Source of the DNA: Eubacteriales bacterium
GTDB lineage: Bacteria > Bacillota > Clostridia > Lachnospirales > Lachnospiraceae
NCBI GenBank assembly: GCA_030536995.1
Contig: JAUNOY010000008.1
Location: 53,850-117,849 of the forward strand
Reading direction: 5' to 3'
DNA: 64,000 nt
Below, piece by piece: positions 1-64,000 of the stretch. Position numbers and translations under genes: made by a program. The notes beneath the pieces are model-generated. The model made no database searches and was not told the origin of the DNA. It saw nothing but the letters and a program-made list of their open reading frames with translations. Position 1 is the stretch's first letter. Every line of letters begins with the position of its first letter.

Positions 1-47
1 ATACCGAACTGCCCCAGTCCAATGACTGCATATGACTTCTGTTTCAT
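1..47 (-). CDS. trkA: TrkA-family K+ uptake regulatory protein, N-terminal fragment
   Basis: Only the first 15 codons lie in the window; the gene runs off the left edge. The start MKQKSYAVIGLGQFG is the opening beta strand and glycine-rich turn (GLGxFG) of the RCK/TrkA N-terminal Rossmann domain, which binds NAD(H) or ATP and gates TrkH/KtrB channels at the inner membrane face. A GGAGGG ribosome site precedes the ATG at 47. It follows trkH by 12 bases, the usual order for this cation uptake pair. The family call rests on a short stretch plus context. Confidence 0.75.
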   Translation of the reverse strand, partial: MKQKSYAVIGLGQFG

Positions 48-59
48 GTTCCCTCCTGC

Positions 60-1454
60 TTATCCAATCATGACATCTTCTTCTGCAAGATGCGAGTTAT
101 CCGGACGCTTCTGCGCACGTACCACAACTGCGGCGCCCAGAGTCAGCGGTCCGATTCTTCCCAGATACATTGTGATAATGACAATCCATTTTCCAACCGT
201 ATTCAGGTTCGGCGTAAGACCTCTGGAAAGTCCTACTGTCGCAATAGCCGATGTCATCTCATAAATCACATCAACAAAAGACGCACCCGGCATAGCAGCG
301 CACAGGAGCATTGTCATAAAGAACAAAGCGCCGAAGCCCATGCATACCACAACCATTGCAGAACGGAGATAGCCTTCCCTGATTCTGCGGTTACATGCTT
401 CTACATCCCTTTTTCCAAGTAAACTGGATTTCAGACTGAGCAGCATAACCGCCAGAGAGGTAGTTTTCACACCGCCGGCAGTGCCCATTGGCGAACCGCC
501 CACAAACATAAGGAACAGACAGATCAGTACAGATGCGCTGGAAAATTTATCCTGCGCTATGGTAAAAAATCCTGCTGTTCTTGTTGTAACCGACTGAAAC
601 AGCGCAGCCATAAGCTTTGAACCCAACGGTAATGTGCCAAGGCTGTCAGGATTGTTGAAATCAAATACAAAAATCAGGAATGCGCCGCCAAATATAAGTA
701 TGCCCGTCATAGCCAGAACAATCTTACTGTGGAGACGAAGGCATTTATATACTCTTCTCAAAGGCATTTTCCCTTTAAACACTTTGCGGATATTACCCCA
801 CAAATCCCACCATACGGTAAAGCCCAGACCTGCCATGATAATAAGTCCCATTGTAGTAAAATTCACAAGAGGGTTCTCCGCATAGCCTGCAAGGCTGTTA
901 TCTCCGAAAAGGTCGATTCCTGCATTACAAAAAGCAGAAACTGCCGTAAAAACAGATTTCCAGATTCCTTTCAGCACACCGTATTCCGGAATGAAACAGA
1001 ACGAATAGCAGACTGCGCCAATCGCTTCCGCGCCGAACACACAGAAGAGCACACGCCTTACTACATTAACCATTCCTCCCATTTTATCCAGATTGTAAGA
1101 CTCCTGGATAATACGCCTGTTCCTCAAAGATATCTTTTTGCGCAATCCTATAAAAATAAGACTTGCCAGAGCAATAAGACCGATTCCGCCAATCTGTATC
1201 AGAAGCAGAATCACTATTTTTCCTGCCAGACTCCAGTGAGTTGCTGTTGTCACTGTGACAAGACCTGTCACACAAACACTTGTAGCCGCCGTAAACATTG
1301 CGTCAGAGAAAGAAGTTGTCTGTCCCGGCGCGGCGCAAAACGGCAGCCACAAAATCAGCCCTCCTATGAAAATCACCCCCGCAAAACCGAGGGCAATTAT
1401 CTGGGAAGTATTCAGTTCATGAAGCCTGCTTCTAAACTGTTTTTTTATGTGCAT
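60..1454 (-). CDS. trkH: TrkH/KtrB family potassium uptake channel subunit
   Basis: Integral membrane subunit of a Trk/Ktr potassium transporter, 464 residues, working with the adjacent TrkA-type regulatory subunit. The four pore-loop regions of the family are visible in order: SVCVTGL near residue 60, AFCNAGID near 175, TTRTAGFF near 290 and ATVGLSRGL near 405, each with the filter-type glycine. Multiple hydrophobic spans fill the rest. The start codon overlaps the pfkA stop by one base (TAATG), so it is probably translated by coupling with pfkA. The order dnaE-pfkA-trkH-trkA reads as one minus-strand unit. Length and motifs fit the family; nothing looks broken. Confidence 0.93.
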   Translation of the reverse strand: MHIKKQFRSRLHELNTSQIIALGFAGVIFIGGLILWLPFCAAPGQTTSFSDAMFTAATSVCVTGLVTVTTATHWSLAGKIVILLLIQIGGIGLIALASLIFIGLRKKISLRNRRIIQESYNLDKMGGMVNVVRRVLFCVFGAEAIGAVCYSFCFIPEYGVLKGIWKSVFTAVSAFCNAGIDLFGDNSLAGYAENPLVNFTTMGLIIMAGLGFTVWWDLWGNIRKVFKGKMPLRRVYKCLRLHSKIVLAMTGILIFGGAFLIFVFDFNNPDSLGTLPLGSKLMAALFQSVTTRTAGFFTIAQDKFSSASVLICLFLMFVGGSPMGTAGGVKTTSLAVMLLSLKSSLLGKRDVEACNRRIREGYLRSAMVVVCMGFGALFFMTMLLCAAMPGASFVDVIYEMTSAIATVGLSRGLTPNLNTVGKWIVIITMYLGRIGPLTLGAAVVVRAQKRPDNSHLAEEDVMIG

Positions 1455-2443
1455 TATTTTGTATAGTTATGGGAAAGTGAATTGCAAATCTCCCACATAT
1501 ATTCAGAAACATTTTTCTTCATTGCAAGTGCTTCGTTGATATCGAAATCAACAAATTCGCCGTGACGGTATCCAACTACACGGCAGGTTTTTCCTGCAAC
1601 AAGAAGGTCTACAGCCATCGCACCCATCATGGACGCATATACACGGTCTTTACATGTCGGGCTTCCTCCTCGCTGCATGTGTCCGAGGATGGTTGCTCGT
1701 GTCTCAATACCTGTTGCGGCTTCCAGACGTTTCGCCATAGCTTCAGAATGACCGATACCTTCCGCATTAATAATGATGTGATGTTTCTTGCCTTTTTTAC
1801 GGCTCTCAATGATATTATTGATCAGCTTCTGCTCATCATATTCATATTTCTCAGGAATCAGAATATCCTCCGCACCATTGGCAATACCACACCACAGAGC
1901 AAGGTAACCTGCATGACGTCCCATAACCTCGATGATACTGCATCTCTCGTGAGATGTGGATGTATCACGAACTTTATCAATTGCTTCCATAGCTGTATTT
2001 ACAGCGGTATCGAAACCAATTGTGTATTCTGTACATGCAATGTCAAGGTCGATAGTTCCCGGAACACCGATTGTATTAACACCAAGGTTTGCCAGCTTCT
2101 GAGCACCTGCAAAAGAACCGTCTCCTCCGATGACAACCAGACCGTCAATTCCATGTTTTTTACAAATTTCCGCACCACGTCTCTGTCCGTCTTCTGTACG
2201 GAACTCAGAACAGCGGGCAGTATAAAGAACAGTACCACCTCTCTCAATCGTATCAGAAACATCTTTGGCAGTCATATCAATAATTTCTTCATTTAATAAG
2301 CCGTTGTAACCTTTCAGAATTCCTTTTACATTAAGACCGCTGCTCAATCCTCGTCTGACTACTGCACGAATTGCAGCGTTCATTCCCGGTGCATCTCCAC
2401 CGCTAGTAAGTACACCAATGGTCTTAATTTTTTTATCAGCCAT
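1454..2443 (-). CDS. pfkA: ATP-dependent 6-phosphofructokinase
   Basis: Phosphorylates fructose-6-phosphate to fructose-1,6-bisphosphate, the committed step of glycolysis; cytoplasmic tetramer. The N-terminal LTSGGDAPGMNAAIR nucleotide-binding motif, GGDGS (the glycine typical of ATP rather than PPi enzymes), PGTIDLD with catalytic aspartate, and MGRHAGYLALW substrate-binding segment are all present. The usual TIDND reads TIDLD here, a variant I associate with clostridial enzymes. I chose the ATG at 2443 (MADKKIKT) because GGAGG sits nine bases upstream; an in-frame ATG at 2458 would add five residues overlapping that site. About 329 residues, normal length. It lies downstream of dnaE, as is common in Clostridia. 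Confidence 0.96.
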   Translation of the reverse strand: MADKKIKTIGVLTSGGDAPGMNAAIRAVVRRGLSSGLNVKGILKGYNGLLNEEIIDMTAKDVSDTIERGGTVLYTARCSEFRTEDGQRRGAEICKKHGIDGLVVIGGDGSFAGAQKLANLGVNTIGVPGTIDLDIACTEYTIGFDTAVNTAMEAIDKVRDTSTSHERCSIIEVMGRHAGYLALWCGIANGAEDILIPEKYEYDEQKLINNIIESRKKGKKHHIIINAEGIGHSEAMAKRLEAATGIETRATILGHMQRGGSPTCKDRVYASMMGAMAVDLLVAGKTCRVVGYRHGEFVDFDINEALAMKKNVSEYMWEICNSLSHNYTK

Positions 2444-2552
2444 AATAATTTCCTCCATACTTATGTGAAACTAACTATACATTACTGCCCGTAGAAGAAA
2501 ATTCTGCGAACAGCACCACTATACAGATATTCGCATATAGTTTATAGCATTT

Positions 2553-5500
2553 TCATAAGTTTTTCAATACTCTTTCCACAATTTTAACATTGGATTCTCC
2601 ATATTTTTCACTCATATAAGCAATCCACGAATCCTCCAGATTTACCTGAAAACTCATTGGCAGCTTCTTCATTGCCTTTACATCCCGCAGAAAAATCACC
2701 ACCCCGGAATTTCCCGGCGACTTGAGGATATCCTGAAAAAGGTCCTGTTCTTTCCGGCTATACTCCTCTTTATCTCCAAACTGTATCCACAATTCACGCG
2801 GAACATCCTCGAAAGAACGCATTTTTTCCAATATCAGTTTACTGGCTTTATCATCCTCAGCCGAAACTCTCCCCTGGAGAAATACACGGTTGTCCTCTTC
2901 CAGCATACTCTGATTTTTTTCGAAATCTCTTGGAAAAACAACAACCTCCACTGTTCCCACAAGGTCCTCCACTGTCAGAAATGCCATAACCTTATTATTC
3001 TTTGTATATTTAATCGTTTTATCCGTAATCATTCCGCCTATGATTACCTTCTGTCCGTCTGTCACTCTTGGAATCCCCGTCTCCTCATCCGGCTGAAAAT
3101 CCGTGGTTCTTGCAGAAATAGTCTTATCCATCATTGCTCTGTATTTTTCCAGCGGATGACCGCTTAAATAAATACCCAGAACCTCTTTTTCATAGGAAAG
3201 AATCTGTTCCTTGTCGAATTCCGGCACATTTGGCATTCGAATTTCGAAGTCCTTTTTATCCTCTTCACTTACTATGTCAAAAAGGCTAAGCTGTCCTGCC
3301 ATCGTGTGCTTTTTCTCCTGGTTTATACTGTCCGTAATCTGAGAATAAACAATCATCTTCTGATGACGGTTTCCTTCCAGACAGTCAAGGGCGCCTGCCT
3401 TGATAAAATTTTCGATGGCTCTCTTATTAATCTGCTCAATATTTCGCTCAATGAAGTCTTTCAGGGAACGGTATTCACCATTTTCCCCCCGTTCCTTTAC
3501 AAGAGATTCAATAACCGGACGCCCCACACTCTTAATTGCAGACAGACCGTAACGAATCGAACCGTTGTCTGTAGAAAACCCATATGCTCCCACATTGATA
3601 TCCGGCGGCAGAATCTTAATTCCCATCTGGCGGCAGACAAGAATATATTCCGCTACCTTATTCGGCATTTCTATTACGGAAGTCATCAGTGCAGCCATAA
3701 ACTGAACCGGGTAATAATATTTCAGAAATGCAGTCTGGTATGCGACAAGAGCATAGGCTGCCGCATGAGACTTATTAAAAGCATATTTCGCAAAGTCTGT
3801 CATATCGTCGTAAATCTTATTGGCCGTCTGCTCTGAAATCCCATTTGCAATACAGCCCGGAACGCCTTCCTCTTCATTGCCATAGACAAAATTTTGTCGC
3901 TCTTTTTCCATAACGGAAGCTTTCTTCTTGGACATGGCACGACGTACCAGATCACTTCGACCAAGAGTATACCCCGCCAGATTACGCACAATCTGCATAA
4001 CCTGCTCCTGGTAAACGATACATCCGTAAGTAGGTGTCAGAATCGGCTCCAACTGCGGGCAGTCGTATCGAATGGTCTCCGGACGGTTTTTTCCCCTGAT
4101 ATACTGAGGAATGAAATCCATAGGTCCCGGACGGTACAACGAAATTCCGGCAATAATATCCTCGAAATTCTGGGGCTTTAATTCCTTCATAAAGTTTTTC
4201 ATCCCGGCACTTTCAAGCTGGAACACACCGTCTGTCTTTCCTGTTCCAAGAGAATCAAGCACTTTTTTATCTGCATAATCAAGCTTCTGCATATTTAATT
4301 CCACACCGTAATCCTTCTTTACCAGATTTACAGCATCCCTGATCACAGTAAGCGTACGAAGTCCAAGGAAATCCATTTTCAGAAGTCCCAGTTCTTCCAG
4401 AGTTGTCATGGTAAACTGGGTGACGATGGATCCGTCAGATGCTCTGGAAAGGGGAACGTATTCCGATACATCCTTCTGACTGATAACAACTCCGGCAGCA
4501 TGCATGGAAGTATGTCTCGGCAGTCCCTCCAGACGTTTGGCATTGTCTATGAGATAGCGGACATCATCCTGCTCTTCATAAGCCTTGCGAAACTCCGGAT
4601 TCATAGTCAGCGCTTTGTCTATAGTGATATTAAGCTCTTGAGGAATCATTTTCGCAATAGTATCCACCTGGGCATAGGGCATATCAAGAACACGACCTAC
4701 ATCTCGGATCACTCCCCGGGCAGCCAGAGTACCAAAGGTTACAATTTGAACTACACAATCGTTTCCATATTTTCTCCTGACATAGTCAATAACCTCCTGA
4801 CGCCGTTCAAAACAGAAATCAACGTCAATATCAGGCATGGAAACTCGTTCCGGATTCAAGAAACGCTCAAACAGCAAATCGTATTTAATAGGATCAAGCT
4901 GAGTAATTCCCAGTGTATAGGCCACAAGGCTTCCCGCTGCTGAGCCTCGTCCCGGACCTACCATGATTCCGTTATCCCGGGCATATTTGATAAAATCCCA
5001 TACGATAAGAAAATAATCCACATAGCCCATGTTTTTGATTGTCGTCAGCTCATACGTCAGACGTTCCTTCAGAGCATCTGTCACAGACTCATATCTTTCC
5101 CCAAGCCCGTCAAAACAGAGCTTATTCAAATATTCCCAGGAAGTATATCCCTGAGGAACATCATATTTCGGAAGTTTGGTTACGCCAAATTCTATCTCTA
5201 CATGACAGCGCTGTGCAATCTTGTGCGTGTTTTCCAACGCTTCCAGTGCATAGGGAAACAAAGCCTCCATTTCCCGTGGTGATTTCACATAATACTGTCC
5301 GCCCTCATAGCGCATTCTGTCCTCATCTGCCAGCTTCTTTCCTGTCTGCAGACAGAGCAGGATATCGTGAGGATCTGCATCAGCAGCTGTTGTATAATGA
5401 ACGTCATTTGTAGCCACCAGATCAATTCCCGTCTCCTGATGCATACGAAGAAGCTGCTGATTCACCATCTGCTGTTCCGGAATCCCGTGATCCTGCAGTT

Positions 5501-6020
5501 CCAGAAAGAAATTTCCTTTTCCAAAAATGTTCTGATAACGAAGGGCAGCCTCTTTTCCTTCCTCATACAATCCCCTCGAAAGGTATCTTGCAACCTCTCC
5601 TGCCAGACAGGCACTAAGAGCGATAATACCTTCATGGTATTTTTCCAGAATTTCCAGGTCTACTCTCGGTTTATAATAAAAACCTTCCACAAATCCTTTG
5701 GACACAATCTTCATAAGATTTGCATAGCCCTGATTGTTTTCTGCAAGCAGAACCAGATGATAATAGCGACTTTCCCCTGTTCCCGTCTCCTTGTCAAAGC
5801 GGGATCCCGGCGCCACATAAACCTCACAGCCCAGAATCGGATTGATTCCCGCCTCTCTTGCAGCGCGGTAAAAATCGATTACACCGTACATGACCCCGTG
5901 GTCAGTGATAGCTGCACTGTCCATGCCAAGCTCTTTTACCCGCGCCACATATTCTTTAATTTTATTGGAGCCGTCCAGAAGACTGTACTCTGTATGAACG
6001 TGAAGGTGCGTAAAATTCAT
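2553..6020 (-). CDS. dnaE: DNA polymerase III alpha subunit, DnaE type
   Basis: Replicative DNA polymerase catalytic subunit of the C family, 1155 residues, the usual DnaE1 length. Order of domains: N-terminal PHP domain (HLHVHTEYSLLDG at residue 5; ITDHGVMYG), polymerase palm with the catalytic PDIDVDF motif near residue 400, fingers, helix-hairpin-helix region, and a C-terminal OB fold (IIGGMITDKTIKYTKNNK near 975). It lacks the internal exonuclease domain that marks PolC, so it is the DnaE, not the PolC, enzyme. A GAGGAGA ribosome site precedes the ATG at 6020. It leads the minus-strand set dnaE-pfkA-trkH. Confidence 0.97.
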   Translation of the reverse strand: MNFTHLHVHTEYSLLDGSNKIKEYVARVKELGMDSAAITDHGVMYGVIDFYRAAREAGINPILGCEVYVAPGSRFDKETGTGESRYYHLVLLAENNQGYANLMKIVSKGFVEGFYYKPRVDLEILEKYHEGIIALSACLAGEVARYLSRGLYEEGKEAALRYQNIFGKGNFFLELQDHGIPEQQMVNQQLLRMHQETGIDLVATNDVHYTTAADADPHDILLCLQTGKKLADEDRMRYEGGQYYVKSPREMEALFPYALEALENTHKIAQRCHVEIEFGVTKLPKYDVPQGYTSWEYLNKLCFDGLGERYESVTDALKERLTYELTTIKNMGYVDYFLIVWDFIKYARDNGIMVGPGRGSAAGSLVAYTLGITQLDPIKYDLLFERFLNPERVSMPDIDVDFCFERRQEVIDYVRRKYGNDCVVQIVTFGTLAARGVIRDVGRVLDMPYAQVDTIAKMIPQELNITIDKALTMNPEFRKAYEEQDDVRYLIDNAKRLEGLPRHTSMHAAGVVISQKDVSEYVPLSRASDGSIVTQFTMTTLEELGLLKMDFLGLRTLTVIRDAVNLVKKDYGVELNMQKLDYADKKVLDSLGTGKTDGVFQLESAGMKNFMKELKPQNFEDIIAGISLYRPGPMDFIPQYIRGKNRPETIRYDCPQLEPILTPTYGCIVYQEQVMQIVRNLAGYTLGRSDLVRRAMSKKKASVMEKERQNFVYGNEEEGVPGCIANGISEQTANKIYDDMTDFAKYAFNKSHAAAYALVAYQTAFLKYYYPVQFMAALMTSVIEMPNKVAEYILVCRQMGIKILPPDINVGAYGFSTDNGSIRYGLSAIKSVGRPVIESLVKERGENGEYRSLKDFIERNIEQINKRAIENFIKAGALDCLEGNRHQKMIVYSQITDSINQEKKHTMAGQLSLFDIVSEEDKKDFEIRMPNVPEFDKEQILSYEKEVLGIYLSGHPLEKYRAMMDKTISARTTDFQPDEETGIPRVTDGQKVIIGGMITDKTIKYTKNNKVMAFLTVEDLVGTVEVVVFPRDFEKNQSMLEEDNRVFLQGRVSAEDDKASKLILEKMRSFEDVPRELWIQFGDKEEYSRKEQDLFQDILKSPGNSGVVIFLRDVKAMKKLPMSFQVNLEDSWIAYMSEKYGESNVKIVERVLKNL

Positions 6021-6068
6021 CTTGTGTCTCCTCTTAATCTGCGTAATTTCTCAGCATGTAAAAATACA

Positions 6069-6911
6069 TTAATTTTTCGCATAAATACGGCGGTCTTTAA
6101 TCTCTACTTTTCCGGCTTTCAGAAGATGCCCTACTGCACGTTTAAATGCAGCTTTACTAAGACCAAACTCTCTCTGAATTACCTCAGGTGACGCCTTATC
6201 GTCAAACGGAAGCACCCCCGCAAATTCATTAATAACTTCAAGAACACATTCTGCATCCTCATCAATCTGCTGATATGCAGGCTTTCTGTCGGAAACATTC
6301 ATTTTTCCGTCTTCTTTCACTTCTGTAACGCGAAGTTCCAGAATCTTTCCCGGACGATATTTTCCTTTTGCCTCTCTTGCCGGAATCAACGCGGAATATT
6401 TATCATCTACTGCAACAAAAACACCGAAATTGTCACTGATTTCGTACACGCGCCCTTTCACAGTGTCTCCTATCACATACGGGGTCCTTGTAGAAAGATA
6501 TTTATATACCTTCATCGTCGCACATAAACGACTGCTCTTGTCTACATAAAGAGCAACCAGACATTCCTCGCCTTCCCTTACCTTCAATGTCTGCTCATGG
6601 TAAGGAAGAAGAAGGTCTTTTTCCAGACCCCAGTCGAGAAACGCGCCGATTTTTGTCACCTGAACAACCTTCAGCACAGCCGTCTGCCCTACCTGTAAAA
6701 GAGGTTCTTTCACAGTAGAAATCAGCCTGTCCTGAGAATCCTTATAAACAAAGACTTCCAGTTTATCCCCTTCCTTTGTTCCTTCCGGAACCTGTTTCCC
6801 CGGAAGCAGCACACGCTTATCTGCCTCTGCCTTCATATCCTCGGCAAGATATACACCGAAATCTACTGTTTTTACTACCGTCAGCATCTGTTTTTTACCT
6901 AATACTATCAT
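6069..6911 (-). CDS. S1 RNA-binding domain protein, CvfB/YitL-like
   Basis: About 280 residues matching the CvfB layout: tandem S1-type beta-barrel domains followed by a winged-helix domain. The start MIVLGKKQMLTVVKTVDFG is the family signature, so I prefer the ATG at 6911 (GGAGA just upstream) over the ORF start at 6938. The second S1 unit begins near GAFLDWGLEKDLLLP, the third near GRVYEISDNFGVFV, and the C-terminal GLSKAAFKRAVGHLLKAGK is the winged helix. CvfB homologues bind RNA and influence virulence gene expression in staphylococci; the role here is unknown. It sits between an oxidoreductase gene and dnaE on the same strand, with a 48-base gap to dnaE. Confidence 0.88.
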   Translation of the reverse strand: MIVLGKKQMLTVVKTVDFGVYLAEDMKAEADKRVLLPGKQVPEGTKEGDKLEVFVYKDSQDRLISTVKEPLLQVGQTAVLKVVQVTKIGAFLDWGLEKDLLLPYHEQTLKVREGEECLVALYVDKSSRLCATMKVYKYLSTRTPYVIGDTVKGRVYEISDNFGVFVAVDDKYSALIPAREAKGKYRPGKILELRVTEVKEDGKMNVSDRKPAYQQIDEDAECVLEVINEFAGVLPFDDKASPEVIQREFGLSKAAFKRAVGHLLKAGKVEIKDRRIYAKN

Positions 6912-6952
6912 AACGTCTCCATTCTGCCGCAGCTTCACGGCTCTTATTTTTC

Positions 6953-7930
6953 TTATCTGATCAGCGGAATTTCATATCCCCAGGATTTACGAAGTCCATC
7001 CATAATTTCCATTACCTTAATAGTTTCCTCATGAGGCATTTCCGGACATTCCAACCTTCCCTTCTCAATCGCGTTCACACAGGAAAGCACTTCGAATCTG
7101 TATCCTCTTTCCTCCGGCCGGAAGGTACGTTTAAAGATTTCTCTGTACTCTTTGTCATATACTGTAATGGTTTCCGGATTATTGATATTTTCTACAGAAA
7201 TATATCCGTCTTTGCCATAAATCATACCGTTTCTCTCTGACATTGCAGAAGCGTTGCTGTGAAGAACAGCCATTTTTCCTCCTTCAAAGGTCATGGTTAC
7301 ACTGTCAATAATGTCAACACCGCCCTGGAACACTGCAGTTCCTGTGCAGTCTGTCATAGTATCTCCAAATACCATTCTCGCAAAGTTAATCGGATATACG
7401 GTCAAATCGAGAAGCGCGCCTCCTGCAAGCTCCGGTTTCACGATTCTTTCCGCTTTCATAACATCGTAGTTCAAATTTGCCATAAGAGAGGTTACTTCTC
7501 CGATCATTCCTTTTTCAATAATCTCGTTGATAACAACTCTTGCAGGCATATATCTTGTCCAGATTGCTTCCGTAATCAGAAGATTTCTTTCTTTTGCCAG
7601 CGCACAGAGTTCTCGCGCCTGCTCCGCATTTACGGTAAAACTCTTCTCACAGAGAACATGCTTTCCTGCCTCCAGACTCATTTTTGCATGTTTAAAATGA
7701 TGAGAGTGCGGCGTTGCAATGTAGACAAGCTGCACCTGTGGGTCTTCCAGCATCTCCTCATAAGAACCATATGCTTTTTCAATCCCGAATTTCTCTGCAA
7801 AAGCCTTTGATTTCTCCAGACTTCTGGACGCAACTGCAACAACTTCTGCCTCTTCGAGCTCACTTACTGTCTGCGCCATTGTTCCGGCAATGTTTCCGGC
7901 TCCGAGAAGAGCCATTTTTAATTTTCCCAT
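6953..7930 (-). CDS. Gfo/Idh/MocA family NAD(P)-dependent oxidoreductase
   Basis: A 325-residue two-domain dehydrogenase. The N-terminal Rossmann fold opens with ALLGAGNIAGTMAQ (GxGxxA), and the conserved EKP-like motif reads CEKSFTVNAEQA near residue 97, the lysine being the one that contacts cofactor and substrate in this family. The C-terminal half (residues 130-325) is the alpha/beta substrate-binding domain with AGGALLDLTVYPINFA. Members oxidise sugars, inositols or trans-dihydrodiols; the substrate cannot be read from sequence. A perfect GGGAGG site precedes the ATG at 7930. Neighbours are a thioesterase gene upstream (21-base gap) and cvfB downstream, so the unit is mixed in function. 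Confidence 0.9.
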   Translation of the reverse strand: MGKLKMALLGAGNIAGTMAQTVSELEEAEVVAVASRSLEKSKAFAEKFGIEKAYGSYEEMLEDPQVQLVYIATPHSHHFKHAKMSLEAGKHVLCEKSFTVNAEQARELCALAKERNLLITEAIWTRYMPARVVINEIIEKGMIGEVTSLMANLNYDVMKAERIVKPELAGGALLDLTVYPINFARMVFGDTMTDCTGTAVFQGGVDIIDSVTMTFEGGKMAVLHSNASAMSERNGMIYGKDGYISVENINNPETITVYDKEYREIFKRTFRPEERGYRFEVLSCVNAIEKGRLECPEMPHEETIKVMEIMDGLRKSWGYEIPLIR

Positions 7931-7951
7931 TGTAAAAACCTCCCGTTTTTA

Positions 7952-8659
7952 TTATTTCATAAATTCTATTACTGCGTATGCTTCCCCAATTTCATTTTCA
8001 AGAAGAACCACAACCTTATCTTCTTCATTATACACTCCGGGATAAATCACATCCCCCAGTCTCGCCTGCTTTTTATACTCTGCCCGCATCTGATGAAGGT
8101 TAAATCCTTCCGGAAGATAATCCTCTGCCATACAAACATACTGACAGTTATTTACATGATGATTCGTATCCAGATGATGCTTCTGCACCGGAAACTCCTG
8201 CTTTGAAACAAAGCCTTCCGGAAGACTTATCTTCCTTTGCGCGTACTCCATATCAAGCTTCGCAGACAATTCATATCCCTTTGTATCTTCCTCTCTCAGT
8301 TTTTCCGGAATACCTGTCAGAAGATTCACATGTGTCCAGAAAGAGTTCGCATAAGCAAGTCTTTCCCCGTTCTCTGTCTCCAGAGTAAAATTACGTTTTC
8401 CCATAAAGCCCCGAAATTCATAGGGCGCTGTCATTACAGTCACACGTTCTCCCAAATGTGGAAAACGGTTTACAACCACCTGCCACGCAGACAAAACCCA
8501 CACTCGCTCTCTCTTATTTACTGCTTCCATTCCCTGTCCGATTGACTCAGAATGAAAGGTGCAGCAATCCTGAAAATAATTCAGGATTCCCGGAAGTGTC
8601 AGGCATCCGTTTTCCCCAATTTCACTGTATCGAATACGGCTGTCAAAGCTATAACCCAT
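7952..8659 (-). CDS. Acyl-ACP thioesterase (FatA/FatB-like hotdog fold)
   Basis: A 235-residue double hotdog protein. The N-terminal region SEIGENGCLTLPGILNYFQD and the motif LDTNHHVNNCQYVCMA near residue 160 are typical of bacterial acyl-ACP thioesterases (Pfam 01643 type), where the Asn/His segment carries catalytic residues. The enzyme would release fatty acids from acyl carrier protein in the cytoplasm. It is the first gene of the minus-strand run reaching down to the oxidoreductase, with an extended -10 promoter upstream. Chain-length preference cannot be judged. No fab or acp genes are near. Confidence 0.87.
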   Translation of the reverse strand: MGYSFDSRIRYSEIGENGCLTLPGILNYFQDCCTFHSESIGQGMEAVNKRERVWVLSAWQVVVNRFPHLGERVTVMTAPYEFRGFMGKRNFTLETENGERLAYANSFWTHVNLLTGIPEKLREEDTKGYELSAKLDMEYAQRKISLPEGFVSKQEFPVQKHHLDTNHHVNNCQYVCMAEDYLPEGFNLHQMRAEYKKQARLGDVIYPGVYNEEDKVVVLLENEIGEAYAVIEFMK

Positions 8660-8728
8660 TTCTTTTCATCCTCTTTTCTGTTTATGCCTGCGATTTCCAC
8701 CGTTTTTTCCGGTTTCATCTGTCGTTTC

Positions 8729-8734
8729 ATTATA
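8729..8734 (-). promoter_or_regulatory. Extended -10 promoter of the thioesterase gene
   Basis: Minus-strand TGATATAAT, an extended -10 (TGn before TATAAT) about 70 bases upstream of the thioesterase ATG. No good -35 is visible at 17 bases. The upstream region 8735-8825 otherwise shows nothing I can name. Confidence 0.5.
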
Positions 8735-8825
8735 TCACAGGCATTTTTTTTGTGCTATATTTTTATATCCTTCCCATTTATTTTCTCCTCCGTGTAGTAA
8801 GCACGGCAATCTCACAAAAGTTTTG

Positions 8826-8854
8826 TTGACAATTTTATCCTCAAAATCTATAAT
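8826..8854 (+). promoter_or_regulatory. Perfect consensus sigma-A promoter
   Basis: TTGACA at 8826-8831 and TATAAT at 8849-8854 separated by exactly 17 bases. This is a full match to the housekeeping consensus and should be strong unless repressed. It points at the small ORF 8872-9024 and the transglutaminase-fold gene at 9043. No obvious palindromic operator is seen between -10 and the ATG. Confidence 0.85.
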
Positions 8855-8871
8855 TATGCACATAAACACTT

Positions 8872-9024
8872 ATGAAACTCTTTATTTTTCTGTGCATTTC
8901 GACTGATATTGTGTCGTTTTTTGAAAAACAAGCACAAAGAAAACGGAAAACTCACACATCTGCTGCAGACTGGATTTTCCTTATCGGTCTGGCATGCGGT
9001 TACATTATACAAATGCTGATTTAA
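8872..9024 (+). CDS. Possible 50-residue membrane peptide with a near-leaderless start
   Basis: An open frame of 50 codons begins 17 bases after the -10 of a perfect promoter, so the leader would be only about ten bases and there is no Shine-Dalgarno. The product starts MKLFIFLCISTDIV, has a basic middle (QAQRKRK) and ends with a clear hydrophobic span (WIFLIGLACGYIIQML), the pattern of a small single- or double-span membrane peptide. It stops 18 bases before the next ATG, and the ribosome site of that gene follows its stop. I do not recognise a family. It could also be chance reading in a leader; the orderly TM-like tail is the main support. Confidence 0.35.
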   Translation: MKLFIFLCISTDIVSFFEKQAQRKRKTHTSAADWIFLIGLACGYIIQMLI

Positions 9025-9042
9025 ATTACAGGAGGTTTACTT

Positions 9043-10524
9043 ATGAATCCAAATCACACGCTTCGTTACTTAAATATCGGGCTTCCGGAAAATATTCTCC
9101 GCTTAAAACTGGGCGGACACTTGGCAGACGCTGTCCGTCTGATTGACCGCCAGTTGGAAAACACCTCCATCCCTGAAACACTTCGCTGCTGTCTGATTGC
9201 CCAGCGGGAAATCTGTCTGCGTCTGCCCTCTGACTATCCCTATACAAAATCAGAAGCATTAAAGCTTGTGCAGGCTCATATTCCGGACTTCTCCGAAAAA
9301 GAATTTGACGAACGCGAAGACGCAGGAAAAATCGGCTGGATTTTTCTCAATAATGAAAAGCGCTATTTTGGACGCTTTTTTGAAACTATGATGAAAACAG
9401 ACGACAGCATTGTTTCCCGAATTGTAAATTATCTCCCGGGAGAGGAAGTTCCCGATGCAAATGCAAGTCATCCTACCTTACTTGACGACAGCATGGCATA
9501 TATGAAAAAACACGGCGAAATCAGCAATCGCATCCGCATTTGTGCTTCTTTAAAAGTAAATGACGATGTTTTTTCGCCTGAAATGTTCATCCGCGCTCAC
9601 CTTCCCATTCCGGCAGACTGTTCTCAGCAAAGCGATATCGTTATCGAAAAAATTGAACCTGCCGGAGCTGTTCTGGCTCAGCCGGATGCTCCCCAGAGAA
9701 CTGTCTGCTGGGAGAAAACCATGACAGAAAACCATTCATTCACTGTAGAGTATTCTTATACACATACTGCCAGATACAGAGACGCCTATCATCTGAGCGC
9801 CCGTGAACTGGCTGCCGGCTGTACAGATGCTCCTCTTACAGAAGAAGAACGGAAGTTATACACACAGGAAGAGACTCCGCACATTACTTTTACACCATAT
9901 ATCCGTGCGCTTGTGGATTCTCTGACCGCCGGACTGGAAGACCCTCTGGACAAGGCAAGAGCTTTTTATGATTTCATCACCAAAAACATGACTTATACCT
10001 TTATGCCGGAATATTTTGTTCTGGAAAACATATCGGAATCCTGTGCAAGAAATTATACAGGAGACTGCGGTGTTTTTGCCCTCTTATTTATTACCCTGTG
10101 CAGATGTGCCGGGATTCCGGCCTGCTGGCAGAGCGGACTTTGTGCAAAGCCTGATTTCTGCGGCTGCCATGACTGGGCTCGTTTCTATATCGACGGCGCA
10201 GGTTGGTTCTATGCAGACCCATCCTTCGGAGTAGGCTCCAACCGTATCGGAAATGAAGAACGCCGACGCTTTTATTTCGGAAATCTGGATGCTTACCGCA
10301 TGGTTGCAAACAGAGCTTTCCAGGCAGATTTCACTCCTGCGAAAGATTACTGGAGAGCAGACCCTTACGATAACCAGCGCGGAGAAATGGAAACAGATAC
10401 GCAGGGACTTCTTTACAGCGAATATGAAAGAACCAGCGAAATTGTAGATTTTACAAGTTACTGTTCACACGGCACTATTCCGCGAGGGATTTTGGCTCGT
10501 TACTGTGAACGGAGTGAACAGTAA
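9043..10524 (+). CDS. Transglutaminase-fold protein (cysteine protease-like core)
   Basis: 493 residues without a signal peptide. The C-terminal half holds the transglutaminase core: the triad is Cys342 in TGDCGVFALL, His376 in CHDWARF and Asp392 in YADPSFG, in the canonical C-H-D order. The N-terminal 280 residues look like a mixed helical and beta region of unknown role. Members of this superfamily hydrolyse or crosslink peptides or glycosylated peptides; the substrate here is unknown and cytoplasmic location is suggested by the lack of a leader. GGAGG lies eight bases before the ATG. It is transcribed from the perfect promoter at 8826 and ends at a strong bidirectional terminator. Confidence 0.85.
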   Translation: MNPNHTLRYLNIGLPENILRLKLGGHLADAVRLIDRQLENTSIPETLRCCLIAQREICLRLPSDYPYTKSEALKLVQAHIPDFSEKEFDEREDAGKIGWIFLNNEKRYFGRFFETMMKTDDSIVSRIVNYLPGEEVPDANASHPTLLDDSMAYMKKHGEISNRIRICASLKVNDDVFSPEMFIRAHLPIPADCSQQSDIVIEKIEPAGAVLAQPDAPQRTVCWEKTMTENHSFTVEYSYTHTARYRDAYHLSARELAAGCTDAPLTEEERKLYTQEETPHITFTPYIRALVDSLTAGLEDPLDKARAFYDFITKNMTYTFMPEYFVLENISESCARNYTGDCGVFALLFITLCRCAGIPACWQSGLCAKPDFCGCHDWARFYIDGAGWFYADPSFGVGSNRIGNEERRRFYFGNLDAYRMVANRAFQADFTPAKDYWRADPYDNQRGEMETDTQGLLYSEYERTSEIVDFTSYCSHGTIPRGILARYCERSEQ

Positions 10525-10552
10525 CGTTTACACAACTATAAACCCCGCAGCC

Positions 10553-10598
10553 AAAAGACCATTGCCCAACGACTTTTTCGTTGGCAATGGTCTTTTTT
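10553..10598 (+). terminator. Bidirectional rho-independent terminator
   Basis: Stem GACCATTGCC(C)AACGA at 10557-10572 pairs with 10578-10592 (one bulged C), flanked by AAAA on the left and a run of T on the right. It serves the plus-strand gene ending at 10524 and the minus-strand gene ending at 10614. Confidence 0.9.
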
Positions 10599-10613
10599 CT
10601 TTACGAATTTTGT

Positions 10614-11816
10614 TTACAGAAACACATATTTTTGCAACCGGACAAAGGCTTCTTTTACACGTTCAAAGGGCAGCGCCAGATTCATGCGGATTGCGCAGGG
10701 ATGATAGAACGGTCTTCCATCCTGCCATGCCACGCCGACATCCCATCCTGCTTTGAGAAGTTCATCCAGTGTTTTATTGTTTTTTTCACACCATTTCGTA
10801 CAATCAAGAAAAATCATGTACGTTCCCTGAGGTTTACTGACTTCTATTCCCTCAAAGTTTTTTTCGATATATTTGCAGGCGTAATCCACATTTGCAGACA
10901 GCACTTCGCATAATTCATCCACCCATTCGTATCCTTCCGGTTTATACGCGCCAATCAGCGCATACATGGACAGTACGTTCATTTCATTGTAATGGGGCTT
11001 GCTGCTCTTTGCTCTTACCCTGTCTCTCAGATATTTATTGTAGATAATATGATAACTTCCCACAAGTCCGGCAAGATTGAAGGTTTTGCTTGGCGCGTAG
11101 ACAGCTATGGTACGATTTCTGGCATCTTCGCTTACCGACTGAGTCGGAATATGCTGTCCGCCCTCCAAAATAATATCAGACCAGATTTCATCAGAAATTA
11201 CCACACAGTCATTTGCTTTATAAATTTCCATTGCTTTTTCAATTTCCCATCGTTCCCACACTCGTCCGCAGGGATTATGAGGACTGCAGAAAATAGCTGT
11301 ATGAATGTTATATTTCCTGATTTTTTCATCCATATCCTCATAATCCATTCGCCCGATTCCATCCTCGTCTTTCTTTAACGAACTGTGAATAATTTTAAAA
11401 CCATTGTTTTCCAGACTATTCGTAAAGCCAATATACGTCGGACTATGTAAAAGAATTGCATCCCCCGGAGAAGCGAAGGCTGTTGCTGCGGAAACTACGC
11501 AGCCAAGAACTCCATTTTCGTAACCAATGCATTCCGGTGTCAGTCTTTTTACATGATTTCTGGTTTCCTGCCAGCGGATAATCGACTGGAAATATTCTTC
11601 TCTTGGACTGAAATAACCGTACATATGATGGTTCGTTCTTTCTATGATCGCTTCCGGTACAGTAGGCACAGTCTGAAAGTTCATATCTGCTACCCACATG
11701 GGAATCGCGTCAAATCCCTCTTTCGGAAGCCCCGGTGCCATGCCGTTTCCAAGTGAATCCACCGCCATCGCGTCCATACCGCGGCGGTCTATGACAGATG
11801 TAAAATCGTATTTCAT
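10614..11816 (-). CDS. MalY/PatB family PLP-dependent C-S lyase / aminotransferase
   Basis: 400-residue fold-type I PLP enzyme. The N-terminus with IPMWVADMNF and the mid segment HNPCGRVWERWE are typical of MalY/PatB proteins; the PLP lysine lies in APSKTFNLAGL near residue 232. Such enzymes cleave cystathionine or cysteine (cystathionine beta-lyase activity) and in enterics MalY also represses the maltose system. GGAGG precedes the ATG at 11816. It stands alone on the minus strand, separated from the methyltransferase gene by 129 bases. Annotation as cystathionine beta-lyase is reasonable; the true amino donor or thiol substrate cannot be read. Confidence 0.88.
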   Translation of the reverse strand: MKYDFTSVIDRRGMDAMAVDSLGNGMAPGLPKEGFDAIPMWVADMNFQTVPTVPEAIIERTNHHMYGYFSPREEYFQSIIRWQETRNHVKRLTPECIGYENGVLGCVVSAATAFASPGDAILLHSPTYIGFTNSLENNGFKIIHSSLKKDEDGIGRMDYEDMDEKIRKYNIHTAIFCSPHNPCGRVWERWEIEKAMEIYKANDCVVISDEIWSDIILEGGQHIPTQSVSEDARNRTIAVYAPSKTFNLAGLVGSYHIIYNKYLRDRVRAKSSKPHYNEMNVLSMYALIGAYKPEGYEWVDELCEVLSANVDYACKYIEKNFEGIEVSKPQGTYMIFLDCTKWCEKNNKTLDELLKAGWDVGVAWQDGRPFYHPCAIRMNLALPFERVKEAFVRLQKYVFL

Positions 11817-11945
11817 ATGTTTTTCCTCCTGATGTTTTGTGGTTTAGCTATTCTATTTAAAGAGATAATCTTTCGGATTTTAGGCATAATGCTTGCTTTT
11901 TCCTTCTCCTATGGAGAATTTCAAAAGGATTCCTCTGCATTTTAC

Positions 11946-12797
11946 CTATTCGCCCACTTTCGCGTCTTTATTTCCCAACTGCCAGAACGCTACTGCGCTG
12001 GCGGCAGCCACATTAAGAGAATCTACTCCATGAGACATGGGAATCTTCACAGTGTAGTCGCAATCTGCAATTGTGGAAGACGCAAGGCCATCTCCCTCCG
12101 TTCCCAGAATAACGGCAAGCCTGTCTTCCGCCATCAAAGCTGCGTCGTCAATACTTACGGAATCATCCCGAAGCGCCAGAGCCGCAGTTTTAAATCCCAG
12201 ATTATGCAGAAACTTTACTCCGTCCTCTTTCCAGGTAAACACCTTTTTTTCCTCGCAAAGAAATGTCCACGGAACCTGAAAAACGGTTCCCATACTCACA
12301 CGAATTGCCCTTCTGTATAAAGGATTGCTGCATTCCGGTGTCAGTAATACAGCATCCATATTTAAAGCTGCCGCAGAACGGAAAATTGCCCCGATATTTG
12401 TGGGATTCACCACATTCTCCAAAACAGCAATTCTCTTTGCTTCCTTACAGACTTCCTGCACTGTGGGAAGCTTCGGTCTGTACATCGCGCACAGCATCCC
12501 ACGGGTAAGCTTAAATCCCGTAAGCTGCGTGAGTACATCAAACTCCGCCGTATAAACCGGAATATCACCGCAGCGCGCAATCAATTCTTTTGCTTCCCCC
12601 TCCACATGCTTATGCTCCATCAGAAAAGACACCGGTACACATCCCGCATCCAGCGCACGCTCAATAACCTTCGGACTCTCAGCAATAAACATCCCCTTAT
12701 GCGGCTCATGCCGATTCAGAAGCTGCCCTTCGGAAAGTCTGGCATAAACATCCAGCTCAGGAGCCATAAAGTCAGTAATTTCTATAATATTAGCCAT
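11946..12797 (-). CDS. TrmH/SpoU family RNA 2'-O-ribose methyltransferase
   Basis: 283 residues with the three SpoU motifs in order: NVVNPTNIGAIFRSA (motif 1, around residue 130), ILGTEGDGL (motif 2, around 230) and IPMSHGVDSLNVAAASAV (motif 3, around 255). These build the deep trefoil knot that binds S-adenosylmethionine. The N-terminal 90 residues resemble the L30e-like RNA-binding domain of these enzymes. The target rRNA or tRNA is unknown. The gene is divergent from marR, 237 bases away. Confidence 0.9.
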   Translation of the reverse strand: MANIIEITDFMAPELDVYARLSEGQLLNRHEPHKGMFIAESPKVIERALDAGCVPVSFLMEHKHVEGEAKELIARCGDIPVYTAEFDVLTQLTGFKLTRGMLCAMYRPKLPTVQEVCKEAKRIAVLENVVNPTNIGAIFRSAAALNMDAVLLTPECSNPLYRRAIRVSMGTVFQVPWTFLCEEKKVFTWKEDGVKFLHNLGFKTAALALRDDSVSIDDAALMAEDRLAVILGTEGDGLASSTIADCDYTVKIPMSHGVDSLNVAAASAVAFWQLGNKDAKVGE

Positions 12798-12953
12798 GTA
12801 TCTTCATTCCTCCAAAAACATACAGATTTCCATTTCTCTATTAAATGCTGTAACTTTCACATTATATTTTACCCTTATCCAGAAGGTTTTCCAACTGTTT
12901 TTTCCCATAAAATATGTTTTGAATTTTGCTGCGAAAGCGAATATATTTTCTGA

Positions 12954-12982
12954 TTGACATTTCCATATTTTTCCTCTATAAT
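12954..12982 (+). promoter_or_regulatory. Perfect consensus promoter of the marR operon
   Basis: TTGACA at 12954-12959, 17-base spacer, TATAAT at 12977-12982. It faces marR, and the expected start point near 12989 meets the left edge of a palindrome at 12990-13006, consistent with a strong promoter held down by a repressor. Confidence 0.85.
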
Positions 12983-12989
12983 CCCACTT

Positions 12990-13006
12990 AGTTAACAAAG
13001 TAAACT
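12990..13006. promoter_or_regulatory. Candidate MarR operator
   Basis: Imperfect 17-bp palindrome AGTTAACAAAGTAAACT (six of eight arm pairs match) placed at the transcription start region, eight bases after the -10. Size and place fit MarR-family operators, which are autoregulatory; binding is inferred, not shown. Confidence 0.55.
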
Positions 13007-13034
13007 TCTTTTTATTCATCTGAAAGGAGAGTGT

Positions 13035-13478
13035 ATGGACGACTACACATGGATCGAAATGATGGAAAAAATGCAGGATTTGCGGCTTTTCTGTAAACTG
13101 AGTACCAGCCGTTCCAAAATGAGCAGTCTTCTTACTGCCCAGGAGCTGGATTTTCTTTCCAGAATCGCGCTTTCCGAAGAGAAATTATGCCCTTCCAGAC
13201 TCAGCAGTTCTATGAATCTTTCCAAACCCCTGATTACTCGTCTGATTGAACAGACTGAAGAAAAAGGCTTTATCAGAAAAGAGCATAATGACAGCGATAA
13301 ACGGGGCTACAACGTATGTATCACCCCCTGCGGGCGCAAAATTCTCGAGGAAACTTACCACGATTTTCTTGCTCCTGTTTATCGTATTTACCGCACGATT
13401 GGAAAAGAGGACTTCGAACAGCTTACCGGTCTGATCCGCCGGACAAATGACAAATTACAACAAAAAGGAAATGAATGA
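13035..13478 (+). CDS. MarR-family transcriptional regulator
   Basis: 147 residues, typical length. The winged helix-turn-helix runs through roughly residues 45-110: SRLSSSMNLSKPLITRLIEQ is the recognition helix region and KRGYNVCITPCGRK the wing. It begins at ATG 13035 with AAGGAGA upstream. It is the first gene of an operon with an FUSC exporter, so it most likely senses an aromatic or toxic compound and represses the efflux operon through the palindrome after the -10. The ligand is unknown. Confidence 0.9.
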   Translation: MDDYTWIEMMEKMQDLRLFCKLSTSRSKMSSLLTAQELDFLSRIALSEEKLCPSRLSSSMNLSKPLITRLIEQTEEKGFIRKEHNDSDKRGYNVCITPCGRKILEETYHDFLAPVYRIYRTIGKEDFEQLTGLIRRTNDKLQQKGNE

Positions 13479-13485
13479 GGTGACA

Positions 13486-14535
13486 ATGAAAATGACTTTT
13501 TATCAGGAATTACAGCTAAATCAGGCTGGCTCCAAAAATCTTTTAAAAAACTGCACCACAACGAAAGACAAGGTAAAACACTTTTCCATTTATCTTTTTA
13601 AAGTGCTCCTTACCCTTGCTTTCTGCGTTGCATTTGTAACTTTATACAGCAATATTTTCGGCGCTGACAACAGCATTGTCGGAGTCGTTGTACTGCTCTG
13701 CGTCATGGTATTTCGAAACGCAGATCTGGGAATTAAATGCTCTCACGCACTTGGCTGCATGGCGGCAGTCTTTGCCATTCTTGCATTTGGACCAAGACTT
13801 TCCAATATGTGCGGAGCATTTGGCGCACTGGTCATAAATCTTGTATGTATCTTTGCTTTGATGATTCTCGGATGCCATAATGTAATCATGTTCAACCACT
13901 CCACACTTGTTCTGGGATACCTTCTTCTTCAGGGCTATGACGTAACAGGCGATCTCTATATTCAGAGACTTTTCGGTATTCTTCTCGGCGTAGCCGCAAC
14001 TATGATTATCTATTATCGTAATCATCATAAGAAAACATATAAACGAAATCTCAAAGATTTACTTGCCGAATTTGACCTTCATTCCGCAAGAAGCCGCTGG
14101 CAGCTTACCCTTACCTTCGGCGTATCCAGCGTACTGTTTATTGCCGGTCTTCTGGATATTCCAAGAGCTATGTGGATTGCCATTGCAGCCATGTCTGTGC
14201 TCGTTCCTTTTGAAGAAGATTTAAAGAAACGAGTTGTAGGACGTATTCCCGGAAATATCGGCGGAGGACTTTTATTCCTGCTTTTATACAGCATTCTTCC
14301 CCCCTCTATGCTGCCATATATGGGAATTATCGGAGGAATCGGCGTTGGCTTTTCCGCATCTTACGGATGGCAGGCAGTCTTTAACTCACTGGGAGCAATT
14401 TCCATTGCAGTAGGGCTTTTCGGTCTTCCGGGAGCTATTCTTCTCAGAATCCTCAACAATGCGGCAGGCGCTATTTACGGTCTGCTTGTACAGAAACTGT
14501 CCACTGTTATTCAGCGAAAGGTATGTATACAATGA
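13486..14535 (+). CDS. FUSC family membrane exporter (aromatic acid/fusaric acid resistance type)
   Basis: About 349 residues with two blocks of hydrophobic spans (roughly residues 40-175 and 205-340) joined by a charged cytoplasmic linker (RNHHKKTYKRNLKDLLAEF), the repeat layout of FUSC/ArAE exporters. The second block contains the usual PRAMWIAIAAMSVLVPFEED segment. I chose ATG 13486 because GAGG lies five bases upstream; starts at 13447 and 13471 lie inside marR with poor spacing. It likely exports an aromatic or amphipathic acid under MarR control. Stop and the next gene's start overlap (ATGA). Confidence 0.8.
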   Translation: MKMTFYQELQLNQAGSKNLLKNCTTTKDKVKHFSIYLFKVLLTLAFCVAFVTLYSNIFGADNSIVGVVVLLCVMVFRNADLGIKCSHALGCMAAVFAILAFGPRLSNMCGAFGALVINLVCIFALMILGCHNVIMFNHSTLVLGYLLLQGYDVTGDLYIQRLFGILLGVAATMIIYYRNHHKKTYKRNLKDLLAEFDLHSARSRWQLTLTFGVSSVLFIAGLLDIPRAMWIAIAAMSVLVPFEEDLKKRVVGRIPGNIGGGLLFLLLYSILPPSMLPYMGIIGGIGVGFSASYGWQAVFNSLGAISIAVGLFGLPGAILLRILNNAAGAIYGLLVQKLSTVIQRKVCIQ

Positions 14536-16484
14536 AACCATCTTTAACTTTTCAGACAGAAATCTTTAACATAAGCGACAGAGGCGCTGAATCCTCTGTA
14601 CCGGACCTGATTGCAGGCTCCAACATCCAGAATAAGACAAAATTTTTCCTTGATGAAGAGGATGAAATTTATGAGGGATACGGAAAACTTTATACTTCCT
14701 ATCCCTATCGCCAGTATACCTGTTACAACCGCAATCTTCATAAAAAGGAACTGAAAACTGCAGTTCTGGAAAACGATTTTCTCAAAGCAGTCTTTCTCCC
14801 TGAACTCGGCGGACGCCTCTGGTCACTTGTCGATAAAACCACAGGCAAAAATCTTCTTTATACAAATGATGTAATCCGTCCCGGAAATCTTGCCATTCGT
14901 AATGCATGGTTCAGCGGAGGAGTTGAATGGAATATCAGCATGATCGGACATACTCCGTTTACTATGGAGCCGCTTTTTACTGCATCTCTTACAAAGGATG
15001 ACGGTACCCCGGTTCTTCGTATGTATGAATATGAACGAGTACGAAAAGTAACCTATCAAATGGATTTCTGGCTCGGTAAAAACGACCGTTTCCTGAACTG
15101 CCGAATGCGTATTTCCAACCAGACCGAAGAGGTTGTCCCCATGTACTGGTGGAGTAATATTGCAGTTCCTGAATACGATGGCGGACGCATAATCGTCCCT
15201 GCAAAGGAAGCTTACACTAACCGTCCAAACGGAGTTTATAAGGTATCCGTTCCTATGGTAGATGGACATGATATCAGTAAATACAAAGAAATTCCCGATC
15301 AGGTGGATTACTTTTTTAATATCCCCAAAGCCTCGGCTAAATATATCGCAAATATCAACAAAGAAGGTTACGGTCTTCTTCATCTATCCACTTCCCGCCT
15401 TATGAGCCGCAAGCTTTTTTCATGGGGAAACAATGAAGGCTCCGATAACTGGCAGAACTTCCTGACTGAACATGCAGGACGATATATTGAAATTCAGGGC
15501 GGGCTTGCCAAGACACAGTACGGCTGTCTTCCTATGGCTCCCCATACTGCCTGGGAATGGATGGAGCTTTACGGACCTGTACAGGTTTCTTCGAAAGCCG
15601 CATCTTCTGATTACGAATCTGCGCTTCAGGAAATGAACACAGCCGCAGATAAATGCACTCTTGAATACAATCCGGAATCAACGCTTATTGCCACAAAATC
15701 ACTTGCCAGACAGAAAGGAAAACTTCTGTATACCGGACATGGCTATGGCGCTTTTGAATGCAGACTTCGCCTTTTAAAAGAGGACATTCCCCTTTCTGAA
15801 CACCTGGATTTCGGCAATATTTCTCCGGAATATGAAACCTGGATTTCTTTCCTGAAAACCGGAATTTTCCCTAAGAAAGCTCCTGAAGACAGCCCCTTTG
15901 ATTTCATATCCGACCACTTTTTGTTTAAAAAATTAAAAGAAACAATAGATAATGAAAACGCCCAAAACTGGTACGCACACTACCAGCTTGGACTTTATTA
16001 TCTTACTTCCAACAGACTTTATAAAGCAAAAAAACACCTTGAAGCATCTCAGTCTCTGACTGCAAATCCCTGGGCACTTCACGCACTCTCTGCCCTTCAT
16101 CTCCAGCTCGGAGAGCACGATGTTGCAGCCGCATATATCAAAGAGGGATATAGCCTTCGAAAGGATGACCTTTCCTACTTAAAGGAAACCTGGAAGATTC
16201 TTCTCCTCTGTGAAAAATATGAAACCATAAAGGAGCTTTACCATCAACTCCCTGCTGATTTTGCAGCTGAAGAACGCATTTATTTCGGATTTCTTACCGC
16301 CCTCGCCCGTACAGGTCAGGCAAAAGAAGTTCTTGATTCTTTAAACGAAAAACACCTTGTACTCAGCGATCTCAGAGAATGCGAAGACTCTATCGGTTCA
16401 CTGTGGGAAGAGGTTTATGAACAGGTATATAAAGAAAAAGGAAAGCTTCCCAAAGTGTATAATTATCACTTATTAGTGGAATAA
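14532..16484 (+). CDS. DUF5107 protein with C-terminal TPR-like repeats
   Basis: About 650 residues. The N-terminal 330 residues form a beta-sandwich of the galactose-mutarotase-like type with the DUF5107 signatures LPELGGRLWSLVDKTTGKN, FSGGVEWN and MYWWSNIAVPE. The C-terminal third (from about residue 470) is helical with tetratricopeptide-like spacing (WYAHYQLGLYYL, WALHALSALHLQLGEHDVA). Such proteins are found near carbohydrate enzymes and are thought to act on or bind sugars; the reaction is unknown. The ATG at 14532 overlaps the FUSC stop (ATGA), so I prefer it to 14523. No signal peptide, so it acts in the cytoplasm. Its place in an efflux operon is unexpected. Confidence 0.82.
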   Translation: MKPSLTFQTEIFNISDRGAESSVPDLIAGSNIQNKTKFFLDEEDEIYEGYGKLYTSYPYRQYTCYNRNLHKKELKTAVLENDFLKAVFLPELGGRLWSLVDKTTGKNLLYTNDVIRPGNLAIRNAWFSGGVEWNISMIGHTPFTMEPLFTASLTKDDGTPVLRMYEYERVRKVTYQMDFWLGKNDRFLNCRMRISNQTEEVVPMYWWSNIAVPEYDGGRIIVPAKEAYTNRPNGVYKVSVPMVDGHDISKYKEIPDQVDYFFNIPKASAKYIANINKEGYGLLHLSTSRLMSRKLFSWGNNEGSDNWQNFLTEHAGRYIEIQGGLAKTQYGCLPMAPHTAWEWMELYGPVQVSSKAASSDYESALQEMNTAADKCTLEYNPESTLIATKSLARQKGKLLYTGHGYGAFECRLRLLKEDIPLSEHLDFGNISPEYETWISFLKTGIFPKKAPEDSPFDFISDHFLFKKLKETIDNENAQNWYAHYQLGLYYLTSNRLYKAKKHLEASQSLTANPWALHALSALHLQLGEHDVAAAYIKEGYSLRKDDLSYLKETWKILLLCEKYETIKELYHQLPADFAAEERIYFGFLTALARTGQAKEVLDSLNEKHLVLSDLRECEDSIGSLWEEVYEQVYKEKGKLPKVYNYHLLVE

Positions 16485-16507
16485 AAAATAGAAAAGGAGA
16501 AACGCCA

Positions 16508-18007
16508 ATGAACAATGCCGTATCAAAACTAAAAGAGTATATGCAAAAATTTCAGCAGTATGAAACCATTGAAAATCTGCTCTACTGGGATTTATCTACC
16601 ATGACTCCGGAAAAAGGTGTAGAGTCTAAGGCTGACGCTATCGGTTATATTTCTACAGAGGCATTCCGCCTGTCTACCTCTGACGAATACGGTGCTCTTT
16701 TAAAGGAATTATCTACTCCTGAGCAGTTCGAACAACTTGATGATGCGCTGAAAGTCACAGTTCAAAGAGAGCTTAGAAATTACGAACGCTTTGTCCGTGT
16801 ACCGGAAGATTTCTACACAGAATATGTCACATGTAAGGCCCGCTCTCAGAAAGCGTGGGAAGCTGCAAAGAAGGCAGACGATTACTCCCTTTACGCGCCT
16901 CATCTGGACAAAATCATTTCTATGACCAAGCAGTATGTCCACTATATGGAACCGGAGCTGCCGCCTTATGAGGTTCTTATCGATATGTTTGAAGAAGGTA
17001 TGGACACCTATACTATTGACCGTATTTTTGATGAATTAAAAGAAGGTCTTCGTCCTCTTCTTGCAAAAATAAAAGAAAGCAAACAGCCTGATTTGTCTGC
17101 TCTGAAAGGAACGTATGATATCCCGGCACAGAAGAAATTACAGGAACTGCTCCTTTCCTACATCGGCTTTGATTTCTCTATGGGAGCAGTTGCAGAAAGC
17201 GAACATCCTTTCACAACAGGCATTGGCTCCGGAGATGTGCGTGTCACAAACCACTTCCGTGAGGACGATCCTATTGCGGCTATTTTCAGCGCAATCCATG
17301 AAGGAGGACACGCAATTTTTGACCAGAATATTTCCCCTGTTTATGAAAATACAGTTGTCAGACAGGTAAATCTTATGGGACTTCATGAAAGTCAGTCCAG
17401 ATTTTATGAAAATATTTTGGGACGAAACCGCAATTTCTGGACCCCGCTTTACGAAAAAATAGGAGACCTTCTTCCCCAGTTCCGGAATATTCCGTTCGAA
17501 ACCTTCTACCGCGCCATCAATGAGGTAAAACCAAGTCTGATCCGCATAGATGCCGATGAAGTCACCTACTGCCTCCACATTATTCTTCGCTATGAAATAG
17601 AACGCGCAATCTTTAATGATGAGGTTACTACGGAAGAACTGCCATCCTTATGGAATGACAAAATGGAAGAATTACTTGGTATCCGCCCTTCCACTGACGC
17701 AGAAGGTATTCTTCAGGACACACACTGGTCTGACGGCTCCTTTGGATATTTCCCGTCCTATCTTCTCGGTTCCGTATACGACGGCATGTTCCTTGAACAG
17801 ATAGAGAAAGAACTGGGAAGCATCGACGAGCTTCTGGCTCAGGGAAAAATCATGGAAATCACGAAATGGCTGAACAAAAACATCCACCAGAACGGCAGCC
17901 TCTATACCTCTGCAGAAGTCATTCAGCGCATTTGCCAAAAAGAAATTTCTGCAAAACCTTTACTGAATTACTTTAACCGGAAATATTCTGAAATTTATTC
18001 TTTATAA
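16508..18007 (+). CDS. M32 family metallocarboxypeptidase
   Basis: 499 residues, the standard length for thermostable carboxypeptidase 1 type enzymes. The zinc motif is HEGGHAIFDQ near residue 264, with the third ligand glutamate expected in the LHESQSRFYENILGR segment about 30 residues later, and the family motif HPFTTGIGSGDVRVT lies upstream. It removes C-terminal residues from peptides in the cytoplasm, sparing proline. AAAAGGAGA precedes the ATG. It follows the DUF5107 gene by 23 bases and is probably part of the marR operon. Confidence 0.94.
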   Translation: MNNAVSKLKEYMQKFQQYETIENLLYWDLSTMTPEKGVESKADAIGYISTEAFRLSTSDEYGALLKELSTPEQFEQLDDALKVTVQRELRNYERFVRVPEDFYTEYVTCKARSQKAWEAAKKADDYSLYAPHLDKIISMTKQYVHYMEPELPPYEVLIDMFEEGMDTYTIDRIFDELKEGLRPLLAKIKESKQPDLSALKGTYDIPAQKKLQELLLSYIGFDFSMGAVAESEHPFTTGIGSGDVRVTNHFREDDPIAAIFSAIHEGGHAIFDQNISPVYENTVVRQVNLMGLHESQSRFYENILGRNRNFWTPLYEKIGDLLPQFRNIPFETFYRAINEVKPSLIRIDADEVTYCLHIILRYEIERAIFNDEVTTEELPSLWNDKMEELLGIRPSTDAEGILQDTHWSDGSFGYFPSYLLGSVYDGMFLEQIEKELGSIDELLAQGKIMEITKWLNKNIHQNGSLYTSAEVIQRICQKEISAKPLLNYFNRKYSEIYSL

Positions 18008-18021
18008 TTTTTTTAAAAAAA

Positions 18022-18399
18022 GTGAATGGTTTCCTTTCCTTCAATCGTATTATAAGTGAAACAGCAACCACCTTTGCAGCCTCTCTCGACCAATCTTCCA
18101 AAGTTCTCTCGGATATTCAGTCCTGCACCAGAGAACACAAGAATACTTACTGCTATTCAGCCCGTTCTGAAGATGTTGAATCCGCTCACGAACTTGGACT
18201 TTCTTATGGAAAATATAAGGCATTTTTAGAACTGCAGTCACTGAATCCTGACATTACTGTTTCAGACATTCAGAATATGACCATGAGAGAAATTAAAGAT
18301 TTAACTGATAAACTGTCTGCAAATGGTCGTAAATCAAACTCCAACCCGCGCAGACAACAGCATGGGCGCCAGAACAGACAGAAAAAAAATAATCCATAA
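18022..18399 (+). CDS. Small hypothetical protein with basic tail
   Basis: 125 residues, function unknown. The middle part (ESAHELGLSYGKYKAFLELQ and NMTMREIKDLTDKLS) is helical and looks like real protein, and the tail is rich in Arg, Asn, Gln and Lys (RRQQHGRQNRQKKNN), as seen in small nucleic-acid-associated clostridial proteins. Its ribosome site is weak, so the true start could be an internal codon. It follows the M32 gene by 14 bases and ends six bases before a terminator stem, so it closes the marR operon. Confidence 0.6.
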   Translation: MNGFLSFNRIISETATTFAASLDQSSKVLSDIQSCTREHKNTYCYSARSEDVESAHELGLSYGKYKAFLELQSLNPDITVSDIQNMTMREIKDLTDKLSANGRKSNSNPRRQQHGRQNRQKKNNP

Positions 18400-18404
18400 A
18401 ATAA

Positions 18405-18454
18405 TACCGTCGGAAACGAGCAATATCTCAACTCGTCTCCGGCGGTAATTTTTT
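18405..18454 (+). terminator. Bidirectional terminator
   Basis: Stem from ACCGTCGGAAACGAG to CTCGTCTCCGGCGGT with an 11-base loop, followed by T-rich ATTTTTTC. It separates the marR operon from the convergent cupin gene ending at 18456. Confidence 0.85.
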
Positions 18455-18455
18455 C

Positions 18456-18947
18456 TTATAATTCAATTACAAATTGTTCTTCTTCCTTTAAATCCACTAC
18501 TGTACAGTCATTTGCATATGTACATTCCGGCAAAATAATCATAGCCTGCAATTCTGCTTCATGTACCGGAAGCGGCGCCAGATGCCAGATTGCCGTTGAA
18601 ATTTTTACCAGAGTTCCCTTCGGTACAATAAACGCTTTCGTATATTCCGGTACCGGAGTTCCTCCTGATGCCGGAGCAACATGGAGAATCATCTCGTCAT
18701 TTAAAGGAAGAATCATCTCCGGAGTAGTTGTGTGGTATTCCACCTGTGTAATCTTCATTTCCTCAGGTTTCTTTACCAGAATCGGAGAAAATCCCACACG
18801 GGTCGTATAAGACTCCGCGATCCTGTCCGGGAAAAAGCGATGAATTTCACCATTTAAAGAATACCCTTCCGGCTCTGTCATAGAATAAAAAGTTCCAAAT
18901 GGTGCAAACGCTTCTCTTGTCAGTTGTTCTGCTTTAATCGTTCTCAT
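18456..18947 (-). CDS. Ureidoglycolate lyase-like cupin protein
   Basis: 163 residues. The start MRTIKAEQLTREAFAPFGTF and the segments WHLAPLPV and EYTKAFIVPKGT match the AllA (ureidoglycolate lyase) family cupin fold. AllA cleaves ureidoglycolate to glyoxylate and urea in allantoin degradation, but no other purine-degradation gene is near, so the substrate is uncertain. It stands alone, with an inverted-repeat-bearing promoter upstream. Confidence 0.65.
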   Translation of the reverse strand: MRTIKAEQLTREAFAPFGTFYSMTEPEGYSLNGEIHRFFPDRIAESYTTRVGFSPILVKKPEEMKITQVEYHTTTPEMILPLNDEMILHVAPASGGTPVPEYTKAFIVPKGTLVKISTAIWHLAPLPVHEAELQAMIILPECTYANDCTVVDLKEEEQFVIEL

Positions 18948-18994
18948 AGTTTTACCTCTCTTGGTTTATTCTTAGATGTACTCTAACCAGCTTG

Positions 18995-19026
18995 CAATGT
19001 ATATTGATAGTTTTCATTATACATTG
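18995..19026 (-). promoter_or_regulatory. Inverted repeat over the -10 of the AllA-like gene
   Basis: Arms CAATGTATA (18995-19003) and TATACATTG (19018-19026) are perfect 9-bp inverted repeats with a 14-base gap. On the minus strand one arm contains the -10 TATAAT (19021-19016). It reads as a repressor site or, as RNA, the stem of a leader hairpin. The rest of the 304-base gap 18948-19251 holds the promoter of the next gene and nothing else I can name. Confidence 0.45.
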
Positions 19027-19143
19027 TGGGAAATCCAAAATACTACTCCACAATTGCACTAATTTTAACGCTTCGTTTTTATGCAAAATGACGGAGTCTA
19101 TCTGCATATTTCTCTTCTGATAATTTTTTGTGTAAATAACTCG

Positions 19144-19171
19144 TTGCAAGCATATGGTATCGTGCTATAAT
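19144..19171 (+). promoter_or_regulatory. Promoter of the CAP-domain gene
   Basis: TTGCAA at 19144-19149, 16-base spacer, TATAAT at 19166-19171, about 80 bases before the ATG. Confidence 0.65.
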
Positions 19172-19251
19172 GATATAACCACATAAAAAAGTATCTGCCA
19201 GATGTTAATTTCTGGAGCGATTTATCTCAGACACAGGAAGGAGAAAAAGCT

Positions 19252-20352
19252 ATGAAACCAAAGAGAAAATTCACAGTTATTCTGGCAATCACAGCAATGA
19301 TTCTGAGCCTTATTTTCCCGGGAAGTGTTTTCGCCGCAGGAAAAAGTATTCCCAGTAAGGTTACTCTCAGCAAAGTGAGCGCCAAATCCTACAATACGGT
19401 AAATATCAAATGGAAAAAGGCATCCAATGTCACAAGTTATGCAATATATTACCGCCAGAGCGGCACGAAAAAATGGACTCGCATCGCTACTGTACCTTCC
19501 AGAAAAACCGAATATACTCATAAATCGTCCAACAAATATTCCATTCAGACAGGACAAAAATATGACTATACCGTTCGCGGATACAACAGTAAATCAAAAA
19601 AATACGGAACCTATAATTCCAATGGTCTTTCAGTAAAAACACTTCCGGATACCGTCACACTGGAATCAGCAAGACTCAACGCAGACAAATCTGTTACTGT
19701 ACGCTGGAAAGCTTCCGGCGGCGCTGATCGTTATGTGATTTACAGAAAATTATACGGAGGAAGCTGGAAAAGAATAAAGACTGTAACCGCATCTGCAATC
19801 CCCGGTTCTGTTTTATCCTATGTAGATCAAAATCCAAAAATCGGAGAAAAGAACATCTATACAGTCCGCTCCTACTACAGCAAAACCCGTACTTACGGAA
19901 AATATAATTCCAGAGGAATCAACATCACTGTTCCTGCTGCGCCTGCTCCTACCCCGACTCCAAAGCCGGAAAATACTGTCAAAATAAAAGCAGAAGTTGT
20001 AAAAATCGTAAATCAGGAACGTGCGAAAGTAAATCTTCCACCTTTAAAGGAAGACGCCAAAATTAATGCTGCAGCAGATGTAAGAGCCAGAGAACTGGAA
20101 ACATTATTTTCCCATACCAGACCTGATGGCAGTATCTGTTCTTCCGTTTTAAATGAATTCGGAATTTCCTATTACGCAGCCGGCGAAAACATTGCTTCCG
20201 GATATTCTTCACCCTCTTCCGTTATGAAGGGCTGGATGAACAGCCTCGGACATCGCCAAAATATACTCACTGATTATTTCGGAAAAATTGGCATTGGATA
20301 TTATAAAGCTCCAAATGGATATAAATATTGGGTTCAATTATTTACAAACTGA
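19252..20352 (+). CDS. Secreted protein with two fibronectin III-like domains and a CAP domain
   Basis: 366 residues. A signal peptide (MKPKRKFTVILAITAMILS... cut near VFAAG) leads two Fn3-like modules (about residues 35-130 and 132-227, each ending with a TYGKYNS or YGTYNS type strand), a proline-threonine linker (PAPTPTPKP), and a C-terminal CAP/SCP-like domain with VNQERAKVNLPPL, LFSHTRPDG, AAGENIASGY and GHRQNILTDYFGKIGIGYY. Bacterial CAP proteins resemble SpoVT-unrelated YkwD and are exported; biochemical role is mostly unknown, possibly wall or lipid interaction. GGAAGGAG precedes the ATG. It has its own promoter and a strong terminator. Confidence 0.9.
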   Translation: MKPKRKFTVILAITAMILSLIFPGSVFAAGKSIPSKVTLSKVSAKSYNTVNIKWKKASNVTSYAIYYRQSGTKKWTRIATVPSRKTEYTHKSSNKYSIQTGQKYDYTVRGYNSKSKKYGTYNSNGLSVKTLPDTVTLESARLNADKSVTVRWKASGGADRYVIYRKLYGGSWKRIKTVTASAIPGSVLSYVDQNPKIGEKNIYTVRSYYSKTRTYGKYNSRGINITVPAAPAPTPTPKPENTVKIKAEVVKIVNQERAKVNLPPLKEDAKINAAADVRARELETLFSHTRPDGSICSSVLNEFGISYYAAGENIASGYSSPSSVMKGWMNSLGHRQNILTDYFGKIGIGYYKAPNGYKYWVQLFTN

Positions 20353-20359
20353 ATCTTAT

Positions 20360-20398
20360 AATCACAAAAACCACTTCAAAGAAGTGGTTTTTGTGATT
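20360..20398 (+). terminator. Perfect 18-bp hairpin, bidirectional terminator
   Basis: An 18-bp perfect inverted repeat, 20360-20377 against 20381-20398, with an AAA loop. The stem ends in A/T-rich runs that can serve both directions, between the CAP gene and the convergent NUDIX pseudogene, whose last codon it overlaps. Confidence 0.85.
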
Positions 20399-20954
20399 AA
20401 CTTTCCAGTTTTTCAATCAGTTTCTTATATATGTGCTCTACCATCCACGGCTCTGTCGAAACTTTCAGCGCCTCTTCGAAAGTCCACCATTGCACGGCTG
20501 AATTTTCATCTTCCCGCACAACCAGATTTTCCTCTTCCTCTGCTTCCGCCAGATAAGTGAGATTAAAGTGAAGATGACTCGGAACCCATACACCTCTTTT
20601 TACATGACCATCTACAGTAAGCGTTTCCAGACTGAATACCTCTTCGCTGACCAGCCTTGCATGATTGACACCTGTTTCCTCCTGCAGTTCCTTCATCGCT
20701 ACCGCACACAAATCTTCCATCCCATCCGCATGACCGCCTATTCATGCCCATGAATCGTATATATTGTGGTATGCCATCAGCGTCTTTGTACGCGCTTTGT
20801 TTACTGTCCACATAGAAGCTGTGAAATGACCTGTCAGATTTTTCCGTTCCAGATAATCCCCGTTATGTTCTATGAACTCCAGCATCTGCTTCCTGTCATG
20901 CTCTTCCTGCGGATTTACAGGCTTATAATTTCGGATTGTGTCCCATAAACTCAT
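20397..20954 (-). pseudogene. NUDIX hydrolase interrupted by one in-frame TGA
   Basis: Two pieces lie in the same frame, 20954-20745 and 20741-20397, separated only by a TGA at 20742-20744 (codon 71 of 185). Read through, the product is a complete NUDIX protein: the first part ends ..AYHNIYDSWA and the second starts IGGHADGMEDLCAVAMKELQ, so the Nudix box GX5EX7(K)EUXEEXGU is intact after the stop. In homologues the interrupted position is normally Trp in SWxWTGGHADG, so TGG to TGA is a one-base change. Translation could restart at ATG 20720 but would lack the start of the box. Most likely a recent nonsense allele; sequencing error is possible. Confidence 0.82.
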
Positions 20955-21005
20955 ACCATTTCCTCCCTTTGAGAGTTATTTCACTGTCTGTTTTCCATTT
21001 TCTCA

Positions 21006-21039
21006 AATATACTATAGAAATGGTACAAACTCAACACTG
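21006..21039 (-). promoter_or_regulatory. Promoter of the NUDIX gene with a shared extended box
   Basis: Minus strand: CAGTGTTGAGTTTG at 21039-21026, nine bases, then TATAGTATATT at 21016-21006. The -35 is TTGAGT and the -10 TATATT with a 17-base spacer. The same two blocks with the same 9-base gap occur at 38497-38530, before the SdpI pseudogene. Confidence 0.7.
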
Positions 21040-21058
21040 GAAAACTTGAGTTTACGCA

Positions 21059-23527
21059 TCAAAAAGACTTTCTATTTTTCTTAATTCTTTCTGTTACTGC
21101 AATAACCCTCCCTGCACATTGACGAACTTGCTGTTCTGTTAATATCCCTTTGTTTAATGCTTCCCGAATATTTTTGTCGTCATCAGGGTTTCCCGGCATA
21201 ATTACATCGTTTCCTGCTTCTGCACATTTCCATGGAATACTTCCGTCTTCCGGCACAGTAGTATTCCAATCTGACATAATTAATCCGTCAAATCCCCATT
21301 CCTCACGGGCAAGCGTTGTACAAAGTTCTTTACAATTCGCCGCATGAACACCGTTGATCAAGTTATATGATGTCATAATCGCTAACGGCTTACTCTCTTT
21401 TACTGCAATCTCAAAACCGCGGAAATAAATCTCTCTGAGAACTTTTTCTGATACTCTGGCATCGACTCCCATTCGATTATCTTCCTGATTATTGCAGGCA
21501 AAATGTTTAATCGTTACGCCACATCCATTTTTAGACTGCACTCCTTTTGTTACAAAAGCTGCTGTGATTCCTGATAATACCGGATCTTCTGAATAGTATT
21601 CGAAATTTCGTCCGCATAACGGATTCCTTTGAATATTCATTCCAGGAGCCAGCCACAAATCTACATGAAATTCTTCCATCTCTACTGCAACAGCTTCCCC
21701 GAATTGTTTCATCAAGTCCTTATCCCATGTCTGTGCGATTGCCGTGCCCACAGGAAATGCAGTACAGAACTGATAATAAATATCTGCATTCTCATGACGC
21801 TCCATTTCTTCCAGAAAGCCGTTTTCCAAAGATCCAAAGACGCCTGTACCATAAATATGTCCTGTATTTTTATCCACCTCATAGCTCTGACGCAAACGCA
21901 AACCAGCCGGTCCATCTGCCATAATCAGTGAACTGATTCCATATGTTTCTTCTAATTCCTCTGTAGTCTCTCCTGCAGATCCCGGTACGCGTGTTCCCGC
22001 AGATCCAAGTGTGCTGGTGCCCTTGGTAATATTTCCATACAAAAGCGGAATCAAATCCTCAACAGGCTGCTGGTCTGCATAATGTACTTTACATGCTTTT
22101 TTTTCTTCTCTCTTAGGTGCAAACGAGATTTCAGGTACAGAATTCTCAATTGCCATTCCAATTGCATCTTCCGTCTTTTTCTTTGCGACTTCTGACGCTC
22201 CAAGCTCTTCAAACTTCTCTTTTGGTGTACAGACAGCGCTATTTTCTTCCAGAACAGAACTTTCTTGAACTGTGATTATAGCTCCCAACTGTAAATCTGC
22301 AGACTGATTGCCTACCCATATACTGTATTTCCCTTTTTCCACAATCCAACAGTGATTATTCGCACAGAAACCTGCCAGATTTTTCTGTTCCACTATAACT
22401 GTAATCTTCTGCGATTCTCCCGGATTCAATAAATCTGTCTTCTCAAATCCCACCAATCTTCGGTATTCTCTTGCCTGCCCTGTCTGTGGTAAACTTGCAT
22501 ATATCTGTACTACTTCTCTTCCAGCATAATGTTCTCCGGTATTTCTAACTTCCACATCAACCAGAATTTTGTCTGCCTCTACGCATATATCCCTAAATAT
22601 GATTTTAAAAGTGGTATATGACAGTCCATAGCCAAAGTGAAACAGTGGCTTAACATCGAAACTGTCAAAATACCGATATCCTACATAAATGCCTTCTTTA
22701 TATTCTTCGTATTCCAGATTCCCATTCAAATGACCGAATACATCTGCATATGGATAGTCTTCGTACCTTCTTGCCCAGGTTGCTGTCAGTTTTCCCTCTG
22801 GAACTGCTTTTCCCAAAAGGATATCTGCCACAGCATTTCCCCCCTGTTGCCCTAACTGGGAAATATTCAAAACAGCTTTCACACATGGAGCTTTTTCAAG
22901 AATATCTGTAAGTTCTACCGGACCTCCGGCATTTAAAATAAGCGCCGTATCGATTCCCATTTGATTGAGATACATAATATCTCTTTCTTCTTTTTCACTT
23001 AAATAGTAATCACCCTTTTCGCATTTCCGGTCTTTCCCTTCTCCTGAAATACGACTGATCACATATACAGCAGCATCTGCTCCCTCAATATCTGTTTGTT
23101 CAATTTCACTGCCTTCAGGTAGTGAAAAAGGATTTGAAGCATACGCGTCAAAAGGATTCTCGACTATTTTTGCATCTTCCAGAATCTTTTCTTTCCAACG
23201 AGCCCTTGCATCATCATAAATGCTGCAATAATCCTGCAGCCACTTTTCGCTTGTAAGCGTAACCTTTGCCTCTTTTAGTCCTTCATAAATAGAAATGTTC
23301 TCTCTATTGTTTACATCTCCTGAACCAATGCCGCCTTTCACCGTCTTTACTGCTCCCGCCCCCAAAAGAGCAATTTTTTCATTTTCTTTAAATGGAAGCA
23401 AGGCTTCATTCTTCAGAAGAACAATTCCTCTTGCCGCAAGTTTTCTCGCAAGTTTCCCATGGGTGATTTCTCTTGCAGACGGAGACTGTAATAGTGTCCC
23501 GCTGAAATTCCTTCTCTTTTCTGTCAT
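21059..23527 (-). CDS. GH3 beta-glucosidase with permuted domain order
   Basis: 822 residues. Unlike most GH3 enzymes, the alpha/beta sandwich (GH3_C) comes first (LARKLAARGIVLLKNEALLP at about residue 25), followed by an Fn3-like domain (YAGREVVQIYASLPQ near 345), and the TIM barrel (GH3_N) is last. The barrel carries the nucleophile aspartate in GFDGLIMSDWNTT and the substrate motif TIKHFACNNQE. This reversed order is known from rumen beta-glucosidases. No signal peptide, so it acts on imported oligosaccharides. I set the start at 23527 (MTEKRRNF) where AAGGAGA is well spaced, not 23557. It is the last gene of the ABC transporter unit, after a hairpin. Confidence 0.92.
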   Translation of the reverse strand: MTEKRRNFSGTLLQSPSAREITHGKLARKLAARGIVLLKNEALLPFKENEKIALLGAGAVKTVKGGIGSGDVNNRENISIYEGLKEAKVTLTSEKWLQDYCSIYDDARARWKEKILEDAKIVENPFDAYASNPFSLPEGSEIEQTDIEGADAAVYVISRISGEGKDRKCEKGDYYLSEKEERDIMYLNQMGIDTALILNAGGPVELTDILEKAPCVKAVLNISQLGQQGGNAVADILLGKAVPEGKLTATWARRYEDYPYADVFGHLNGNLEYEEYKEGIYVGYRYFDSFDVKPLFHFGYGLSYTTFKIIFRDICVEADKILVDVEVRNTGEHYAGREVVQIYASLPQTGQAREYRRLVGFEKTDLLNPGESQKITVIVEQKNLAGFCANNHCWIVEKGKYSIWVGNQSADLQLGAIITVQESSVLEENSAVCTPKEKFEELGASEVAKKKTEDAIGMAIENSVPEISFAPKREEKKACKVHYADQQPVEDLIPLLYGNITKGTSTLGSAGTRVPGSAGETTEELEETYGISSLIMADGPAGLRLRQSYEVDKNTGHIYGTGVFGSLENGFLEEMERHENADIYYQFCTAFPVGTAIAQTWDKDLMKQFGEAVAVEMEEFHVDLWLAPGMNIQRNPLCGRNFEYYSEDPVLSGITAAFVTKGVQSKNGCGVTIKHFACNNQEDNRMGVDARVSEKVLREIYFRGFEIAVKESKPLAIMTSYNLINGVHAANCKELCTTLAREEWGFDGLIMSDWNTTVPEDGSIPWKCAEAGNDVIMPGNPDDDKNIREALNKGILTEQQVRQCAGRVIAVTERIKKNRKSF

Positions 23528-23546
23528 TTTCTTTCTCCTTAACAAA

Positions 23547-23591
23547 AACTCTCCCATCTTTTCACAATTACCTTATCAAAATGGGAGAGTT
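23547..23591 (-). other. Intercistronic hairpin between permease and GH3 genes
   Basis: Perfect 11-bp arms, 23547-23557 and 23581-23591, with a 23-base loop. On the minus strand the stem is followed by TTTTTG and then by the GH3 ribosome site, so it can act as a leaky terminator or mRNA processing/stability element lowering GH3 expression relative to the transporter. Confidence 0.65.
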
Positions 23592-23629
23592 CATTATTAT
23601 TACATACTTTTTATCTTTTTATTGTTCTT

Positions 23630-24475
23630 TTATCCTTTTACGCCACCAAGTGTCACCCCGGCAATAATATACTTTGATAATAACAAATACACTAAAACAA
23701 TCGGTACAATAGCAACCAATATCATCATATATATCTTTGCCATATCAAAGTTCATATAATCTGCTCCTCGCAGAGTTGCAATCAGTATAGGAACTGTCAT
23801 TTTGTCCTTAGACTGTATAATTAAGGCAGGAACAAAATAATTATTCCAGGAACCTACGAAACAGAAAATTGCCTGTACCGCAATTGCTGGTTTCATAATC
23901 GGAAGTATAATCTGATTAAATGTTCTGAACTCACCGCTTCCATCGATTCTCGCCGCTTCCACCAGAGACAGCGGAAGAGATGACTGAAGGTAGCTGTACA
24001 TAAAATAAAACACAGCCGGAGATGCAATCGAAGGAATAATCAAAGGTAAAAGCGAATCGTACATTCCTATCTTTGTAACAAGGCGCAGGAAGCCCATTGC
24101 TGTAACCTGTGTAGGCATTACCAAAATCGCCATTATAAATGTAAATGCAGCTTTTCTTAATTTAAAATCATAGGTATATAAACCATATGCTGTCAGAGAA
24201 GAAAAATATGTGCTGAGAGCCGCGCTGCAGCCAGATACCAGCAGGCTGTTAAAAATTCCTCTTATCATTGGAAATGTTCCGTCATTGGCAACATTTTTCA
24301 GATTCTCCCAAAAATGACCTCCCGGCAGTGCGGAAAATCCTTTCTGAAGCTGCGCGTGGGAACGTGTCGCATTTATAATTAATATATAGAAGAAAAACAG
24401 GCACATAAATGATAAAATAATGAGTATAATATGTGCAACAATACTCTGCACTGTATTTTGCTTTTTGTTTTTCAT
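23630..24475 (-). CDS. CUT1 sugar ABC transporter permease, MalG-like
   Basis: 281 residues with six predicted membrane spans. The EAA loop that docks with the ATPase reads EAARIDGSGEFRTFNQIILP near residue 190. The start is ATG 24475 (MKNKKQNTV) with a perfect AAGGAGGAG site; a longer frame to 24544 would overlap the upstream gene. It follows the MalF-like gene with a one-base gap. No ATPase gene is present in the locus, so a shared MsmK-type ATPase elsewhere probably energises it, as is common in Firmicutes. Confidence 0.93.
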   Translation of the reverse strand: MKNKKQNTVQSIVAHIILIILSFMCLFFFYILIINATRSHAQLQKGFSALPGGHFWENLKNVANDGTFPMIRGIFNSLLVSGCSAALSTYFSSLTAYGLYTYDFKLRKAAFTFIMAILVMPTQVTAMGFLRLVTKIGMYDSLLPLIIPSIASPAVFYFMYSYLQSSLPLSLVEAARIDGSGEFRTFNQIILPIMKPAIAVQAIFCFVGSWNNYFVPALIIQSKDKMTVPILIATLRGADYMNFDMAKIYMMILVAIVPIVLVYLLLSKYIIAGVTLGGVKG

Positions 24476-24476
24476 T

Positions 24477-25430
24477 TTATCTCCTCCTTCTTTCTTCCTT
24501 TTTTCTTCTTCTGGCAGCAGCCTTCGAACCATCCGGATCATCATCGTTTGTCATTCTATAAACAATAAAGCAAAGAATTCCACTGATTATGAACAGATAA
24601 ACTGAAAGCGCTCCTGCCATACCATAATTCTTTGATTTCAGATGATTATTCAGGAACATAATCAAAGTCATAGATGTACGGTCCGGATTTCCCTGTCCAT
24701 TTGTAAGAATCTGCGGAACATCAAACATCTGCAGACCTCCAATAATTGCCGTAATCAGTGTGTATGCAAGAATCGGACGGATCAGAGGAAGGATAATATA
24801 AAAGAAGCGTTTAATTGTATTACATCCATCCAACTCTGAAGCTTCAAACACCTCCGTGCTGATTCCCATAATCGCAGCCATGAGCATAATTGTAGTATTA
24901 CCAAACCACATAAGAAAGTTCATAAAACCGATAAGTGACCTGGTTCCAAACACCGTCCCCATAAAATCTATCTGTTCTGTAATGATTCCCAGCGACATCA
25001 AAATCGAGTTTACCGGACCGTTTGTAGAAAACATGGTAAAAAACAACATAGCAAAGGCAGAAGCCATAATCAGGTTTGGCAGATAGATAACTACTTTAAA
25101 AAACTGTTTTCCACGAATCTTTAATCGAATATCTGTGAACCAGACTGCCAGAGTCAGGGCTACAACAATCTGAGGAATAAATCCTATTACCCATAAAATC
25201 AATGTGTTTAACCCATACTTCAACATATCCGACTGCAGCAGGCTTTTATAATTTTCCAGTCCGACAAAATTCGGTCCTATTTCCTTAATTCCCGATCGGA
25301 AATACTCAAAAAAACTATATTTTACTGTATCTGCCAAAGGAATCAGGGAAAATATAAAATAACATAAGAAAAATGGGAGAATAAAAATATAACCCCATTT
25401 TGCATAACTGAGACTTTTGCGTTTTTTCAT
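24477..25430 (-). CDS. CUT1 sugar ABC transporter permease, MalF-like
   Basis: 317 residues, six membrane spans, N-terminal basic start (MKKRKSLSYAKWGY). The EAA motif reads EASELDGCNTIKRFFYIILP near residue 200. The C-terminus ends in a very basic tail (KAAARRRKKEERRRR), partly because the next gene's ribosome site AAGGAGGAG is embedded there. Partner of the MalG-like protein; imports a beta-linked oligosaccharide by context with GH3 and GH94 enzymes. Confidence 0.93.
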   Translation of the reverse strand: MKKRKSLSYAKWGYIFILPFFLCYFIFSLIPLADTVKYSFFEYFRSGIKEIGPNFVGLENYKSLLQSDMLKYGLNTLILWVIGFIPQIVVALTLAVWFTDIRLKIRGKQFFKVVIYLPNLIMASAFAMLFFTMFSTNGPVNSILMSLGIITEQIDFMGTVFGTRSLIGFMNFLMWFGNTTIMLMAAIMGISTEVFEASELDGCNTIKRFFYIILPLIRPILAYTLITAIIGGLQMFDVPQILTNGQGNPDRTSMTLIMFLNNHLKSKNYGMAGALSVYLFIISGILCFIVYRMTNDDDPDGSKAAARRRKKEERRRR

Positions 25431-25458
25431 ACTTCAAATATGCCCCTTTCCATAAATT

Positions 25459-25486
25459 TCTGTGGGACACATAAGTGTCCCACAGA
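25459..25486 (-). other. Intercistronic hairpin after the binding-protein gene
   Basis: Perfect 12-bp stem TCTGTGGGACAC / GTGTCCCACAGA with a 4-base loop, in the 65-base gap between the binding-protein stop and the first permease. No long T run follows, so it is better read as a 3' stabiliser or partial terminator that raises binding protein over permease. Confidence 0.75.
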
Positions 25487-25495
25487 TTTATCTTA

Positions 25496-26854
25496 CTATT
25501 TTTCCGGCCACTGGACTTCTGTGATATCCGGATAACGCTCTTTAATTGCTGTTTCGAAATTAGATACTGCTTTTTCAAAATCTACTTTGTCATGGAAATA
25601 ATCTGTAAAGGCATTCTGAATCAGCTCTACACATCCCTGATCGTAAGCGGAAAGCGGTGCAATCTGAATATTTTCCGCAACCGGTGCAAAATACTCAAAT
25701 GGATTCTGTCCACCAAGGAATGCAGATGCGAAATTCTCATCAGAGGCAGCCTCCTGCATACCACTTCTCGTATTTGTAAAATCAGAATAATCCTGAGAAA
25801 TTTTTAAAAGATTCTCTTTGTTTCCTGTCATCGCCATAATGATATCTTTTACATGTTCCGGATTATCTGTTCCCTGGCATCCGTGGATATAAGAGCCGCC
25901 CCAGTTATATTCCTGAGGAGGGTTTGTAACAGCCCATTCTCCCTCTTCTCCATCCCAGTTAGGCTTGAGCACAAAGTCAATGCCCCATGCAGGAAGAAGA
26001 AATGCAAATACTTTTGACTTTGTTCCCATCGCTTTATTCCAGTCCGCATTGAACTGACCTTTCACTGTTTCATCAAGATAACCTGCATCCAGCCATTCTT
26101 TGGAGTCATTTACCCAATCCATAATTTTCTGGTCTACTCTGATTGTTGTTTCACCAGGTTTTACCCAGGATTCTTCAATGCTGTTTCCATAAAGGCGGAA
26201 TGTATCTGCATAAGAAGAAAAAGTAAAGTATCCTTTCTCTTTTAATACCTCTGCGGTTTCCTTCGTTGTCTCCCAGTCCTTCATCTTTGCTCCAATTTCA
26301 ACAGGATCGTCTGTTCCAAATACCTCTTTGGCAATATCACGACGATATACAAGAGTTCCCGGGCAGCACTGCCATGTAGCTCCTCTCTGTACTCCATTCT
26401 GGTCAGACGCACTTGTTTTTGTGAAATCATACTGATCTGCGAGGTCTTTCTCAGGATCAATTCCAAGGTCTGTTAATGGCATCGCCACATCTGCATCCGC
26501 ATCTACATATTTGTTTACATAGTCTGTCTCAGATAAGAAAATATCAACCTTATCATCTGCTGATGCATCTGCCTGATTCATCAGAGCTTCATCCAGTTTC
26601 TGCTGATAGACACCATCCTGATTCGGATTGATAATCCAGTGAATTTCTGTTCCGTCTTTTAATGTTGTCACTGTACCATCTTCAGAAGTTTTTTCTACTT
26701 CCGGATAAACCGCTTCGATTCTTTCACGGAATTCATTATTCCAGGAATAAATGTTAATAACATTTCCTTCATCTGCAGCCTGCACTGTTGCAGGAACCAT
26801 TGTCGCTGCAGTCATAGCTGCTGCAAGTAACATTACAATTGCTTTTCTTTTCAT
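25496..26854 (-). CDS. Extracellular sugar-binding protein of the CUT1 transporter
   Basis: 452 residues. Signal peptide MKRKAIVMLLAAAMTAATMV ends near ATVQA|ADE, a signal peptidase I type site. There is no lipobox cysteine, unusual for a Gram-positive binding protein, which is normally lipid anchored. The mature part opens VINIYSWNNEFRERIEAVYP, typical of CUT1 binding proteins, and contains many Trp/Tyr residues suited to sugar stacking. First gene of the transporter unit, transcribed away from araC; GGAGG precedes the ATG. Confidence 0.92.
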   Translation of the reverse strand: MKRKAIVMLLAAAMTAATMVPATVQAADEGNVINIYSWNNEFRERIEAVYPEVEKTSEDGTVTTLKDGTEIHWIINPNQDGVYQQKLDEALMNQADASADDKVDIFLSETDYVNKYVDADADVAMPLTDLGIDPEKDLADQYDFTKTSASDQNGVQRGATWQCCPGTLVYRRDIAKEVFGTDDPVEIGAKMKDWETTKETAEVLKEKGYFTFSSYADTFRLYGNSIEESWVKPGETTIRVDQKIMDWVNDSKEWLDAGYLDETVKGQFNADWNKAMGTKSKVFAFLLPAWGIDFVLKPNWDGEEGEWAVTNPPQEYNWGGSYIHGCQGTDNPEHVKDIIMAMTGNKENLLKISQDYSDFTNTRSGMQEAASDENFASAFLGGQNPFEYFAPVAENIQIAPLSAYDQGCVELIQNAFTDYFHDKVDFEKAVSNFETAIKERYPDITEVQWPEK

Positions 26855-26916
26855 TATTTTTTCCTCCTGTTTTATTTTTTGGGCCGTTCGCTCTCCCTTT
26901 CATGCTTATACTATAC

Positions 26917-26953
26917 ATGTTTTTTAAAACATCTTATATTACAATAATTGTAA
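26917..26953. promoter_or_regulatory. Two perfect palindromes in the araC / binding-protein divergent region
   Basis: ATGTTTTTTAAAACAT (26917-26932, 7-bp arms) and TTACAATAATTGTAA (26939-26953, 7-bp arms) stand side by side between the two divergent start sites. The second overlaps the -35 (TTGTAA, 26948-26953) of the araC promoter. They could be binding sites for a second regulator. Confidence 0.45.
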
Positions 26954-26976
26954 AAATATCAAATTCATGATATAAT
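26948..26976 (+). promoter_or_regulatory. araC promoter
   Basis: TTGTAA at 26948-26953, 17-base spacer, TATAAT at 26971-26976, 46 bases before the ATG. The -10 lies inside the right half of the shared operator, so autorepression is likely. Confidence 0.65.
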
Positions 26977-26978
26977 TT
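26952..26978. promoter_or_regulatory. Shared operator, copy 1 (araC / binding protein)
   Basis: ATATCA-N6-TGATAT (26956-26973) within a 27-base block that matches the block at 33020-33046 in 24 positions. It lies about 100 bases upstream of the binding-protein ATG and over the araC -10. Proposed site for the adjacent AraC-family regulator. Confidence 0.7.
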
Positions 26979-27021
26979 CAAAAAGTATTTTCTATTCATT
27001 TTTTATCAAAGAGGTGTTTTT

Positions 27022-27795
27022 ATGGACTTATCAAAAGAATGGTATCGTAAAGAAGCTCTTGTCTCCGAAGAAGAACAGACACACCGCACTACTAACGAAG
27101 AAAATAACTTCTTTCAGGCAGTCTGTAACGGTGACATCAACGCAGTTCGAAAAAACTGCGAAGAAAAGCGTTTTCAGGCTTCCGACGGTGTCGGAATTCT
27201 TTCGCGCAATCCCGTCACAAATATGAAATACCACTTTGTTATTTCCGTTGCGTTAATAACAAGACTGTGCTCCAATAACGGAATGGAAATGGAACAGACC
27301 TTTCGCCTCAGTGATTTTTACATACTAAAACTTGATTACCTTAATGCTGTCGAAGATATTGTTGCCCTTCATGACAAAATGGTGCTTGATTTTACCGGAA
27401 AAATGCGTCTTCTCCGAAAAAATGCAGGAACCTCCAAACCTATTACCGCCTGTCTTGATTACATTTATATACACATTAAAGAGCGCATAACCATTGAAGA
27501 TCTGGCTGCACATACAGACTTATCACCAAGCTACCTCTCCCGTCTTTTCAAGGAGGAAATCGGCATTTCTGTCAGCGACTATATTCGCGAGCAGAAAATC
27601 GAAAAGGCTCAACATCTTCTTAAATTCTGTGACTACAGCCTGATCGACATTGCCAATTACCTCTCTTTCTCTTCTCAGAGCCATTTCATCCAAACTTTCC
27701 GAAAGCTGACTGGAATGACTCCGAAGAAATACCGGGATTTGAATTATTCTTCTGCATGGAAGCTGAAAGAATCTTACAATAAATCAGAATCATGA
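27022..27795 (+). CDS. AraC-family transcriptional regulator of the beta-glucan locus
   Basis: 257 residues. The C-terminal 100 residues are the double helix-turn-helix: ITIEDLAAHTDLSPSYLSRLF (first) and SLIDIANYLSFSSQSHFIQTF with KLTGMTPKKYR (second). The N-terminal 150 residues lack a clear cupin and resemble the helical YesN-type sensor region. GAGGTG precedes the ATG. It is divergent from the transporter genes and convergent with the second GH94 gene, overlapping it by six bases. By position it should activate the transporter unit and the GH94 unit through the shared motif; the inducer is probably an oligosaccharide. Confidence 0.92.
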   Translation: MDLSKEWYRKEALVSEEEQTHRTTNEENNFFQAVCNGDINAVRKNCEEKRFQASDGVGILSRNPVTNMKYHFVISVALITRLCSNNGMEMEQTFRLSDFYILKLDYLNAVEDIVALHDKMVLDFTGKMRLLRKNAGTSKPITACLDYIYIHIKERITIEDLAAHTDLSPSYLSRLFKEEIGISVSDYIREQKIEKAQHLLKFCDYSLIDIANYLSFSSQSHFIQTFRKLTGMTPKKYRDLNYSSAWKLKESYNKSES

Positions 27796-30204
27796 CATTT
27801 TCAATTCAATTTCTGTCCATTCTGTAAGGAATTTTTCCGGAATATAATCGCCCTCCATTTGCTCTCCATTTACGAGAAGCTTGACGCATCCTGATTGTAC
27901 GTGCTTTTCATTAGAAACCACAATATGCAAATGTTTTCCCCTGAAATCTTTTTCTATTTCAAATCCATCCCATTCTTCCGGGATGGACGGGGAAATCCTA
28001 AGTCCGTAAAAATCAGGACGGATTCCCATAATTCCCTCCACACAGCCTACCATAACGGTAGAAGCAGTTCCTGTCAGCCAGTGTACGTGAGAGCGACCGA
28101 AGTGTGGACTTGCCTTTCCCTCTGTAAACTGTCCATAGCAATATGGCTCTAGTTTTCTGATTTCCGCACGGTCATTCTGTGCTGCAGGAGCATTTTCTTT
28201 AAAATACATAAACGCTCTGTTTCCATGACCAAGAAGAGCTTCTGCAAGAATAAGCCAACCCTGAGACTGGGAGAAAATCCCTGCGTTTTCCTTTGTTCCG
28301 GCATTATAAATAACAGCAAGCGCACCGTCAAAGGCGTGTTTACGATATGGTGGATCCATCAGAATCGCTCCATATTCCGTATTCAGGTTTTCATAAACCT
28401 TTTCAAGGGCTTTCTCCGCCTGACTCTCAGACGCAAATCCGCTGATGACAGACCAGCTTTGAGGATTCAGCCACATATTTGCTTCCGGCGCTTCCCTGTT
28501 TCCAATTACTTCACCCTCCTCAGTAAATCCTCTGATAAACCGATCTTCGTTCCAGCATAATTTATTCAGAATTCCCCCAAGTTTCTCCTGCTTTTCTTCC
28601 AGATAGGCGATATATTCTGTATCTCCCTTATATTCTGCAAACTTTTTCAGAATCGTCATCGCCAGATAAAACTGTAACGCTACAAAAGTAGATTCCCCGT
28701 TTTTTCCCAACCGAAGACAGTCATTCCAGTCTGCATACAGACCTGCCGGCATTCCATGCGGTCCCATATGATTCAGTGAAAATTCAACAGCTCTCTTCAA
28801 ATGCTCATAAACAGTACCCTCTCCTTTGTTTGCAAAAGGAATTACTTCATCCACAAATGAAAGATTTCCTGATTCTGAAATATATTTGTAAACTGTAGGG
28901 AATAACCACAACGCATCATCCGCACGATATGCAGGATGTCCAGTTTCCTTCACATAGGATGCGTCGTCCGGCGTATCTTCATGTCCTGCATTATGAGTAA
29001 ACTTTACAAGAGGCAGTCCACCTCCGTTATCCACCTGAGCAGACAACATGAAACGGATCTTATCCACTGCCATCTCAGGTGCAAGGTGTATAATTCCCTG
29101 TATATCCTGCACAGTATCTCTATAACCATATCCATTACGCAGACCACAGTATGTAAAAGAAGCCGCTCTGGACCAGATAAATGTCATAAAGCAGTTATAT
29201 GCATTCCAGGTATTAATCATAGTATCAAATTCCGGGCTTGGTGTTTTTACCTGAAAATGAGATAACTTTCCGTGCCAGTATGCAATAATCTCCTCCAGTT
29301 CCCGATTGCATACTTCCTCTGGATATTCATATCTTTCCATTATCATTTTTGCTTCTTCGTTATACTTCATGCCAAGTAAAAATGTCAGAATTTTTTCCTC
29401 TCCGGGTTTCAGCATAATTTCTGATGTCAGCGCTCCACATCCATTCTCATTGCAGCTTAACTCATTTCCAAGATTTCCATTTTCCACACCGACCGGATTT
29501 CCATATCCGTGATATCTTCCGAGAAATTTTTCTCTATCCCCGCAATATGAAGCAACTTCACTTCCTGCAAGTCCGAAAAATCTCTCCACAACAACTTTAT
29601 CGTCTACGTCCTTTCCATCTTCAATCCCATCCAGATTTCCATGAACTAAATGTCTGATTCTGTTTTCCTCAAAAAGCGTCCGTGTAATAAACTGGGAATA
29701 CTGAAGATTCACCTGATCCTGCTCATAATTGCTGTTATTTGTAAATTCGGCATATCCTGTAATACTCAGATTTCTGTCCTCTTCTGAATTATTCTTTACT
29801 TTTAAACACCAGACCTCATATTCCTTATCCAGAGGCACATAATAAAGCGCCTCTGTGTGAATTCCGACATAGTCTGCGCAAATTCTTGTATATCCTGTTC
29901 CATGACAGCATTTACTTTTGTAGTCTTCTGTATTCTTTCCAACCGGCTGCCAGGATGCTGACCAATAGTCTTTCCTATCATTGTCACGAATATAAATATA
30001 ACGTCCCGGCTGATCAAAGCCGTTAAATACATAACGAATAATGCGCCCGTCAGCTCCGGATTTTGCAAAGCTGTATCCTCCTGCATTGTTGGAAATTACT
30101 GCCCCGTATTTTGGCGATCCCAAATAGTTTGCCCATGGGGCCGGAGTATCCGGTCTTGTTATTACATATTCTCTTCTTTCATCATCAAAATAACCATACT
30201 GCAT
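27790..30204 (-). CDS. GH94 cellobiose phosphorylase
   Basis: 804 residues, the typical length of cellobiose phosphorylase. N-terminal start MQYGYFDDERREYVITRPDT and NYLGSPKYGAVISNNAGGYS match this clade. The catalytic acid aspartate is in PAGLYADWNDCLRLG near residue 485, and the phosphate-binding C-terminal barrel loops (SQGWLILAEALLG; HWLTGTASTVMVG) are present. It splits a beta-glucosyl disaccharide with phosphate, giving glucose-1-phosphate and glucose, saving ATP. Cytoplasmic. It follows the 900-residue GH94 gene by 26 bases and ends tail to tail with araC. Cellobiose is the best guess. Confidence 0.9.
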   Translation of the reverse strand: MQYGYFDDERREYVITRPDTPAPWANYLGSPKYGAVISNNAGGYSFAKSGADGRIIRYVFNGFDQPGRYIYIRDNDRKDYWSASWQPVGKNTEDYKSKCCHGTGYTRICADYVGIHTEALYYVPLDKEYEVWCLKVKNNSEEDRNLSITGYAEFTNNSNYEQDQVNLQYSQFITRTLFEENRIRHLVHGNLDGIEDGKDVDDKVVVERFFGLAGSEVASYCGDREKFLGRYHGYGNPVGVENGNLGNELSCNENGCGALTSEIMLKPGEEKILTFLLGMKYNEEAKMIMERYEYPEEVCNRELEEIIAYWHGKLSHFQVKTPSPEFDTMINTWNAYNCFMTFIWSRAASFTYCGLRNGYGYRDTVQDIQGIIHLAPEMAVDKIRFMLSAQVDNGGGLPLVKFTHNAGHEDTPDDASYVKETGHPAYRADDALWLFPTVYKYISESGNLSFVDEVIPFANKGEGTVYEHLKRAVEFSLNHMGPHGMPAGLYADWNDCLRLGKNGESTFVALQFYLAMTILKKFAEYKGDTEYIAYLEEKQEKLGGILNKLCWNEDRFIRGFTEEGEVIGNREAPEANMWLNPQSWSVISGFASESQAEKALEKVYENLNTEYGAILMDPPYRKHAFDGALAVIYNAGTKENAGIFSQSQGWLILAEALLGHGNRAFMYFKENAPAAQNDRAEIRKLEPYCYGQFTEGKASPHFGRSHVHWLTGTASTVMVGCVEGIMGIRPDFYGLRISPSIPEEWDGFEIEKDFRGKHLHIVVSNEKHVQSGCVKLLVNGEQMEGDYIPEKFLTEWTEIELKMS

Positions 30205-30230
30205 TTTATTTTTCCTCCTTTTTGTACCTT

Positions 30231-32933
30231 TTATCTATCCAATACAATCTCTATTTTGTGTACAGACTCATTATCAAGCGCTTTAATCGTACTTTTTTCG
30301 ATAAAAGCTTCAAATTCCGTATGCTTTATTTCACTCTTATTACAGAAAGCTTTTCTGATGCGATAATCTCCATATTGTAATTTTTGTGCATTATAATAAA
30401 CAACCTCGAATTTCTTTTCTCCAAAAGTAAGTCTGATAATGGCACATCCTTCTTCGTCAAATTGCTCCCGCATAAGCTTTGGACATACTGTTAAAATTCC
30501 CGTTCTGCCATGTACACCAAATACCTCTGTTATCATTGTCATCATATACCAGCTTGCCGCTCCTGTCAGATAGTGATACATTCCCCTTCCTGTACTGTTA
30601 AAATATTCCGGTATCCCCGGATAAATTTTACTGGTTTCAAAATTCAACGCAGTATCTGCCAATGTCTGAAGCGCTTTATATCCTTCTTTTACAAACCCTC
30701 TCTTATAAAGGGCATTGGCATACATCACTGTCATATGTGAAAAAACAGCTCCGTTTTCTTTTTCGCCATATGCAAAGCCAAACATTCTTCCCATATCGAA
30801 TTTTAATTCATGGAAATCTGTATTCAGCCTGTATCCGCCAATTTCCGGCCTGTAAAGATAATGATCTGCTCCTGCACAAATTTTTGAAATCTGACCTTTA
30901 TCCGCAGTACCGCTCATTATTGCAAACACCTGCCCGGTAAGCATCATCCTCACGCCACTGTCAAAAAATCCTTCCACTGCATTTTTATTGTCATCGTAAT
31001 AACTGTTAAACCATCCTTCGCCTTCTTCTCCTTCAATCCACTCTTGCTTTCTGATATGCTCCATCATCCAATCCGCTTTACCGTTAAGATTTTTAATCAA
31101 CTCTTTCACGGATATAAGCGACTTTCTACCGCTGATGCAATGCTTGCTGCATTTCAGATATTTCTTCAAAAGCTTTTTCTTTTCTTCTGTATTTTCATAT
31201 AATTCACACCCTTCTGCTAAAAGGGGAACTGCCTCTTCCATAAATTCTATCTTTTCATACCCTGACTGCTTTTGAAGCGTTTCCAAGCATCGTGCCAGTT
31301 CTTTCATATTTCCTGCATAGGCACAAGTAAATGCAACACTCTCTCCGTTATTTGACGCCATATCCAAAGCATCATTCCAGTCTGCGCCTCTCAGCAACAT
31401 TTCATTGTGTTCACCGACCTCATAAAATGCACATAAATGTTCAATGAGAAGATGTTCGAGTACCGTTCCCCTGTAAATTTCACCATCTTCTCTCCTCTGA
31501 CACATTCCACATGTTTCACTCCAGTCTGCATCTATATCATGTCCACGCATAGACTGTGCATCCTTAAAATATGTTTCCTCTTCCAGAAGAATTTCTATAT
31601 CACCAGTCTGATCAATATAAAGCTTTGTCGTCATAAATGGCCAGACTGCGTGATCCATCCATACACGACTGATTCCATTTCTATCTGCAATAAAATTCCC
31701 CTGACCATGCCCTATAATTGTGGCATTTGTTCCATCAATTCGAACTCCTCCGTAATTTTTCAATATCATAGTTCGAACATCTCCCGGTTCCATTAACAAC
31801 AACGACAGACAATCCTGCCACAAATCTCTCCATCCTCTTCCGCCCCGTCCATAATCATGATGCGGTAAAAAAGAACATCCGTAAATTCTTCTAAGAAACG
31901 GCTGGAAACTTACCCAACGCATAAATAAATCAAATCTGTTGTTTCCGGTGTAATAAGAAACATTTACCTTATTTTTCCAATAGTTTTGTGTTTCCTCAAG
32001 AAGCAAGTCTGACTTTTCCGAATTCCCATATGCTTCAACGATTCGATCTGCATCTTTTTCTTCCTCTGTAATTCCCGCAAAGATCACATACTCTGCAGTC
32101 TGTCCCGGTGTCAGAGTAACTTCTTCAAATTTAATCCCTCCCAGAGCTTCTTTCCCTTCTGCTGCCGCTCCCTCCGGCACTCCCGGATAATTCTCATATA
32201 CTGCTCTTGGATGTGTAAATGTTCCTCCTTCTCCAAGGAAACCTTCTGTTATAGGATAAAAGGATTCTGGTGCCAGACCATTTTCCATAACTCCCTGTAC
32301 AAAGTAAATCTTATGATTCTTTCTATGACCTTTTTCATCAAAAGACATAGTAGGCTTTACAAAAACCCCATATTTCCCCGTTTTGACTCTGTGAAGCATA
32401 GATGTAACATTTCTGTGATCACGAATATTATCTGCACTTCTTCCATAAATCGGTATCGCTGCAATAAATGTTATTTTCCGGTTCGTTTTTGCCAGATTTT
32501 TAATTTTAATTTTAATAACCTCTGTATTTTCATTTACCGGCACAAATGACGTTATTTCAGATTTTAACTCGTATTTATCAGACATCCTTTTTACTGTGTG
32601 ACACATGAAACCCGCAGCAAGCTCACTTTGCTCCTGTTTATCCGTAAACTTCAAATTTTCCGCCTCTGCAGAAGCCCCTGTTGCAGACCAGCATCCGATT
32701 CCCTCAATCACACACCAGAAGTTCCTTGTAGAACGGTTATTATGAAGATTCTCCACACTCACCGGTTCTAAAAGAAAGGTTTCCTGATCTATTTTGCTGT
32801 CACCTCCCATATTAGGAGTTACCGCACTTTTCAACCCTTTTTCTCCTGCTATCGGGAAGTAAAGTCCGCTGTAATTTTCAGGATTCTTAATTGTAAAAGC
32901 TCCATCTTCTCCTGTGAAGTGAATTTTACTCAT
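30231..32933 (-). CDS. GH94 beta-glucan disaccharide/oligosaccharide phosphorylase (longer subtype)
   Basis: 900 residues, longer than cellobiose phosphorylase. The catalytic acid lies in RGADWNDALDMASNNG near residue 485 and the C-terminal barrel motifs YHYLTGAASWYMM and RPEIGGYRLNTDF are present. The N-terminal beta-sandwich starts TIKNPENYSGLYFPI. Length and N-terminus suggest a laminaribiose- or oligoglucan-type specificity, but I cannot assign the linkage from sequence. First gene of the two-gene phosphorylase unit; the shared AraC motif lies 87 bases upstream. Together with the neighbour it would let the cell phosphorolyse two kinds of beta-glucoside imported by the same transporter. 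Confidence 0.88.
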   Translation of the reverse strand: MSKIHFTGEDGAFTIKNPENYSGLYFPIAGEKGLKSAVTPNMGGDSKIDQETFLLEPVSVENLHNNRSTRNFWCVIEGIGCWSATGASAEAENLKFTDKQEQSELAAGFMCHTVKRMSDKYELKSEITSFVPVNENTEVIKIKIKNLAKTNRKITFIAAIPIYGRSADNIRDHRNVTSMLHRVKTGKYGVFVKPTMSFDEKGHRKNHKIYFVQGVMENGLAPESFYPITEGFLGEGGTFTHPRAVYENYPGVPEGAAAEGKEALGGIKFEEVTLTPGQTAEYVIFAGITEEEKDADRIVEAYGNSEKSDLLLEETQNYWKNKVNVSYYTGNNRFDLFMRWVSFQPFLRRIYGCSFLPHHDYGRGGRGWRDLWQDCLSLLLMEPGDVRTMILKNYGGVRIDGTNATIIGHGQGNFIADRNGISRVWMDHAVWPFMTTKLYIDQTGDIEILLEEETYFKDAQSMRGHDIDADWSETCGMCQRREDGEIYRGTVLEHLLIEHLCAFYEVGEHNEMLLRGADWNDALDMASNNGESVAFTCAYAGNMKELARCLETLQKQSGYEKIEFMEEAVPLLAEGCELYENTEEKKKLLKKYLKCSKHCISGRKSLISVKELIKNLNGKADWMMEHIRKQEWIEGEEGEGWFNSYYDDNKNAVEGFFDSGVRMMLTGQVFAIMSGTADKGQISKICAGADHYLYRPEIGGYRLNTDFHELKFDMGRMFGFAYGEKENGAVFSHMTVMYANALYKRGFVKEGYKALQTLADTALNFETSKIYPGIPEYFNSTGRGMYHYLTGAASWYMMTMITEVFGVHGRTGILTVCPKLMREQFDEEGCAIIRLTFGEKKFEVVYYNAQKLQYGDYRIRKAFCNKSEIKHTEFEAFIEKSTIKALDNESVHKIEIVLDR

Positions 32934-33019
32934 CTGATTTCCCTCCTGTACTCATACCACACTGTATTTTATGATTTATGTTACAAAAAAAAATGGGAAA
33001 TAAAAATCAAATTGATAGG

Positions 33020-33046
33020 AAAAATATCAGATTTATGATATATTTT
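33020..33046. promoter_or_regulatory. Shared operator, copy 2 (GH94 unit)
   Basis: ATATCA-N6-TGATAT (33024-33041) in a 27-base block nearly identical to 26952-26978. It lies 87-113 bases upstream of the 900-residue GH94 ATG, about 50 bases above a weak -10 (TAAAAT at 32971-32966), a good place for an activator. Confidence 0.7.
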
Positions 33047-33051
33047 TACAC

Positions 33052-33090
33052 AAAAAAGCTGCGGGAAGCCTTAACCTTTTCCCGCAGCTT
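33052..33090 (-). terminator. Terminator of the FtsX ABC transporter unit
   Basis: Stem AAGCTGCGGGAA (33056-33067) pairs with TTCCCGCAGCTT (33079-33090); on the minus strand a TTTTTT run follows. It lies 50 bases past the permease stop at 33140. Confidence 0.88.
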
Positions 33091-33139
33091 GAATCCTATG
33101 ACTCAAAATCTCTTCACAATATTCCCATTTCTCCCCCTC

Positions 33140-35554
33140 TCAATACCTTATCCTGTCTATAATGGATTCTTTCTTTACATTTCTGCTCAGCACGAAAGAC
33201 AGGGCAATCTGCATAAGAAGCAGGATTGTCACCATAATTCCGATTTCCCAGACTGGAAAATGATACATATTTATACCGAAAAATCCTTCTTTCCGACAAT
33301 ACAGGTATGCGCCGTATCCTCCAGGCAATCCTATCAGCAGGGAAATTATAATCGAACCTGCCGTAAAGAAAATCCCTTCTAACTGAAGCATCTTTCCAAG
33401 CTGTCTGTTACTCAATCCCACAGCCTGAAGAATACCGAATTCTCTTTTTCTTGTTATCACGTTCATAATCATGGTATTTGCCATATTCAGGAAACAAATT
33501 GTCCCAATCAGCCCAAGAAAAGTATATATCAGCACTTTAAAAAGAAATGTCGTTCTGTCAGCAAGGCTATATGCCTCGTCATAGCCTTCCCAGTATACAA
33601 GTTCACTTTCACCGTACAGTTCCGCTATCTTAGCCTCAACTCCGGCTTTTGCTTCCTCCCCGCACCATATCCAGAGATAGGCAGGGCTATCTGCAAGTAA
33701 TCCCAGTTTTTCCGCTGTGTCTTCCGTTATCACATAATCTGCGGAAACACTTCCGAAAGAACCCATTGCCGTACCGCTGTACTTCGCTTCAGACTTTCCG
33801 TTAAAAAGCTCTGCCTCCAGTTTGTCACCAAGCTTCTGCCCTGCTTCTTCCATAAAGTGAGAAAACGTATATACATATCCGTCTGCCCTGCTGACCGTAT
33901 CGTATGTAAAATCACCTACAACTCCTGATTTTTCCAGTTCGCTCTCGAATCCCTCTCTGTCAAAAACGGCAACAGTCCTTTTGATTCCCTCTTCCTCAAA
34001 TGTCAGATAATTTCTGGTCTGGGTTTTCGTAACGCCGTCTATCGCCTCAAAGGACTCGATTGCTTCTCTGGAAATAGGATTATTTTTCAAAATCTGATCC
34101 AGGTTATTTTCTGTATAAACCTCATCGTTATTGTCGTAATTAATCTCTATCTGGTAATCTCCGCGTTCAACATTATTTCGGGCATCGTATTCCGGGTCAA
34201 TGCTGCTTGCCAGACTTGATATTGTGACAAATAAAATACAGGACAGTCCCATAACCAGTATCGTAGTGATATTTCTCTTTTTATTGATTGCCAGATCCGA
34301 TTTTATAAGCCCCGTTATATTAAGAGCTTTATGCCCTTTTCGGTATCCTTTTTTGTTTCCTGTAAACTCTTCATAAGCGACCGCACTTACAGGAGTGATG
34401 GAAACAATCGTCTTAACCGCCCTTATCAGCGCCATACGCACTGTTACAAGGGAAATCAGAGCCGCAGCCAGAAGAACCCACGGAGAAAACAGAGACACTT
34501 CCCTGACTGCCATGTATTCGTTTCCTTTTCCTGCAAAGCTCATTGCACTGTTAAACAAAAGCACAGACACAAAATATCCTGCCGCAAGACCTGTGGGTAT
34601 TGCAATCGCAGAAAGAAGATATCCTTCTTTTACGATAATTTTTTTCATCTGCTTCTTCGTAGCGCCAATCGCCTTGATTTTTCCGTATTCCTGAACCTTT
34701 CGGGCAATTCCTATCTGGAATATATTGTAAATTACAACCACCGAAAAAATTACAACAATCAGACAGATGAATATGCAGGGAATCCACACCTCAGACGCAG
34801 GCGCATATTTTGTTGAGATTACGTTGCTGTTCCTGTAAACATTCCCTGTTTCCACACCAATGTTTTTTGCCAGTTCATCAATTAAATCTTCTATCTGAGT
34901 CCAGTCGCCTTTTATATTATCGCTCAATGTAAAATATGCCGTATATCTGCTGTTTCCTTTCCCGGCTTCACTGTCATAGTATTCTCTGGAAACTATTACT
35001 GTAGAAGACTGCTGGCTCTCATTCCCTATACCGTCTTTTATGATACCTGTAATTATAAACTCCTTTTCCAGATAAGCCTCTGTTCCGTTCCGTCTTACCG
35101 GCACAGCTACTTTGTCTCCGATTTTGACATCATCGTATCCCAATTGTCCGAAGAATACTCTGGAAGCGGCAATTTCACTTTTCCCCACGGGAAAGCTTCC
35201 CTCCTGAAGCATAGTATGAAAATTCGTCATATCCAAAGCCTTCTCATTCATCCATACGAGATTTGAATGTCCCTTGGTATGCGCTTCTCCAACACCCGAC
35301 ATAAGACCGATTTCATCAATTTCGCCTCTCTTTTTCATTTCTTGAAGCTGCTCCTCTGTTATGCCGGAAAACGAGCCTACATAATTGCCGTACAGAGCTT
35401 CTGCATTTTCTATGTTTCCTTTTATTCCGCCGTAGCCAAAGGTTCCTATCGCCGTAATCAGCATTGTCGTCAGCGCGACTGCAATCATGGTAAGAAAACT
35501 TCTCGTTTTATTCTCTTTATTGTTGCTGATTGCTATTCTTGTCAGAGTTTTCAT
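33140..35554 (-). CDS. FtsX-family ABC transporter permease
   Basis: 804 residues. N-terminal span (SFLTMIAVALTTMLITAIGTFG), a large extracytoplasmic loop, a first FtsX domain with three spans (residues about 255-385), a further span, a second large loop, and a second FtsX domain with three spans at the C-terminus (YTFLGLIGTICFLNMANTMI onward). This double-FtsX layout is that of permeases that expel or sense antimicrobial peptides, or handle lipids. Its ATG overlaps the stop of the ATPase gene (ATGA). It works with the ATPase and two-component pair directly upstream. Confidence 0.9.
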   Translation of the reverse strand: MKTLTRIAISNNKENKTRSFLTMIAVALTTMLITAIGTFGYGGIKGNIENAEALYGNYVGSFSGITEEQLQEMKKRGEIDEIGLMSGVGEAHTKGHSNLVWMNEKALDMTNFHTMLQEGSFPVGKSEIAASRVFFGQLGYDDVKIGDKVAVPVRRNGTEAYLEKEFIITGIIKDGIGNESQQSSTVIVSREYYDSEAGKGNSRYTAYFTLSDNIKGDWTQIEDLIDELAKNIGVETGNVYRNSNVISTKYAPASEVWIPCIFICLIVVIFSVVVIYNIFQIGIARKVQEYGKIKAIGATKKQMKKIIVKEGYLLSAIAIPTGLAAGYFVSVLLFNSAMSFAGKGNEYMAVREVSLFSPWVLLAAALISLVTVRMALIRAVKTIVSITPVSAVAYEEFTGNKKGYRKGHKALNITGLIKSDLAINKKRNITTILVMGLSCILFVTISSLASSIDPEYDARNNVERGDYQIEINYDNNDEVYTENNLDQILKNNPISREAIESFEAIDGVTKTQTRNYLTFEEEGIKRTVAVFDREGFESELEKSGVVGDFTYDTVSRADGYVYTFSHFMEEAGQKLGDKLEAELFNGKSEAKYSGTAMGSFGSVSADYVITEDTAEKLGLLADSPAYLWIWCGEEAKAGVEAKIAELYGESELVYWEGYDEAYSLADRTTFLFKVLIYTFLGLIGTICFLNMANTMIMNVITRKREFGILQAVGLSNRQLGKMLQLEGIFFTAGSIIISLLIGLPGGYGAYLYCRKEGFFGINMYHFPVWEIGIMVTILLLMQIALSFVLSRNVKKESIIDRIRY

Positions 35555-36225
35555 TTCAGTTCAGCCACCTTTCCATCTTCGATTGCCAGAATCCGGTCAG
35601 CAAGCTGCGCGATTTCCTCGTTATGGGTAATAATCACCAATGTCTGTCCGTATTTTTCCGCGGAAAGTTTCAGTAATGCAATAACTTCCTCTCCTGTTTT
35701 TGTGTCAAGATTTCCTGTCGGCTCGTCCGCCAGTATAAGATCCGGCTTTGATGCCAGAGCTCTTGCAATCGCAACTCTCTGCTGCTGTCCTCCTGATAAT
35801 GCAGAGGGAAGATTTTCAATTTTGTCCTCTATTCCCAGTGTTTTCAGAATGTCATTTACATAGTCTTCATCCGGTTCTTTCCCGTCAAGCCCCAGTGGAA
35901 GAACTACGTTTTCGTAAACATTAATTGAGGAAACAAGATTAAACGCCTGAAAAACAAAACCGATTTTCTGTCTTCTGAATACTGCAAGCTCATCCTCAGA
36001 CATGGCAAAAATGTCTTTTCCCTTTATATATACCTTTCCGGAAGTAGGATAATCAAGCCCGCCAAGGAGATGTAAAAGGGTACTCTTTCCGGAACCCGAT
36101 TTCCCTATAATAGCGACAAATTCGCCTCTCCTGATTTCTATTTCCGTATTCTGAACTGCTTTTACCTGATTTTTGCCCTCGCCGTAATATTTACATAATT
36201 CCTGTGTTTTAACTATTGTATCCAT
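35551..36225 (-). CDS. ABC transporter ATPase, MacB/LolD/BceA type
   Basis: 224 residues. Walker A GKSGSGKST, Q-loop FVFQAFNLVSS, signature LSGGQQQRVAIARAL, Walker B LILADEPTGNLD and switch histidine IITHNEE are all intact. The VENVVLPL-like spacing and NLD after Walker B are typical of MacB/FtsE-like ATPases that serve FtsX permeases. I choose ATG 36225 (MDTIVKT) since GGAGG lies eight bases upstream; the frame to 36360 overlaps the kinase gene and is not credible. Overlaps the permease by four bases. Confidence 0.94.
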   Translation of the reverse strand: MDTIVKTQELCKYYGEGKNQVKAVQNTEIEIRRGEFVAIIGKSGSGKSTLLHLLGGLDYPTSGKVYIKGKDIFAMSEDELAVFRRQKIGFVFQAFNLVSSINVYENVVLPLGLDGKEPDEDYVNDILKTLGIEDKIENLPSALSGGQQQRVAIARALASKPDLILADEPTGNLDTKTGEEVIALLKLSAEKYGQTLVIITHNEEIAQLADRILAIEDGKVAELK

Positions 36226-36299
36226 TTTCATTACCTCCTCTTTTCTAAAGATATTACAACAGAAAACTTGCTGTTTTCTTTCAGGACAAAGAAAAAGTC

Positions 36300-37553
36300 T
36301 TACAGATTTGTAAGACTTCTCCTGAGCAGCGGAATCTGAACAACAAATATGCTTCCACATTTTTCTCCATCAATTCTGTTATCTTTTACCATTATCGTTC
36401 CGCCATGCCGGGAAATGATGTATCTCGCCAGATAAAGCCCGACTCCGCTTCCGCTTTCCCTGCGTATTTCTTCCTTTTCCCCTCTGTAAAAACGCTGAAA
36501 AATCTTATGCTTCTCATTTGGGGAAATTCCGATTCCCTGGTCTGCAAACTCAATCCTTACCATAGAATTCATATTGAACACGCGAATAGAAATCGCTGTA
36601 TTTTCCTTCGAATACTTCACTGCATTTTCCAGAATATTAATAAAAGCCTCTGTCAGCCACTTTCTGTCCTGCATGATTTCGGGCAATTTTTCGGTTTCAC
36701 CCTCCTCAAGCTCAATAACAATGTTTTTTTCTTGTGCCTTCTGCCACACTCCGTTCACTGCATCCAGAATTGAATCAAACAGTTTCCCTTTACGAAGCTG
36801 AATAGAAATCATCCCGCTTTCAAGTCTGGAAATATTCACAAGCGATGCAGTAAGCTTTTCCAGTGAATCAAGCTGAAATGCCATTCGTTCTTCAAACTCT
36901 TCCCGTTCCTCCTGTGAAAGATCCTGATTCTGTAAAATCTCAAACGTGGATTTTACTGCTGCCAGAGGTGTTTTTAACTGATGGGAAATGTCTGTAACAA
37001 CGTCCTTTGTTTCTTTTTTATCCGCTTCTGCTTTTTGTTTTATCAACAAAAAATTTCCGTTTAATTTGTCCAACGCTGTGGCTATTCTCACTGCTTCCGG
37101 ATTCGAATTCAGACCTTTCAGGCATTTGGATAGCGATGATTCAACCTCTCCGTAGCTTCCTTCCCGAAGCTCTTCAATGTCCTTTTCTATTGCTTCCAGA
37201 ATATCTTTATATCTTCGGAAAGCTTCTTTTTCCTGCCTTTTGATGCAAAATACGATTAACCAATATGCAGCAAAAGCTCCGGCAATTGTCATACCTCCAG
37301 TCCACAGAAATCGTCTGTAAAAACTGCTTTCTCCCTCTTTTACATACCCATATTTATCCAGAGTCTCCACTGCTTTTTCGTAGGTAATTTCGTCTTCCTC
37401 TGTTTCTGTCAGGATTTTTCCCAGTTGGATAGTGTCCTCCCTGTAAGAGTTATACTGTACGGCTATAACAGTGGCGCTCATCAGGATTAATGCAATCAGA
37501 GGCATAAGATAACTTGTATATTTACTATCTTTTACTGTTCCAAACATATCCAA
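36300..37553 (-). CDS. Sensor histidine kinase
   Basis: 417 residues. Two spans (about residues 13-32 and 85-105) frame a short extracytoplasmic loop of roughly 50 residues. Phospho-acceptor motif VTDISHQLKTPLAAV near residue 205, N box INILENAVKYS, G1 DQGIGI and G2 GSGVGLYLAR complete the kinase. The short sensor loop fits kinases that sense through, or together with, an ABC transporter. The gene overlaps the response regulator end by 29 bases, so the two are translationally coupled. Confidence 0.93.
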   Translation of the reverse strand: MDMFGTVKDSKYTSYLMPLIALILMSATVIAVQYNSYREDTIQLGKILTETEEDEITYEKAVETLDKYGYVKEGESSFYRRFLWTGGMTIAGAFAAYWLIVFCIKRQEKEAFRRYKDILEAIEKDIEELREGSYGEVESSLSKCLKGLNSNPEAVRIATALDKLNGNFLLIKQKAEADKKETKDVVTDISHQLKTPLAAVKSTFEILQNQDLSQEEREEFEERMAFQLDSLEKLTASLVNISRLESGMISIQLRKGKLFDSILDAVNGVWQKAQEKNIVIELEEGETEKLPEIMQDRKWLTEAFINILENAVKYSKENTAISIRVFNMNSMVRIEFADQGIGISPNEKHKIFQRFYRGEKEEIRRESGSGVGLYLARYIISRHGGTIMVKDNRIDGEKCGSIFVVQIPLLRRSLTNL

Positions 37554-38205
37554 GTCCTCTTACATTCTTAATCAGTTTTTTTCCTTCTTCTCCTGTATCA
37601 AGTTTTTTCCGGAGTCTGGTAATGTTTACGGCAACTGTATTTTCATCCACAAATTCACCGTCTATATCAAATATTTTTTCCAGAATCTGGTCTTTAGACA
37701 GAATGATATCCGGATTTTCCATAAACAAAAGGAGAAGCTTCCATTCATTTTTCGTTACGGAAATCTCCTCTCCATTTACGTAAACTTTCATTGCCGTTTT
37801 GTCCGCTTTGACTCTTCCAGACTCAATCACCTGATTCTCCTGAACTCTTCCTTTTCTGAAATATGCATTAATTTTCATGGTCAGAACAGACAGGCTGAAA
37901 GGCTTTGCGATATAATCATCCGCCCCTGCTTCATACCCCATCACCATATCGGTTTCTCTGTCAAGAGCAGTCAGGCATATCAGATGTGCATTTGTCTCTG
38001 ACCTGATTTTCTTTATGAAATCCAGCCCGTTTCCATCCGGCAGATTAATATCACAGAGAATAAGTTCCGGTGTATACACTTTCATTAACGCTTCTGCCTC
38101 TCTTATGGTTCCGGCGCATTTCACCTCGCAGCCCTCTCTTTGAAGAGAAAACTCTATACTTCTCCTGACGCTTTCTTCATCTTCTATTATCATTACCCTG
38201 TTCAT
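37525..38205 (-). CDS. OmpR-family response regulator
   Basis: 226 residues. Receiver domain with acidic pocket MIIEDEE, phosphorylation aspartate in LILCDINLPDGNG, and lysine in DDYIAKPFS; winged-helix output domain with VAVNITRLRKKL and RGLGYVW. I choose ATG 38205 (MNRVMIIEDE); a TTG-start extension to 38247 overlaps the SdpI remnant. First intact gene of the two-component/ABC unit; pairs with the kinase that follows. Confidence 0.94.
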   Translation of the reverse strand: MNRVMIIEDEESVRRSIEFSLQREGCEVKCAGTIREAEALMKVYTPELILCDINLPDGNGLDFIKKIRSETNAHLICLTALDRETDMVMGYEAGADDYIAKPFSLSVLTMKINAYFRKGRVQENQVIESGRVKADKTAMKVYVNGEEISVTKNEWKLLLLFMENPDIILSKDQILEKIFDIDGEFVDENTVAVNITRLRKKLDTGEEGKKLIKNVRGLGYVWNSKR

Positions 38206-38221
38206 ATTTTTCTCTCTACTT

Positions 38222-38466
38222 TCACCGTCTGTTACCGTTTTTATCAAATGTCTTTCTAAGCGCTATCTCGGTAGGAATAATGGACGCCACTAATGGAATC
38301 AACTGTATAACACACAGAATCCCTCCAACATTTTCTACCGTTTCTTTCGGCTTTCCCAATACCAGGAGCATTCCGATGAGTGTTACAGACAAAAGGCTTT
38401 TCCAAAATCAAGCATTGTAAAAGGAATCAGTAAATCCATCAATATCATAAATAACCAAAAGCCCAT
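38222..38466 (-). pseudogene. SdpI-family immunity protein remnant with internal deletion and frameshift
   Basis: From ATG 38466 (GGGAGG upstream) the frame gives a membrane start GFWLFMILMDLLIPFTM and then stops at TAA after CL. A second frame, ending at 38222, gives WKSLLSVTLIGMLLVLGKPK and later IIPTEIALRKTFDKNGNRR, which is the normal C-terminus of SdpI/YhfL-like proteins. The central conserved part (the GYRTxxSMKN..W.FAH region known from the family) is missing, so about 40 codons have been lost and the frame is shifted. The family match is from memory of the conserved ends. It lies 17 bases before the response regulator ATG, so it was likely part of that operon as an immunity gene. Confidence 0.7.
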
Positions 38467-38496
38467 ATTCATCCCTCCCGGCTACTGCTTTTTTTC

Positions 38497-38530
38497 AATA
38501 TACTATACTTTCCCTGCAAACTCAACACTG
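38497..38530 (-). promoter_or_regulatory. Promoter of the SdpI/two-component unit with the shared extended box
   Basis: Minus strand CAGTGTTGAGTTTG (38530-38517), nine bases, TATAGTATATT (38507-38497): -35 TTGAGT, 17-base spacer, -10 TATATT. Matches the NUDIX promoter at 21006-21039 at all 25 positions of the two blocks. Confidence 0.7.
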
Positions 38531-38551
38531 AAAAAGACCTCTTATTTGGCT

Positions 38552-38580
38552 TTGACTCGAAAGCATTCAGGTTGTATAAT
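38552..38580 (+). promoter_or_regulatory. Promoter of the secreted hypothetical gene
   Basis: TTGACT at 38552-38557, 17-base spacer, TATAAT at 38575-38580, 30 bases before the ATG at 38611. It is divergent from the SdpI promoter. Confidence 0.75.
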
Positions 38581-38610
38581 TAATAAAAAGTCAAATGAAA
38601 GGAGTTTCCT

Positions 38611-39291
38611 ATGAAAAAGCATGTAAAAAAAGTTTTATCCCTGTTTCTGGCGTTGACTCTTATTTTCTCTGTAACGACTGTAACACAGGCAAAAGTATCT
38701 GTACCTACCAGAGTATTCACCCTATATTCCAAATCATCCAAATTGTATGATTACCCTTCCAGTTCCTACCGTCCTGCCAATCAACCTATGTTCGCCATGG
38801 TTTATACCGGACAGAAACTGAGCAATTTAAAATCCAGCAACCCTTCTGTATTAAAAATCTCTTCTAAAAAGGGCATTGGACTCAACAAAAAATATACAGG
38901 AATCTATCTGGATTTAAAAAAGACAGGAACTTCCACCATTTCCTATAAAAGCGGAAATATTACTACCACTGCAAAAATTGTTGTGAAGAAATATGTACCT
39001 CCATTTTCTTCTATTAAGCTTGGAAAATTAAATGTTACCTCTAAGCTGAAAACCAACAACATCTATAACTTAAGCTACTCCAAATACAAAAACAAAAATT
39101 TGAAACTCAGCTACAAGGTGCCAAAAGACTGGACCATCAATGCTTTTTATAAGGCGTCAAGCAATGGTTTATCTACCAGAATCGCCAATAATAAGAGCTT
39201 TAAAGTCACAAAGAAAAATTCTGTCCTGTCTATCACTGCCTATAACAACAAAACACGCCAGACTGAAGAATGTTTCATCTTTTTTAAGTAA
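38611..39291 (+). CDS. Secreted protein with Ig-like beta repeats, unknown function
   Basis: 226 residues. Signal peptide MKKHVKKVLSLFLALTLIFS, cut near TQAKV. The first half (to about 130) looks like a BIG2-type Ig-like fold: STISYKSGNITTTAKIVVKK is the usual closing strand. The second half is lysine, asparagine and serine rich, also beta. No catalytic motif is visible. Such proteins are wall-associated or adhesion-type in Lachnospiraceae; the role here is unknown. AAAGGAG precedes the ATG. It is a single-gene unit between two minus-strand signalling modules. Confidence 0.75.
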   Translation: MKKHVKKVLSLFLALTLIFSVTTVTQAKVSVPTRVFTLYSKSSKLYDYPSSSYRPANQPMFAMVYTGQKLSNLKSSNPSVLKISSKKGIGLNKKYTGIYLDLKKTGTSTISYKSGNITTTAKIVVKKYVPPFSSIKLGKLNVTSKLKTNNIYNLSYSKYKNKNLKLSYKVPKDWTINAFYKASSNGLSTRIANNKSFKVTKKNSVLSITAYNNKTRQTEECFIFFK

Positions 39292-39350
39292 ACGGCAGGA
39301 GCAGCCTGTTCAATGATTATAACAGACCCGCCTATCCAGACGGCAAAATC

Positions 39351-39406
39351 CCCCTCCAATGGAATGTTTTTACATAAACATCCAGTTAGAGGGGGGTTAC
39401 TTTTTT
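39351..39406 (+). terminator. Long terminator hairpin overlapping the convergent kinase stop
   Basis: Outer arms CCCCCTC (39351-39357) and GAGGGGG, inner arms ATGTTT/AAACAT, loop TTACAT, followed on the plus strand by CTTTTTT. The right arm includes the stop codon of the minus-strand kinase gene at 39386. Confidence 0.8.
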
Positions 39407-40819
39407 CGGTATTATATCTCCTTTCCTGCTTATCCACAGAGCAACCACAGCACCCTCTTCGTTTTCCACATTTTCATATTTGAGAAATCCTCCCTGGTGC
39501 TTCATAAATTCTGCGGCGATGGAAAGACCAAGCCCCTGATGTGTTCTGTCATGGCGGCTGTCATCTCCACTGAAAAAAGGCTCTGCGCCATAAAGCAGCG
39601 CTTTTTCAGAGAAACCGACGCCATAATCCCGGACAGATACTACGAAATACTCACCGCTTTCTACCATAGTTACATGGATTCCTTTTTTCCAGTCCGTGTG
39701 CTCCAATGCATTGCTCAGTAAATTTCCCCAGGCACGGAGCATTTCTTCCTTATGACATATTATTTTGAATTCCCCATCTGTAAGCACTGGTATTGAAAAA
39801 GCTACCGGAATTTTTTCGGCTGTTGCTAACTGTTCTGCCATCTCTTTAAGCGCCTCTGCCAAATCCTGCACACGGATTTTTTCACGGCGTTCCTTCTCTT
39901 TTTTCCCACGTAAGACCTGACGCATGGAATCCAGATAATTTTCAATAAATGCCGTATTCTTCAAGATCTCTCCGGCACATTCCCGCTCTTCTGCTCCGAT
40001 CTCTGCCTCCTCCAAAAGTTCTGCATTTCCCCGCACAACAGTCAAAGGGGTTTTTATATCATGTGCCAGTGCAGAAAGCTGCTGATGCTTCATTTGCTCT
40101 GCATCCCACTGATTTTTCAGAGACTCCTTCAATGCAAGCTTCATTTTTTCCAGCGAAGCCATAACCTCTTCCACCTCCCGAATCGTGGAGTGACTGACAT
40201 CAAATTCCAGATCGTTTGCAGAAATCTTGGCCGTTGCCGCGCTGAGACAGACAAGTTCTTTTTTCAGCCTCCGGGCAAATTTTCGAGCCAGGAAAAATCC
40301 ATTCAACACGGTAAGCAAAAGGAAAATACCAAAAATCATCCATGAGCTGAGTTTTTCCGGAGAAGGAAAGCGTTGATTCAGCTTCTCATGTTTATAGCGC
40401 ATGGCGATTGAATACTTCACAATGCAAATATCTCCGCTGTTTTTCTCAACGAAAAAATAATAATCCTTTCCTTTTCCGTAAATATTGTCCTTTTCATAAT
40501 GACCCCAGGCAATTTTTTGCTGGTTTTTATCGAAATTTCCATAGAGAAAATCTCCGTTCTGCCCGTAAACGCCATAAAAACACCCCGGCGGAATCAGATT
40601 CTCTGTAACAAAATCTGCCGCCCGGATTTTCTCCTTTGAACTTATCAGCATCTGTTCTCCATAATTAGCCGGAAGAAAAATACTTCCGGGAGCTACAAGC
40701 GCAGCAAGGACTGCCCCCCAGGAAATAGCTGCCGCAAGAATCGTCCCGATAATAAACACAAAAATATACTGTCCAAACATCCCGGCCAGTGTTTTTTTCT
40801 TATTTTTCAAATTTTCCAT
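39386..40819 (-). CDS. Sensor histidine kinase of the lantibiotic-immunity module
   Basis: 477 residues. Two spans (about residues 12-38 and 165-185) enclose an extracytoplasmic domain of around 125 residues. A HAMP-like linker leads to LSALAHDIKTPLTVV (phospho-acceptor His near 255), N box NLLSNALEHT, G1 VRDYGVGF and G2 GLGLSIAAEF. The HDIKTPLTxxxGNAE version is typical of kinases that pair with lantibiotic ABC immunity operons (NsrK/CprK-like). It overlaps the regulator by 13 bases. Confidence 0.93.
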   Translation of the reverse strand: MENLKNKKKTLAGMFGQYIFVFIIGTILAAAISWGAVLAALVAPGSIFLPANYGEQMLISSKEKIRAADFVTENLIPPGCFYGVYGQNGDFLYGNFDKNQQKIAWGHYEKDNIYGKGKDYYFFVEKNSGDICIVKYSIAMRYKHEKLNQRFPSPEKLSSWMIFGIFLLLTVLNGFFLARKFARRLKKELVCLSAATAKISANDLEFDVSHSTIREVEEVMASLEKMKLALKESLKNQWDAEQMKHQQLSALAHDIKTPLTVVRGNAELLEEAEIGAEERECAGEILKNTAFIENYLDSMRQVLRGKKEKERREKIRVQDLAEALKEMAEQLATAEKIPVAFSIPVLTDGEFKIICHKEEMLRAWGNLLSNALEHTDWKKGIHVTMVESGEYFVVSVRDYGVGFSEKALLYGAEPFFSGDDSRHDRTHQGLGLSIAAEFMKHQGGFLKYENVENEEGAVVALWISRKGDIIPKKVTPL

Positions 40820-41469
40820 TTATACCCGATCCCCCAGACTGTTTCCACAGGGAGAGTTCCCTGTTTCTGGAACTTTGCCCTGATATTCTTGATGTGCTCG
40901 GTGATGGCAGAGCTGTCGCCCTCTCCATCATACCCGAATACATGCTCATAAATACGCTCTTTCGAGAAAACCTGACCTCTGTTCAGCGCCAGATATTCGC
41001 AGATTGCATACTCGCTTTTTGTCAAAGGAATTTCCTCTCCATTGCAGAAAACCTGTCTGGATGGAAGTGAAAACGCAGTATCACCCAAAGTCAGAAGATG
41101 TTTTTTCTCCCTGTTTTCCCGCCGAAGATGAGCCGCTACCCGCGCCCGAAGCTCCCCTATGCCAAAAGGCTTCGTGATATAGTCATCGCCGCCGATTCCA
41201 AGTCCTGTCATCAGATCTTCCTCCTCTGTTTTTGCCGTGACAAAAAGAATCGGACAATCTACCAGTTCCCGAATCCTGCGGCACAGAGTAAATCCATCTG
41301 TTCCCGGCATCATAACATCCAGCAAGATCAGGTGATACGTATTCAGCTTTTCCAGTTCTAATTTTTCCGGATCATCTAAAGTATCCACCAGATATCCTTC
41401 TTTTTCCAGCGCTTTACGAATCACCGCCAAAATCCCTTTATCATCATCAATCGCCAGAATTTTCCACAT
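40807..41469 (-). CDS. OmpR-family response regulator of the lantibiotic-immunity module
   Basis: 220 residues. Receiver motifs: AIDDDKG, aspartate in LILLDVMMPGTDG, lysine in YITKPFG. Winged helix with KERIYEHVFGYDGEGDSSAITEHIKNIR and VWGIGYKW. It would respond to cell-envelope peptides and control the ABC transporter genes that precede it in the same unit. Start at ATG 41469, nine bases after the last permease gene's stop. Confidence 0.93.
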   Translation of the reverse strand: MWKILAIDDDKGILAVIRKALEKEGYLVDTLDDPEKLELEKLNTYHLILLDVMMPGTDGFTLCRRIRELVDCPILFVTAKTEEEDLMTGLGIGGDDYITKPFGIGELRARVAAHLRRENREKKHLLTLGDTAFSLPSRQVFCNGEEIPLTKSEYAICEYLALNRGQVFSKERIYEHVFGYDGEGDSSAITEHIKNIRAKFQKQGTLPVETVWGIGYKWKI

Positions 41470-41478
41470 AACATCCTC

Positions 41479-42213
41479 CTACTCATTTTCCTGCCGCCCC
41501 TCATAAAAATGAAACCATACAAGAATTATGGCACAAAGGATAGCTCCCAACAAGATACAGGTGAGAATATTTCCCATTTCCACAGGAAAACGCCCCCCGA
41601 TCCTTCTGTTAAACTGTTCTGTCAGATACAGAACTGCACCTCTGGAACTCCAGGAACAGGGAAAATACTGCCATTTCCCCTCTCCAAGACCGGTAAGGAA
41701 CAATGCTGATATCAGAAACTGTCCTATGGAAACCGCCAGTGACACTGCCTTGGAAAAACGCAGATTCAAAAACAAATGCTCCAGATAAAGAGGAAGACTG
41801 CCCAGCCAGAGAATCATCCCTGTTTTAAGAAATACCTCTGTGGATATTTCTTTATTTCCCAACACAATATTGTTTCCCACAGCATAAAATATCATAGCTC
41901 CCATAACTGCCAGAAACGCCATGATCTGCAGGCACATCCATTTTGCCAGAAATGCTCCCTCTCTTTTTCCCGGATTCATCAAAAAACTCTGAAAATGCCC
42001 CGGAAGCTCCGTTTCCACATCTCCCGCGCAAATAACAGACACCAGTACGGGAAACGCAATTCCAACGGCCTCTGCGTAGACCAAAAACTGAAGCTGTGCG
42101 CTGACTCTTGTCCATGCCAAAAACACAATACCAGAGATTACAGGAACCAAAACATGAACCGGGATCAGGAATGTGTGCCTCATTTTCATAAACTCTGCTT
42201 TTAACTGTTTCAT
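41479..42213 (-). CDS. Lantibiotic immunity ABC transporter permease (MutG/SpaG-like)
   Basis: 244 residues with six hydrophobic spans. N-terminal MKQLKAEFMKMRHTFLIPVHVLVP is the family's start, and GDVETELPGHFQSFLMNPGKR lies between spans 2 and 3. The C-terminal span ends with a charged tail. It pairs with the next permease and the ATPase; its ATG overlaps the stop of the upstream permease by four bases. These transporters protect producing or target cells by expelling lantibiotics from the membrane. No lantibiotic precursor or modification gene is in the window. Confidence 0.85.
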   Translation of the reverse strand: MKQLKAEFMKMRHTFLIPVHVLVPVISGIVFLAWTRVSAQLQFLVYAEAVGIAFPVLVSVICAGDVETELPGHFQSFLMNPGKREGAFLAKWMCLQIMAFLAVMGAMIFYAVGNNIVLGNKEISTEVFLKTGMILWLGSLPLYLEHLFLNLRFSKAVSLAVSIGQFLISALFLTGLGEGKWQYFPCSWSSRGAVLYLTEQFNRRIGGRFPVEMGNILTCILLGAILCAIILVWFHFYEGRQENE

Positions 42214-43016
42214 CCTCTTTCCACCTGCCCTTTAAACCATTTTCTGCTGAAATACCAAAATGCTGCAAACCACAAAAGGGAAAACGCCACGCCCAACGCT
42301 GCTGCCGACACGCTCATAAGCTCCGGCGTATAGGTCATCTGTCCCGGTTCTGCCGGAAGTCCGTTTGGCAGAGTGTTCAGGATCGGACACATCACTCTTG
42401 GGGTGATTCCGTAGGGAACCAGAAAAAACCAGCCCTTCAGGGAGATCAGCGCGCCAAAAATCTGGCTGAAAACAAGATGAATCACAATCATCAAAAGGGG
42501 GCCTGTTTTTTGCGCCAAAAAAATACAAAAAGGAATCTGCCAGAAAGAAGTAATCCATATAAAAAGCGCAGCAAGGAGCTGATTTCCAACCGATGGAGGA
42601 TTGGTAAATGTGACAAAGAGCCCCTTCTCCATAATCTCTGTCCCCAGAAGAACGAATATCATTAAAGCAAAGGTTGCAATTCCCACTACCATTGCAGATA
42701 ACAGAATCTTCGCATCCCAGATTTTCCCCATATCCGCAGGAAGAGCCCAAATCGTACGGTTCTTCTTTTTCAGATCCTTTCCCCCAATCTGTCCGCAGAT
42801 GATTGCCAGAACTCCCGGCAGCATACTCATATACCACCAGTTATAACCGTCCATGGCAAAATAATTATAAGTAAGCATTGCGGATAAAAGGGTGCACACT
42901 GCAGGCATCAGAATCATGAGCGCCCCAAGGGATGTGTGCCTGTATTTCATGTTTTCCGCCTTCAAGTACAAGGACAGACCTTCCGTTTTCTGAGAGGTTT
43001 TCCGAAATGTTTTCAT
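42210..43016 (-). CDS. Lantibiotic immunity ABC transporter permease (MutE/SpaE-like)
   Basis: 268 residues, six spans. Start SLYLKAENMKYRHTSLGALM and then CGQIGGKDLKKKNRTIWALP after span 2 are typical of the MutE/EpiE half. Similar in layout to the MutG-like partner but with little identity, so they are old paralogues. Sits directly after the ATPase gene (stop and start adjacent). Confidence 0.85.
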   Translation of the reverse strand: MKTFRKTSQKTEGLSLYLKAENMKYRHTSLGALMILMPAVCTLLSAMLTYNYFAMDGYNWWYMSMLPGVLAIICGQIGGKDLKKKNRTIWALPADMGKIWDAKILLSAMVVGIATFALMIFVLLGTEIMEKGLFVTFTNPPSVGNQLLAALFIWITSFWQIPFCIFLAQKTGPLLMIVIHLVFSQIFGALISLKGWFFLVPYGITPRVMCPILNTLPNGLPAEPGQMTYTPELMSVSAAALGVAFSLLWFAAFWYFSRKWFKGQVERG

Positions 43017-43721
43017 CTAATTCCCCCCTCTTTCCGCCGCCACAATATCCATAAAAAGCTTCTCCAGATTCTGACTTTCATCCACGATTCCTTCGTATCC
43101 CAGTTTTCCATTTGCCATAATTCCAATATAGTCTGCGGTAAGCTGAATTTCGCTCAAAATATGGCTGGACACCAAAACGGTGATCCCCTGCTCCGGAAAG
43201 CTTCGGATCAAATGGCGAAGTTCCTGAATTCCCAGCGGGTCAAGGCCATTTACCGGTTCATCCAGAATCAGAAGTTTTGGTCTCCCCAGAAGTGCAATGG
43301 CAATCCCAAGTCTCTGTTTCATTCCAAGAGAGAATTTCCCTGCCGGTTTTTTCCCAGTATCCGTAAGATCTACAATCTTGAGCACTTCCCTCATTCGTTC
43401 TTCTGTTTCATTCAGAACCAACGCGCGAACCTTTAGATTTTCCCAGGCAGACAAATTCTCATATATCGGCGGTGTTTCTATCAGACCGCCAATCTCATAC
43501 AAGTCTGCCCGACTCCATGGATGTCCCCGAAAAATGATGCTGCCGGAATCCGGACGCAAAAGTCCTGTGAGCATTTTCAGCAGAGTGGATTTTCCTGCGC
43601 CGTTTGGCCCCAGAAGACCATATACACAATTTTCCGGAATGGAAAGAGAGATATTTTTTAATACTGTCTGTTTTTTAAAAGTTTTTGAGAGATTTTTGAT
43701 TTCGATAATATTTTGATTCAT
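43017..43721 (-). CDS. Lantibiotic immunity ABC transporter ATPase (MutF/BcrA-like)
   Basis: 234 residues. Walker A GPNGAGKST, signature FSLGMKQRLGIAIAL, Walker B KLLILDEPVNGLDP and switch VLVSSHI are intact. The FSLGMKQRLG version of the signature and the E-loop LIETPPIYENLSAWENL are hallmarks of bacitracin/lantibiotic protection ATPases. First gene of a five-gene unit: ATPase, two permeases, regulator, kinase. The order resembles cprABC with cprK/cprR of clostridia. Confidence 0.92.
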   Translation of the reverse strand: MNQNIIEIKNLSKTFKKQTVLKNISLSIPENCVYGLLGPNGAGKSTLLKMLTGLLRPDSGSIIFRGHPWSRADLYEIGGLIETPPIYENLSAWENLKVRALVLNETEERMREVLKIVDLTDTGKKPAGKFSLGMKQRLGIAIALLGRPKLLILDEPVNGLDPLGIQELRHLIRSFPEQGITVLVSSHILSEIQLTADYIGIMANGKLGYEGIVDESQNLEKLFMDIVAAERGGN

Positions 43722-43828
43722 CTTCTGCCTCCTGTAAGGAATGATCGGTTAGACTTCTGCTCCGCCAATACAGCAAAAATCCAAACCGATATTTTTTATT
43801 TCTCATTTCTCCTACAGGATAAAAGACA

Positions 43829-43856
43829 ATTATAAAGACTTTATAAGGAATTGCAA
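43829..43856 (-). promoter_or_regulatory. Promoter of the lantibiotic-immunity unit
   Basis: Minus strand TTGCAA (43856-43851), 16-base spacer, TATAAT (43834-43829). The spacer and flank carry three CTTWTA-type repeats starting at 43847, 43837 and 43825, spaced like sites for an OmpR-type dimer. The -35 touches the T run of the preceding gene's terminator. Confidence 0.6.
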
Positions 43857-43891
43857 AAAAACCTGCCGCTAAGATTCCTCGCGGCAGGTTT
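43853..43891 (-). terminator. Terminator of the DUF6054/DUF2500 pair
   Basis: Stem AAACCTGCCGC / GCGGCAGGTTT with an 11-base loop; on the minus strand it ends with a run of seven T. It lies about 45 bases after the stop at 43934. Confidence 0.85.
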
Positions 43892-43933
43892 TCTTCTACA
43901 ACCAAATATAAACTTCAATGTTTTCCCCAAATC

Positions 43934-44314
43934 TTAACCGTTTTCCCTGTCAAATGCCAGGTATCGTGTCCCTTGAAATGTCAGTTTACCCTCATCTCCC
44001 TCTGCAAGCATTCCATACTCTGAACCTGTTACAGCCAACTCCATTCTATCACCGCTTTCTACCTGAAAGGTGACATAATATGTTGTACTGGACGTTGTAT
44101 GATATCCATGTGCCCCTGATGCGTCACCCGCATTTGGATGATTGTGATGTGTCGTATTCTGACGTTTTGCAACAATTTTTGCTGATACAGATAAACGTGG
44201 CGAGTTATTGTTTTTATGCCAGGTACCAACTCCCTTCGCAAAATTAAATATCACCACCGCCAAAATTAATATAAATATTATTGGAAATATCCCATCAAAT
44301 AAACTGTACATCAT
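43934..44314 (-). CDS. DUF2500 family membrane-anchored protein
   Basis: 126 residues. One N-terminal span (FPIIFILILAVVIFNFAKG) followed by a soluble domain with the DUF2500 pattern SAKIVAKRQNTT, a histidine/glycine-rich loop (HHNHPNAGDASGAHGYH), TTYYVTFQVESGDRMELAV and a C-terminal GDEGKLTFQGTRYLAFDR. Function unknown. AGGAGG precedes the ATG. Downstream partner of the DUF6054 gene, 64 bases apart. Confidence 0.82.
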   Translation of the reverse strand: MMYSLFDGIFPIIFILILAVVIFNFAKGVGTWHKNNNSPRLSVSAKIVAKRQNTTHHNHPNAGDASGAHGYHTTSSTTYYVTFQVESGDRMELAVTGSEYGMLAEGDEGKLTFQGTRYLAFDRENG

Positions 44315-44378
44315 TTTCTTTTTCCTCCTATAAACAGCATACAGATAAAATAATCTTCCAGATATCTTCGTTCTTAAC

Positions 44379-44708
44379 TCAATCCAGAATCTCTTTTAAA
44401 CAGTCAAGAAATGCCGATTCACCCAAAGTATTGATTTTAAACAACATGGCCTGGCTTCCCCCTGATGTAATTGCCGAAATTTTTACCGGTTCATTTTCAT
44501 TTTGAAATAATGTAACATTTAAGCTTACACGATTGCTTCCCATAGCGCTGTATCTTTCAAAAACACGTACACTGCATCTTGCATTCGCACCTATGAAATC
44601 ACTGGAATCTTCAAGAGATGCTGTTGCGCTTCCATTCATAATCCCGCGCTCAATACGATTGAGCAACTCATTAAAATCACTATTTAATTCCCGTTCTAAT
44701 TTTGCCAT
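44379..44708 (-). CDS. DUF6054 family protein
   Basis: 109 residues, no signal peptide. The family features are ATASLEDSSDF in the first half, FERYSAMGSNRVSLNVTLFQ in the middle and SGGSQAMLFKINTLGE near the end, forming an alternate alpha/beta protein of unknown role. AAGGAGGAG precedes the ATG; a -10 TATAAT (minus strand 44746-44741) is 33 bases upstream, with no good -35. Confidence 0.75.
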   Translation of the reverse strand: MAKLERELNSDFNELLNRIERGIMNGSATASLEDSSDFIGANARCSVRVFERYSAMGSNRVSLNVTLFQNENEPVKISAITSGGSQAMLFKINTLGESAFLDCLKEILD

Positions 44709-44846
44709 CTCGTTCTCCTCCTTTTATTTTATATATACTAATTATAAAATATTTTTTCCCCCAAAAAAACCTCTGGATTGCAGGAATATCTACATTTATT
44801 TATCATAATTAAGAGAAATTTCTGATAGCTTTACGAAGTGAAGACA

Positions 44847-44874
44847 CAAAAAAACCACTTCCTCAGAAGTGGTT
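44847..44874 (-). terminator. Terminator of tRNA-Gln
   Basis: Stem AACCACTTC / GAAGTGGTT with a 4-base loop, followed on the minus strand by TTTTTT, seven bases after the tRNA 3' end. Confidence 0.85.
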
Positions 44875-44881
44875 CATTGAG

Positions 44882-44953
44882 CAGGGCTACAAGGATTCGA
44901 ACCTTGAAATGACGGAGTCAGAGTCCGTTGCCTTACCGTTTGGCGATAGCCCT
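44882..44953 (-). tRNA. tRNA-Gln (anticodon CUG)
   Basis: 72 bases. Acceptor arms AGGGCTA / TAGCCCT, D loop CCAAACGGTAAGGC, anticodon stem ACGGA / TCCGT with loop CTCTGAC (anticodon CTG), T arm CAAGG TTCGAAT CCTTG, discriminator G. CCA is not encoded. The 3' end runs into a terminator. Confidence 0.93.
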
Positions 44954-45143
44954 TTATCTTTATGTTGTCCAGCGTTTTTTGTTTTCTCGCTTGCGACATG
45001 TTGTATTATATAACAGCCTTTTGAAAAATGCAAGCCCTTTTTTTAATTTTTTTCAAATTTTTTCAAAAATTTTTTCAGATACGTATTTTTGCCCATATTT
45101 CTACCTTTTTGGGTGGTTTTTCATTTCCCACGGGAGTGAATTA

Positions 45144-45152
45144 TGGTATAAT
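45144..45152 (+). promoter_or_regulatory. Extended -10 promoter of pncB
   Basis: TGGTATAAT, an extended -10, about 55 bases before the pncB ATG. A clear -35 is not seen. The T-rich stretch 45005-45085 upstream has no feature I can name. Confidence 0.5.
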
Positions 45153-45207
45153 ACGTTCAAACAATCATCTGACGGAATCATCCGTTACACCCAAAGGAGA
45201 AATCAAT

Positions 45208-46671
45208 ATGAGAGCAAATAATCTGACTCTGCTCACCGATCTCTATGAATTGACCATGATGCAGGGATATTTCAAAAATCCAACTAACCAGACTGTTGTT
45301 TTCGATATGTTTTACCGTGACAATCCCTGCGGCGGCGCTTATGCCATTACAGCCGGACTGGAGCAGATGATCGAATATATCGAAAATTTACGTTTCACAG
45401 AAGAAGACATTGAATACCTCCGAACCCTTCATGCTTTTGAAGAAGACTTTCTGGAATACTTGAGTAACTTCCATTTCAGCGGCGACATCTATGCAATTCC
45501 GGAAGGAACTGTTGTATTCCCAAGAGAACCTCTGGTAAAGGTTATTGCACCTATTATGGAAGCGCAGCTTGTGGAAACTGCAATCTTAAATATCATCAAC
45601 CACCAGAGCCTTATTGCCACAAAAGCAGCCCGTGTCTGCCACGCCGCAAAAGGTGACGGGGTAATGGAATTCGGCCTTAGACGCGCTCAGGGACCTGATG
45701 CCGGAATCTTCGGTGCACGTGCCGCAATGATTGCCGGATGTTCCGGAACTTCCTGTGTACTCACCGGACAGATGTTTGATGTCCCCGTCCTTGGAACACA
45801 TGCCCATAGCTGGATTATGAGTTTTCCGGATGAATACACTGCGTTTAAAACCTACGCAAAACTTTACCCGAATGCCTGCACCCTTCTTGTTGACACCTAC
45901 GACGTACTAAAATCCGGTGTCCCAAATGCAATCCGCGTATTTGAAGAAATGCGCGAGGAAGGTATTCCTCTTACTAAATACGGTATCCGTATCGACAGCG
46001 GCGACCTCGCTTACCTTTCCAAGGAAGCTTACAAAATGCTTGCTGCTGCAGGTTTCGACGATGCCATCATCGCAGCATCCAGCGACCTTGACGAATACCT
46101 CATCGAAAGCCTGAAAGCACAGGATGCAAAAATCAACTCCTGGGGTGTAGGAACACGTCTCATTACCTCCAAGGACAATCCTGCGTTCGGTGGAGTTTAC
46201 AAGCTTGCCGCTGTAAAAGATGCAAACAGCAGCAACTTTATTCCGAAAATCAAGCTTTCTGAAAACACAGAAAAAGTTACAAATCCGGGAAACAAGACTG
46301 TTTACCGTATTTACAGCAAATCTACCGGCAAAATTAAAGCAGATCTGATCTGCCTTGCAGATGAGAAGATTAACCCGGAAGAGACTCTGGTTCTCTTCGA
46401 CCCTGTAGACACATGGAAAAAAACAAAAGTCCTCGGCGGAACCTATGAAGTCCGCGAACTTCTTATTCCTGTCATCAAAGAGGGTAAAAAAGTCTACGAC
46501 TCTCCATCTGTTATGGAACTTCGCGACTATTGTACCAAAGAAAAAAATACACTCTGGGAAGAATCCAAACGATTCACAAATCCGCAGAAAGTATATGTAG
46601 ATTTATCCCAGAAATTATATGACCTGAAAAAAGAACTTCTGGAAGAAATGAGCGAAAAAGCCCTCAACTAA
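45208..46671 (+). CDS. pncB: Nicotinate phosphoribosyltransferase
   Basis: 487 residues. Converts nicotinate and PRPP to nicotinate mononucleotide, the salvage entry to NAD. The start MRANNLTLLTDLYELTMMQGYF is the family signature, with MEFGLRRAQGPDA and GTHAHSWIMSFPDE carrying phosphate-binding and catalytic residues, and IRIDSGDLAYLS later. The true start is ATG 45208, with AAAGGAGA upstream; the open frame reaches further up but runs into promoter and T-rich DNA. Single gene, ending at a GC-rich hairpin. Confidence 0.95.
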   Translation: MRANNLTLLTDLYELTMMQGYFKNPTNQTVVFDMFYRDNPCGGAYAITAGLEQMIEYIENLRFTEEDIEYLRTLHAFEEDFLEYLSNFHFSGDIYAIPEGTVVFPREPLVKVIAPIMEAQLVETAILNIINHQSLIATKAARVCHAAKGDGVMEFGLRRAQGPDAGIFGARAAMIAGCSGTSCVLTGQMFDVPVLGTHAHSWIMSFPDEYTAFKTYAKLYPNACTLLVDTYDVLKSGVPNAIRVFEEMREEGIPLTKYGIRIDSGDLAYLSKEAYKMLAAAGFDDAIIAASSDLDEYLIESLKAQDAKINSWGVGTRLITSKDNPAFGGVYKLAAVKDANSSNFIPKIKLSENTEKVTNPGNKTVYRIYSKSTGKIKADLICLADEKINPEETLVLFDPVDTWKKTKVLGGTYEVRELLIPVIKEGKKVYDSPSVMELRDYCTKEKNTLWEESKRFTNPQKVYVDLSQKLYDLKKELLEEMSEKALN

Positions 46672-46697
46672 TATCTCCTTCCTGATAAAAAGTAATA

Positions 46698-46739
46698 AAC
46701 CCCCGTTCCCAGTCATAAACATAAAAGGGAAAGGGGGTT
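46698..46739 (+). terminator. Hairpin between pncB and the VanY-type gene, covering its ribosome site
   Basis: AACCCCC-g-TTCCC (46698-46710) pairs with GGGAA-a-GGGGGTT (46727-46739), one mismatch, 16-base loop. It can end pncB, but the right arm also holds the AAAGGGGG ribosome site of the gene at 46746, so that gene's translation may be masked in read-through RNA. Confidence 0.65.
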
Positions 46740-46745
46740 CATTTT

Positions 46746-47297
46746 ATGGCAAATTATATTCGTCTGATCAACAAAGAACATCCGCTTCCTGCAGATTATA
46801 TCCCTGAAAATCTGGTGGATACAGGTATTCCGTTTGATGCCCTGCCGGGAGATTCAAAACGGCTTATGGAAATGAACGCTGCCAAAGCTGCTCATCAGCT
46901 CTTTCTTGCAGCCCACAAAGAAGGACTCCATCTATTCGGTATATCAGGATATCGCTCCTACAACCGCCAAAAAGAGCTTTACAATGGAAGCCCATACATA
47001 GCTGCTCCCGGAACAAGCGAGCACCAGAGCGGTCTTGCCCTTGATGTTTCAAGTCCTTCCAATAACCTGGAACTTACAGACTCCTTTGCCTATACTCCGG
47101 AAGGTCTATGGCTTGCAAAAAACGCCTCGCTTTACGGATATCTTCTAAGATATCCCCAAAACAGAGAAGCGATTACCGGTGTTCCCGGAGAACCATGGCA
47201 CATCCGCTATGTAGGAAAAGAACTGGCGCACTGTCTCACTCTTACCGGACTGACTCTGGAGGAATATCATTCACTTATTTACAAAAGCTCTCAATAG
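46746..47297 (+). CDS. VanY-type D-Ala-D-Ala carboxypeptidase (M15B) without signal peptide
   Basis: 183 residues. The zinc site is complete: SGYRSYNRQKELY, then SEHQSGLALDV (His and Asp ligands) and EPWHIRYVG (catalytic Glu and His ligand). M15B enzymes trim the terminal D-Ala of peptidoglycan stem peptides. The start MANYIRLINKEHPLP is the typical mature start, yet no export signal or membrane anchor is seen, so it is cytoplasmic as read or the exported start is elsewhere. Its 3' end overlaps the convergent nanA end by 23 bases. Confidence 0.88.
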   Translation: MANYIRLINKEHPLPADYIPENLVDTGIPFDALPGDSKRLMEMNAAKAAHQLFLAAHKEGLHLFGISGYRSYNRQKELYNGSPYIAAPGTSEHQSGLALDVSSPSNNLELTDSFAYTPEGLWLAKNASLYGYLLRYPQNREAITGVPGEPWHIRYVGKELAHCLTLTGLTLEEYHSLIYKSSQ

Positions 47298-48195
47298 CGT
47301 CGTCAATCATCTTCGCGCATTTTTTAATCTGCTCCATATCCTCAGGAATGATATCCGGAAGTGGTTTACGTACACCACCGATATCAAGCCCGTCACGGAT
47401 TCTCATAATTTCTTTCATAACTGCATAGAGATTTCCATGACACGCACACATAGCGTAGATAATTGCATCTGCCGCATTCTGAACATCAAGAGCTTCCGCC
47501 ATTCTTCCTGATCCGACAAACTCTTTGATTTTCAGGTAAAGCTCAGGCATAACACCATATGTTCCGCCGATGCCGCCATCTGCGCCCATAGCAAGACCGG
47601 ACACAAGCTGCTCATCCGGACCGTTAAATACTACGAAATCTTTTCCGCCTTCCATCTTAAACATCTGGATATCCTGAACCGGCATAGAACTGTTCTTTAC
47701 TGCAACAACTCTGGGATTCTTTTTCATTTCTTTAAATAATGGCATTGTTAATGCAACGCCTGCAAGCTGCGGAATGTTATAGATAACGAAATCCGTATTC
47801 GGCGCTGCACTGGAAATATCGTTCCAGTATTCAGCAATTGCATATTCCGGCAAATGAAAATAAATAGGAGGAATCGATGCAATTGCATCTACACCAAGGC
47901 TTTCTGCATGAGCTGCAAGTTCTTTACTGTCTGCTGTATTGTTACATGCCACATGTGCAATAACTGTAAGCTTACCCTCCGCAGCCTTCATTACATGCTC
48001 AAGAAGAAGCTTTCTCTCTGCAACGCTCTGATAAATACACTCACCGGAAGAGCCGCCTACATATACGCCTTTTACACCTTTATTAATAAGATGTTTTGTA
48101 AGCGCTTCCACTCTTTCCGGGCTAATATTTCCCTCTGCATCATAGCATGCATAGAATGCCGGAATAATTCCCTGATACTTAGTAATATCTTTCAT
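47275..48195 (-). CDS. nanA: N-acetylneuraminate lyase
   Basis: 306 residues, TIM-barrel class I aldolase of the DHDPS/NAL family. Cleaves sialic acid to pyruvate and N-acetylmannosamine. YVGGSSGECIYQSVAER is the pyruvate-binding motif of the lyase branch, the catalytic tyrosine is in DFVIYNIPQLAG and the Schiff-base lysine in VVAVKNSS. Start set at ATG 48195 (MKDITKYQ) with GAGGA upstream. NanE is 1.2 kb away, with the RpiR regulator between, which supports sialic-acid use. Confidence 0.9.
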   Translation of the reverse strand: MKDITKYQGIIPAFYACYDAEGNISPERVEALTKHLINKGVKGVYVGGSSGECIYQSVAERKLLLEHVMKAAEGKLTVIAHVACNNTADSKELAAHAESLGVDAIASIPPIYFHLPEYAIAEYWNDISSAAPNTDFVIYNIPQLAGVALTMPLFKEMKKNPRVVAVKNSSMPVQDIQMFKMEGGKDFVVFNGPDEQLVSGLAMGADGGIGGTYGVMPELYLKIKEFVGSGRMAEALDVQNAADAIIYAMCACHGNLYAVMKEIMRIRDGLDIGGVRKPLPDIIPEDMEQIKKCAKMIDDAIESFCK

Positions 48196-48230
48196 AGTCT
48201 TTTCCTCTTTTCTTGCTTGTTTATATCCCA

Positions 48231-48259
48231 AGGATAACATTTATGAAAATTTTTTTCAA
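48231..48259 (-). promoter_or_regulatory. nanA promoter
   Basis: Minus strand TTGAAA (48259-48254), 17-base spacer, TATCCT (48236-48231), 36 bases before the ATG. The -35 is embedded in the inverted repeat at 48244-48258. Confidence 0.6.
48244..48258. promoter_or_regulatory. Candidate NanR/RpiR operator, nanA copy
   Basis: TGAAAATTTTTTTCA, inverted repeat TGAAA-N5-TTTCA overlapping the nanA -35. One base differs from the site over the nanE -35 at 50128-50142. Proposed target of the RpiR regulator encoded next door. Confidence 0.65.
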
Positions 48260-48269
48260 TGTTTTTAAT

Positions 48270-48284
48270 AAATGAAATTCATTT
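48270..48284. promoter_or_regulatory. Second palindrome in the nanA / rpiR region
   Basis: AAATGAAATTCATTT, a perfect 15-bp palindrome 11 bases from the first inverted repeat. It shares the TGAA/TTCA halves but has a different spacing. Confidence 0.5.
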
Positions 48285-48331
48285 CTATTTTTATGCACTT
48301 TTTACAAATGGTCTTTTTATTTCGGATATCC

Positions 48332-48360
48332 TTGCACCTTAAATCCTCTTGCTTTATAAT
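48332..48360 (+). promoter_or_regulatory. Promoter of the RpiR regulator
   Basis: TTGCAC at 48332-48337, 17-base spacer, TATAAT at 48355-48360. The leader of about 85 bases has two small hairpins (GTTGC/GCAAC and GAATG/CATTC) but nothing like a known riboswitch. Confidence 0.7.
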
Positions 48361-48452
48361 AGAGAAAGATGTTGCTTCGCAACGCGCATTTTTCAGTAAG
48401 AATGTCAGAGCATTCCTGATCAAAAACTATTTACTTAAGAGGAGGTAATTTT

Positions 48453-49310
48453 TTGACGACAAATGTCCTGGAGGCAATTACGGAAAAGTACCATTCACTG
48501 ACCCGTTCCGGTAAAAAACTGGCGGACTATATCTTCGCCCACACCACGGAATCTCAATATCTCTCCATCACATCGCTCGCAGAAAACTGCGATGTATCGG
48601 AAGCAACCATTACACGCTTCTGCCGTGCATTGGGCTATCCCAGCTATAACGCGTTTAAACTGGCTCTGGCACAGGCTGACCATGTAACAGACCTTGGAGA
48701 CCCTACCGACTGCAATGAGCCAATCACTTCCAAGGATTCCACTGACACTATGTGTCGTAAAGTCCATGCGGCTAATATTGCAGCTCTCAACGAAACGCTG
48801 GAACTTCTGGACGAGGGAAGCCTGATGAGTGCCTCGCGTCTTCTTGCCTCTTCCGAAAAAATTTACTGCTTCGGTCATGGTGGCAGCAGCATCATGGCAA
48901 TGGAGGCATGGGCACGTTTTTCCACTGCTGCTTCGAATTTTATTCACATTACAGATTCCCATATGCAGGCAATGGCAATTGCTCTTGCCACACCGAAGGA
49001 TGCAATCCTCTTCTTCTCTTATTCCGGTTCTACAAAGGATATGGAAGATATTTTTAATGTTGCGCAGGAACGAAAAGTTCCGATTATTCTGATTACCCAT
49101 TTCCCGAAATCGAGAGCGGCAGAATTTGCACAAATCATACTTCAGTGCGGTTATAACGAAAGCCCCCTGCAATCCGGATCCATCTCTGCAAAAGTCGGAC
49201 AGTTGTTTCTGATTGACTGTCTTTTTTATGGCTTCTGCCGACAAAATCCGGAACTTCGCGCTGCAGCCCGCTCCTCCACAGCAAAAGCGATTGCCAATAA
49301 ACTCTTATAA
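48453..49310 (+). CDS. MurR/RpiR-family sugar-phosphate regulator
   Basis: 285 residues. N-terminal HTH_6 domain (SITSLAENCDVSEATITRFCRALGYPSYNAFKLALA, about residues 33-70) and C-terminal SIS domain (CFGHGGSSIMAMEAWARF, then ILFFSYSGSTKDMEDIF). The start is TTG at 48453, seven bases after AGAGGAGGT; no ATG is well placed. By position it should control nanA and nanE in response to a sialic-acid breakdown phosphate such as ManNAc-6-P or GlcNAc-6-P. The effector is inferred from known RpiR-type NanR proteins. Confidence 0.9.
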   Translation: MTTNVLEAITEKYHSLTRSGKKLADYIFAHTTESQYLSITSLAENCDVSEATITRFCRALGYPSYNAFKLALAQADHVTDLGDPTDCNEPITSKDSTDTMCRKVHAANIAALNETLELLDEGSLMSASRLLASSEKIYCFGHGGSSIMAMEAWARFSTAASNFIHITDSHMQAMAIALATPKDAILFFSYSGSTKDMEDIFNVAQERKVPIILITHFPKSRAAEFAQIILQCGYNESPLQSGSISAKVGQLFLIDCLFYGFCRQNPELRAAARSSTAKAIANKLL

Positions 49311-49328
49311 TTTCACACTTATCGCACT

Positions 49329-49362
49329 AAAAAGGATGTCCCGTGAATGGTACATCCTTTTT
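49329..49362 (+). terminator. Bidirectional terminator between rpiR and nanE
   Basis: Stem AAAAAGGATGT (49329-49339) / ACATCCTTTTT (49352-49362), 12-base loop, A and T runs on both sides. Confidence 0.85.
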
Positions 49363-49374
49363 AATACTTTTGTA

Positions 49375-50076
49375 TTATTTACTTTCATTGATCGCATTCA
49401 TAAATCTCTGTGCGATTTCCAGTGGACGTGTAATTGCCCCTCCTACTACAATAGACCATGCACCTGTCTGAAGAGCTTTTACAGCCTGATCCGGATAATG
49501 AATCTTACCTTCTCCGATAACCGGAATATCAATATCTTTTGCAAGACGGCTCATCAGTTCATAATCAGGTTCATCTTTCTTGGATGTATAATCCGTATAT
49601 CCGCTCATGGTTGTTCCGACGATGTCTACGCCGCATTTCCAAGCATTCACGCCCTCTTCATAGTTGGAAATATCTGCCATGAGAATGATATCCGGATATT
49701 TTTCTTTAATCTGTGCAATAAATTCGTTGATTGTTGTTCCGTCGCCGCGTTTACGAAGCGTACAGTCAAGTGCCACCACATCTGAACCCGCTGCCACAAG
49801 ATCATCTACCTCTTTCATGGTAGGAGTGATATAAGCTTCATATCCCGGATACTGGATTTTTACCAGACCGATGACCGGAAGCCCTGTTTCTTCTTTGATT
49901 GCAATTACATCACGGATACTGCTTGTACGGATTGCCGGTGTACCAGCCTGCTTTGCGGCACGGGCCATAAGATACATAACAGATTTCTCCTCAACATACA
50001 GAGGCTCTCCCTTTACTGCCTGACATGAGATAATCATCTTTCCACGAATCGCATCTAAGATTTCCTGTTTTGTCAT
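49375..50076 (-). CDS. nanE: N-acetylmannosamine-6-phosphate 2-epimerase
   Basis: 233 residues, TIM barrel. Converts ManNAc-6-P to GlcNAc-6-P in sialic-acid catabolism. Family signatures: MIISCQAVKGEPLY, GLVKIQYPGYEAYITPT, VVALDCTLRKR, LMADISNYEEGVNAW and GEGKIHYPDQAVKAL. Start ATG 50076. No nanK kinase or sialic-acid transporter is in the window, so the pathway must be completed elsewhere. Confidence 0.94.
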   Translation of the reverse strand: MTKQEILDAIRGKMIISCQAVKGEPLYVEEKSVMYLMARAAKQAGTPAIRTSSIRDVIAIKEETGLPVIGLVKIQYPGYEAYITPTMKEVDDLVAAGSDVVALDCTLRKRGDGTTINEFIAQIKEKYPDIILMADISNYEEGVNAWKCGVDIVGTTMSGYTDYTSKKDEPDYELMSRLAKDIDIPVIGEGKIHYPDQAVKALQTGAWSIVVGGAITRPLEIAQRFMNAINESK

Positions 50077-50115
50077 AACATACCCTCTCTTTTATAAAAT
50101 TTGTTTGATAGTTCT

Positions 50116-50143
50116 ATTATAATACTTTGGAAAAAATTTTCAA
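50116..50143 (-). promoter_or_regulatory. nanE promoter with operator over the -35
   Basis: Minus strand TTGAAA (50143-50138), 16-base spacer, TATAAT (50121-50116). The inverted repeat TGAAAATTTTTTCCA (minus strand 50142-50128) covers the -35, the same arrangement as at nanA with one base difference. Confidence 0.7.
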
Positions 50144-50207
50144 CATTGATTTTAAGAGAAAATTTTTATCATTATTCAGCATATTTTATAAAAGAGTCTT
50201 TAATTCC

Positions 50208-50756
50208 CTACTGTTCCATCTGACGTCCAAGAAATCCTGCTGCCGTCTTTACCAGCATTTCCTCTGCATCTCCCATAACCTCTTTATCGCTTTTTCCCAT
50301 AAGAATTACCGAACCAATTGCATCTCCGGCACTGATAATCGGCTGCATAAGCTGAGAATAAAAAATAGTCCCCTGGTCATCCACCACCGGAATTTTTCCT
50401 TTTTCATTCCCATTAGAACATCTGCCCTCTCTTCCTGAAATCGCTTCCTCAAGTCTGCTGCTTATTTCTTTTCCGCTGAATTCCCTGCTCCCGCTGCCTG
50501 CCGCTGCCACAACCTGATCATGATCTGTAATGCATGCCATACATCCTGTTGTCTGGGACAATGCCTCCGCATATTCTTTTGCAAAAATGCTAAGTTCTCC
50601 AATCGGAGAATATTTCTTCAAGATTACCTGCCCTTCTCTGTCTGTAAAAATTTCAAGTGGAGTACCTTCCTTAATCCTGAGCGTTCTCCTGATTTCCTTT
50701 GGAATCACTACTCTTCCCAAATCATCAATTCTCCTGACAATCCCTGTCGCTTTCAT
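50208..50756 (-). CDS. spoVT: Stage V sporulation protein T, AbrB-family regulator
   Basis: 182 residues. N-terminal swapped-hairpin AbrB domain MKATGIVRRIDDLGRVVIPK (residues 1-50) and C-terminal GAF-like domain (about 60-180; TGCMACITDHDQVVAAAG, GSVILMGKSD). SpoVT is a late forespore regulator under sigma-G in Bacillus, and is conserved in spore-forming Clostridia. Its presence with spoIID and spoIIQ shows the genome belongs to a spore former or recent descendant. Confidence 0.93.
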   Translation of the reverse strand: MKATGIVRRIDDLGRVVIPKEIRRTLRIKEGTPLEIFTDREGQVILKKYSPIGELSIFAKEYAEALSQTTGCMACITDHDQVVAAAGSGSREFSGKEISSRLEEAISGREGRCSNGNEKGKIPVVDDQGTIFYSQLMQPIISAGDAIGSVILMGKSDKEVMGDAEEMLVKTAAGFLGRQMEQ

Positions 50757-50852
50757 AAAATAAGTTCCTCCATTTTCTTTATCTATCCATGAAATTCCTG
50801 TAATTCCAATGATAGTATCTGTAAAACAGAGAAACTTATACTTTTTATGATT

Positions 50853-51230
50853 TTATTTTTCTTTCTTCGCGTTCTCTTTTTTATGTACCATTTCACGCTG
50901 TTTCGTAAGATCACTGTACTCCCACTCAATAATCCGGTTATTTACCAGAAGATCAAAAACCGTCTGCTGCTGAGGCGTCATTTTCATTCCTATTGTTGTA
51001 TTATAATCTGTGAGAACACACCCGGTTTTTTCTACCATCCAAAAAAGTGCAGAATCATCTTCCGGGATCATTTTCCAGATTTCATTATCCGATTCCGGCA
51101 GCAAATCCATCAATGTCTGCAAATGCCCTTTTTCCAGCAGTCTGTAATCTCCGTCCGGCATGATAACCCCGTCTGACAGTCTCTCTTTTTTATCTCCATA
51201 ACTATCAATTAATTCCTGTGTTATCTTCAT
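50853..51230 (-). CDS. Hypothetical acidic protein
   Basis: 125 residues, no signal peptide or membrane span, function unknown. It has an orderly protein composition (DGVIMPDGDYRLLEKGHLQ; DSALFWMVEKTGCVLTDYNT) and ends in a lysine-rich tail. A terse ribosome site (GAGGGGGAT on the minus strand) precedes the ATG. It is 96 bases upstream of spoVT on the same strand. I do not recognise a family. Confidence 0.6.
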   Translation of the reverse strand: MKITQELIDSYGDKKERLSDGVIMPDGDYRLLEKGHLQTLMDLLPESDNEIWKMIPEDDSALFWMVEKTGCVLTDYNTTIGMKMTPQQQTVFDLLVNNRIIEWEYSDLTKQREMVHKKENAKKEK

Positions 51231-51370
51231 TTTATCCCCCTCTTTCTCTCTATCGCATTCAAGTATATAATAATTTTCTGCTTTTGGCTACCTTAACTCT
51301 CCACCACAATCAGAGAAATCCCGATTGTAAAAATTTTTTTAACTTTAACAGTTTTTATTATAAAAAACAC

Positions 51371-51398
51371 TTGCATTTCAGAATATTCATGGTATAGT
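51371..51398 (+). promoter_or_regulatory. Promoter of the hemolysin III-type gene
   Basis: TTGCAT at 51371-51376, 16-base spacer, TATAGT at 51393-51398, 60 bases before the ATG. Confidence 0.6.
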
Positions 51399-51457
51399 TA
51401 TCATATGCTTATGACATAGTTTTTAATACTACATTATATTTCAGGAGGCAACTTAAT

Positions 51458-52120
51458 ATGAAACTGCATTTAAAGGACCCGGGAAGCGCCATTACTCATG
51501 GTATCGCCATGCTTCTTGCAATAGCCGGAACTGTTCCGCTTATTATAAAGGCTGCACGCCACCCCGATACCTTACACATTGTCGCATTGAGTATTTTTAT
51601 TTTATCCATGATTCTTTTATACGCAGCAAGTACCCTTTACCATTCTGTAAACGCTTCAGAGAAAGTAAATCGGCGTCTGCGTAAAATTGACCATATGATG
51701 ATTTTTGTTATGATTGCAGGCAGTTATACTCCTGTATGTCTGATCGCTCTGCACAACCGCATTGGATATATTTTATGTGCTCTTGTATGGGGAATCGCCA
51801 TCCTCGGTATTATTCTTAAAGGTTGTTGGATTAACTGTCCCAAATGGCTTTCCTCTGTCCTTTATATTAGTATGGGATGGCTGTGTGTGCTTGCCTTTGT
51901 ACCCATTTTTCACGCGCTCCCACGAGCAGGATTTGGCTGGCTTCTGGCAGGAGGTATTATCTACACAATCGGTGGAATTATTTATGCGTTGAAACTTCCG
52001 ATTTTCAATTCCAAACATAAAAACTTCGGTTCCCATGAAATCTTTCATGTATTTATTATGCTCGGAAGCGCTTGTCATTTCATTGTGATGTATTTCTTCA
52101 TTGCACCTATGGCAATCTGA
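51458..52120 (+). CDS. Hemolysin III / PAQR family membrane protein
   Basis: 220 residues with seven membrane spans. Conserved residues: SAITHGIAMLLA near the start, STLYHSVNASE after span 2 and DHMMIFVMIAGSYTP, and EIFHVFIMLGSACHF near the end, which together supply the Ser, His and Asp of the zinc site of PAQR hydrolase-like proteins. Bacterial members are called hemolysin III but are more likely membrane homeostasis proteins. AGGAGG precedes the ATG. Single gene with its own terminator. Confidence 0.93.
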   Translation: MKLHLKDPGSAITHGIAMLLAIAGTVPLIIKAARHPDTLHIVALSIFILSMILLYAASTLYHSVNASEKVNRRLRKIDHMMIFVMIAGSYTPVCLIALHNRIGYILCALVWGIAILGIILKGCWINCPKWLSSVLYISMGWLCVLAFVPIFHALPRAGFGWLLAGGIIYTIGGIIYALKLPIFNSKHKNFGSHEIFHVFIMLGSACHFIVMYFFIAPMAI

Positions 52121-52150
52121 AAACACTTGGAACTATTATTTATTTCAAAC

Positions 52151-52191
52151 ACTAAAAAGGAAATGCCGACTGACAGCATTTCCTTTTTAGT
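52151..52191 (+). terminator. Perfect 16-bp bidirectional terminator
   Basis: ACTAAAAAGGAAATGC (52151-52166) / GCATTTCCTTTTTAGT (52176-52191), 9-base loop. Confidence 0.9.
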
Positions 52192-52198
52192 CTCGATC

Positions 52199-53164
52199 TT
52201 AAGCGGCCTCTTTGAGCAAAGGACTTAACGGATACACGCCATATGTCACCCCATAATTCCTGCTGAAACTTTTTGCCTCTGCAAACAGCGGATCATAAAC
52301 AAGCCCATTAATTTCAGCCCAACAATGACCTTCTGAAGTCCCGTCTGTCTTTGTATCATCCACACAAACATAAACTTTCTTATAACCTAAAGCCTTGGCA
52401 AGATATGCAAAAGCACTTGCATCTGAAAAACAGTCTCCGCTTCCCTTTTTGAAATGATCATTTGCGTATTCTGCAATCCAGCCTTCCGGCTTCGTAAACG
52501 GTCTCACTATCCTGTAATATTTCGACATTACCCAACGGAAGCAGGTTTCCAGCTTCTGACTTTTGCTCATACTGCTGTTTGTAATCTGATTTACAATCTT
52601 TCTGGCTGTAAGAAGAGTTTCGTACTCATATCCCTCTGCCTTTTTCATTCTTGTCCCATCTGCATGATAATAAATCGAACCACGTTTTCGGGCTTCTATT
52701 GCGCCGTTTTTATCCAGATAGTAGGTTCTTCCTTTATAGTTTACAGGTCCTTTATCCCGCATAACCCCGTTAGGATAAAAGAAAAACCATCTTTTTCCAA
52801 TTTTTTGAACTCCCTGACGCCGAACACCATTTGTACCGAAATAATATCTCTTCCCTTTGATTGTTCTCCATTTCGTTGCCATTGTTCCGCTGTCTTCAAA
52901 AAAATAATATGTTTTTCCTTCTATTTTGTGCATTCCTTTCAGGAGCTTACCATTTCTGTAGTAGCGCTTTCTGTTCCGGCTTAATGTTACCCAGCCGTTT
53001 TTCTCTGCTGGCTTCGGCGGAATTACGGTAGGTTGTGGTGTCACAGTCGGTGCTTCTGTCGGAATCGGTATCGCAGGTGCGGAATCGACCTCTGATGCCT
53101 GAACAGGAAAAGCGCACAATGCACATACTGCACTAATCAGCAAAATACTTTTCCACTTTTTCAT
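52199..53164 (-). CDS. Secreted transglutaminase-like protein with wall-binding repeats
   Basis: 321 residues. Signal peptide MKKWKSILLISAVCALCAFP, cut near VQAS; a Pro/Thr linker (30-55); then about five choline-binding-like repeats (residues 57-175) of the pattern GKxYYFxxxG (KIEGKTYYFFEDSG, IKGKRYYFGTNG, NYKGRTYYLDKNG). The C-terminal transglutaminase core has the triad Cys255 (GDCFSDAS), His290 (EGHCWAEI) and Asp301 (YDPLF). It likely binds teichoic acid or other wall polymer and acts on peptides or wall proteins outside the cell. Own promoter, TTGACT-N16-TATACT at 53206-53233. Confidence 0.9.
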   Translation of the reverse strand: MKKWKSILLISAVCALCAFPVQASEVDSAPAIPIPTEAPTVTPQPTVIPPKPAEKNGWVTLSRNRKRYYRNGKLLKGMHKIEGKTYYFFEDSGTMATKWRTIKGKRYYFGTNGVRRQGVQKIGKRWFFFYPNGVMRDKGPVNYKGRTYYLDKNGAIEARKRGSIYYHADGTRMKKAEGYEYETLLTARKIVNQITNSSMSKSQKLETCFRWVMSKYYRIVRPFTKPEGWIAEYANDHFKKGSGDCFSDASAFAYLAKALGYKKVYVCVDDTKTDGTSEGHCWAEINGLVYDPLFAEAKSFSRNYGVTYGVYPLSPLLKEAA

Positions 53165-53205
53165 TCTGTCCTCTCCTTATACTATTATAATGTATTATAT
53201 TTATC

Positions 53206-53233
53206 AGTATACTACTCCCTTTCTGAAAGTCAA
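53206..53233 (-). promoter_or_regulatory. Promoter of the secreted transglutaminase gene
   Basis: Minus strand TTGACT (53233-53228), 16-base spacer, TATACT (53211-53206), just after the larE stop. Confidence 0.65.
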
Positions 53234-53240
53234 GCTGTTC

Positions 53241-54053
53241 TCAATCTTCTATATCCATACTTCCGCTTCGAAACCCTTCCAAATCAAGCGTAATATATAA
53301 AAATCCCAGTTCTTTCAATTTCTCAATCACTTTTTCTCTGTGTTCCAGAACTTTCTGAAATACTTCTATATCTGTTTCCAATCTTGCAGTTGTTCCATGA
53401 ATACGAAGTCTTACATTTTTCCATCCAAAGCTTCTGAGATAGTTTTCCGCTTCATCAATCCTTTTCAGCAGTTCCAGATCAATCTCCGTTCCATAAGGAA
53501 GTCTTGTAGCAAGACAGGGAGCAGACGGCCGTCCAGCTGTTGGAATCTCATATTCTTTTGCCATCTCGCGCACTTCCTCTTTCGTCACACCACAGGCAGC
53601 CAGGGGACTTAGTACACCCAGCTCCCTTACTGCCTGAAGGCCGGGTCTGTAAACATGAAGATCATCCTCATTACTTCCTTCAAGTAAAATCTCCACTCCT
53701 TTTTCTGCTGCAAACTCCAGCATTTTTTTATATAGGGCTTTTTTACAAAAATAACACCTCTTCTTGGGGTTATTATGCATCTCCGGAACTGCCAGTTCAT
53801 TCATGGTAAGAATTTCATGGATTGCCTCTGTTTTTTCCAGAACTTTTTTTGCAGCCTCCACATCTGCCTTTGGATGCAGGACAGTATCCATTGTAACTGC
53901 ATAAACTTTCTTTCCTGTTTTTGCTGCTGCCTCACATGCCATAATCAGAATCAGGCTGGAATCCACTCCACCTGAAAAAGCCACGCAGATATCCTGCTCT
54001 GCATATTTATCAAACTGCTTCCTGAGAAGTTCCTTTTTTTCTGCTGTTGTCAT
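53241..54053 (-). CDS. larE: LarE-type sulfur transferase (nickel-pincer nucleotide biosynthesis)
   Basis: 270 residues. PP-loop ATP pyrophosphatase motif AFSGGVDSSL near residue 25, then RPSAPCLATRLPYG with the conserved cysteine (Cys180), and RCYFCKKALY with Cys100 and Cys103. LarE adds sulfur to the pyridinium carboxylates of the nickel-pincer cofactor of lactate racemase-type enzymes. The CxxC plus Cys180 set suggests the iron-sulfur-dependent, catalytic version rather than the self-sacrificing one. No larA, larB or larC is in the window. Confidence 0.9.
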   Translation of the reverse strand: MTTAEKKELLRKQFDKYAEQDICVAFSGGVDSSLILIMACEAAAKTGKKVYAVTMDTVLHPKADVEAAKKVLEKTEAIHEILTMNELAVPEMHNNPKKRCYFCKKALYKKMLEFAAEKGVEILLEGSNEDDLHVYRPGLQAVRELGVLSPLAACGVTKEEVREMAKEYEIPTAGRPSAPCLATRLPYGTEIDLELLKRIDEAENYLRSFGWKNVRLRIHGTTARLETDIEVFQKVLEHREKVIEKLKELGFLYITLDLEGFRSGSMDIED

Positions 54054-54077
54054 TTATTTTCCCGCTTTCTGTAAAAT

Positions 54078-54320
54078 TTAAAATGCCATAAGCTTTTTCT
54101 TTTTCTCTCTTGGCAGCTGCTTAATCTCATATTCCCTTCTCATTGCTTCTTCCTTCGTGTCAAATCCTTCATAATAGACCAGGACAACCGGACGCTTCGT
54201 CTTCGTATACTTTGCGCCGTTTTTCCCTTCATTATGCGCCTTTAGCCGCTTTTCCAGACAGTTTGTCCACCCTGTATAAAAAGTTCCGTCTGCACATTCC
54301 ACAATATACGTGTAATTCAT
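54078..54320 (-). CDS. GIY-YIG nuclease-domain protein (UPF0213 type)
   Basis: 80 residues, a minimal GIY-YIG domain. The two defining triplets read [15 protein letters not shown], followed by [19 protein letters not shown] and the conserved glutamate in [11 protein letters not shown]. Stand-alone members of this family are of unknown role, probably DNA repair or RNA related. It precedes larE by 24 bases and is likely co-transcribed with it. Confidence 0.9.
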
Positions 54321-54424
54321 ATTTATGCCACCTTTAATATGTAAAGGATAACCCTCCCAAAGGAAAGTTATCCTGATTTATATAAGAAGCAGCCGGTATC
54401 AAATGTATCTATCCATCTATTCAT

Positions 54425-54504
54425 AAAGCAGGTAGGAGAAAACCGACTGCGGATTTTTACTTTCCCACCTGCTTTATTATACGTTCAATCTTCAGATTTG
54501 TGAA
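54425..54504 (-). promoter_or_regulatory. Promoter and structured leader upstream of the GIY-YIG gene
   Basis: Minus strand TTCACA (54504-54499), 17-base spacer, TATAAT (54481-54476), directly followed by a 12-bp stem (54475-54464 with 54436-54425, one G-U) with an inner CCG/CGG hairpin. A second hairpin, AGGATAAC / GTTATCCT, lies at 54346-54376. The stem may instead end the SH3 gene, though its T run is short. The gap 54321-54520 holds nothing else I can name. Confidence 0.4.
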
Positions 54505-54520
54505 TCCTGACAGCAAACTT

Positions 54521-55339
54521 TTAATAAAGATAATCTTTATTTACATAGCCAACCTTATTCAGAGACGGCACATACACATACCAGTATTCTTTGCCGTCAG
54601 AGTCAAGAACCTCTACTTCATCTCCTGTATAAAGTTCCCCGATTTCATTGGCTGTATCGTACGCCTTAGCCGTTCTGAGAGCAAGATAACCCTTCGCAAC
54701 GCTTACAGTTTTTGTCACAGTATCTTTCCCTGCATTATATTTCAGATATTCTTTATCAACATAACCGAATTTCTCCAGTGAAGGCACATATACATACCAA
54801 TATTTACTGTCACTGCTCTTTTTGATTTCTACTACATCTCCGGTATAGAGTTCTCCGATTTCATTTGCTGAATCATATGCCTTATCTGTCCGGAGAGCAA
54901 GATATCCTTTGTCTACTTTTACACTCCAGTTGTAAGAATACTTTGAGCCGCCGTTATAAAGAAGATAATCCTTATTCACATAGCCGTTTTTGTTCAGGGA
55001 TGGCGCATAGACATACCAGTACTGACTGTCACTGCTGTTCAGAATTTCAACTTCATCTCCTGTATAAAGTTCTCCGATTTCATTTGCCGCATCGTATATC
55101 TTCTCCGTTCGAAGAGCAAGATACCCTTTATCCACTTTCACGGTCCATTCATATTCCAAACTTGCATTTGAAACACTGGCACTCAAAACATCTTCTTCTA
55201 CATCTTCAAGTACGGCACTGACAGAACCTGCATAACAGTCTTTCCCTTGTACAACAGGTGCAGAAAAAGTTAAGACAGCGGCTGATATGAGCAGTGTTCT
55301 TATAACCGCAGTTGAATTCACATACCATTTTTTCTTCAT
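54521..55339 (-). CDS. Secreted protein with three bacterial SH3 repeats
   Basis: 272 residues. Signal peptide MKKKWYVNSTAVIRTLLISAA, cut near VVQGK; a short linker; then three SH3b modules of about 68 residues, each with the pattern GYLALRTxKxYDxANEIGELYTGDxVEI and ending YVYxPSLxKxGYVxKxYL. The repeats are nearly identical, implying recent internal duplication. SH3b domains bind peptidoglycan or peptides; no catalytic domain is present. Start set at 55339 (GGGGG upstream). Stands alone on the minus strand. Confidence 0.9.
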   Translation of the reverse strand: MKKKWYVNSTAVIRTLLISAAVLTFSAPVVQGKDCYAGSVSAVLEDVEEDVLSASVSNASLEYEWTVKVDKGYLALRTEKIYDAANEIGELYTGDEVEILNSSDSQYWYVYAPSLNKNGYVNKDYLLYNGGSKYSYNWSVKVDKGYLALRTDKAYDSANEIGELYTGDVVEIKKSSDSKYWYVYVPSLEKFGYVDKEYLKYNAGKDTVTKTVSVAKGYLALRTAKAYDTANEIGELYTGDEVEVLDSDGKEYWYVYVPSLNKVGYVNKDYLY

Positions 55340-55416
55340 AGAAAAGCCCCCTTTCATTGTTTCATAAATATAAGCTCATTTTCAAGATATTCCGTACTTT
55401 TATTAAATATATTAGA

Positions 55417-55445
55417 ATTATAAGTTTTTTATTAATTTTAAGCAA
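55417..55445 (-). promoter_or_regulatory. Promoter of the SH3-repeat gene
   Basis: Minus strand TTGCTT (55445-55440), 17-base spacer, TATAAT (55422-55417). Confidence 0.65.
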
Positions 55446-55455
55446 GTATTTTTAC

Positions 55456-55489
55456 AAAAAAAGACAACCGAAACCTCTCAGTTGTCTTT
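55456..55489 (-). terminator. Terminator of the sucrose operon
   Basis: Stem AAAGACAAC (55460-55468) / GTTGTCTTT (55481-55489), followed on the minus strand by a T run. It lies about 20 bases after the GH32 stop. Confidence 0.85.
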
Positions 55490-55511
55490 CTTTTTTATTC
55501 TTATTAATCTG

Positions 55512-56921
55512 TCACTCAAAAACAAAATCTCCCAACGACCACAATCTTCCGGTAAAGCTTTCTGCTTTTACCTCCAACTGCTGCTGTTCCTTCTTCGGAT
55601 AATATCTTGTGGAAAATACCGTTTCTCCGTCATTAAGATAAATCTCCACTGCCGAAGTATCAGCAAGAATACGGACATTGCGGACTTTATCTGTTTTCGC
55701 TCTGCGAACGGTTCTTCCTGCTCCTGCTTCCTCTGAAAGAAAAATTGCAGCCTGGCCATCTTCACATTTCAGCAAAACATCTCTTCCAATCCTGATTTCC
55801 AGATTCTCACTCTCTGTCTGAACTTCCAAATCAAAAGCTTTTTCCGTTTCCAACGGAACCGCTTTTTCATCAAAAGCTATACTGCTTTTTCTGAGAAGTT
55901 CTATCTCTTCTACCGGATATTGATAAATTTTGCCATCATAGAAACTCAACTCTCTGGGCACTGTGAGGCAATGCTGCCAGTTTTCCCCAATTGTAGGATT
56001 GACGTATTCCTCATCTGCATCCGGCATTCCCATCCATCCGATGAGAATTCTTCGTCCTTTGTTATCTGTAAACGTCTGAGGCGCATAAAAATCAAATCCC
56101 ATATCCCACTCGCAGAAATCTTCTTCTGAAACAGAACCATCTTCTTTCATAAGAAAGTAGCCTGACTGGTAAATATTCTGGAAGCGGAATTCTTCCCGTT
56201 TCAGCCCCTGAGGTGATACGGAAAGCACCTTTGCCTCATCAAGTACAAAATAATCCGGACACTCCCACATATATCCAAATGTATTCTCTGTTGTAAGACT
56301 TCGTTCAAATTCCCATTTCTTCATATCCTCTGACTGATAGAAAAGAACCGAACCTTTATCTTCTTTCAATCTTCCGCCAAGAACCATTCTGTATTTTCCG
56401 GTTTCTTTCCAAACCTTCGGATCGCGGATATGACAGGTATAATTCTCTGGATATTTCTCAAACGGAATTACCTCTTCCTTTATTCCAAAGTGTACTCCAT
56501 CCTCGCTTTCCACATGAATAGTGCTGGTTACACGACCGTTGTTAATGTAATCATATTCACCGTCAAGCTTCACATTTCCGGTATAGAAGAGATGCATTAT
56601 TCCGTTTTCCACAAATGCAGAACCGGAATAAACTCCATGACAGTCACAGGGGGCATCCGGATAAAGAGCTGTTCCCTCATATTTCCATGAAATCAGATCT
56701 TCACTGGAATAATGTCCCCAGAATTTCAGCCCTCCCTTCACCTCAAAAGGTGAATACTGAAAGAAAACATGGTATCTTCCCTCAAACCAGCACAGACCGT
56801 TTGGATCGTTCAGCCATCCTACAGGAGGCATCAGATGATGCCCAAGCCTGTAACGTCCCGGCTGTTTTGTTCTCTCTGTATTTTTTACATTGGCTTCAAG
56901 AACTTTCGTTAATGAACTCAT
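55512..56921 (-). CDS. scrB: GH32 sucrose-6-phosphate hydrolase / beta-fructofuranosidase
   Basis: 469 residues, five-bladed propeller followed by a beta-sandwich. The nucleophile aspartate is in PPVGWLNDPNG near residue 40, the transition-state stabiliser in HIRDPKVW, and the acid/base glutamate in MWECPDYF near residue 220. It hydrolyses sucrose-6-phosphate (or another beta-fructoside) in the cytoplasm. The four-base overlap with the upstream PTS gene links it to sucrose uptake. Confidence 0.93.
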   Translation of the reverse strand: MSSLTKVLEANVKNTERTKQPGRYRLGHHLMPPVGWLNDPNGLCWFEGRYHVFFQYSPFEVKGGLKFWGHYSSEDLISWKYEGTALYPDAPCDCHGVYSGSAFVENGIMHLFYTGNVKLDGEYDYINNGRVTSTIHVESEDGVHFGIKEEVIPFEKYPENYTCHIRDPKVWKETGKYRMVLGGRLKEDKGSVLFYQSEDMKKWEFERSLTTENTFGYMWECPDYFVLDEAKVLSVSPQGLKREEFRFQNIYQSGYFLMKEDGSVSEEDFCEWDMGFDFYAPQTFTDNKGRRILIGWMGMPDADEEYVNPTIGENWQHCLTVPRELSFYDGKIYQYPVEEIELLRKSSIAFDEKAVPLETEKAFDLEVQTESENLEIRIGRDVLLKCEDGQAAIFLSEEAGAGRTVRRAKTDKVRNVRILADTSAVEIYLNDGETVFSTRYYPKKEQQQLEVKAESFTGRLWSLGDFVFE

Positions 56922-58822
56922 TCTTTCACAATCTCCAATACTTCTGAATCTGTTGTCACATTTCCTTCTTTTATAAGCTTTACATCACTGTATGCGTCTG
57001 AATTTGTTACAATAAACGGTGTTGTAATTTCATATCCTGCTTCTTTGATTTTTTCCATATCAAAGGTAAGCAGAAGCTGACCTTTTTTCACATGGTCGCC
57101 GTCTTTTACATGAGCTGTGAAATACTCGCCTTTCAATTGTACTGTATCCATACCAACATGAATCAAAAGCTCTGTGCCATTATCTCCTGTAAGTCCAATT
57201 GCATGTTTTGTTTCAAAAACAGTTTCGACAGTTGCGTCGCACGGCGCTGTTACTTCGCCCTTTGCCGGAATGACAGCCATTCCTTTTCCCAGAACACCTG
57301 ATGCAAAAGTGGGGTCCTTAATCTGGTTAAGAGGAACGGCTTTTCCTTCCAGCGGGGAATAAAGGAGGGGTAAAGTCGAATCTGTGTCAGTAGTCTCTTT
57401 TGTTTCTTTTACTTCTGTTTTTTCAATTTTTACTTCCGGTTCTTTATTTTTATATCCAAAAATCCATGTCAAAGCAAAGGAAACACCGAAAGAAATTGCA
57501 AACATAAGAATATATTTCATAGGCTCATTGAGGCAGAGCAGCACACCGAATATACCGGTAACTCCTGTTCCTGTTGCCCCAAGACCTGTGACGGAGGCGA
57601 ACAATGCTCCGAAAGCTCCGCCTATACAAGCTGTGATAAATGGTTTTCCGAAACGGAGATTTACACCGAAAATTGCAGGCTCAGTAATTCCCATACAGGC
57701 GCTCAGTGCAGACGGTACAGCCATTGCTTTTACTTTTTTATCCTTTGTCTTAAGAGCTACTGCAAGAGCTGCGCCTCCCTGCGCCACATTCGCTGCAGAT
57801 GCCAGCGGCAGCCAGAAAGTCACGCCAAATTTCGCAATCTGTCCAAGGTCGATAATCGTGTACATATGATGTACGCCGGCTACAACCGTCGGCGCATAGA
57901 AAGCGCCCATGAGGAAGCTTCCGATTCCAAACGGAAGGGCAATGAGCCACTGGATTCCATCCAGAAGTCCGTTCTCTACAGCTACAAAAACCGGTCCGAT
58001 AATGGATAAGGTAAGGTATCCTGTCACGAATACGCTTACAAGAGGTGTTACAAACAAATCGAGCATTGCAGGCACAACTTTATGAAGCCGTTTCTCAATC
58101 TGCGCAAGCACCCACACTGCAATAATTACCGGAATTACATGTCCCTGATAACCAACCATGTCAATAGAGTAAAGCCCGAACCATACTTTCTGCGTCGCCT
58201 GTACGCCTTCTGTAGCTACTGTCCACGCATTCTGCAGATTCGGATGTATCATAATCATACCGATAACTGCGCCAAGATAAGGGTTCGCTCCAAACACCTT
58301 CGCACCGCTGTATGCAATCAGAATAGGCAGGAAGGTATACGCCGTGTTACTGAAAAGCTGGGCAAATGTATAAATAGAACCACTTGTATCAATATTCAGG
58401 AATCCGTTGTTTACCATGAAGTTTAAAGCTTCCATGATTCCCATAAGGAAACCGCTTGCTACGATTGCCGGAATAATCGGGACAAAAATATCTCCCAGTG
58501 TCTTGATCAGTCTCTGGGGAAGACTTGCTCTGGATGCAGCAACCTGTTTCAGCTCTTCTTTGCTGCTCTCAGAGATTCCTGCAATCTTAATAAATTTGTC
58601 GTAAACCTTATTCACAACGCCAGTTCCGAGAATAATCTGCATCTGTCCCTGGGCAAAAAACACACCCTTTACACCGTCAATATTCTCTATATAATCTTTA
58701 TCCGCCTTCTCGTTATCTGAAATAACAAGACGAAGCCGTGTTGCACAATGCGCTGCGGAAATCAGATTCTCTTTCCTGCCTATATGGTCGTAGATTTCCT
58801 GAGCTGTTTTTCTGTAATCCAT
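56918..58822 (-). CDS. scrA: Sucrose-type PTS enzyme IIBCA
   Basis: 634 residues. Domain IIB at the N-terminus (phosphocysteine in SAAHCATRLRLVI near residue 25), membrane domain IIC with about ten spans and the GITEPAIFGVNLRFGKPF motif (residues about 100-440), and a fused IIA at the C-terminus (ELLIHVGMDTVQL, active His near 540). It imports and phosphorylates sucrose or a related sugar. Start set at ATG 58822 (MDYRKTA) with AAGGAGG upstream, rather than 58861. First gene of the operon, followed by scrB. Confidence 0.92.
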   Translation of the reverse strand: MDYRKTAQEIYDHIGRKENLISAAHCATRLRLVISDNEKADKDYIENIDGVKGVFFAQGQMQIILGTGVVNKVYDKFIKIAGISESSKEELKQVAASRASLPQRLIKTLGDIFVPIIPAIVASGFLMGIMEALNFMVNNGFLNIDTSGSIYTFAQLFSNTAYTFLPILIAYSGAKVFGANPYLGAVIGMIMIHPNLQNAWTVATEGVQATQKVWFGLYSIDMVGYQGHVIPVIIAVWVLAQIEKRLHKVVPAMLDLFVTPLVSVFVTGYLTLSIIGPVFVAVENGLLDGIQWLIALPFGIGSFLMGAFYAPTVVAGVHHMYTIIDLGQIAKFGVTFWLPLASAANVAQGGAALAVALKTKDKKVKAMAVPSALSACMGITEPAIFGVNLRFGKPFITACIGGAFGALFASVTGLGATGTGVTGIFGVLLCLNEPMKYILMFAISFGVSFALTWIFGYKNKEPEVKIEKTEVKETKETTDTDSTLPLLYSPLEGKAVPLNQIKDPTFASGVLGKGMAVIPAKGEVTAPCDATVETVFETKHAIGLTGDNGTELLIHVGMDTVQLKGEYFTAHVKDGDHVKKGQLLLTFDMEKIKEAGYEITTPFIVTNSDAYSDVKLIKEGNVTTDSEVLEIVKE

Positions 58823-58909
58823 AACATCCTCCTTCTCAAATATGTAATCATTCTCACACATATTCTTATTCCACTCTCATACTCTCTCATATAATAATGT
58901 TTTTCTTGT

Positions 58910-58925
58910 ATGAAATCGTTCTCAT
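58910..58925. promoter_or_regulatory. cre / LacI-type operator of the sucrose operon
   Basis: Minus strand ATGAGAACGATTTCAT fits the Bacillus cre consensus WTGNNARCGNWWWCAW at every position, and is also a LacI-type palindrome with central CG. It lies just downstream of the expected start point, so CcpA or the adjacent LacI regulator would block transcription. Confidence 0.7.
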
Positions 58926-58936
58926 ATGTTGATTTC

Positions 58937-58965
58937 ATTATATTCCTAAGCCTTCTATTTGTAAA
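58937..58965 (-). promoter_or_regulatory. scrA promoter
   Basis: Minus strand TTTACA (58965-58960), 17-base spacer, TATAAT (58942-58937). Confidence 0.75.
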
Positions 58966-59013
58966 GACGGAACATCGCACAAATATTATATCTGGTTTTT
59001 GTCTAAAATATAC

Positions 59014-59058
59014 GAAAGCCGGACAAACACACTGCCTCCAGCATGTTGTCCGGCTTTC
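59014..59058 (-). terminator. Terminator of the LacI regulator gene
   Basis: GAAAGCCGGACAA / TTGTCCGGCTTTC, 13-bp perfect stem with a 19-base loop, between the regulator stop at 59100 and the scrA promoter. Confidence 0.75.
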
Positions 59059-59099
59059 CATACCCGCTTATGTCATTATGTTTTATTGTAAGAACAATC

Positions 59100-60086
59100 T
59101 CACAGTCTCCTGTGAGACTCTCTCAGTACGATTTCACAGCCCATTTTAACTTCCTTTGAAATTGTCCCTTCCACTTCAATCAGATTCACCAGCTCTTCTG
59201 CAGCCTCCATACCGCTTGTTTTGTAAAAAAAGTGAACTGTTGTAAGCTTCGGCTCCACTATTTTTCCCAGAGAACCATCACCGATTCCCACTACCTGAAC
59301 ATCCTGAGGAATGCGGTAACCGGCTTCTTTCAGATATGTCATTGCACCCACTGCCATCGTATCTGTTGCGCAAAGCAGCGTATCAATATCGGAATTTTTT
59401 CCAAAAAGTTCTTTTGCCGCTTCATAGCCCGACTCAATGGTAAATTTCCCCACTGCAACCTGCTCTTTTGGAAGCTCCATTCCCTTTTCCTCCAAAGCGT
59501 CCAGAAATCCCTTCCACCTTCGTTGTCCTACCGCTTCATCCTTATCTGTAACCGTAATATATCCAACCTTTTCTCCCGTTTCCAGAAGCATTTCTCCCAT
59601 AGTTTTCATGGCGCTGTAATCGTCTTGATAAATGCATGGATACCCGGACAGACGCTGTCCGAGAATCACTACAGGCACTTTACATTCTTTCAGAAGCTTT
59701 TTATGTCTGCCCGTAAAAATCGTTGCAATGAAAATCACCCCGTCTACCTGATTGTCTTTAAACAGGGAAAGATATTTCAGTTCTTCTTCTATGTCATTGT
59801 TGGTGTTTGCAAGGATCATCTGATAGCCGCGCTTTTTCAACACATCGCTGATTCCCGCTACTTCCCGGCTGATTGTATCCGAATTTATTTTTGGCAAAAT
59901 AACTCCTACCAGTTTCGTCCTTTTCGTACGTAACATCTGTGCCTGTGAAGACGGCTGATATCCTGTCTCCTCAATCACTTTGCGAATCACATTCTTCTTT
60001 TCTTCACTTACATACCCGTTATTCAGATATCTGGAAACCGTCGCTCTGGATACCCCTGCAAGCTTTGCAATTTCATTAATATTCAT
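59100..60086 (-). CDS. LacI-family repressor of the sucrose operon
   Basis: 328 residues. N-terminal HTH with hinge: INEIAKLAGVSRATVSRYLN and RKVIEETGYQP. Periplasmic-binding-like sensor domain with VILPKINSDTISREVAGISD and CATDTMAVGAMTYLKEAGY. It most likely regulates scrAB through the operator at 58910 in response to a sucrose-derived sugar phosphate, by position. Its own -10 (TATAAT, minus strand 60139-60134) has no clear -35. Confidence 0.9.
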   Translation of the reverse strand: MNINEIAKLAGVSRATVSRYLNNGYVSEEKKNVIRKVIEETGYQPSSQAQMLRTKRTKLVGVILPKINSDTISREVAGISDVLKKRGYQMILANTNNDIEEELKYLSLFKDNQVDGVIFIATIFTGRHKKLLKECKVPVVILGQRLSGYPCIYQDDYSAMKTMGEMLLETGEKVGYITVTDKDEAVGQRRWKGFLDALEEKGMELPKEQVAVGKFTIESGYEAAKELFGKNSDIDTLLCATDTMAVGAMTYLKEAGYRIPQDVQVVGIGDGSLGKIVEPKLTTVHFFYKTSGMEAAEELVNLIEVEGTISKEVKMGCEIVLRESHRRL

Positions 60087-60163
60087 TGGTAACCCTCTGT
60101 CTTTTATCCTGAAGTCGTTGCATTTTATTCTTTATTATATCATAATTTTAAAAAAAGAGCCGC

Positions 60164-60200
60164 AAAAAATTCCCGGTTCTTTGAAAAACCAGGAATTTTA
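60164..60200 (-). terminator. Terminator of the spoIID-spoIIQ unit
   Basis: AAATTCCCGGTT / AACCAGGAATTT stem with an 8-base loop, ending on the minus strand in TTTTTTG, just after the spoIIQ stop. Confidence 0.8.
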
Positions 60201-60209
60201 TCCTTATAT

Positions 60210-60971
60210 TCAAGGCAGATATGCAATCGGATCGATTGGTTCCCCATTCTGTTTCATGGCAAAGTAAAGATTATTTCCTTCTTTTGAATAATACTTGGTA
60301 GGTTCCCCTATATAACCGATGATTGCTCCTTTTTTTATGATATCTCCTTCCGTTACCTGAAGATCTGTAAGCTGTCCGTAAATTGCCTGATACCCGTTTC
60401 CAAGCTCCATAGTCACGGTATTTCCTGTCATGGAGCTTTGTTCCACAGACAGCACTTTACCATTCACAGCAGCCATTACAGGAGCTCCTTCCACTGCCTG
60501 AACCGCAATTGCAGGGCTCAGCCGATACTGGTCGAGAGTCGGAAAATACGTTGTCTGATCCATACTGTAATCCACAAGAATATTTCCGTTTACAGGCCAC
60601 TCCATCAACGTATCCTCCGAAAAATTAACTTCCGGAAGATTGTATACCGGTGCAGATACGTCCTCTGCATCTTCCTCCTGTGCTTCCTCTTTTTCCATAT
60701 CTGCCGTATCTTCCTGTTTATCCGGTTCTTCTGCTGTCAGCTTTTCTTCTGTCCGTTTATTACTGTTATTTTTCATATCTGCTTCAACTTTTTTTGTTCC
60801 CGCATCTACAGTGAAATTCCTTTCACTTTCTTCTACAGGCAAAATTTTTTCTTCCTGTACTTCGTCCTTTACCGGGGATGTGCCAAGCTGATATACCGTA
60901 ATTCCAAGAGCTGCCACGGCTGCCAGTCCAACGGTATTTCCAATAATTTTCATAATTCTGTTGTTTGTCAT
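60210..60971 (-). CDS. spoIIQ: Stage II sporulation protein SpoIIQ-like, degenerate M23 domain
   Basis: 253 residues. One N-terminal span (MKIIGNTVGLAAVAALGITV), an acidic linker (about 45-115) and a C-terminal LytM/M23 fold: PVMAAVNGKVLSVEQSSMTG, VTMELGNGYQAIYGQL, GYIGEPTKYYSKEGNNLYFAMKQNGEPIDP. The zinc ligands of active M23 enzymes (H..xD, then HxH in HLHF) are replaced (YGQL, NLYF), so it should be inactive and structural, binding SpoIIIAH across the engulfment septum. Start ATG 60971 (MTNNRIMK; GAGGTG upstream). Follows spoIID by 99 bases. Confidence 0.85.
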   Translation of the reverse strand: MTNNRIMKIIGNTVGLAAVAALGITVYQLGTSPVKDEVQEEKILPVEESERNFTVDAGTKKVEADMKNNSNKRTEEKLTAEEPDKQEDTADMEKEEAQEEDAEDVSAPVYNLPEVNFSEDTLMEWPVNGNILVDYSMDQTTYFPTLDQYRLSPAIAVQAVEGAPVMAAVNGKVLSVEQSSMTGNTVTMELGNGYQAIYGQLTDLQVTEGDIIKKGAIIGYIGEPTKYYSKEGNNLYFAMKQNGEPIDPIAYLP

Positions 60972-61070
60972 ATTCCATTCACCTCTGCTATTTATCGTTT
61001 CATTGCCGTTTTTTATATCTATAGGGTGTCCAGAATATATGACTCTATTCAATTTTTTCTGAAAAACTTC

Positions 61071-61898
61071 TTATTTTACTTCCCCAATATCCGTAATTTT
61101 CATTCCCGGAAAATAGATTTCCAATATTTCTGCATAGGTACTTCCTTTTTTTACCAGTTCATTTCCTCCATATTGAGAAAATCCCAGACCGTGTCCTTTA
61201 CCTTTACATAAAAATCTCAATTCATCTCCTATTTTCTGTATTGTAAAATTTGACGATGACAATCCTAATCCCTGGCGGAAAGCCTCTCCTTCTATTTTCT
61301 TTCCATCTGCCAGAAGTTCTGTCACATATTCTGCCTGATCGCGTTTTTCAATCTTCAGATTTTCCGGCATCTGTCGAGCTTTTATATATGTACTCTTAAA
61401 ATATTCCTCCGCATTCTTATCCATTTTGCTCTCTACAGATTTTAAGTACGAATATTCACTGCTTTTCAAAGTATCCTCCCCATCTCTGGTACGTCCGGCA
61501 CTGATTTCATGGTAGGGTAAAAGTTTTAGTTTTTCCTGCAACGTAAGAACTTTCTCCGCCGTGTCTGCTACCGCCTTCTCATATAAAGAAGAATTAATAT
61601 GAAGTAAATAATATGTAGGATGAAGCTTTTCACAAATTTCCTGAAGTATTTTTCTTTTCTCTTCAGTTTCACTCCTCCGATAAAATTCAGAGCGGCTAAT
61701 CACTGCCTGAGCTTTTATTGTTTCCAATTCATAGTCGTCTGATATCTGGGAAGCTACCACTGCCGGTAAAATTAATTCCACATCAAACTTTCGATTTATT
61801 AAAGCTGTTTCTGCACCGTTTACCGTGACTGTGCAAAGATATGGAATCAGATACATCCACAGAATTCCTGTAAAGCCGGGAATAATTTTTCTTTTCAT
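61071..61898 (-). CDS. spoIID: Stage II sporulation protein SpoIID
   Basis: 275 residues, N-terminal span (IPGFTGILWMYLIPYLCTVTV) and the SpoIID lytic transglycosylase domain. Family signatures: PAVVASQISDDYELETIKAQAVISRS, EISAGRTRDGED and the C-terminal GKGHGLGFSQYGGNELVKKG. SpoIID cuts peptidoglycan glycan strands without water during engulfment. The open frame starts at TTG 61904; ATG 61898 (MKRKIIPG) is preferred. A sigma-E type promoter is plausible (GAATAA, then TATATACT 14-15 bases later) about 30-60 bases upstream, but not certain. Confidence 0.92.
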   Translation of the reverse strand: MKRKIIPGFTGILWMYLIPYLCTVTVNGAETALINRKFDVELILPAVVASQISDDYELETIKAQAVISRSEFYRRSETEEKRKILQEICEKLHPTYYLLHINSSLYEKAVADTAEKVLTLQEKLKLLPYHEISAGRTRDGEDTLKSSEYSYLKSVESKMDKNAEEYFKSTYIKARQMPENLKIEKRDQAEYVTELLADGKKIEGEAFRQGLGLSSSNFTIQKIGDELRFLCKGKGHGLGFSQYGGNELVKKGSTYAEILEIYFPGMKITDIGEVK

Positions 61899-62011
61899 AG
61901 ACAAAACCTGCTATTTCTGCCTGTCTGTCAAGTATATACAAAATTTTTAAAATTTATTCCTCAACCAAATTATTTAAAATAATTTTATCAGACATCATTT
62001 CTTACAATTCA

Positions 62012-62040
62012 TTGCGACACAAAAAAAATTGCGTTATAAT
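62012..62040 (+). promoter_or_regulatory. Promoter of the metallophosphoesterase gene
   Basis: TTGCGA at 62012-62017, 17-base spacer, TATAAT at 62035-62040; about 60 bases before the ATG. Confidence 0.65.
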
Positions 62041-62106
62041 CGTTGTAAATAATTTTTAAACCAAACCAAATTATACACATTTTCCCAAATGATTGGAGTG
62101 ATTGTT

Positions 62107-63294
62107 ATGACAGCACTGCTTTTATCCCCTCTTTATATCCTTGTCAATTTTTATGTTGTACGCTGGATGATCCGTTGGATGAGTACCTGTAACTATCTGT
62201 TTCAAAGTTTTGCCTTCCGCACTTCCTTTATTGCCATATATATCATTTTTGCAACAGCGCTCCTTACAGGCTTCCTTATCAAGAAACCTGATTGGTTGCA
62301 CAGATTGCTGAAACATATGGGCAATTATTTCCTGGGAACCTTCCTCTATATTCTATTGACTGTTTTTTTAGTTGATCTGGGACGAGTTCTTCTGAAATAT
62401 GTTTTTCATGTCTCCTGGATCGGATATCGAATCAGTTTTATTATTACAGGACTCGTCTGCACTCTGGTTATTACATTTTTAAGCATTTACGGAGTTCTTC
62501 ATTCCTGGGATCTCCGCACAACCCACTATGATATCAGTATTGAGAAAGAAATTGAAGGCATGAGTTCTTTAAAGCTTGTCCTTGTTGCAGATACACATTT
62601 TGGCTATAATGCCGGACCTGTCCATGCCCGAAAACTTGTAAAAAAGATTAATGAACAATATCCTGATCTTGTTTGTTTTGCAGGTGATATTTTTGACAAT
62701 GAGTATGATTCCCTTTATCACCCAAAAGAAGTGTCTGATGCTCTGAAATCTATTCAATCTAAATATGGTGTTTATGCATGCTGGGGGAATCATGATTTAA
62801 ACGAACCTGTACTTGCCGGTTTCACTTTTAAGAATCACCCTGAAAAGCTTACAGACAGCCGAATGTATGATTTTCTTCGAGAATCCCATATTCGACTTCT
62901 TAATGATGAAACTATATTAATTGATAATAAATTCTATCTTGTCGGAAGAAAAGATCTTTCCAGAACGGAAAAACTAAAAGATACTCGTCTTACTCCAGAG
63001 ACGATCACAGAAAATTTGGATAAGAAAAAACCAATCCTTGTTATGGATCACCAGCCCAAAGATTTGGAAAATCTTGCTAGAGCAGGTGTTGACCTGGATT
63101 TATGCGGTCACACCCATGACGGTCAGATGTTTCCCGGCAATTTTATTCTTCATCTTTTGTGGAAAAATTCATGTGGTTATAAAAGAATTTACCGTATGCA
63201 TAATATTGTCACTTCGGGAGCCGGCATCTGGGGACCAAATATGCGCATAGGAACAAACAGTGAAATTTGTTCCGTTACTGTCCATTTTGATTAA
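62107..63294 (+). CDS. Membrane-anchored metallophosphoesterase
   Basis: 395 residues. Four N-terminal spans (about residues 1-145) and a C-terminal calcineurin-like phosphoesterase domain: LVADTHFGY, CFAGDIFDNE, WGNHDLNE and CGHTHDGQMFPGNF supply the two-metal ligands. This is the YkuE/YaeI-like type, often UDP- or lipid-phosphate hydrolases. Start set at ATG 62107 (GGAGTG upstream) rather than 62089. The active domain should face the cytoplasm or outside depending on span count; not determined. Confidence 0.9.
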   Translation: MTALLLSPLYILVNFYVVRWMIRWMSTCNYLFQSFAFRTSFIAIYIIFATALLTGFLIKKPDWLHRLLKHMGNYFLGTFLYILLTVFLVDLGRVLLKYVFHVSWIGYRISFIITGLVCTLVITFLSIYGVLHSWDLRTTHYDISIEKEIEGMSSLKLVLVADTHFGYNAGPVHARKLVKKINEQYPDLVCFAGDIFDNEYDSLYHPKEVSDALKSIQSKYGVYACWGNHDLNEPVLAGFTFKNHPEKLTDSRMYDFLRESHIRLLNDETILIDNKFYLVGRKDLSRTEKLKDTRLTPETITENLDKKKPILVMDHQPKDLENLARAGVDLDLCGHTHDGQMFPGNFILHLLWKNSCGYKRIYRMHNIVTSGAGIWGPNMRIGTNSEICSVTVHFD

Positions 63295-63305
63295 GCTACA
63301 CCTAT

Positions 63306-63337
63306 AACCAGACAGCCTTTTGAAAGGCTGTCTGGTT
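63306..63337 (+). terminator. Perfect 15-bp bidirectional terminator
   Basis: AACCAGACAGCCTTT (63306-63320) / AAAGGCTGTCTGGTT (63323-63337). It ends the metallophosphoesterase gene and touches the stop of the convergent small gene. Confidence 0.88.
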
Positions 63338-63660
63338 TATCCGCTATTGTTGTATATCACTCTGTCTACAAGATAAACAGGCGAAATTCTGTGAATCCCT
63401 AAAAAACATGTTTTCATTATGCCATTTAGAATATAAGGTATACTTGCTGCTTCATAAACAACCATTGTATCTTTCATTACGCAGGCATCTTTTCTTTCAT
63501 TTAAACCATTTCTCTCTGTAACGACGGTATGAATTCCATATCCCGCAGATTTCACTCTGACTTTCGCCTGGCTCTCCTTTTCTTTTCCAGTTAAAAGATT
63601 CATAAAAAAACACAGAACTGCGGTAAATATAAGTTTCATATAATCCTTTAATTTTCTCAT
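63337..63660 (-). CDS. Small hypothetical membrane or secreted protein
   Basis: 107 residues, function unknown. A short basic start and one hydrophobic stretch (LIFTAVLCFFMNLLTG) look like a signal or anchor. The rest is polar with VVTERNGLNERKDAC and SIPYILNGIMKTCFLG. Start ATG 63660 has CGGAGG upstream; the longer frame to 63714 is not needed. I do not recognise a family. Confidence 0.55.
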   Translation of the reverse strand: MRKLKDYMKLIFTAVLCFFMNLLTGKEKESQAKVRVKSAGYGIHTVVTERNGLNERKDACVMKDTMVVYEAASIPYILNGIMKTCFLGIHRISPVYLVDRVIYNNSG

Positions 63661-63792
63661 AAAAAACCTCCGTTTCTGCACTTTTAAGCCTGTCCAGCAA
63701 CTGGAACTGCGCACTTTCCATTGCTAATCAGGGTTATTATATCTTATGCAAAAATCGGAGTTATAGAACTAAATATTTTCTGATTGTTTCAT

Positions 63793-63823
63793 AAAAAAAA
63801 ACAGCAGATATATTTATCTGCTG
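63793..63823 (-). terminator. Terminator of the tRNA pair
   Basis: CAGCAGATA / TATCTGCTG, 4-base loop, followed on the minus strand by nine T, eight bases after the tRNA-Lys 3' end. Confidence 0.88.
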
Positions 63824-63831
63824 ACATTTAG

Positions 63832-63904
63832 TGAAGCATCGGGGATTCGAACCCCGGACAACTTGATTAAAAGTCAAGTGCTCTACCGACTGAGCTAATG
63901 CTCC
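63832..63904 (-). tRNA. tRNA-Lys (anticodon UUU)
   Basis: 73 bases. Acceptor GGAGCAT / ATGCTTC (one G-U), D arm GCTCAGTCGGTAGAGC, anticodon stem CTTGA / TCAAG with loop CTTTTAA (anticodon TTT), T arm CGGGG TTCGAAT CCCCG, discriminator A. CCA not encoded. Confidence 0.95.
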
Positions 63905-63947
63905 ATATTTAATTTTGCTTCTGATTTTCAGTTTTTCTCAGAAGTAA

Positions 63948-64000
63948 TGCCCAGAGCCGGAATCGAACCAGCGACACGAGGATTTTCAGTCCTCTGCTCT
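63948..64000 (-). tRNA. tRNA-Phe (anticodon GAA), 5' part outside the window
   Basis: The 3' 53 bases are present: AGAGC end of the D arm, anticodon stem GAGGA / TCCTC with loop CTGAAAA (anticodon GAA), T arm GCTGG TTCGATT CCGGC, acceptor strand TCTGGGC and discriminator A. It is upstream of tRNA-Lys by 43 bases and probably co-transcribed. Confidence 0.92.

Follow-up and report, generated by a model that had tools for sequence, protein, structure and literature searches.

Two matching intergenic blocks in a Lachnospiraceae gene cluster as candidate directional operators of an AraC-family regulator

Two intergenic blocks of 27 bases, about 6 kb apart in one gene cluster, are nearly identical, and the question they raise is what kind of signal they carry, which protein would read it and which genes it would control. 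The window (the whole stretch of Lachnospiraceae DNA analysed, 64,000 nucleotides) holds the blocks at 26952-26978 and 33020-33046. As an earlier note had observed, they agree at 24 of 27 positions and share exact copies of the core ATATCA-N6-TGATAT (26956-26973 and 33024-33041). The left block covers the -10 element of an araC gene and begins 98 bases above the ATG of a binding-protein gene, for which the note had given about 100; the right block occupies bases 87-113 ahead of the ATG of a GH94 gene. The note's argument against a chance origin also held up: when the two intergenic regions were compared without gaps, 24 was the highest number of matches over 27 bases, and none of 300 dinucleotide-preserving shuffles of both regions reached it (maximum 21).

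A motif search of the genome (2.83 Mb, 92.5% complete) did not return the many unrelated matches that would have spoken against the longer block. With up to three mismatches the 27-base pattern of both blocks was found only at these two places, a third genomic copy being absent, and the reversed control gave 0. The exact core occurs at three places in the whole genome, the third of which lies inside a 500-aa ORF (an arabinofuranosidase, as read by eye) and was rejected as an operator. Since the core with one mismatch is not rare (31 genomic places versus 7 in the control), specificity resides in the longer block. A 17-mer with one mismatch at C1:26282 (8.6 bits) was likewise rejected. Within the window, a weak third match (27775..27800, plus strand, 16.2 bits), located where araC and the second GH94 gene converge at their 3' ends, is probably incidental.

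The genes around the blocks define two units on the minus strand. Leftward of the first block lies the gene of an ABC-importer solute-binding protein (25496..26854), which has no Pfam or NCBIfam match at 0.001 and has relatives in orthologous loci; its name derives from its conservation and from its position ahead of two BPD_transp_1 permeases (PF00528; 24477..25430 and 23630..24544), which are followed by a GH3 beta-glycosidase (PF00933/PF01915; 21059..23557). Leftward of the second block lies the first GH94 gene (30231..32933), whose product is by sequence laminaribiose-phosphorylase-like, with full-length likeness to the characterised enzyme of PDB 6ggy (residues 6-899, E 1e-291). The second GH94 gene (27790..30204), downstream of the first and probably co-transcribed with it, encodes a beta-1,4-glucan phosphorylase that is a close homologue of BpGH94MLG (PDB 8bou, 1442 bits, residues 1-803); its Tyr633 aligns with position 653 of the 8bou chain, which is taken to be the Y653 named in PMC10318527.

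Orientation of the blocks and layout of the promoters

Scored with a matrix built from orthologous sites, the two copies in the window become operator A (a 26-bp matrix window at 26950..26975, 32.8 bits) and operator B (33018..33043, 31.6 bits), a pair unique in the genome, both with the motif on the plus strand. Orthologous loci revealed a strict orientation rule. The nearest operator was identically oriented at all 122 target genes having one, and at 96 of 96 after removal of near-duplicates. Among the genes examined (78 first-GH94, 69 binding-protein and 74 second-GH94), the nearest site stood in the activating orientation in 51/51, 65/65 and 6/6 cases, respectively. Both copies in the window follow this rule: operator A faces the binding-protein gene on the minus strand and overlaps the promoter of araC on the plus strand, and operator B faces the first GH94 gene.

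The target promoters also share a layout downstream of the operator. A -10 element at offset 60 or 61 from the operator start was found in 48 of 61 deduplicated promoters, versus 11 of 61 when shuffled; it is predicted on the strand opposite to the motif, 34 bp past it, in promoters that by eye lack a good -35. In the window, predicted -10 elements occur at offset 60 for both target genes, TATAGT for the binding-protein gene (26910..26915, minus strand) and the weak TAACAT for GH94 (32978..32983, minus strand); the latter is a poor match, 4/6. A degenerate proximal half-box lies 20 bp downstream of each TGATAT box, TAATATAAG at 26933..26941 (minus strand), overlying the -35 region of the binding-protein promoter, and TGATTTTTA at 33001..33009 (minus strand). 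Across promoters this offset of 20 had a z of 13.3 and was the best offset in 26 of 61, for a box that is degenerate and may partly represent the -35; the z of 4 to 6 at other offsets results from AT-rich composition. A half-site repeat of 21 bp, the first guess, was abandoned because the data gave 20. The combination of operator and half-box appears analogous to the layout at other AraC-family activator promoters.

In the mechanism that we infer, the signal would be a beta-gluco-oligosaccharide that has been imported, or a compound derived from it. An AraC dimer would occupy the strong distal site (roughly -72 to -47 relative to the inferred start) together with the degenerate half-box that overlies the -35 region 20 bp downstream, so recruiting RNA polymerase to promoters with a -10 and no good -35. 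The ABC importer would be switched on leftward from operator A, possibly through GH3, and both GH94 phosphorylases leftward from operator B.

The araC gene itself would be treated differently. Its predicted promoter consists of TTGTAA (26948..26953, plus strand), a spacer of 17 and TATAAT (26971..26976, plus strand; extended, TGA-TATAAT), and because this -10 also contributes to operator A's right arm, autorepression is predicted: protein bound there would cover both elements and hold araC low. Such autorepression is not general, since a site was found for araC in 45 of 98 cases, 6 of these 45 being in the activating orientation. That operator A covers the araC promoter, and that the operators lie close to their target promoters, would suit a protein acting mainly as a sugar-relieved repressor. 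We judge this unlikely, for the operators lie upstream of the predicted -10, not over it, at first-GH94, binding-protein and second-GH94 genes, and the fixed offset without a good -35 by eye is an activator-dependent geometry (compare MtlR, as described in the excerpt of PMC4514859).

Recurrence in relatives and the candidate regulator

The proposed binder is the 257-aa product of araC (27022..27795, plus strand). It matches PF12833 (9e-23, residues 161-238) and, in two stretches, PF00165 (3.1e-21), and thus has the paired HTH motifs, within a C-terminal domain some 100 residues long, that mark AraC/XylS regulators. An AlphaFold2 model (mean pLDDT 84.8, pTM 0.49) shows the helices of this domain and has an all-helical N-terminal domain. 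The protein resembles TIGR04094 over residues 18-238, and regulators of the TIGR04094 and PocR kind have the C-terminal double HTH in common with it. However, the best 25 of 31 NCBIfam matches all score under the curated cut-offs, reaching at best 130.5 of 200 bits and 88.3 of 500; among the matches listed the protein is therefore not a member of those equivalogs.

The site recurs widely in related loci. Upstream of binding-protein, first-GH94 and araC genes, the unaltered core with up to two mismatches was found in 57/69, 46/80 and 41/101 cases, respectively, the window's own included. Sites of at least 12 bits numbered 178 in 1.66 Mb of loci (ten column-shuffled matrices: mean 5.8, maximum 17), and a partly held-out matrix recovered 100 upstream sites scoring 16 bits or more across 67 loci, versus a mean of 0.35. 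At the level of genomes, the 17-mer occurred in 14 of 23 with an AraC orthologue (E at most 1e-80) versus 8 of 276 others (Fisher p 5e-13), and in 13/22 versus 8/276 when the window's own genome was excluded. The association persisted at cut-offs of 1e-60 (14/34 versus 8/265, p 7e-10) and 1e-50 (15/48 versus 7/251, p 1e-8). Counting only matches that adjoin a cluster gene or GH16, the figures were 12/23 versus 1/276. In seven genomes without a close AraC orthologue (G025, G088, G107, G131, G143, G224, G255) the single match looks like chance and was set aside, no cluster gene lying within the 3 kb fetched; inspection by eye places at least the G107 and G224 matches inside ORFs. In two AraC genomes with the 17-mer, G076 and G153, none of the matches adjoins a gene recognised as belonging to the cluster, and some of them appear to be coding. 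Both matches of G153 and one of G076 lie away from cluster genes.

Correspondence between gene and site is incomplete. No site of at least 16 bits was found in L047, L065, L068 and L084, where the AraC gene is present, nor at 27 of 78 first-GH94 genes; some of the latter have a GH16 ORF immediately before them and may therefore not come first in their unit. Conversely, L025, L031 and L040 carry a site above the phosphorylase and have only AraC relatives of 43-45% identity, located elsewhere. Operators without a close orthologue would be expected if another AraC-family paralogue were the true regulator and the clustered protein a bystander. This is distinctly improbable, given the strong association of the operator with this AraC clade across 299 genomes and the fact that 68 of the 77 loci retrieved contain an AraC gene with 47% identity or more. 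Moreover, the relatives in L025, L031 and L040 still have SYLS and SSQSHFI in their recognition helices and could therefore read a similar site.

The earlier note had proposed that the two blocks define the regulon of the AraC protein encoded between them. Co-conservation bears out a single operator with this protein as its best candidate binder. The regulon, however, is wider than the two units, the operator being present in the same orientation at ten beta-glucanase genes of family GH16 from other genomes.

Form of the operator

One part of the original description did not survive. The blocks had been read as a long palindrome with a free N6 spacer; orthologues keep the centre, and their two arms do not mirror each other. 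The consensus in orthologous loci, approximately AAAATRTCARAWTCATGAYA, is asymmetric, its six central positions carrying about 6 bits, and position 21 in the right arm is C, not T, in 86% of 72 deduplicated sites not facing araC. A TATAAT-like arm occurs in 30 of 41 araC-facing sites versus 6 of 72 others. The symmetric look of the araC site stems largely from one arm doubling as araC's own -10.

These patterns bear on a true palindromic operator read by a symmetric dimer of the LacI, GntR, TetR or MarR kind instead of AraC. The copies in the window are indeed near-symmetric (the arms of operator B, AAAAATATCA and TGATATATTT, are 90% complementary). Nevertheless, operators of the LacI, TetR and MarR kind keep their dyad, leave the spacer free and have no preferred direction, whereas here the central six bases and the C at position 21 are kept and every target gene with a site has it in one orientation. 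Apart from araC, the closest regulator-like genes in the ORF list encode two-component response regulators (37525-38247 and 40807-41469); these have other genes as neighbours and are separated from operator B by over 4 kb. A symmetric dimer is therefore very unlikely, and asymmetric operators in one orientation are a hallmark of AraC/XylS regulators. Least credible of all is a mere promoter element (an extended -10, TGATATAAT, plus spacer) that is alike at two promoters by accident: the right arm of operator A is the araC -10 and the block its spacer, but away from araC the arm is TATAAT-like (at least 5/6) in only 6 of 72 sites with the rest of the motif kept, the predicted -10 of the target genes stands on the opposite strand, 34 bp past the motif, and a general element would not stay within one gene cluster of the genome.

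The palindrome is thus a likely misreading of an AraC-type site that is itself asymmetric and is joined to a promoter element. Taken together, asymmetry, orientation, the -10 offset, carriage by GH16 genes and likeness to BpGH94MLG argue that both blocks are, with good probability, directional operator copies for the AraC-family protein encoded between them, controlling a beta-glucan regulon. A broader proposal, which we advance with evenly balanced confidence, is that the AraC clade and its operator form a portable, orientation-coded module for the whole beta-glucan pathway (GH16, ABC importer, two GH94) in Lachnospiraceae and some Oscillospiraceae, in which activation or araC repression would be set solely by the direction and overlap of one word of 20-26 bp, gene order being free.

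Comparison with known systems

Among the open-access papers listed in searches for this operator or regulon, only PMC10318527 bears on the locus; the excerpts considered from PMC5171806 and PMC10766802 contain nothing on this operator. The excerpt of PMC10318527 reports that in Blautia producta grown on barley beta-glucan the homologous GH16, GH94 and binding-protein genes rose 5.2-, 3.9- and 4.7-fold, and araC stood at 0.76-fold; a deletion of the binding-protein gene has also been made in that species. The mixed-linkage locus of strain ATCC 27340 and the window have in common an AraC gene, an ABC importer and a GH94 of the BpGH94MLG type (8BOU). As described in that excerpt, the Blautia locus has a GH16 endoglucanase and one GH94, whereas the window has an extra laminaribiose-phosphorylase-like GH94 and GH3, and its genome (92.5% complete) gave no match to GH16 PF00722 at E 0.001. 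The words promoter and operator are absent from PMC10318527 by text count, and the excerpt of this induction study does not identify the regulator's site.

The present analysis offers a concrete operator, and the regulon under it probably determines which Lachnospiraceae of the gut react to beta-glucans of the cereal and laminarin types. The word also allows beta-glucan regulons to be predicted in gut genomes that lack annotation. Both kinds of glucan are dietary fibre.

Escherichia coli AraC has a half-site spacing of 21 bp and a cupin-like arabinose domain, whereas in the window the offset is 20 bp and the N-terminal domain of the AraC protein is predicted to be all-helical. At araI1-araI2, according to the excerpt of PMC4760080, a pair of half-sites lies above the promoter; the distal half-site is bound more strongly and proximal binding recruits RNA polymerase. 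The window would be alike in pairing a strong distal operator with a putative, degenerate proximal half-box. The mannitol promoter of Pseudomonas fluorescens, in the excerpt of PMC4514859, has direct-repeat blocks at -72 to -58 and -50 to -36 for MtlR, likewise an AraC/XylS activator, with similar 15-bp blocks and an A-tract beside the first repeat; it differs in sugar, phylum and sequence, and its blocks are offset by 22 bp. The new operator would appear to belong to an already known kind, the AraC-type activator sites.

The paired putative operators and their locus

Comparison across related loci gives good support to reading two intergenic blocks of the window, 26952-26978 and 33020-33046, as copies of a putative directional operator linked to the AraC protein encoded between them. 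The earlier note had placed both blocks exactly, around the core ATATCA-N6-TGATAT; they are identical at 24 of 27 positions, and chance is, as it argued, an unlikely explanation, because 300 shuffles of both intergenic regions produced no 27-base match better than 21. The genome-wide motif search it proposed (27-base pattern, at most three mismatches) returned these two places only, and the reversed control none. A 17-base directional pattern found the same two places perfect plus one place with one mismatch, and a 20-base pattern (at most two mismatches) found 12 places, of which these two alone are mismatch-free, versus 4 in the control. The short core by itself is less special than the longer patterns: the genome holds three exact copies, one within a long ORF, and 31 places with one mismatch versus 7 in the control.

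Operator A (26950-26975) lies between araC (plus strand) and the binding-protein gene (25496-26854, minus strand), operator B (33018-33043) above the first GH94 gene (30231-32933, minus strand). The minus-strand unit to the left of operator A encodes a solute-binding protein followed by two ABC permeases and then a GH3 enzyme; the unit to the left of operator B encodes two GH94 enzymes. The first GH94 has full-length similarity to laminaribiose phosphorylase 6ggy (E 1e-291), and the second (27790-30204) matches 8bou over its whole length with 1442 bits. The PDB name of 8bou, N,N'-diacetylchitobiose phosphorylase, could mislead annotation; in the depositing paper it is BpGH94MLG, a beta-1,4-glucan phosphorylase with mixed-linkage oligosaccharides as substrates, and a tyrosine of that enzyme is set against a valine of chitobiose phosphorylase (PMC10318527). 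Tyr633 of the second GH94 aligns with this tyrosine, provided that the numbering in the paper is the chain numbering. Because of these similarities, the locus is predicted to serve beta-glucan (mixed-linkage or laminari-type) oligosaccharides.

Several other sequence features were seen nearby. Where araC and the second GH94 gene converge at their 3' ends, 27775-27800 resembles the operator with a score of 16.2 bits; this match has a counterpart in L026, the closest relative, and in no other locus among those listed. The araC/binding-protein intergenic region contains two further perfect inverted repeats, ATGTTTT-TT-AAAACAT (26917-26932), absent by eye from L026, and TTACAAT-A-ATTGTAA (26939-26953). 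A perfect 12-nt inverted repeat, AAGCTGCGGGAA / TTCCCGCAGCTT (33056-33090), separates operator B from the permease-like gene 33140-35554 (minus strand), lies beyond the 3' end of that gene and looks like its terminator.

Recurrence and direction of the operator

The search of related GH94 loci that had been suggested covered 80 loci with the first GH94, the best of 176, and the 30 best for the AraC protein, for which 299 family genomes were searched (132 gave some match at 1e-20). With at most two mismatches, the unaltered core occurs in 57 of 69 binding-protein, 46 of 80 first-GH94, 41 of 101 araC and 9 of 74 second-GH94 upstream regions, counts that take in the window's own regions and some loci nearly identical to one another, and in which one site may serve two divergent genes. 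The aligned sites gave a 26-position matrix of 26.7 bits, about AAAAATRTCARAWTCATGAYAT, whose six central positions are conserved. Scanning 1.66 Mb of loci yielded 178 sites at the 12-bit threshold and 161 at the 16-bit threshold, where ten column-shuffled matrices averaged 5.8 (maximum 17) and 0.4 (maximum 1), respectively; 150 of the 178 are intergenic and no further than 450 bp in front of a cluster gene, and 16 lie within genes. A matrix from 32 sites of loci L006-L019 made 104 matches of at least 16 bits on 67 other loci, 100 of them upstream (20 shuffled matrices: mean 0.35, maximum 3), a partly independent test in that the training sites were chosen with the full matrix; the core-mismatch counts are independent of the matrix. 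On one short contig, two tandem operators, 30 bp start to start, stand at the end (L145, 1465-1520).

Direction was read from whichever site scoring 16 bits or more was closest to each gene, within the range of 20-330 bp upstream. Such sites precede 51 of 78 first-GH94, 65 of 69 binding-protein, 6 of 74 second-GH94 and 45 of 98 araC genes, the second GH94 mostly lying directly behind another gene of its unit. At all 51, 65 and 6 target genes the orientation relative to the gene is the same, as it is at the 41, 49 and 6 sites left after removal of near-identical contexts; the median distance between the centre of the site and the start codon is 92 for the first GH94, 120 for the binding protein and 81.5 for the second GH94. 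In many genomes the first GH94 and binding-protein genes are divergent, and their common intergenic region holds two sites, one each way. Constant orientation fits a directional operator, not a palindrome.

The palindrome described in the earlier note thus gives way to a directional operator, its right-arm symmetry being tied to the araC -10. Since a TATAAT-like right arm (at least 5 of 6) is mostly confined to araC-facing sites (30 of 41 after deduplication; 6 of 72 other sites), operator A appears to be an asymmetric operator overlapping a putative araC promoter (TTGTAA-17-TATAAT). Position 21 is C in 86% of the sites not facing araC. Operator B is near-symmetric too, though it faces no araC, and part of its symmetry is probably a local variant. 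Regulator bound at operator A would occlude araC. This predicted autorepression would be a property of the window's arrangement, not of the family, because 53 of 98 araC genes are without a site of at least 16 bits and 6 of 45 araC sites are in the activating orientation, that of the target genes; the other 39 are opposite. In L051, L056, L058 and L061 (about 16.1-16.3 kb), a group that includes Dorea sp. 5-2, an activating-orientation operator stands before araC itself, which suggests positive autoregulation.

The AraC protein and the proposed wider regulon

The proposed link to the AraC protein, whose DNA-binding domain is clearly of the AraC type and whose N-terminal domain is predicted to be all-helical, is well supported by co-occurrence. 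Across the 299 genomes, counting that of the window, the exact 17-base operator word is present in 14 of the 23 with an AraC orthologue (E at most 1e-80) and in 8 of the remaining 276 (Fisher p 5e-13, and 3e-13 to 1e-8 when the cut-off is varied from 1e-90 to 1e-50); the reversed word matched one genome. Counting only matches beside a cluster or GH16 gene gives 12 of 23 versus 1 of 276, and in the single exception (G150) the AraC gene is in pieces and real targets are present. In G076 and G153 the AraC gene is present and the matches lie away from recognised cluster genes. Among the fetched loci, L025, L031 and L040 have a site and AraC relatives of just 43-45%; L047, L065, L068 and L084 have AraC and are without a site of at least 16 bits; L083 has two sites, both within a partial permease match; and L057 has its orthologue on a different contig.

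In the fetched loci, the operator stands in activating orientation before ten different GH16 beta-glucanase genes, which make up 11 of the 31 GH16-like rows, one gene being listed twice. Pfam confirmed GH16 in eight, all eight that were run, and those of L013 and L017 were assigned because they resemble those of L012 and L018. In one more row (L062) the site is weak and opposite in orientation; the operator was not found for 19 of the 31, several of which appear inside importer or phosphorylase units. The operator also precedes a Peripla_BP_4 protein gene in L011 and L104 (Pfam) and, by eye, a sugar-binding Peripla_BP_4-type gene in L009 and L014, which suggests unexpected extra regulon members. 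Because PF00722 GH16 had no match in the window's genome (assembly 92.5% complete), this organism may depend on oligosaccharides freed by others. In Blautia producta grown on barley beta-glucan, homologous GH16, GH94 and importer genes rose about 4- to 5-fold and araC stood at 0.76-fold, according to the paper on BpGH94MLG (PMC10318527); we predict the operator word in that genome. The putative operator would offer a testable cis-code for a dietary-fibre regulon of gut bacteria.

Promoter geometry

There are 109 distinct target promoters whose site reaches 18 bits, and deduplication at 75% identity leaves 61. In 48 of these 61 the best match to TATAAT lay at an offset of 60 or 61 relative to the operator start; a shuffled control, in which ties are resolved in favour of 60, gave 11. 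The promoters repeatedly show a half-box, similar to the TGATAT word of the operator, 20 bp downstream of that word (z 13.3 relative to composition shuffles). The z scale is inflated by AT-rich composition, with several other offsets at 4 to 6, above which 20 still stands out; it is the best offset in 26 of the 61 promoters, and the runner-up offset is best in 5. The half-box overlies the -35 region, where by eye there is no good -35. In the window, the binding-protein promoter has half-box TAATATAAG and -10 TATAGT, the GH94 promoter TGATTTTTA and a poor -10, TAACAT.

The distal site would be the strong one and the half-site at -35 the weak, proximal one; together with the -10 they would give the layout of an AraC-family activator promoter, with distances to transcription starts inferred from the -10. 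The layout predicted for the window resembles that of the MtlR promoter, where one block occupies -72 to -58 and a proximal one -50 to -36 (PMC4514859). It likewise resembles araI1-araI2, where AraC binds the distal araI1 more strongly than the proximal araI2, and occupation of araI2 recruits polymerase (PMC4760080).
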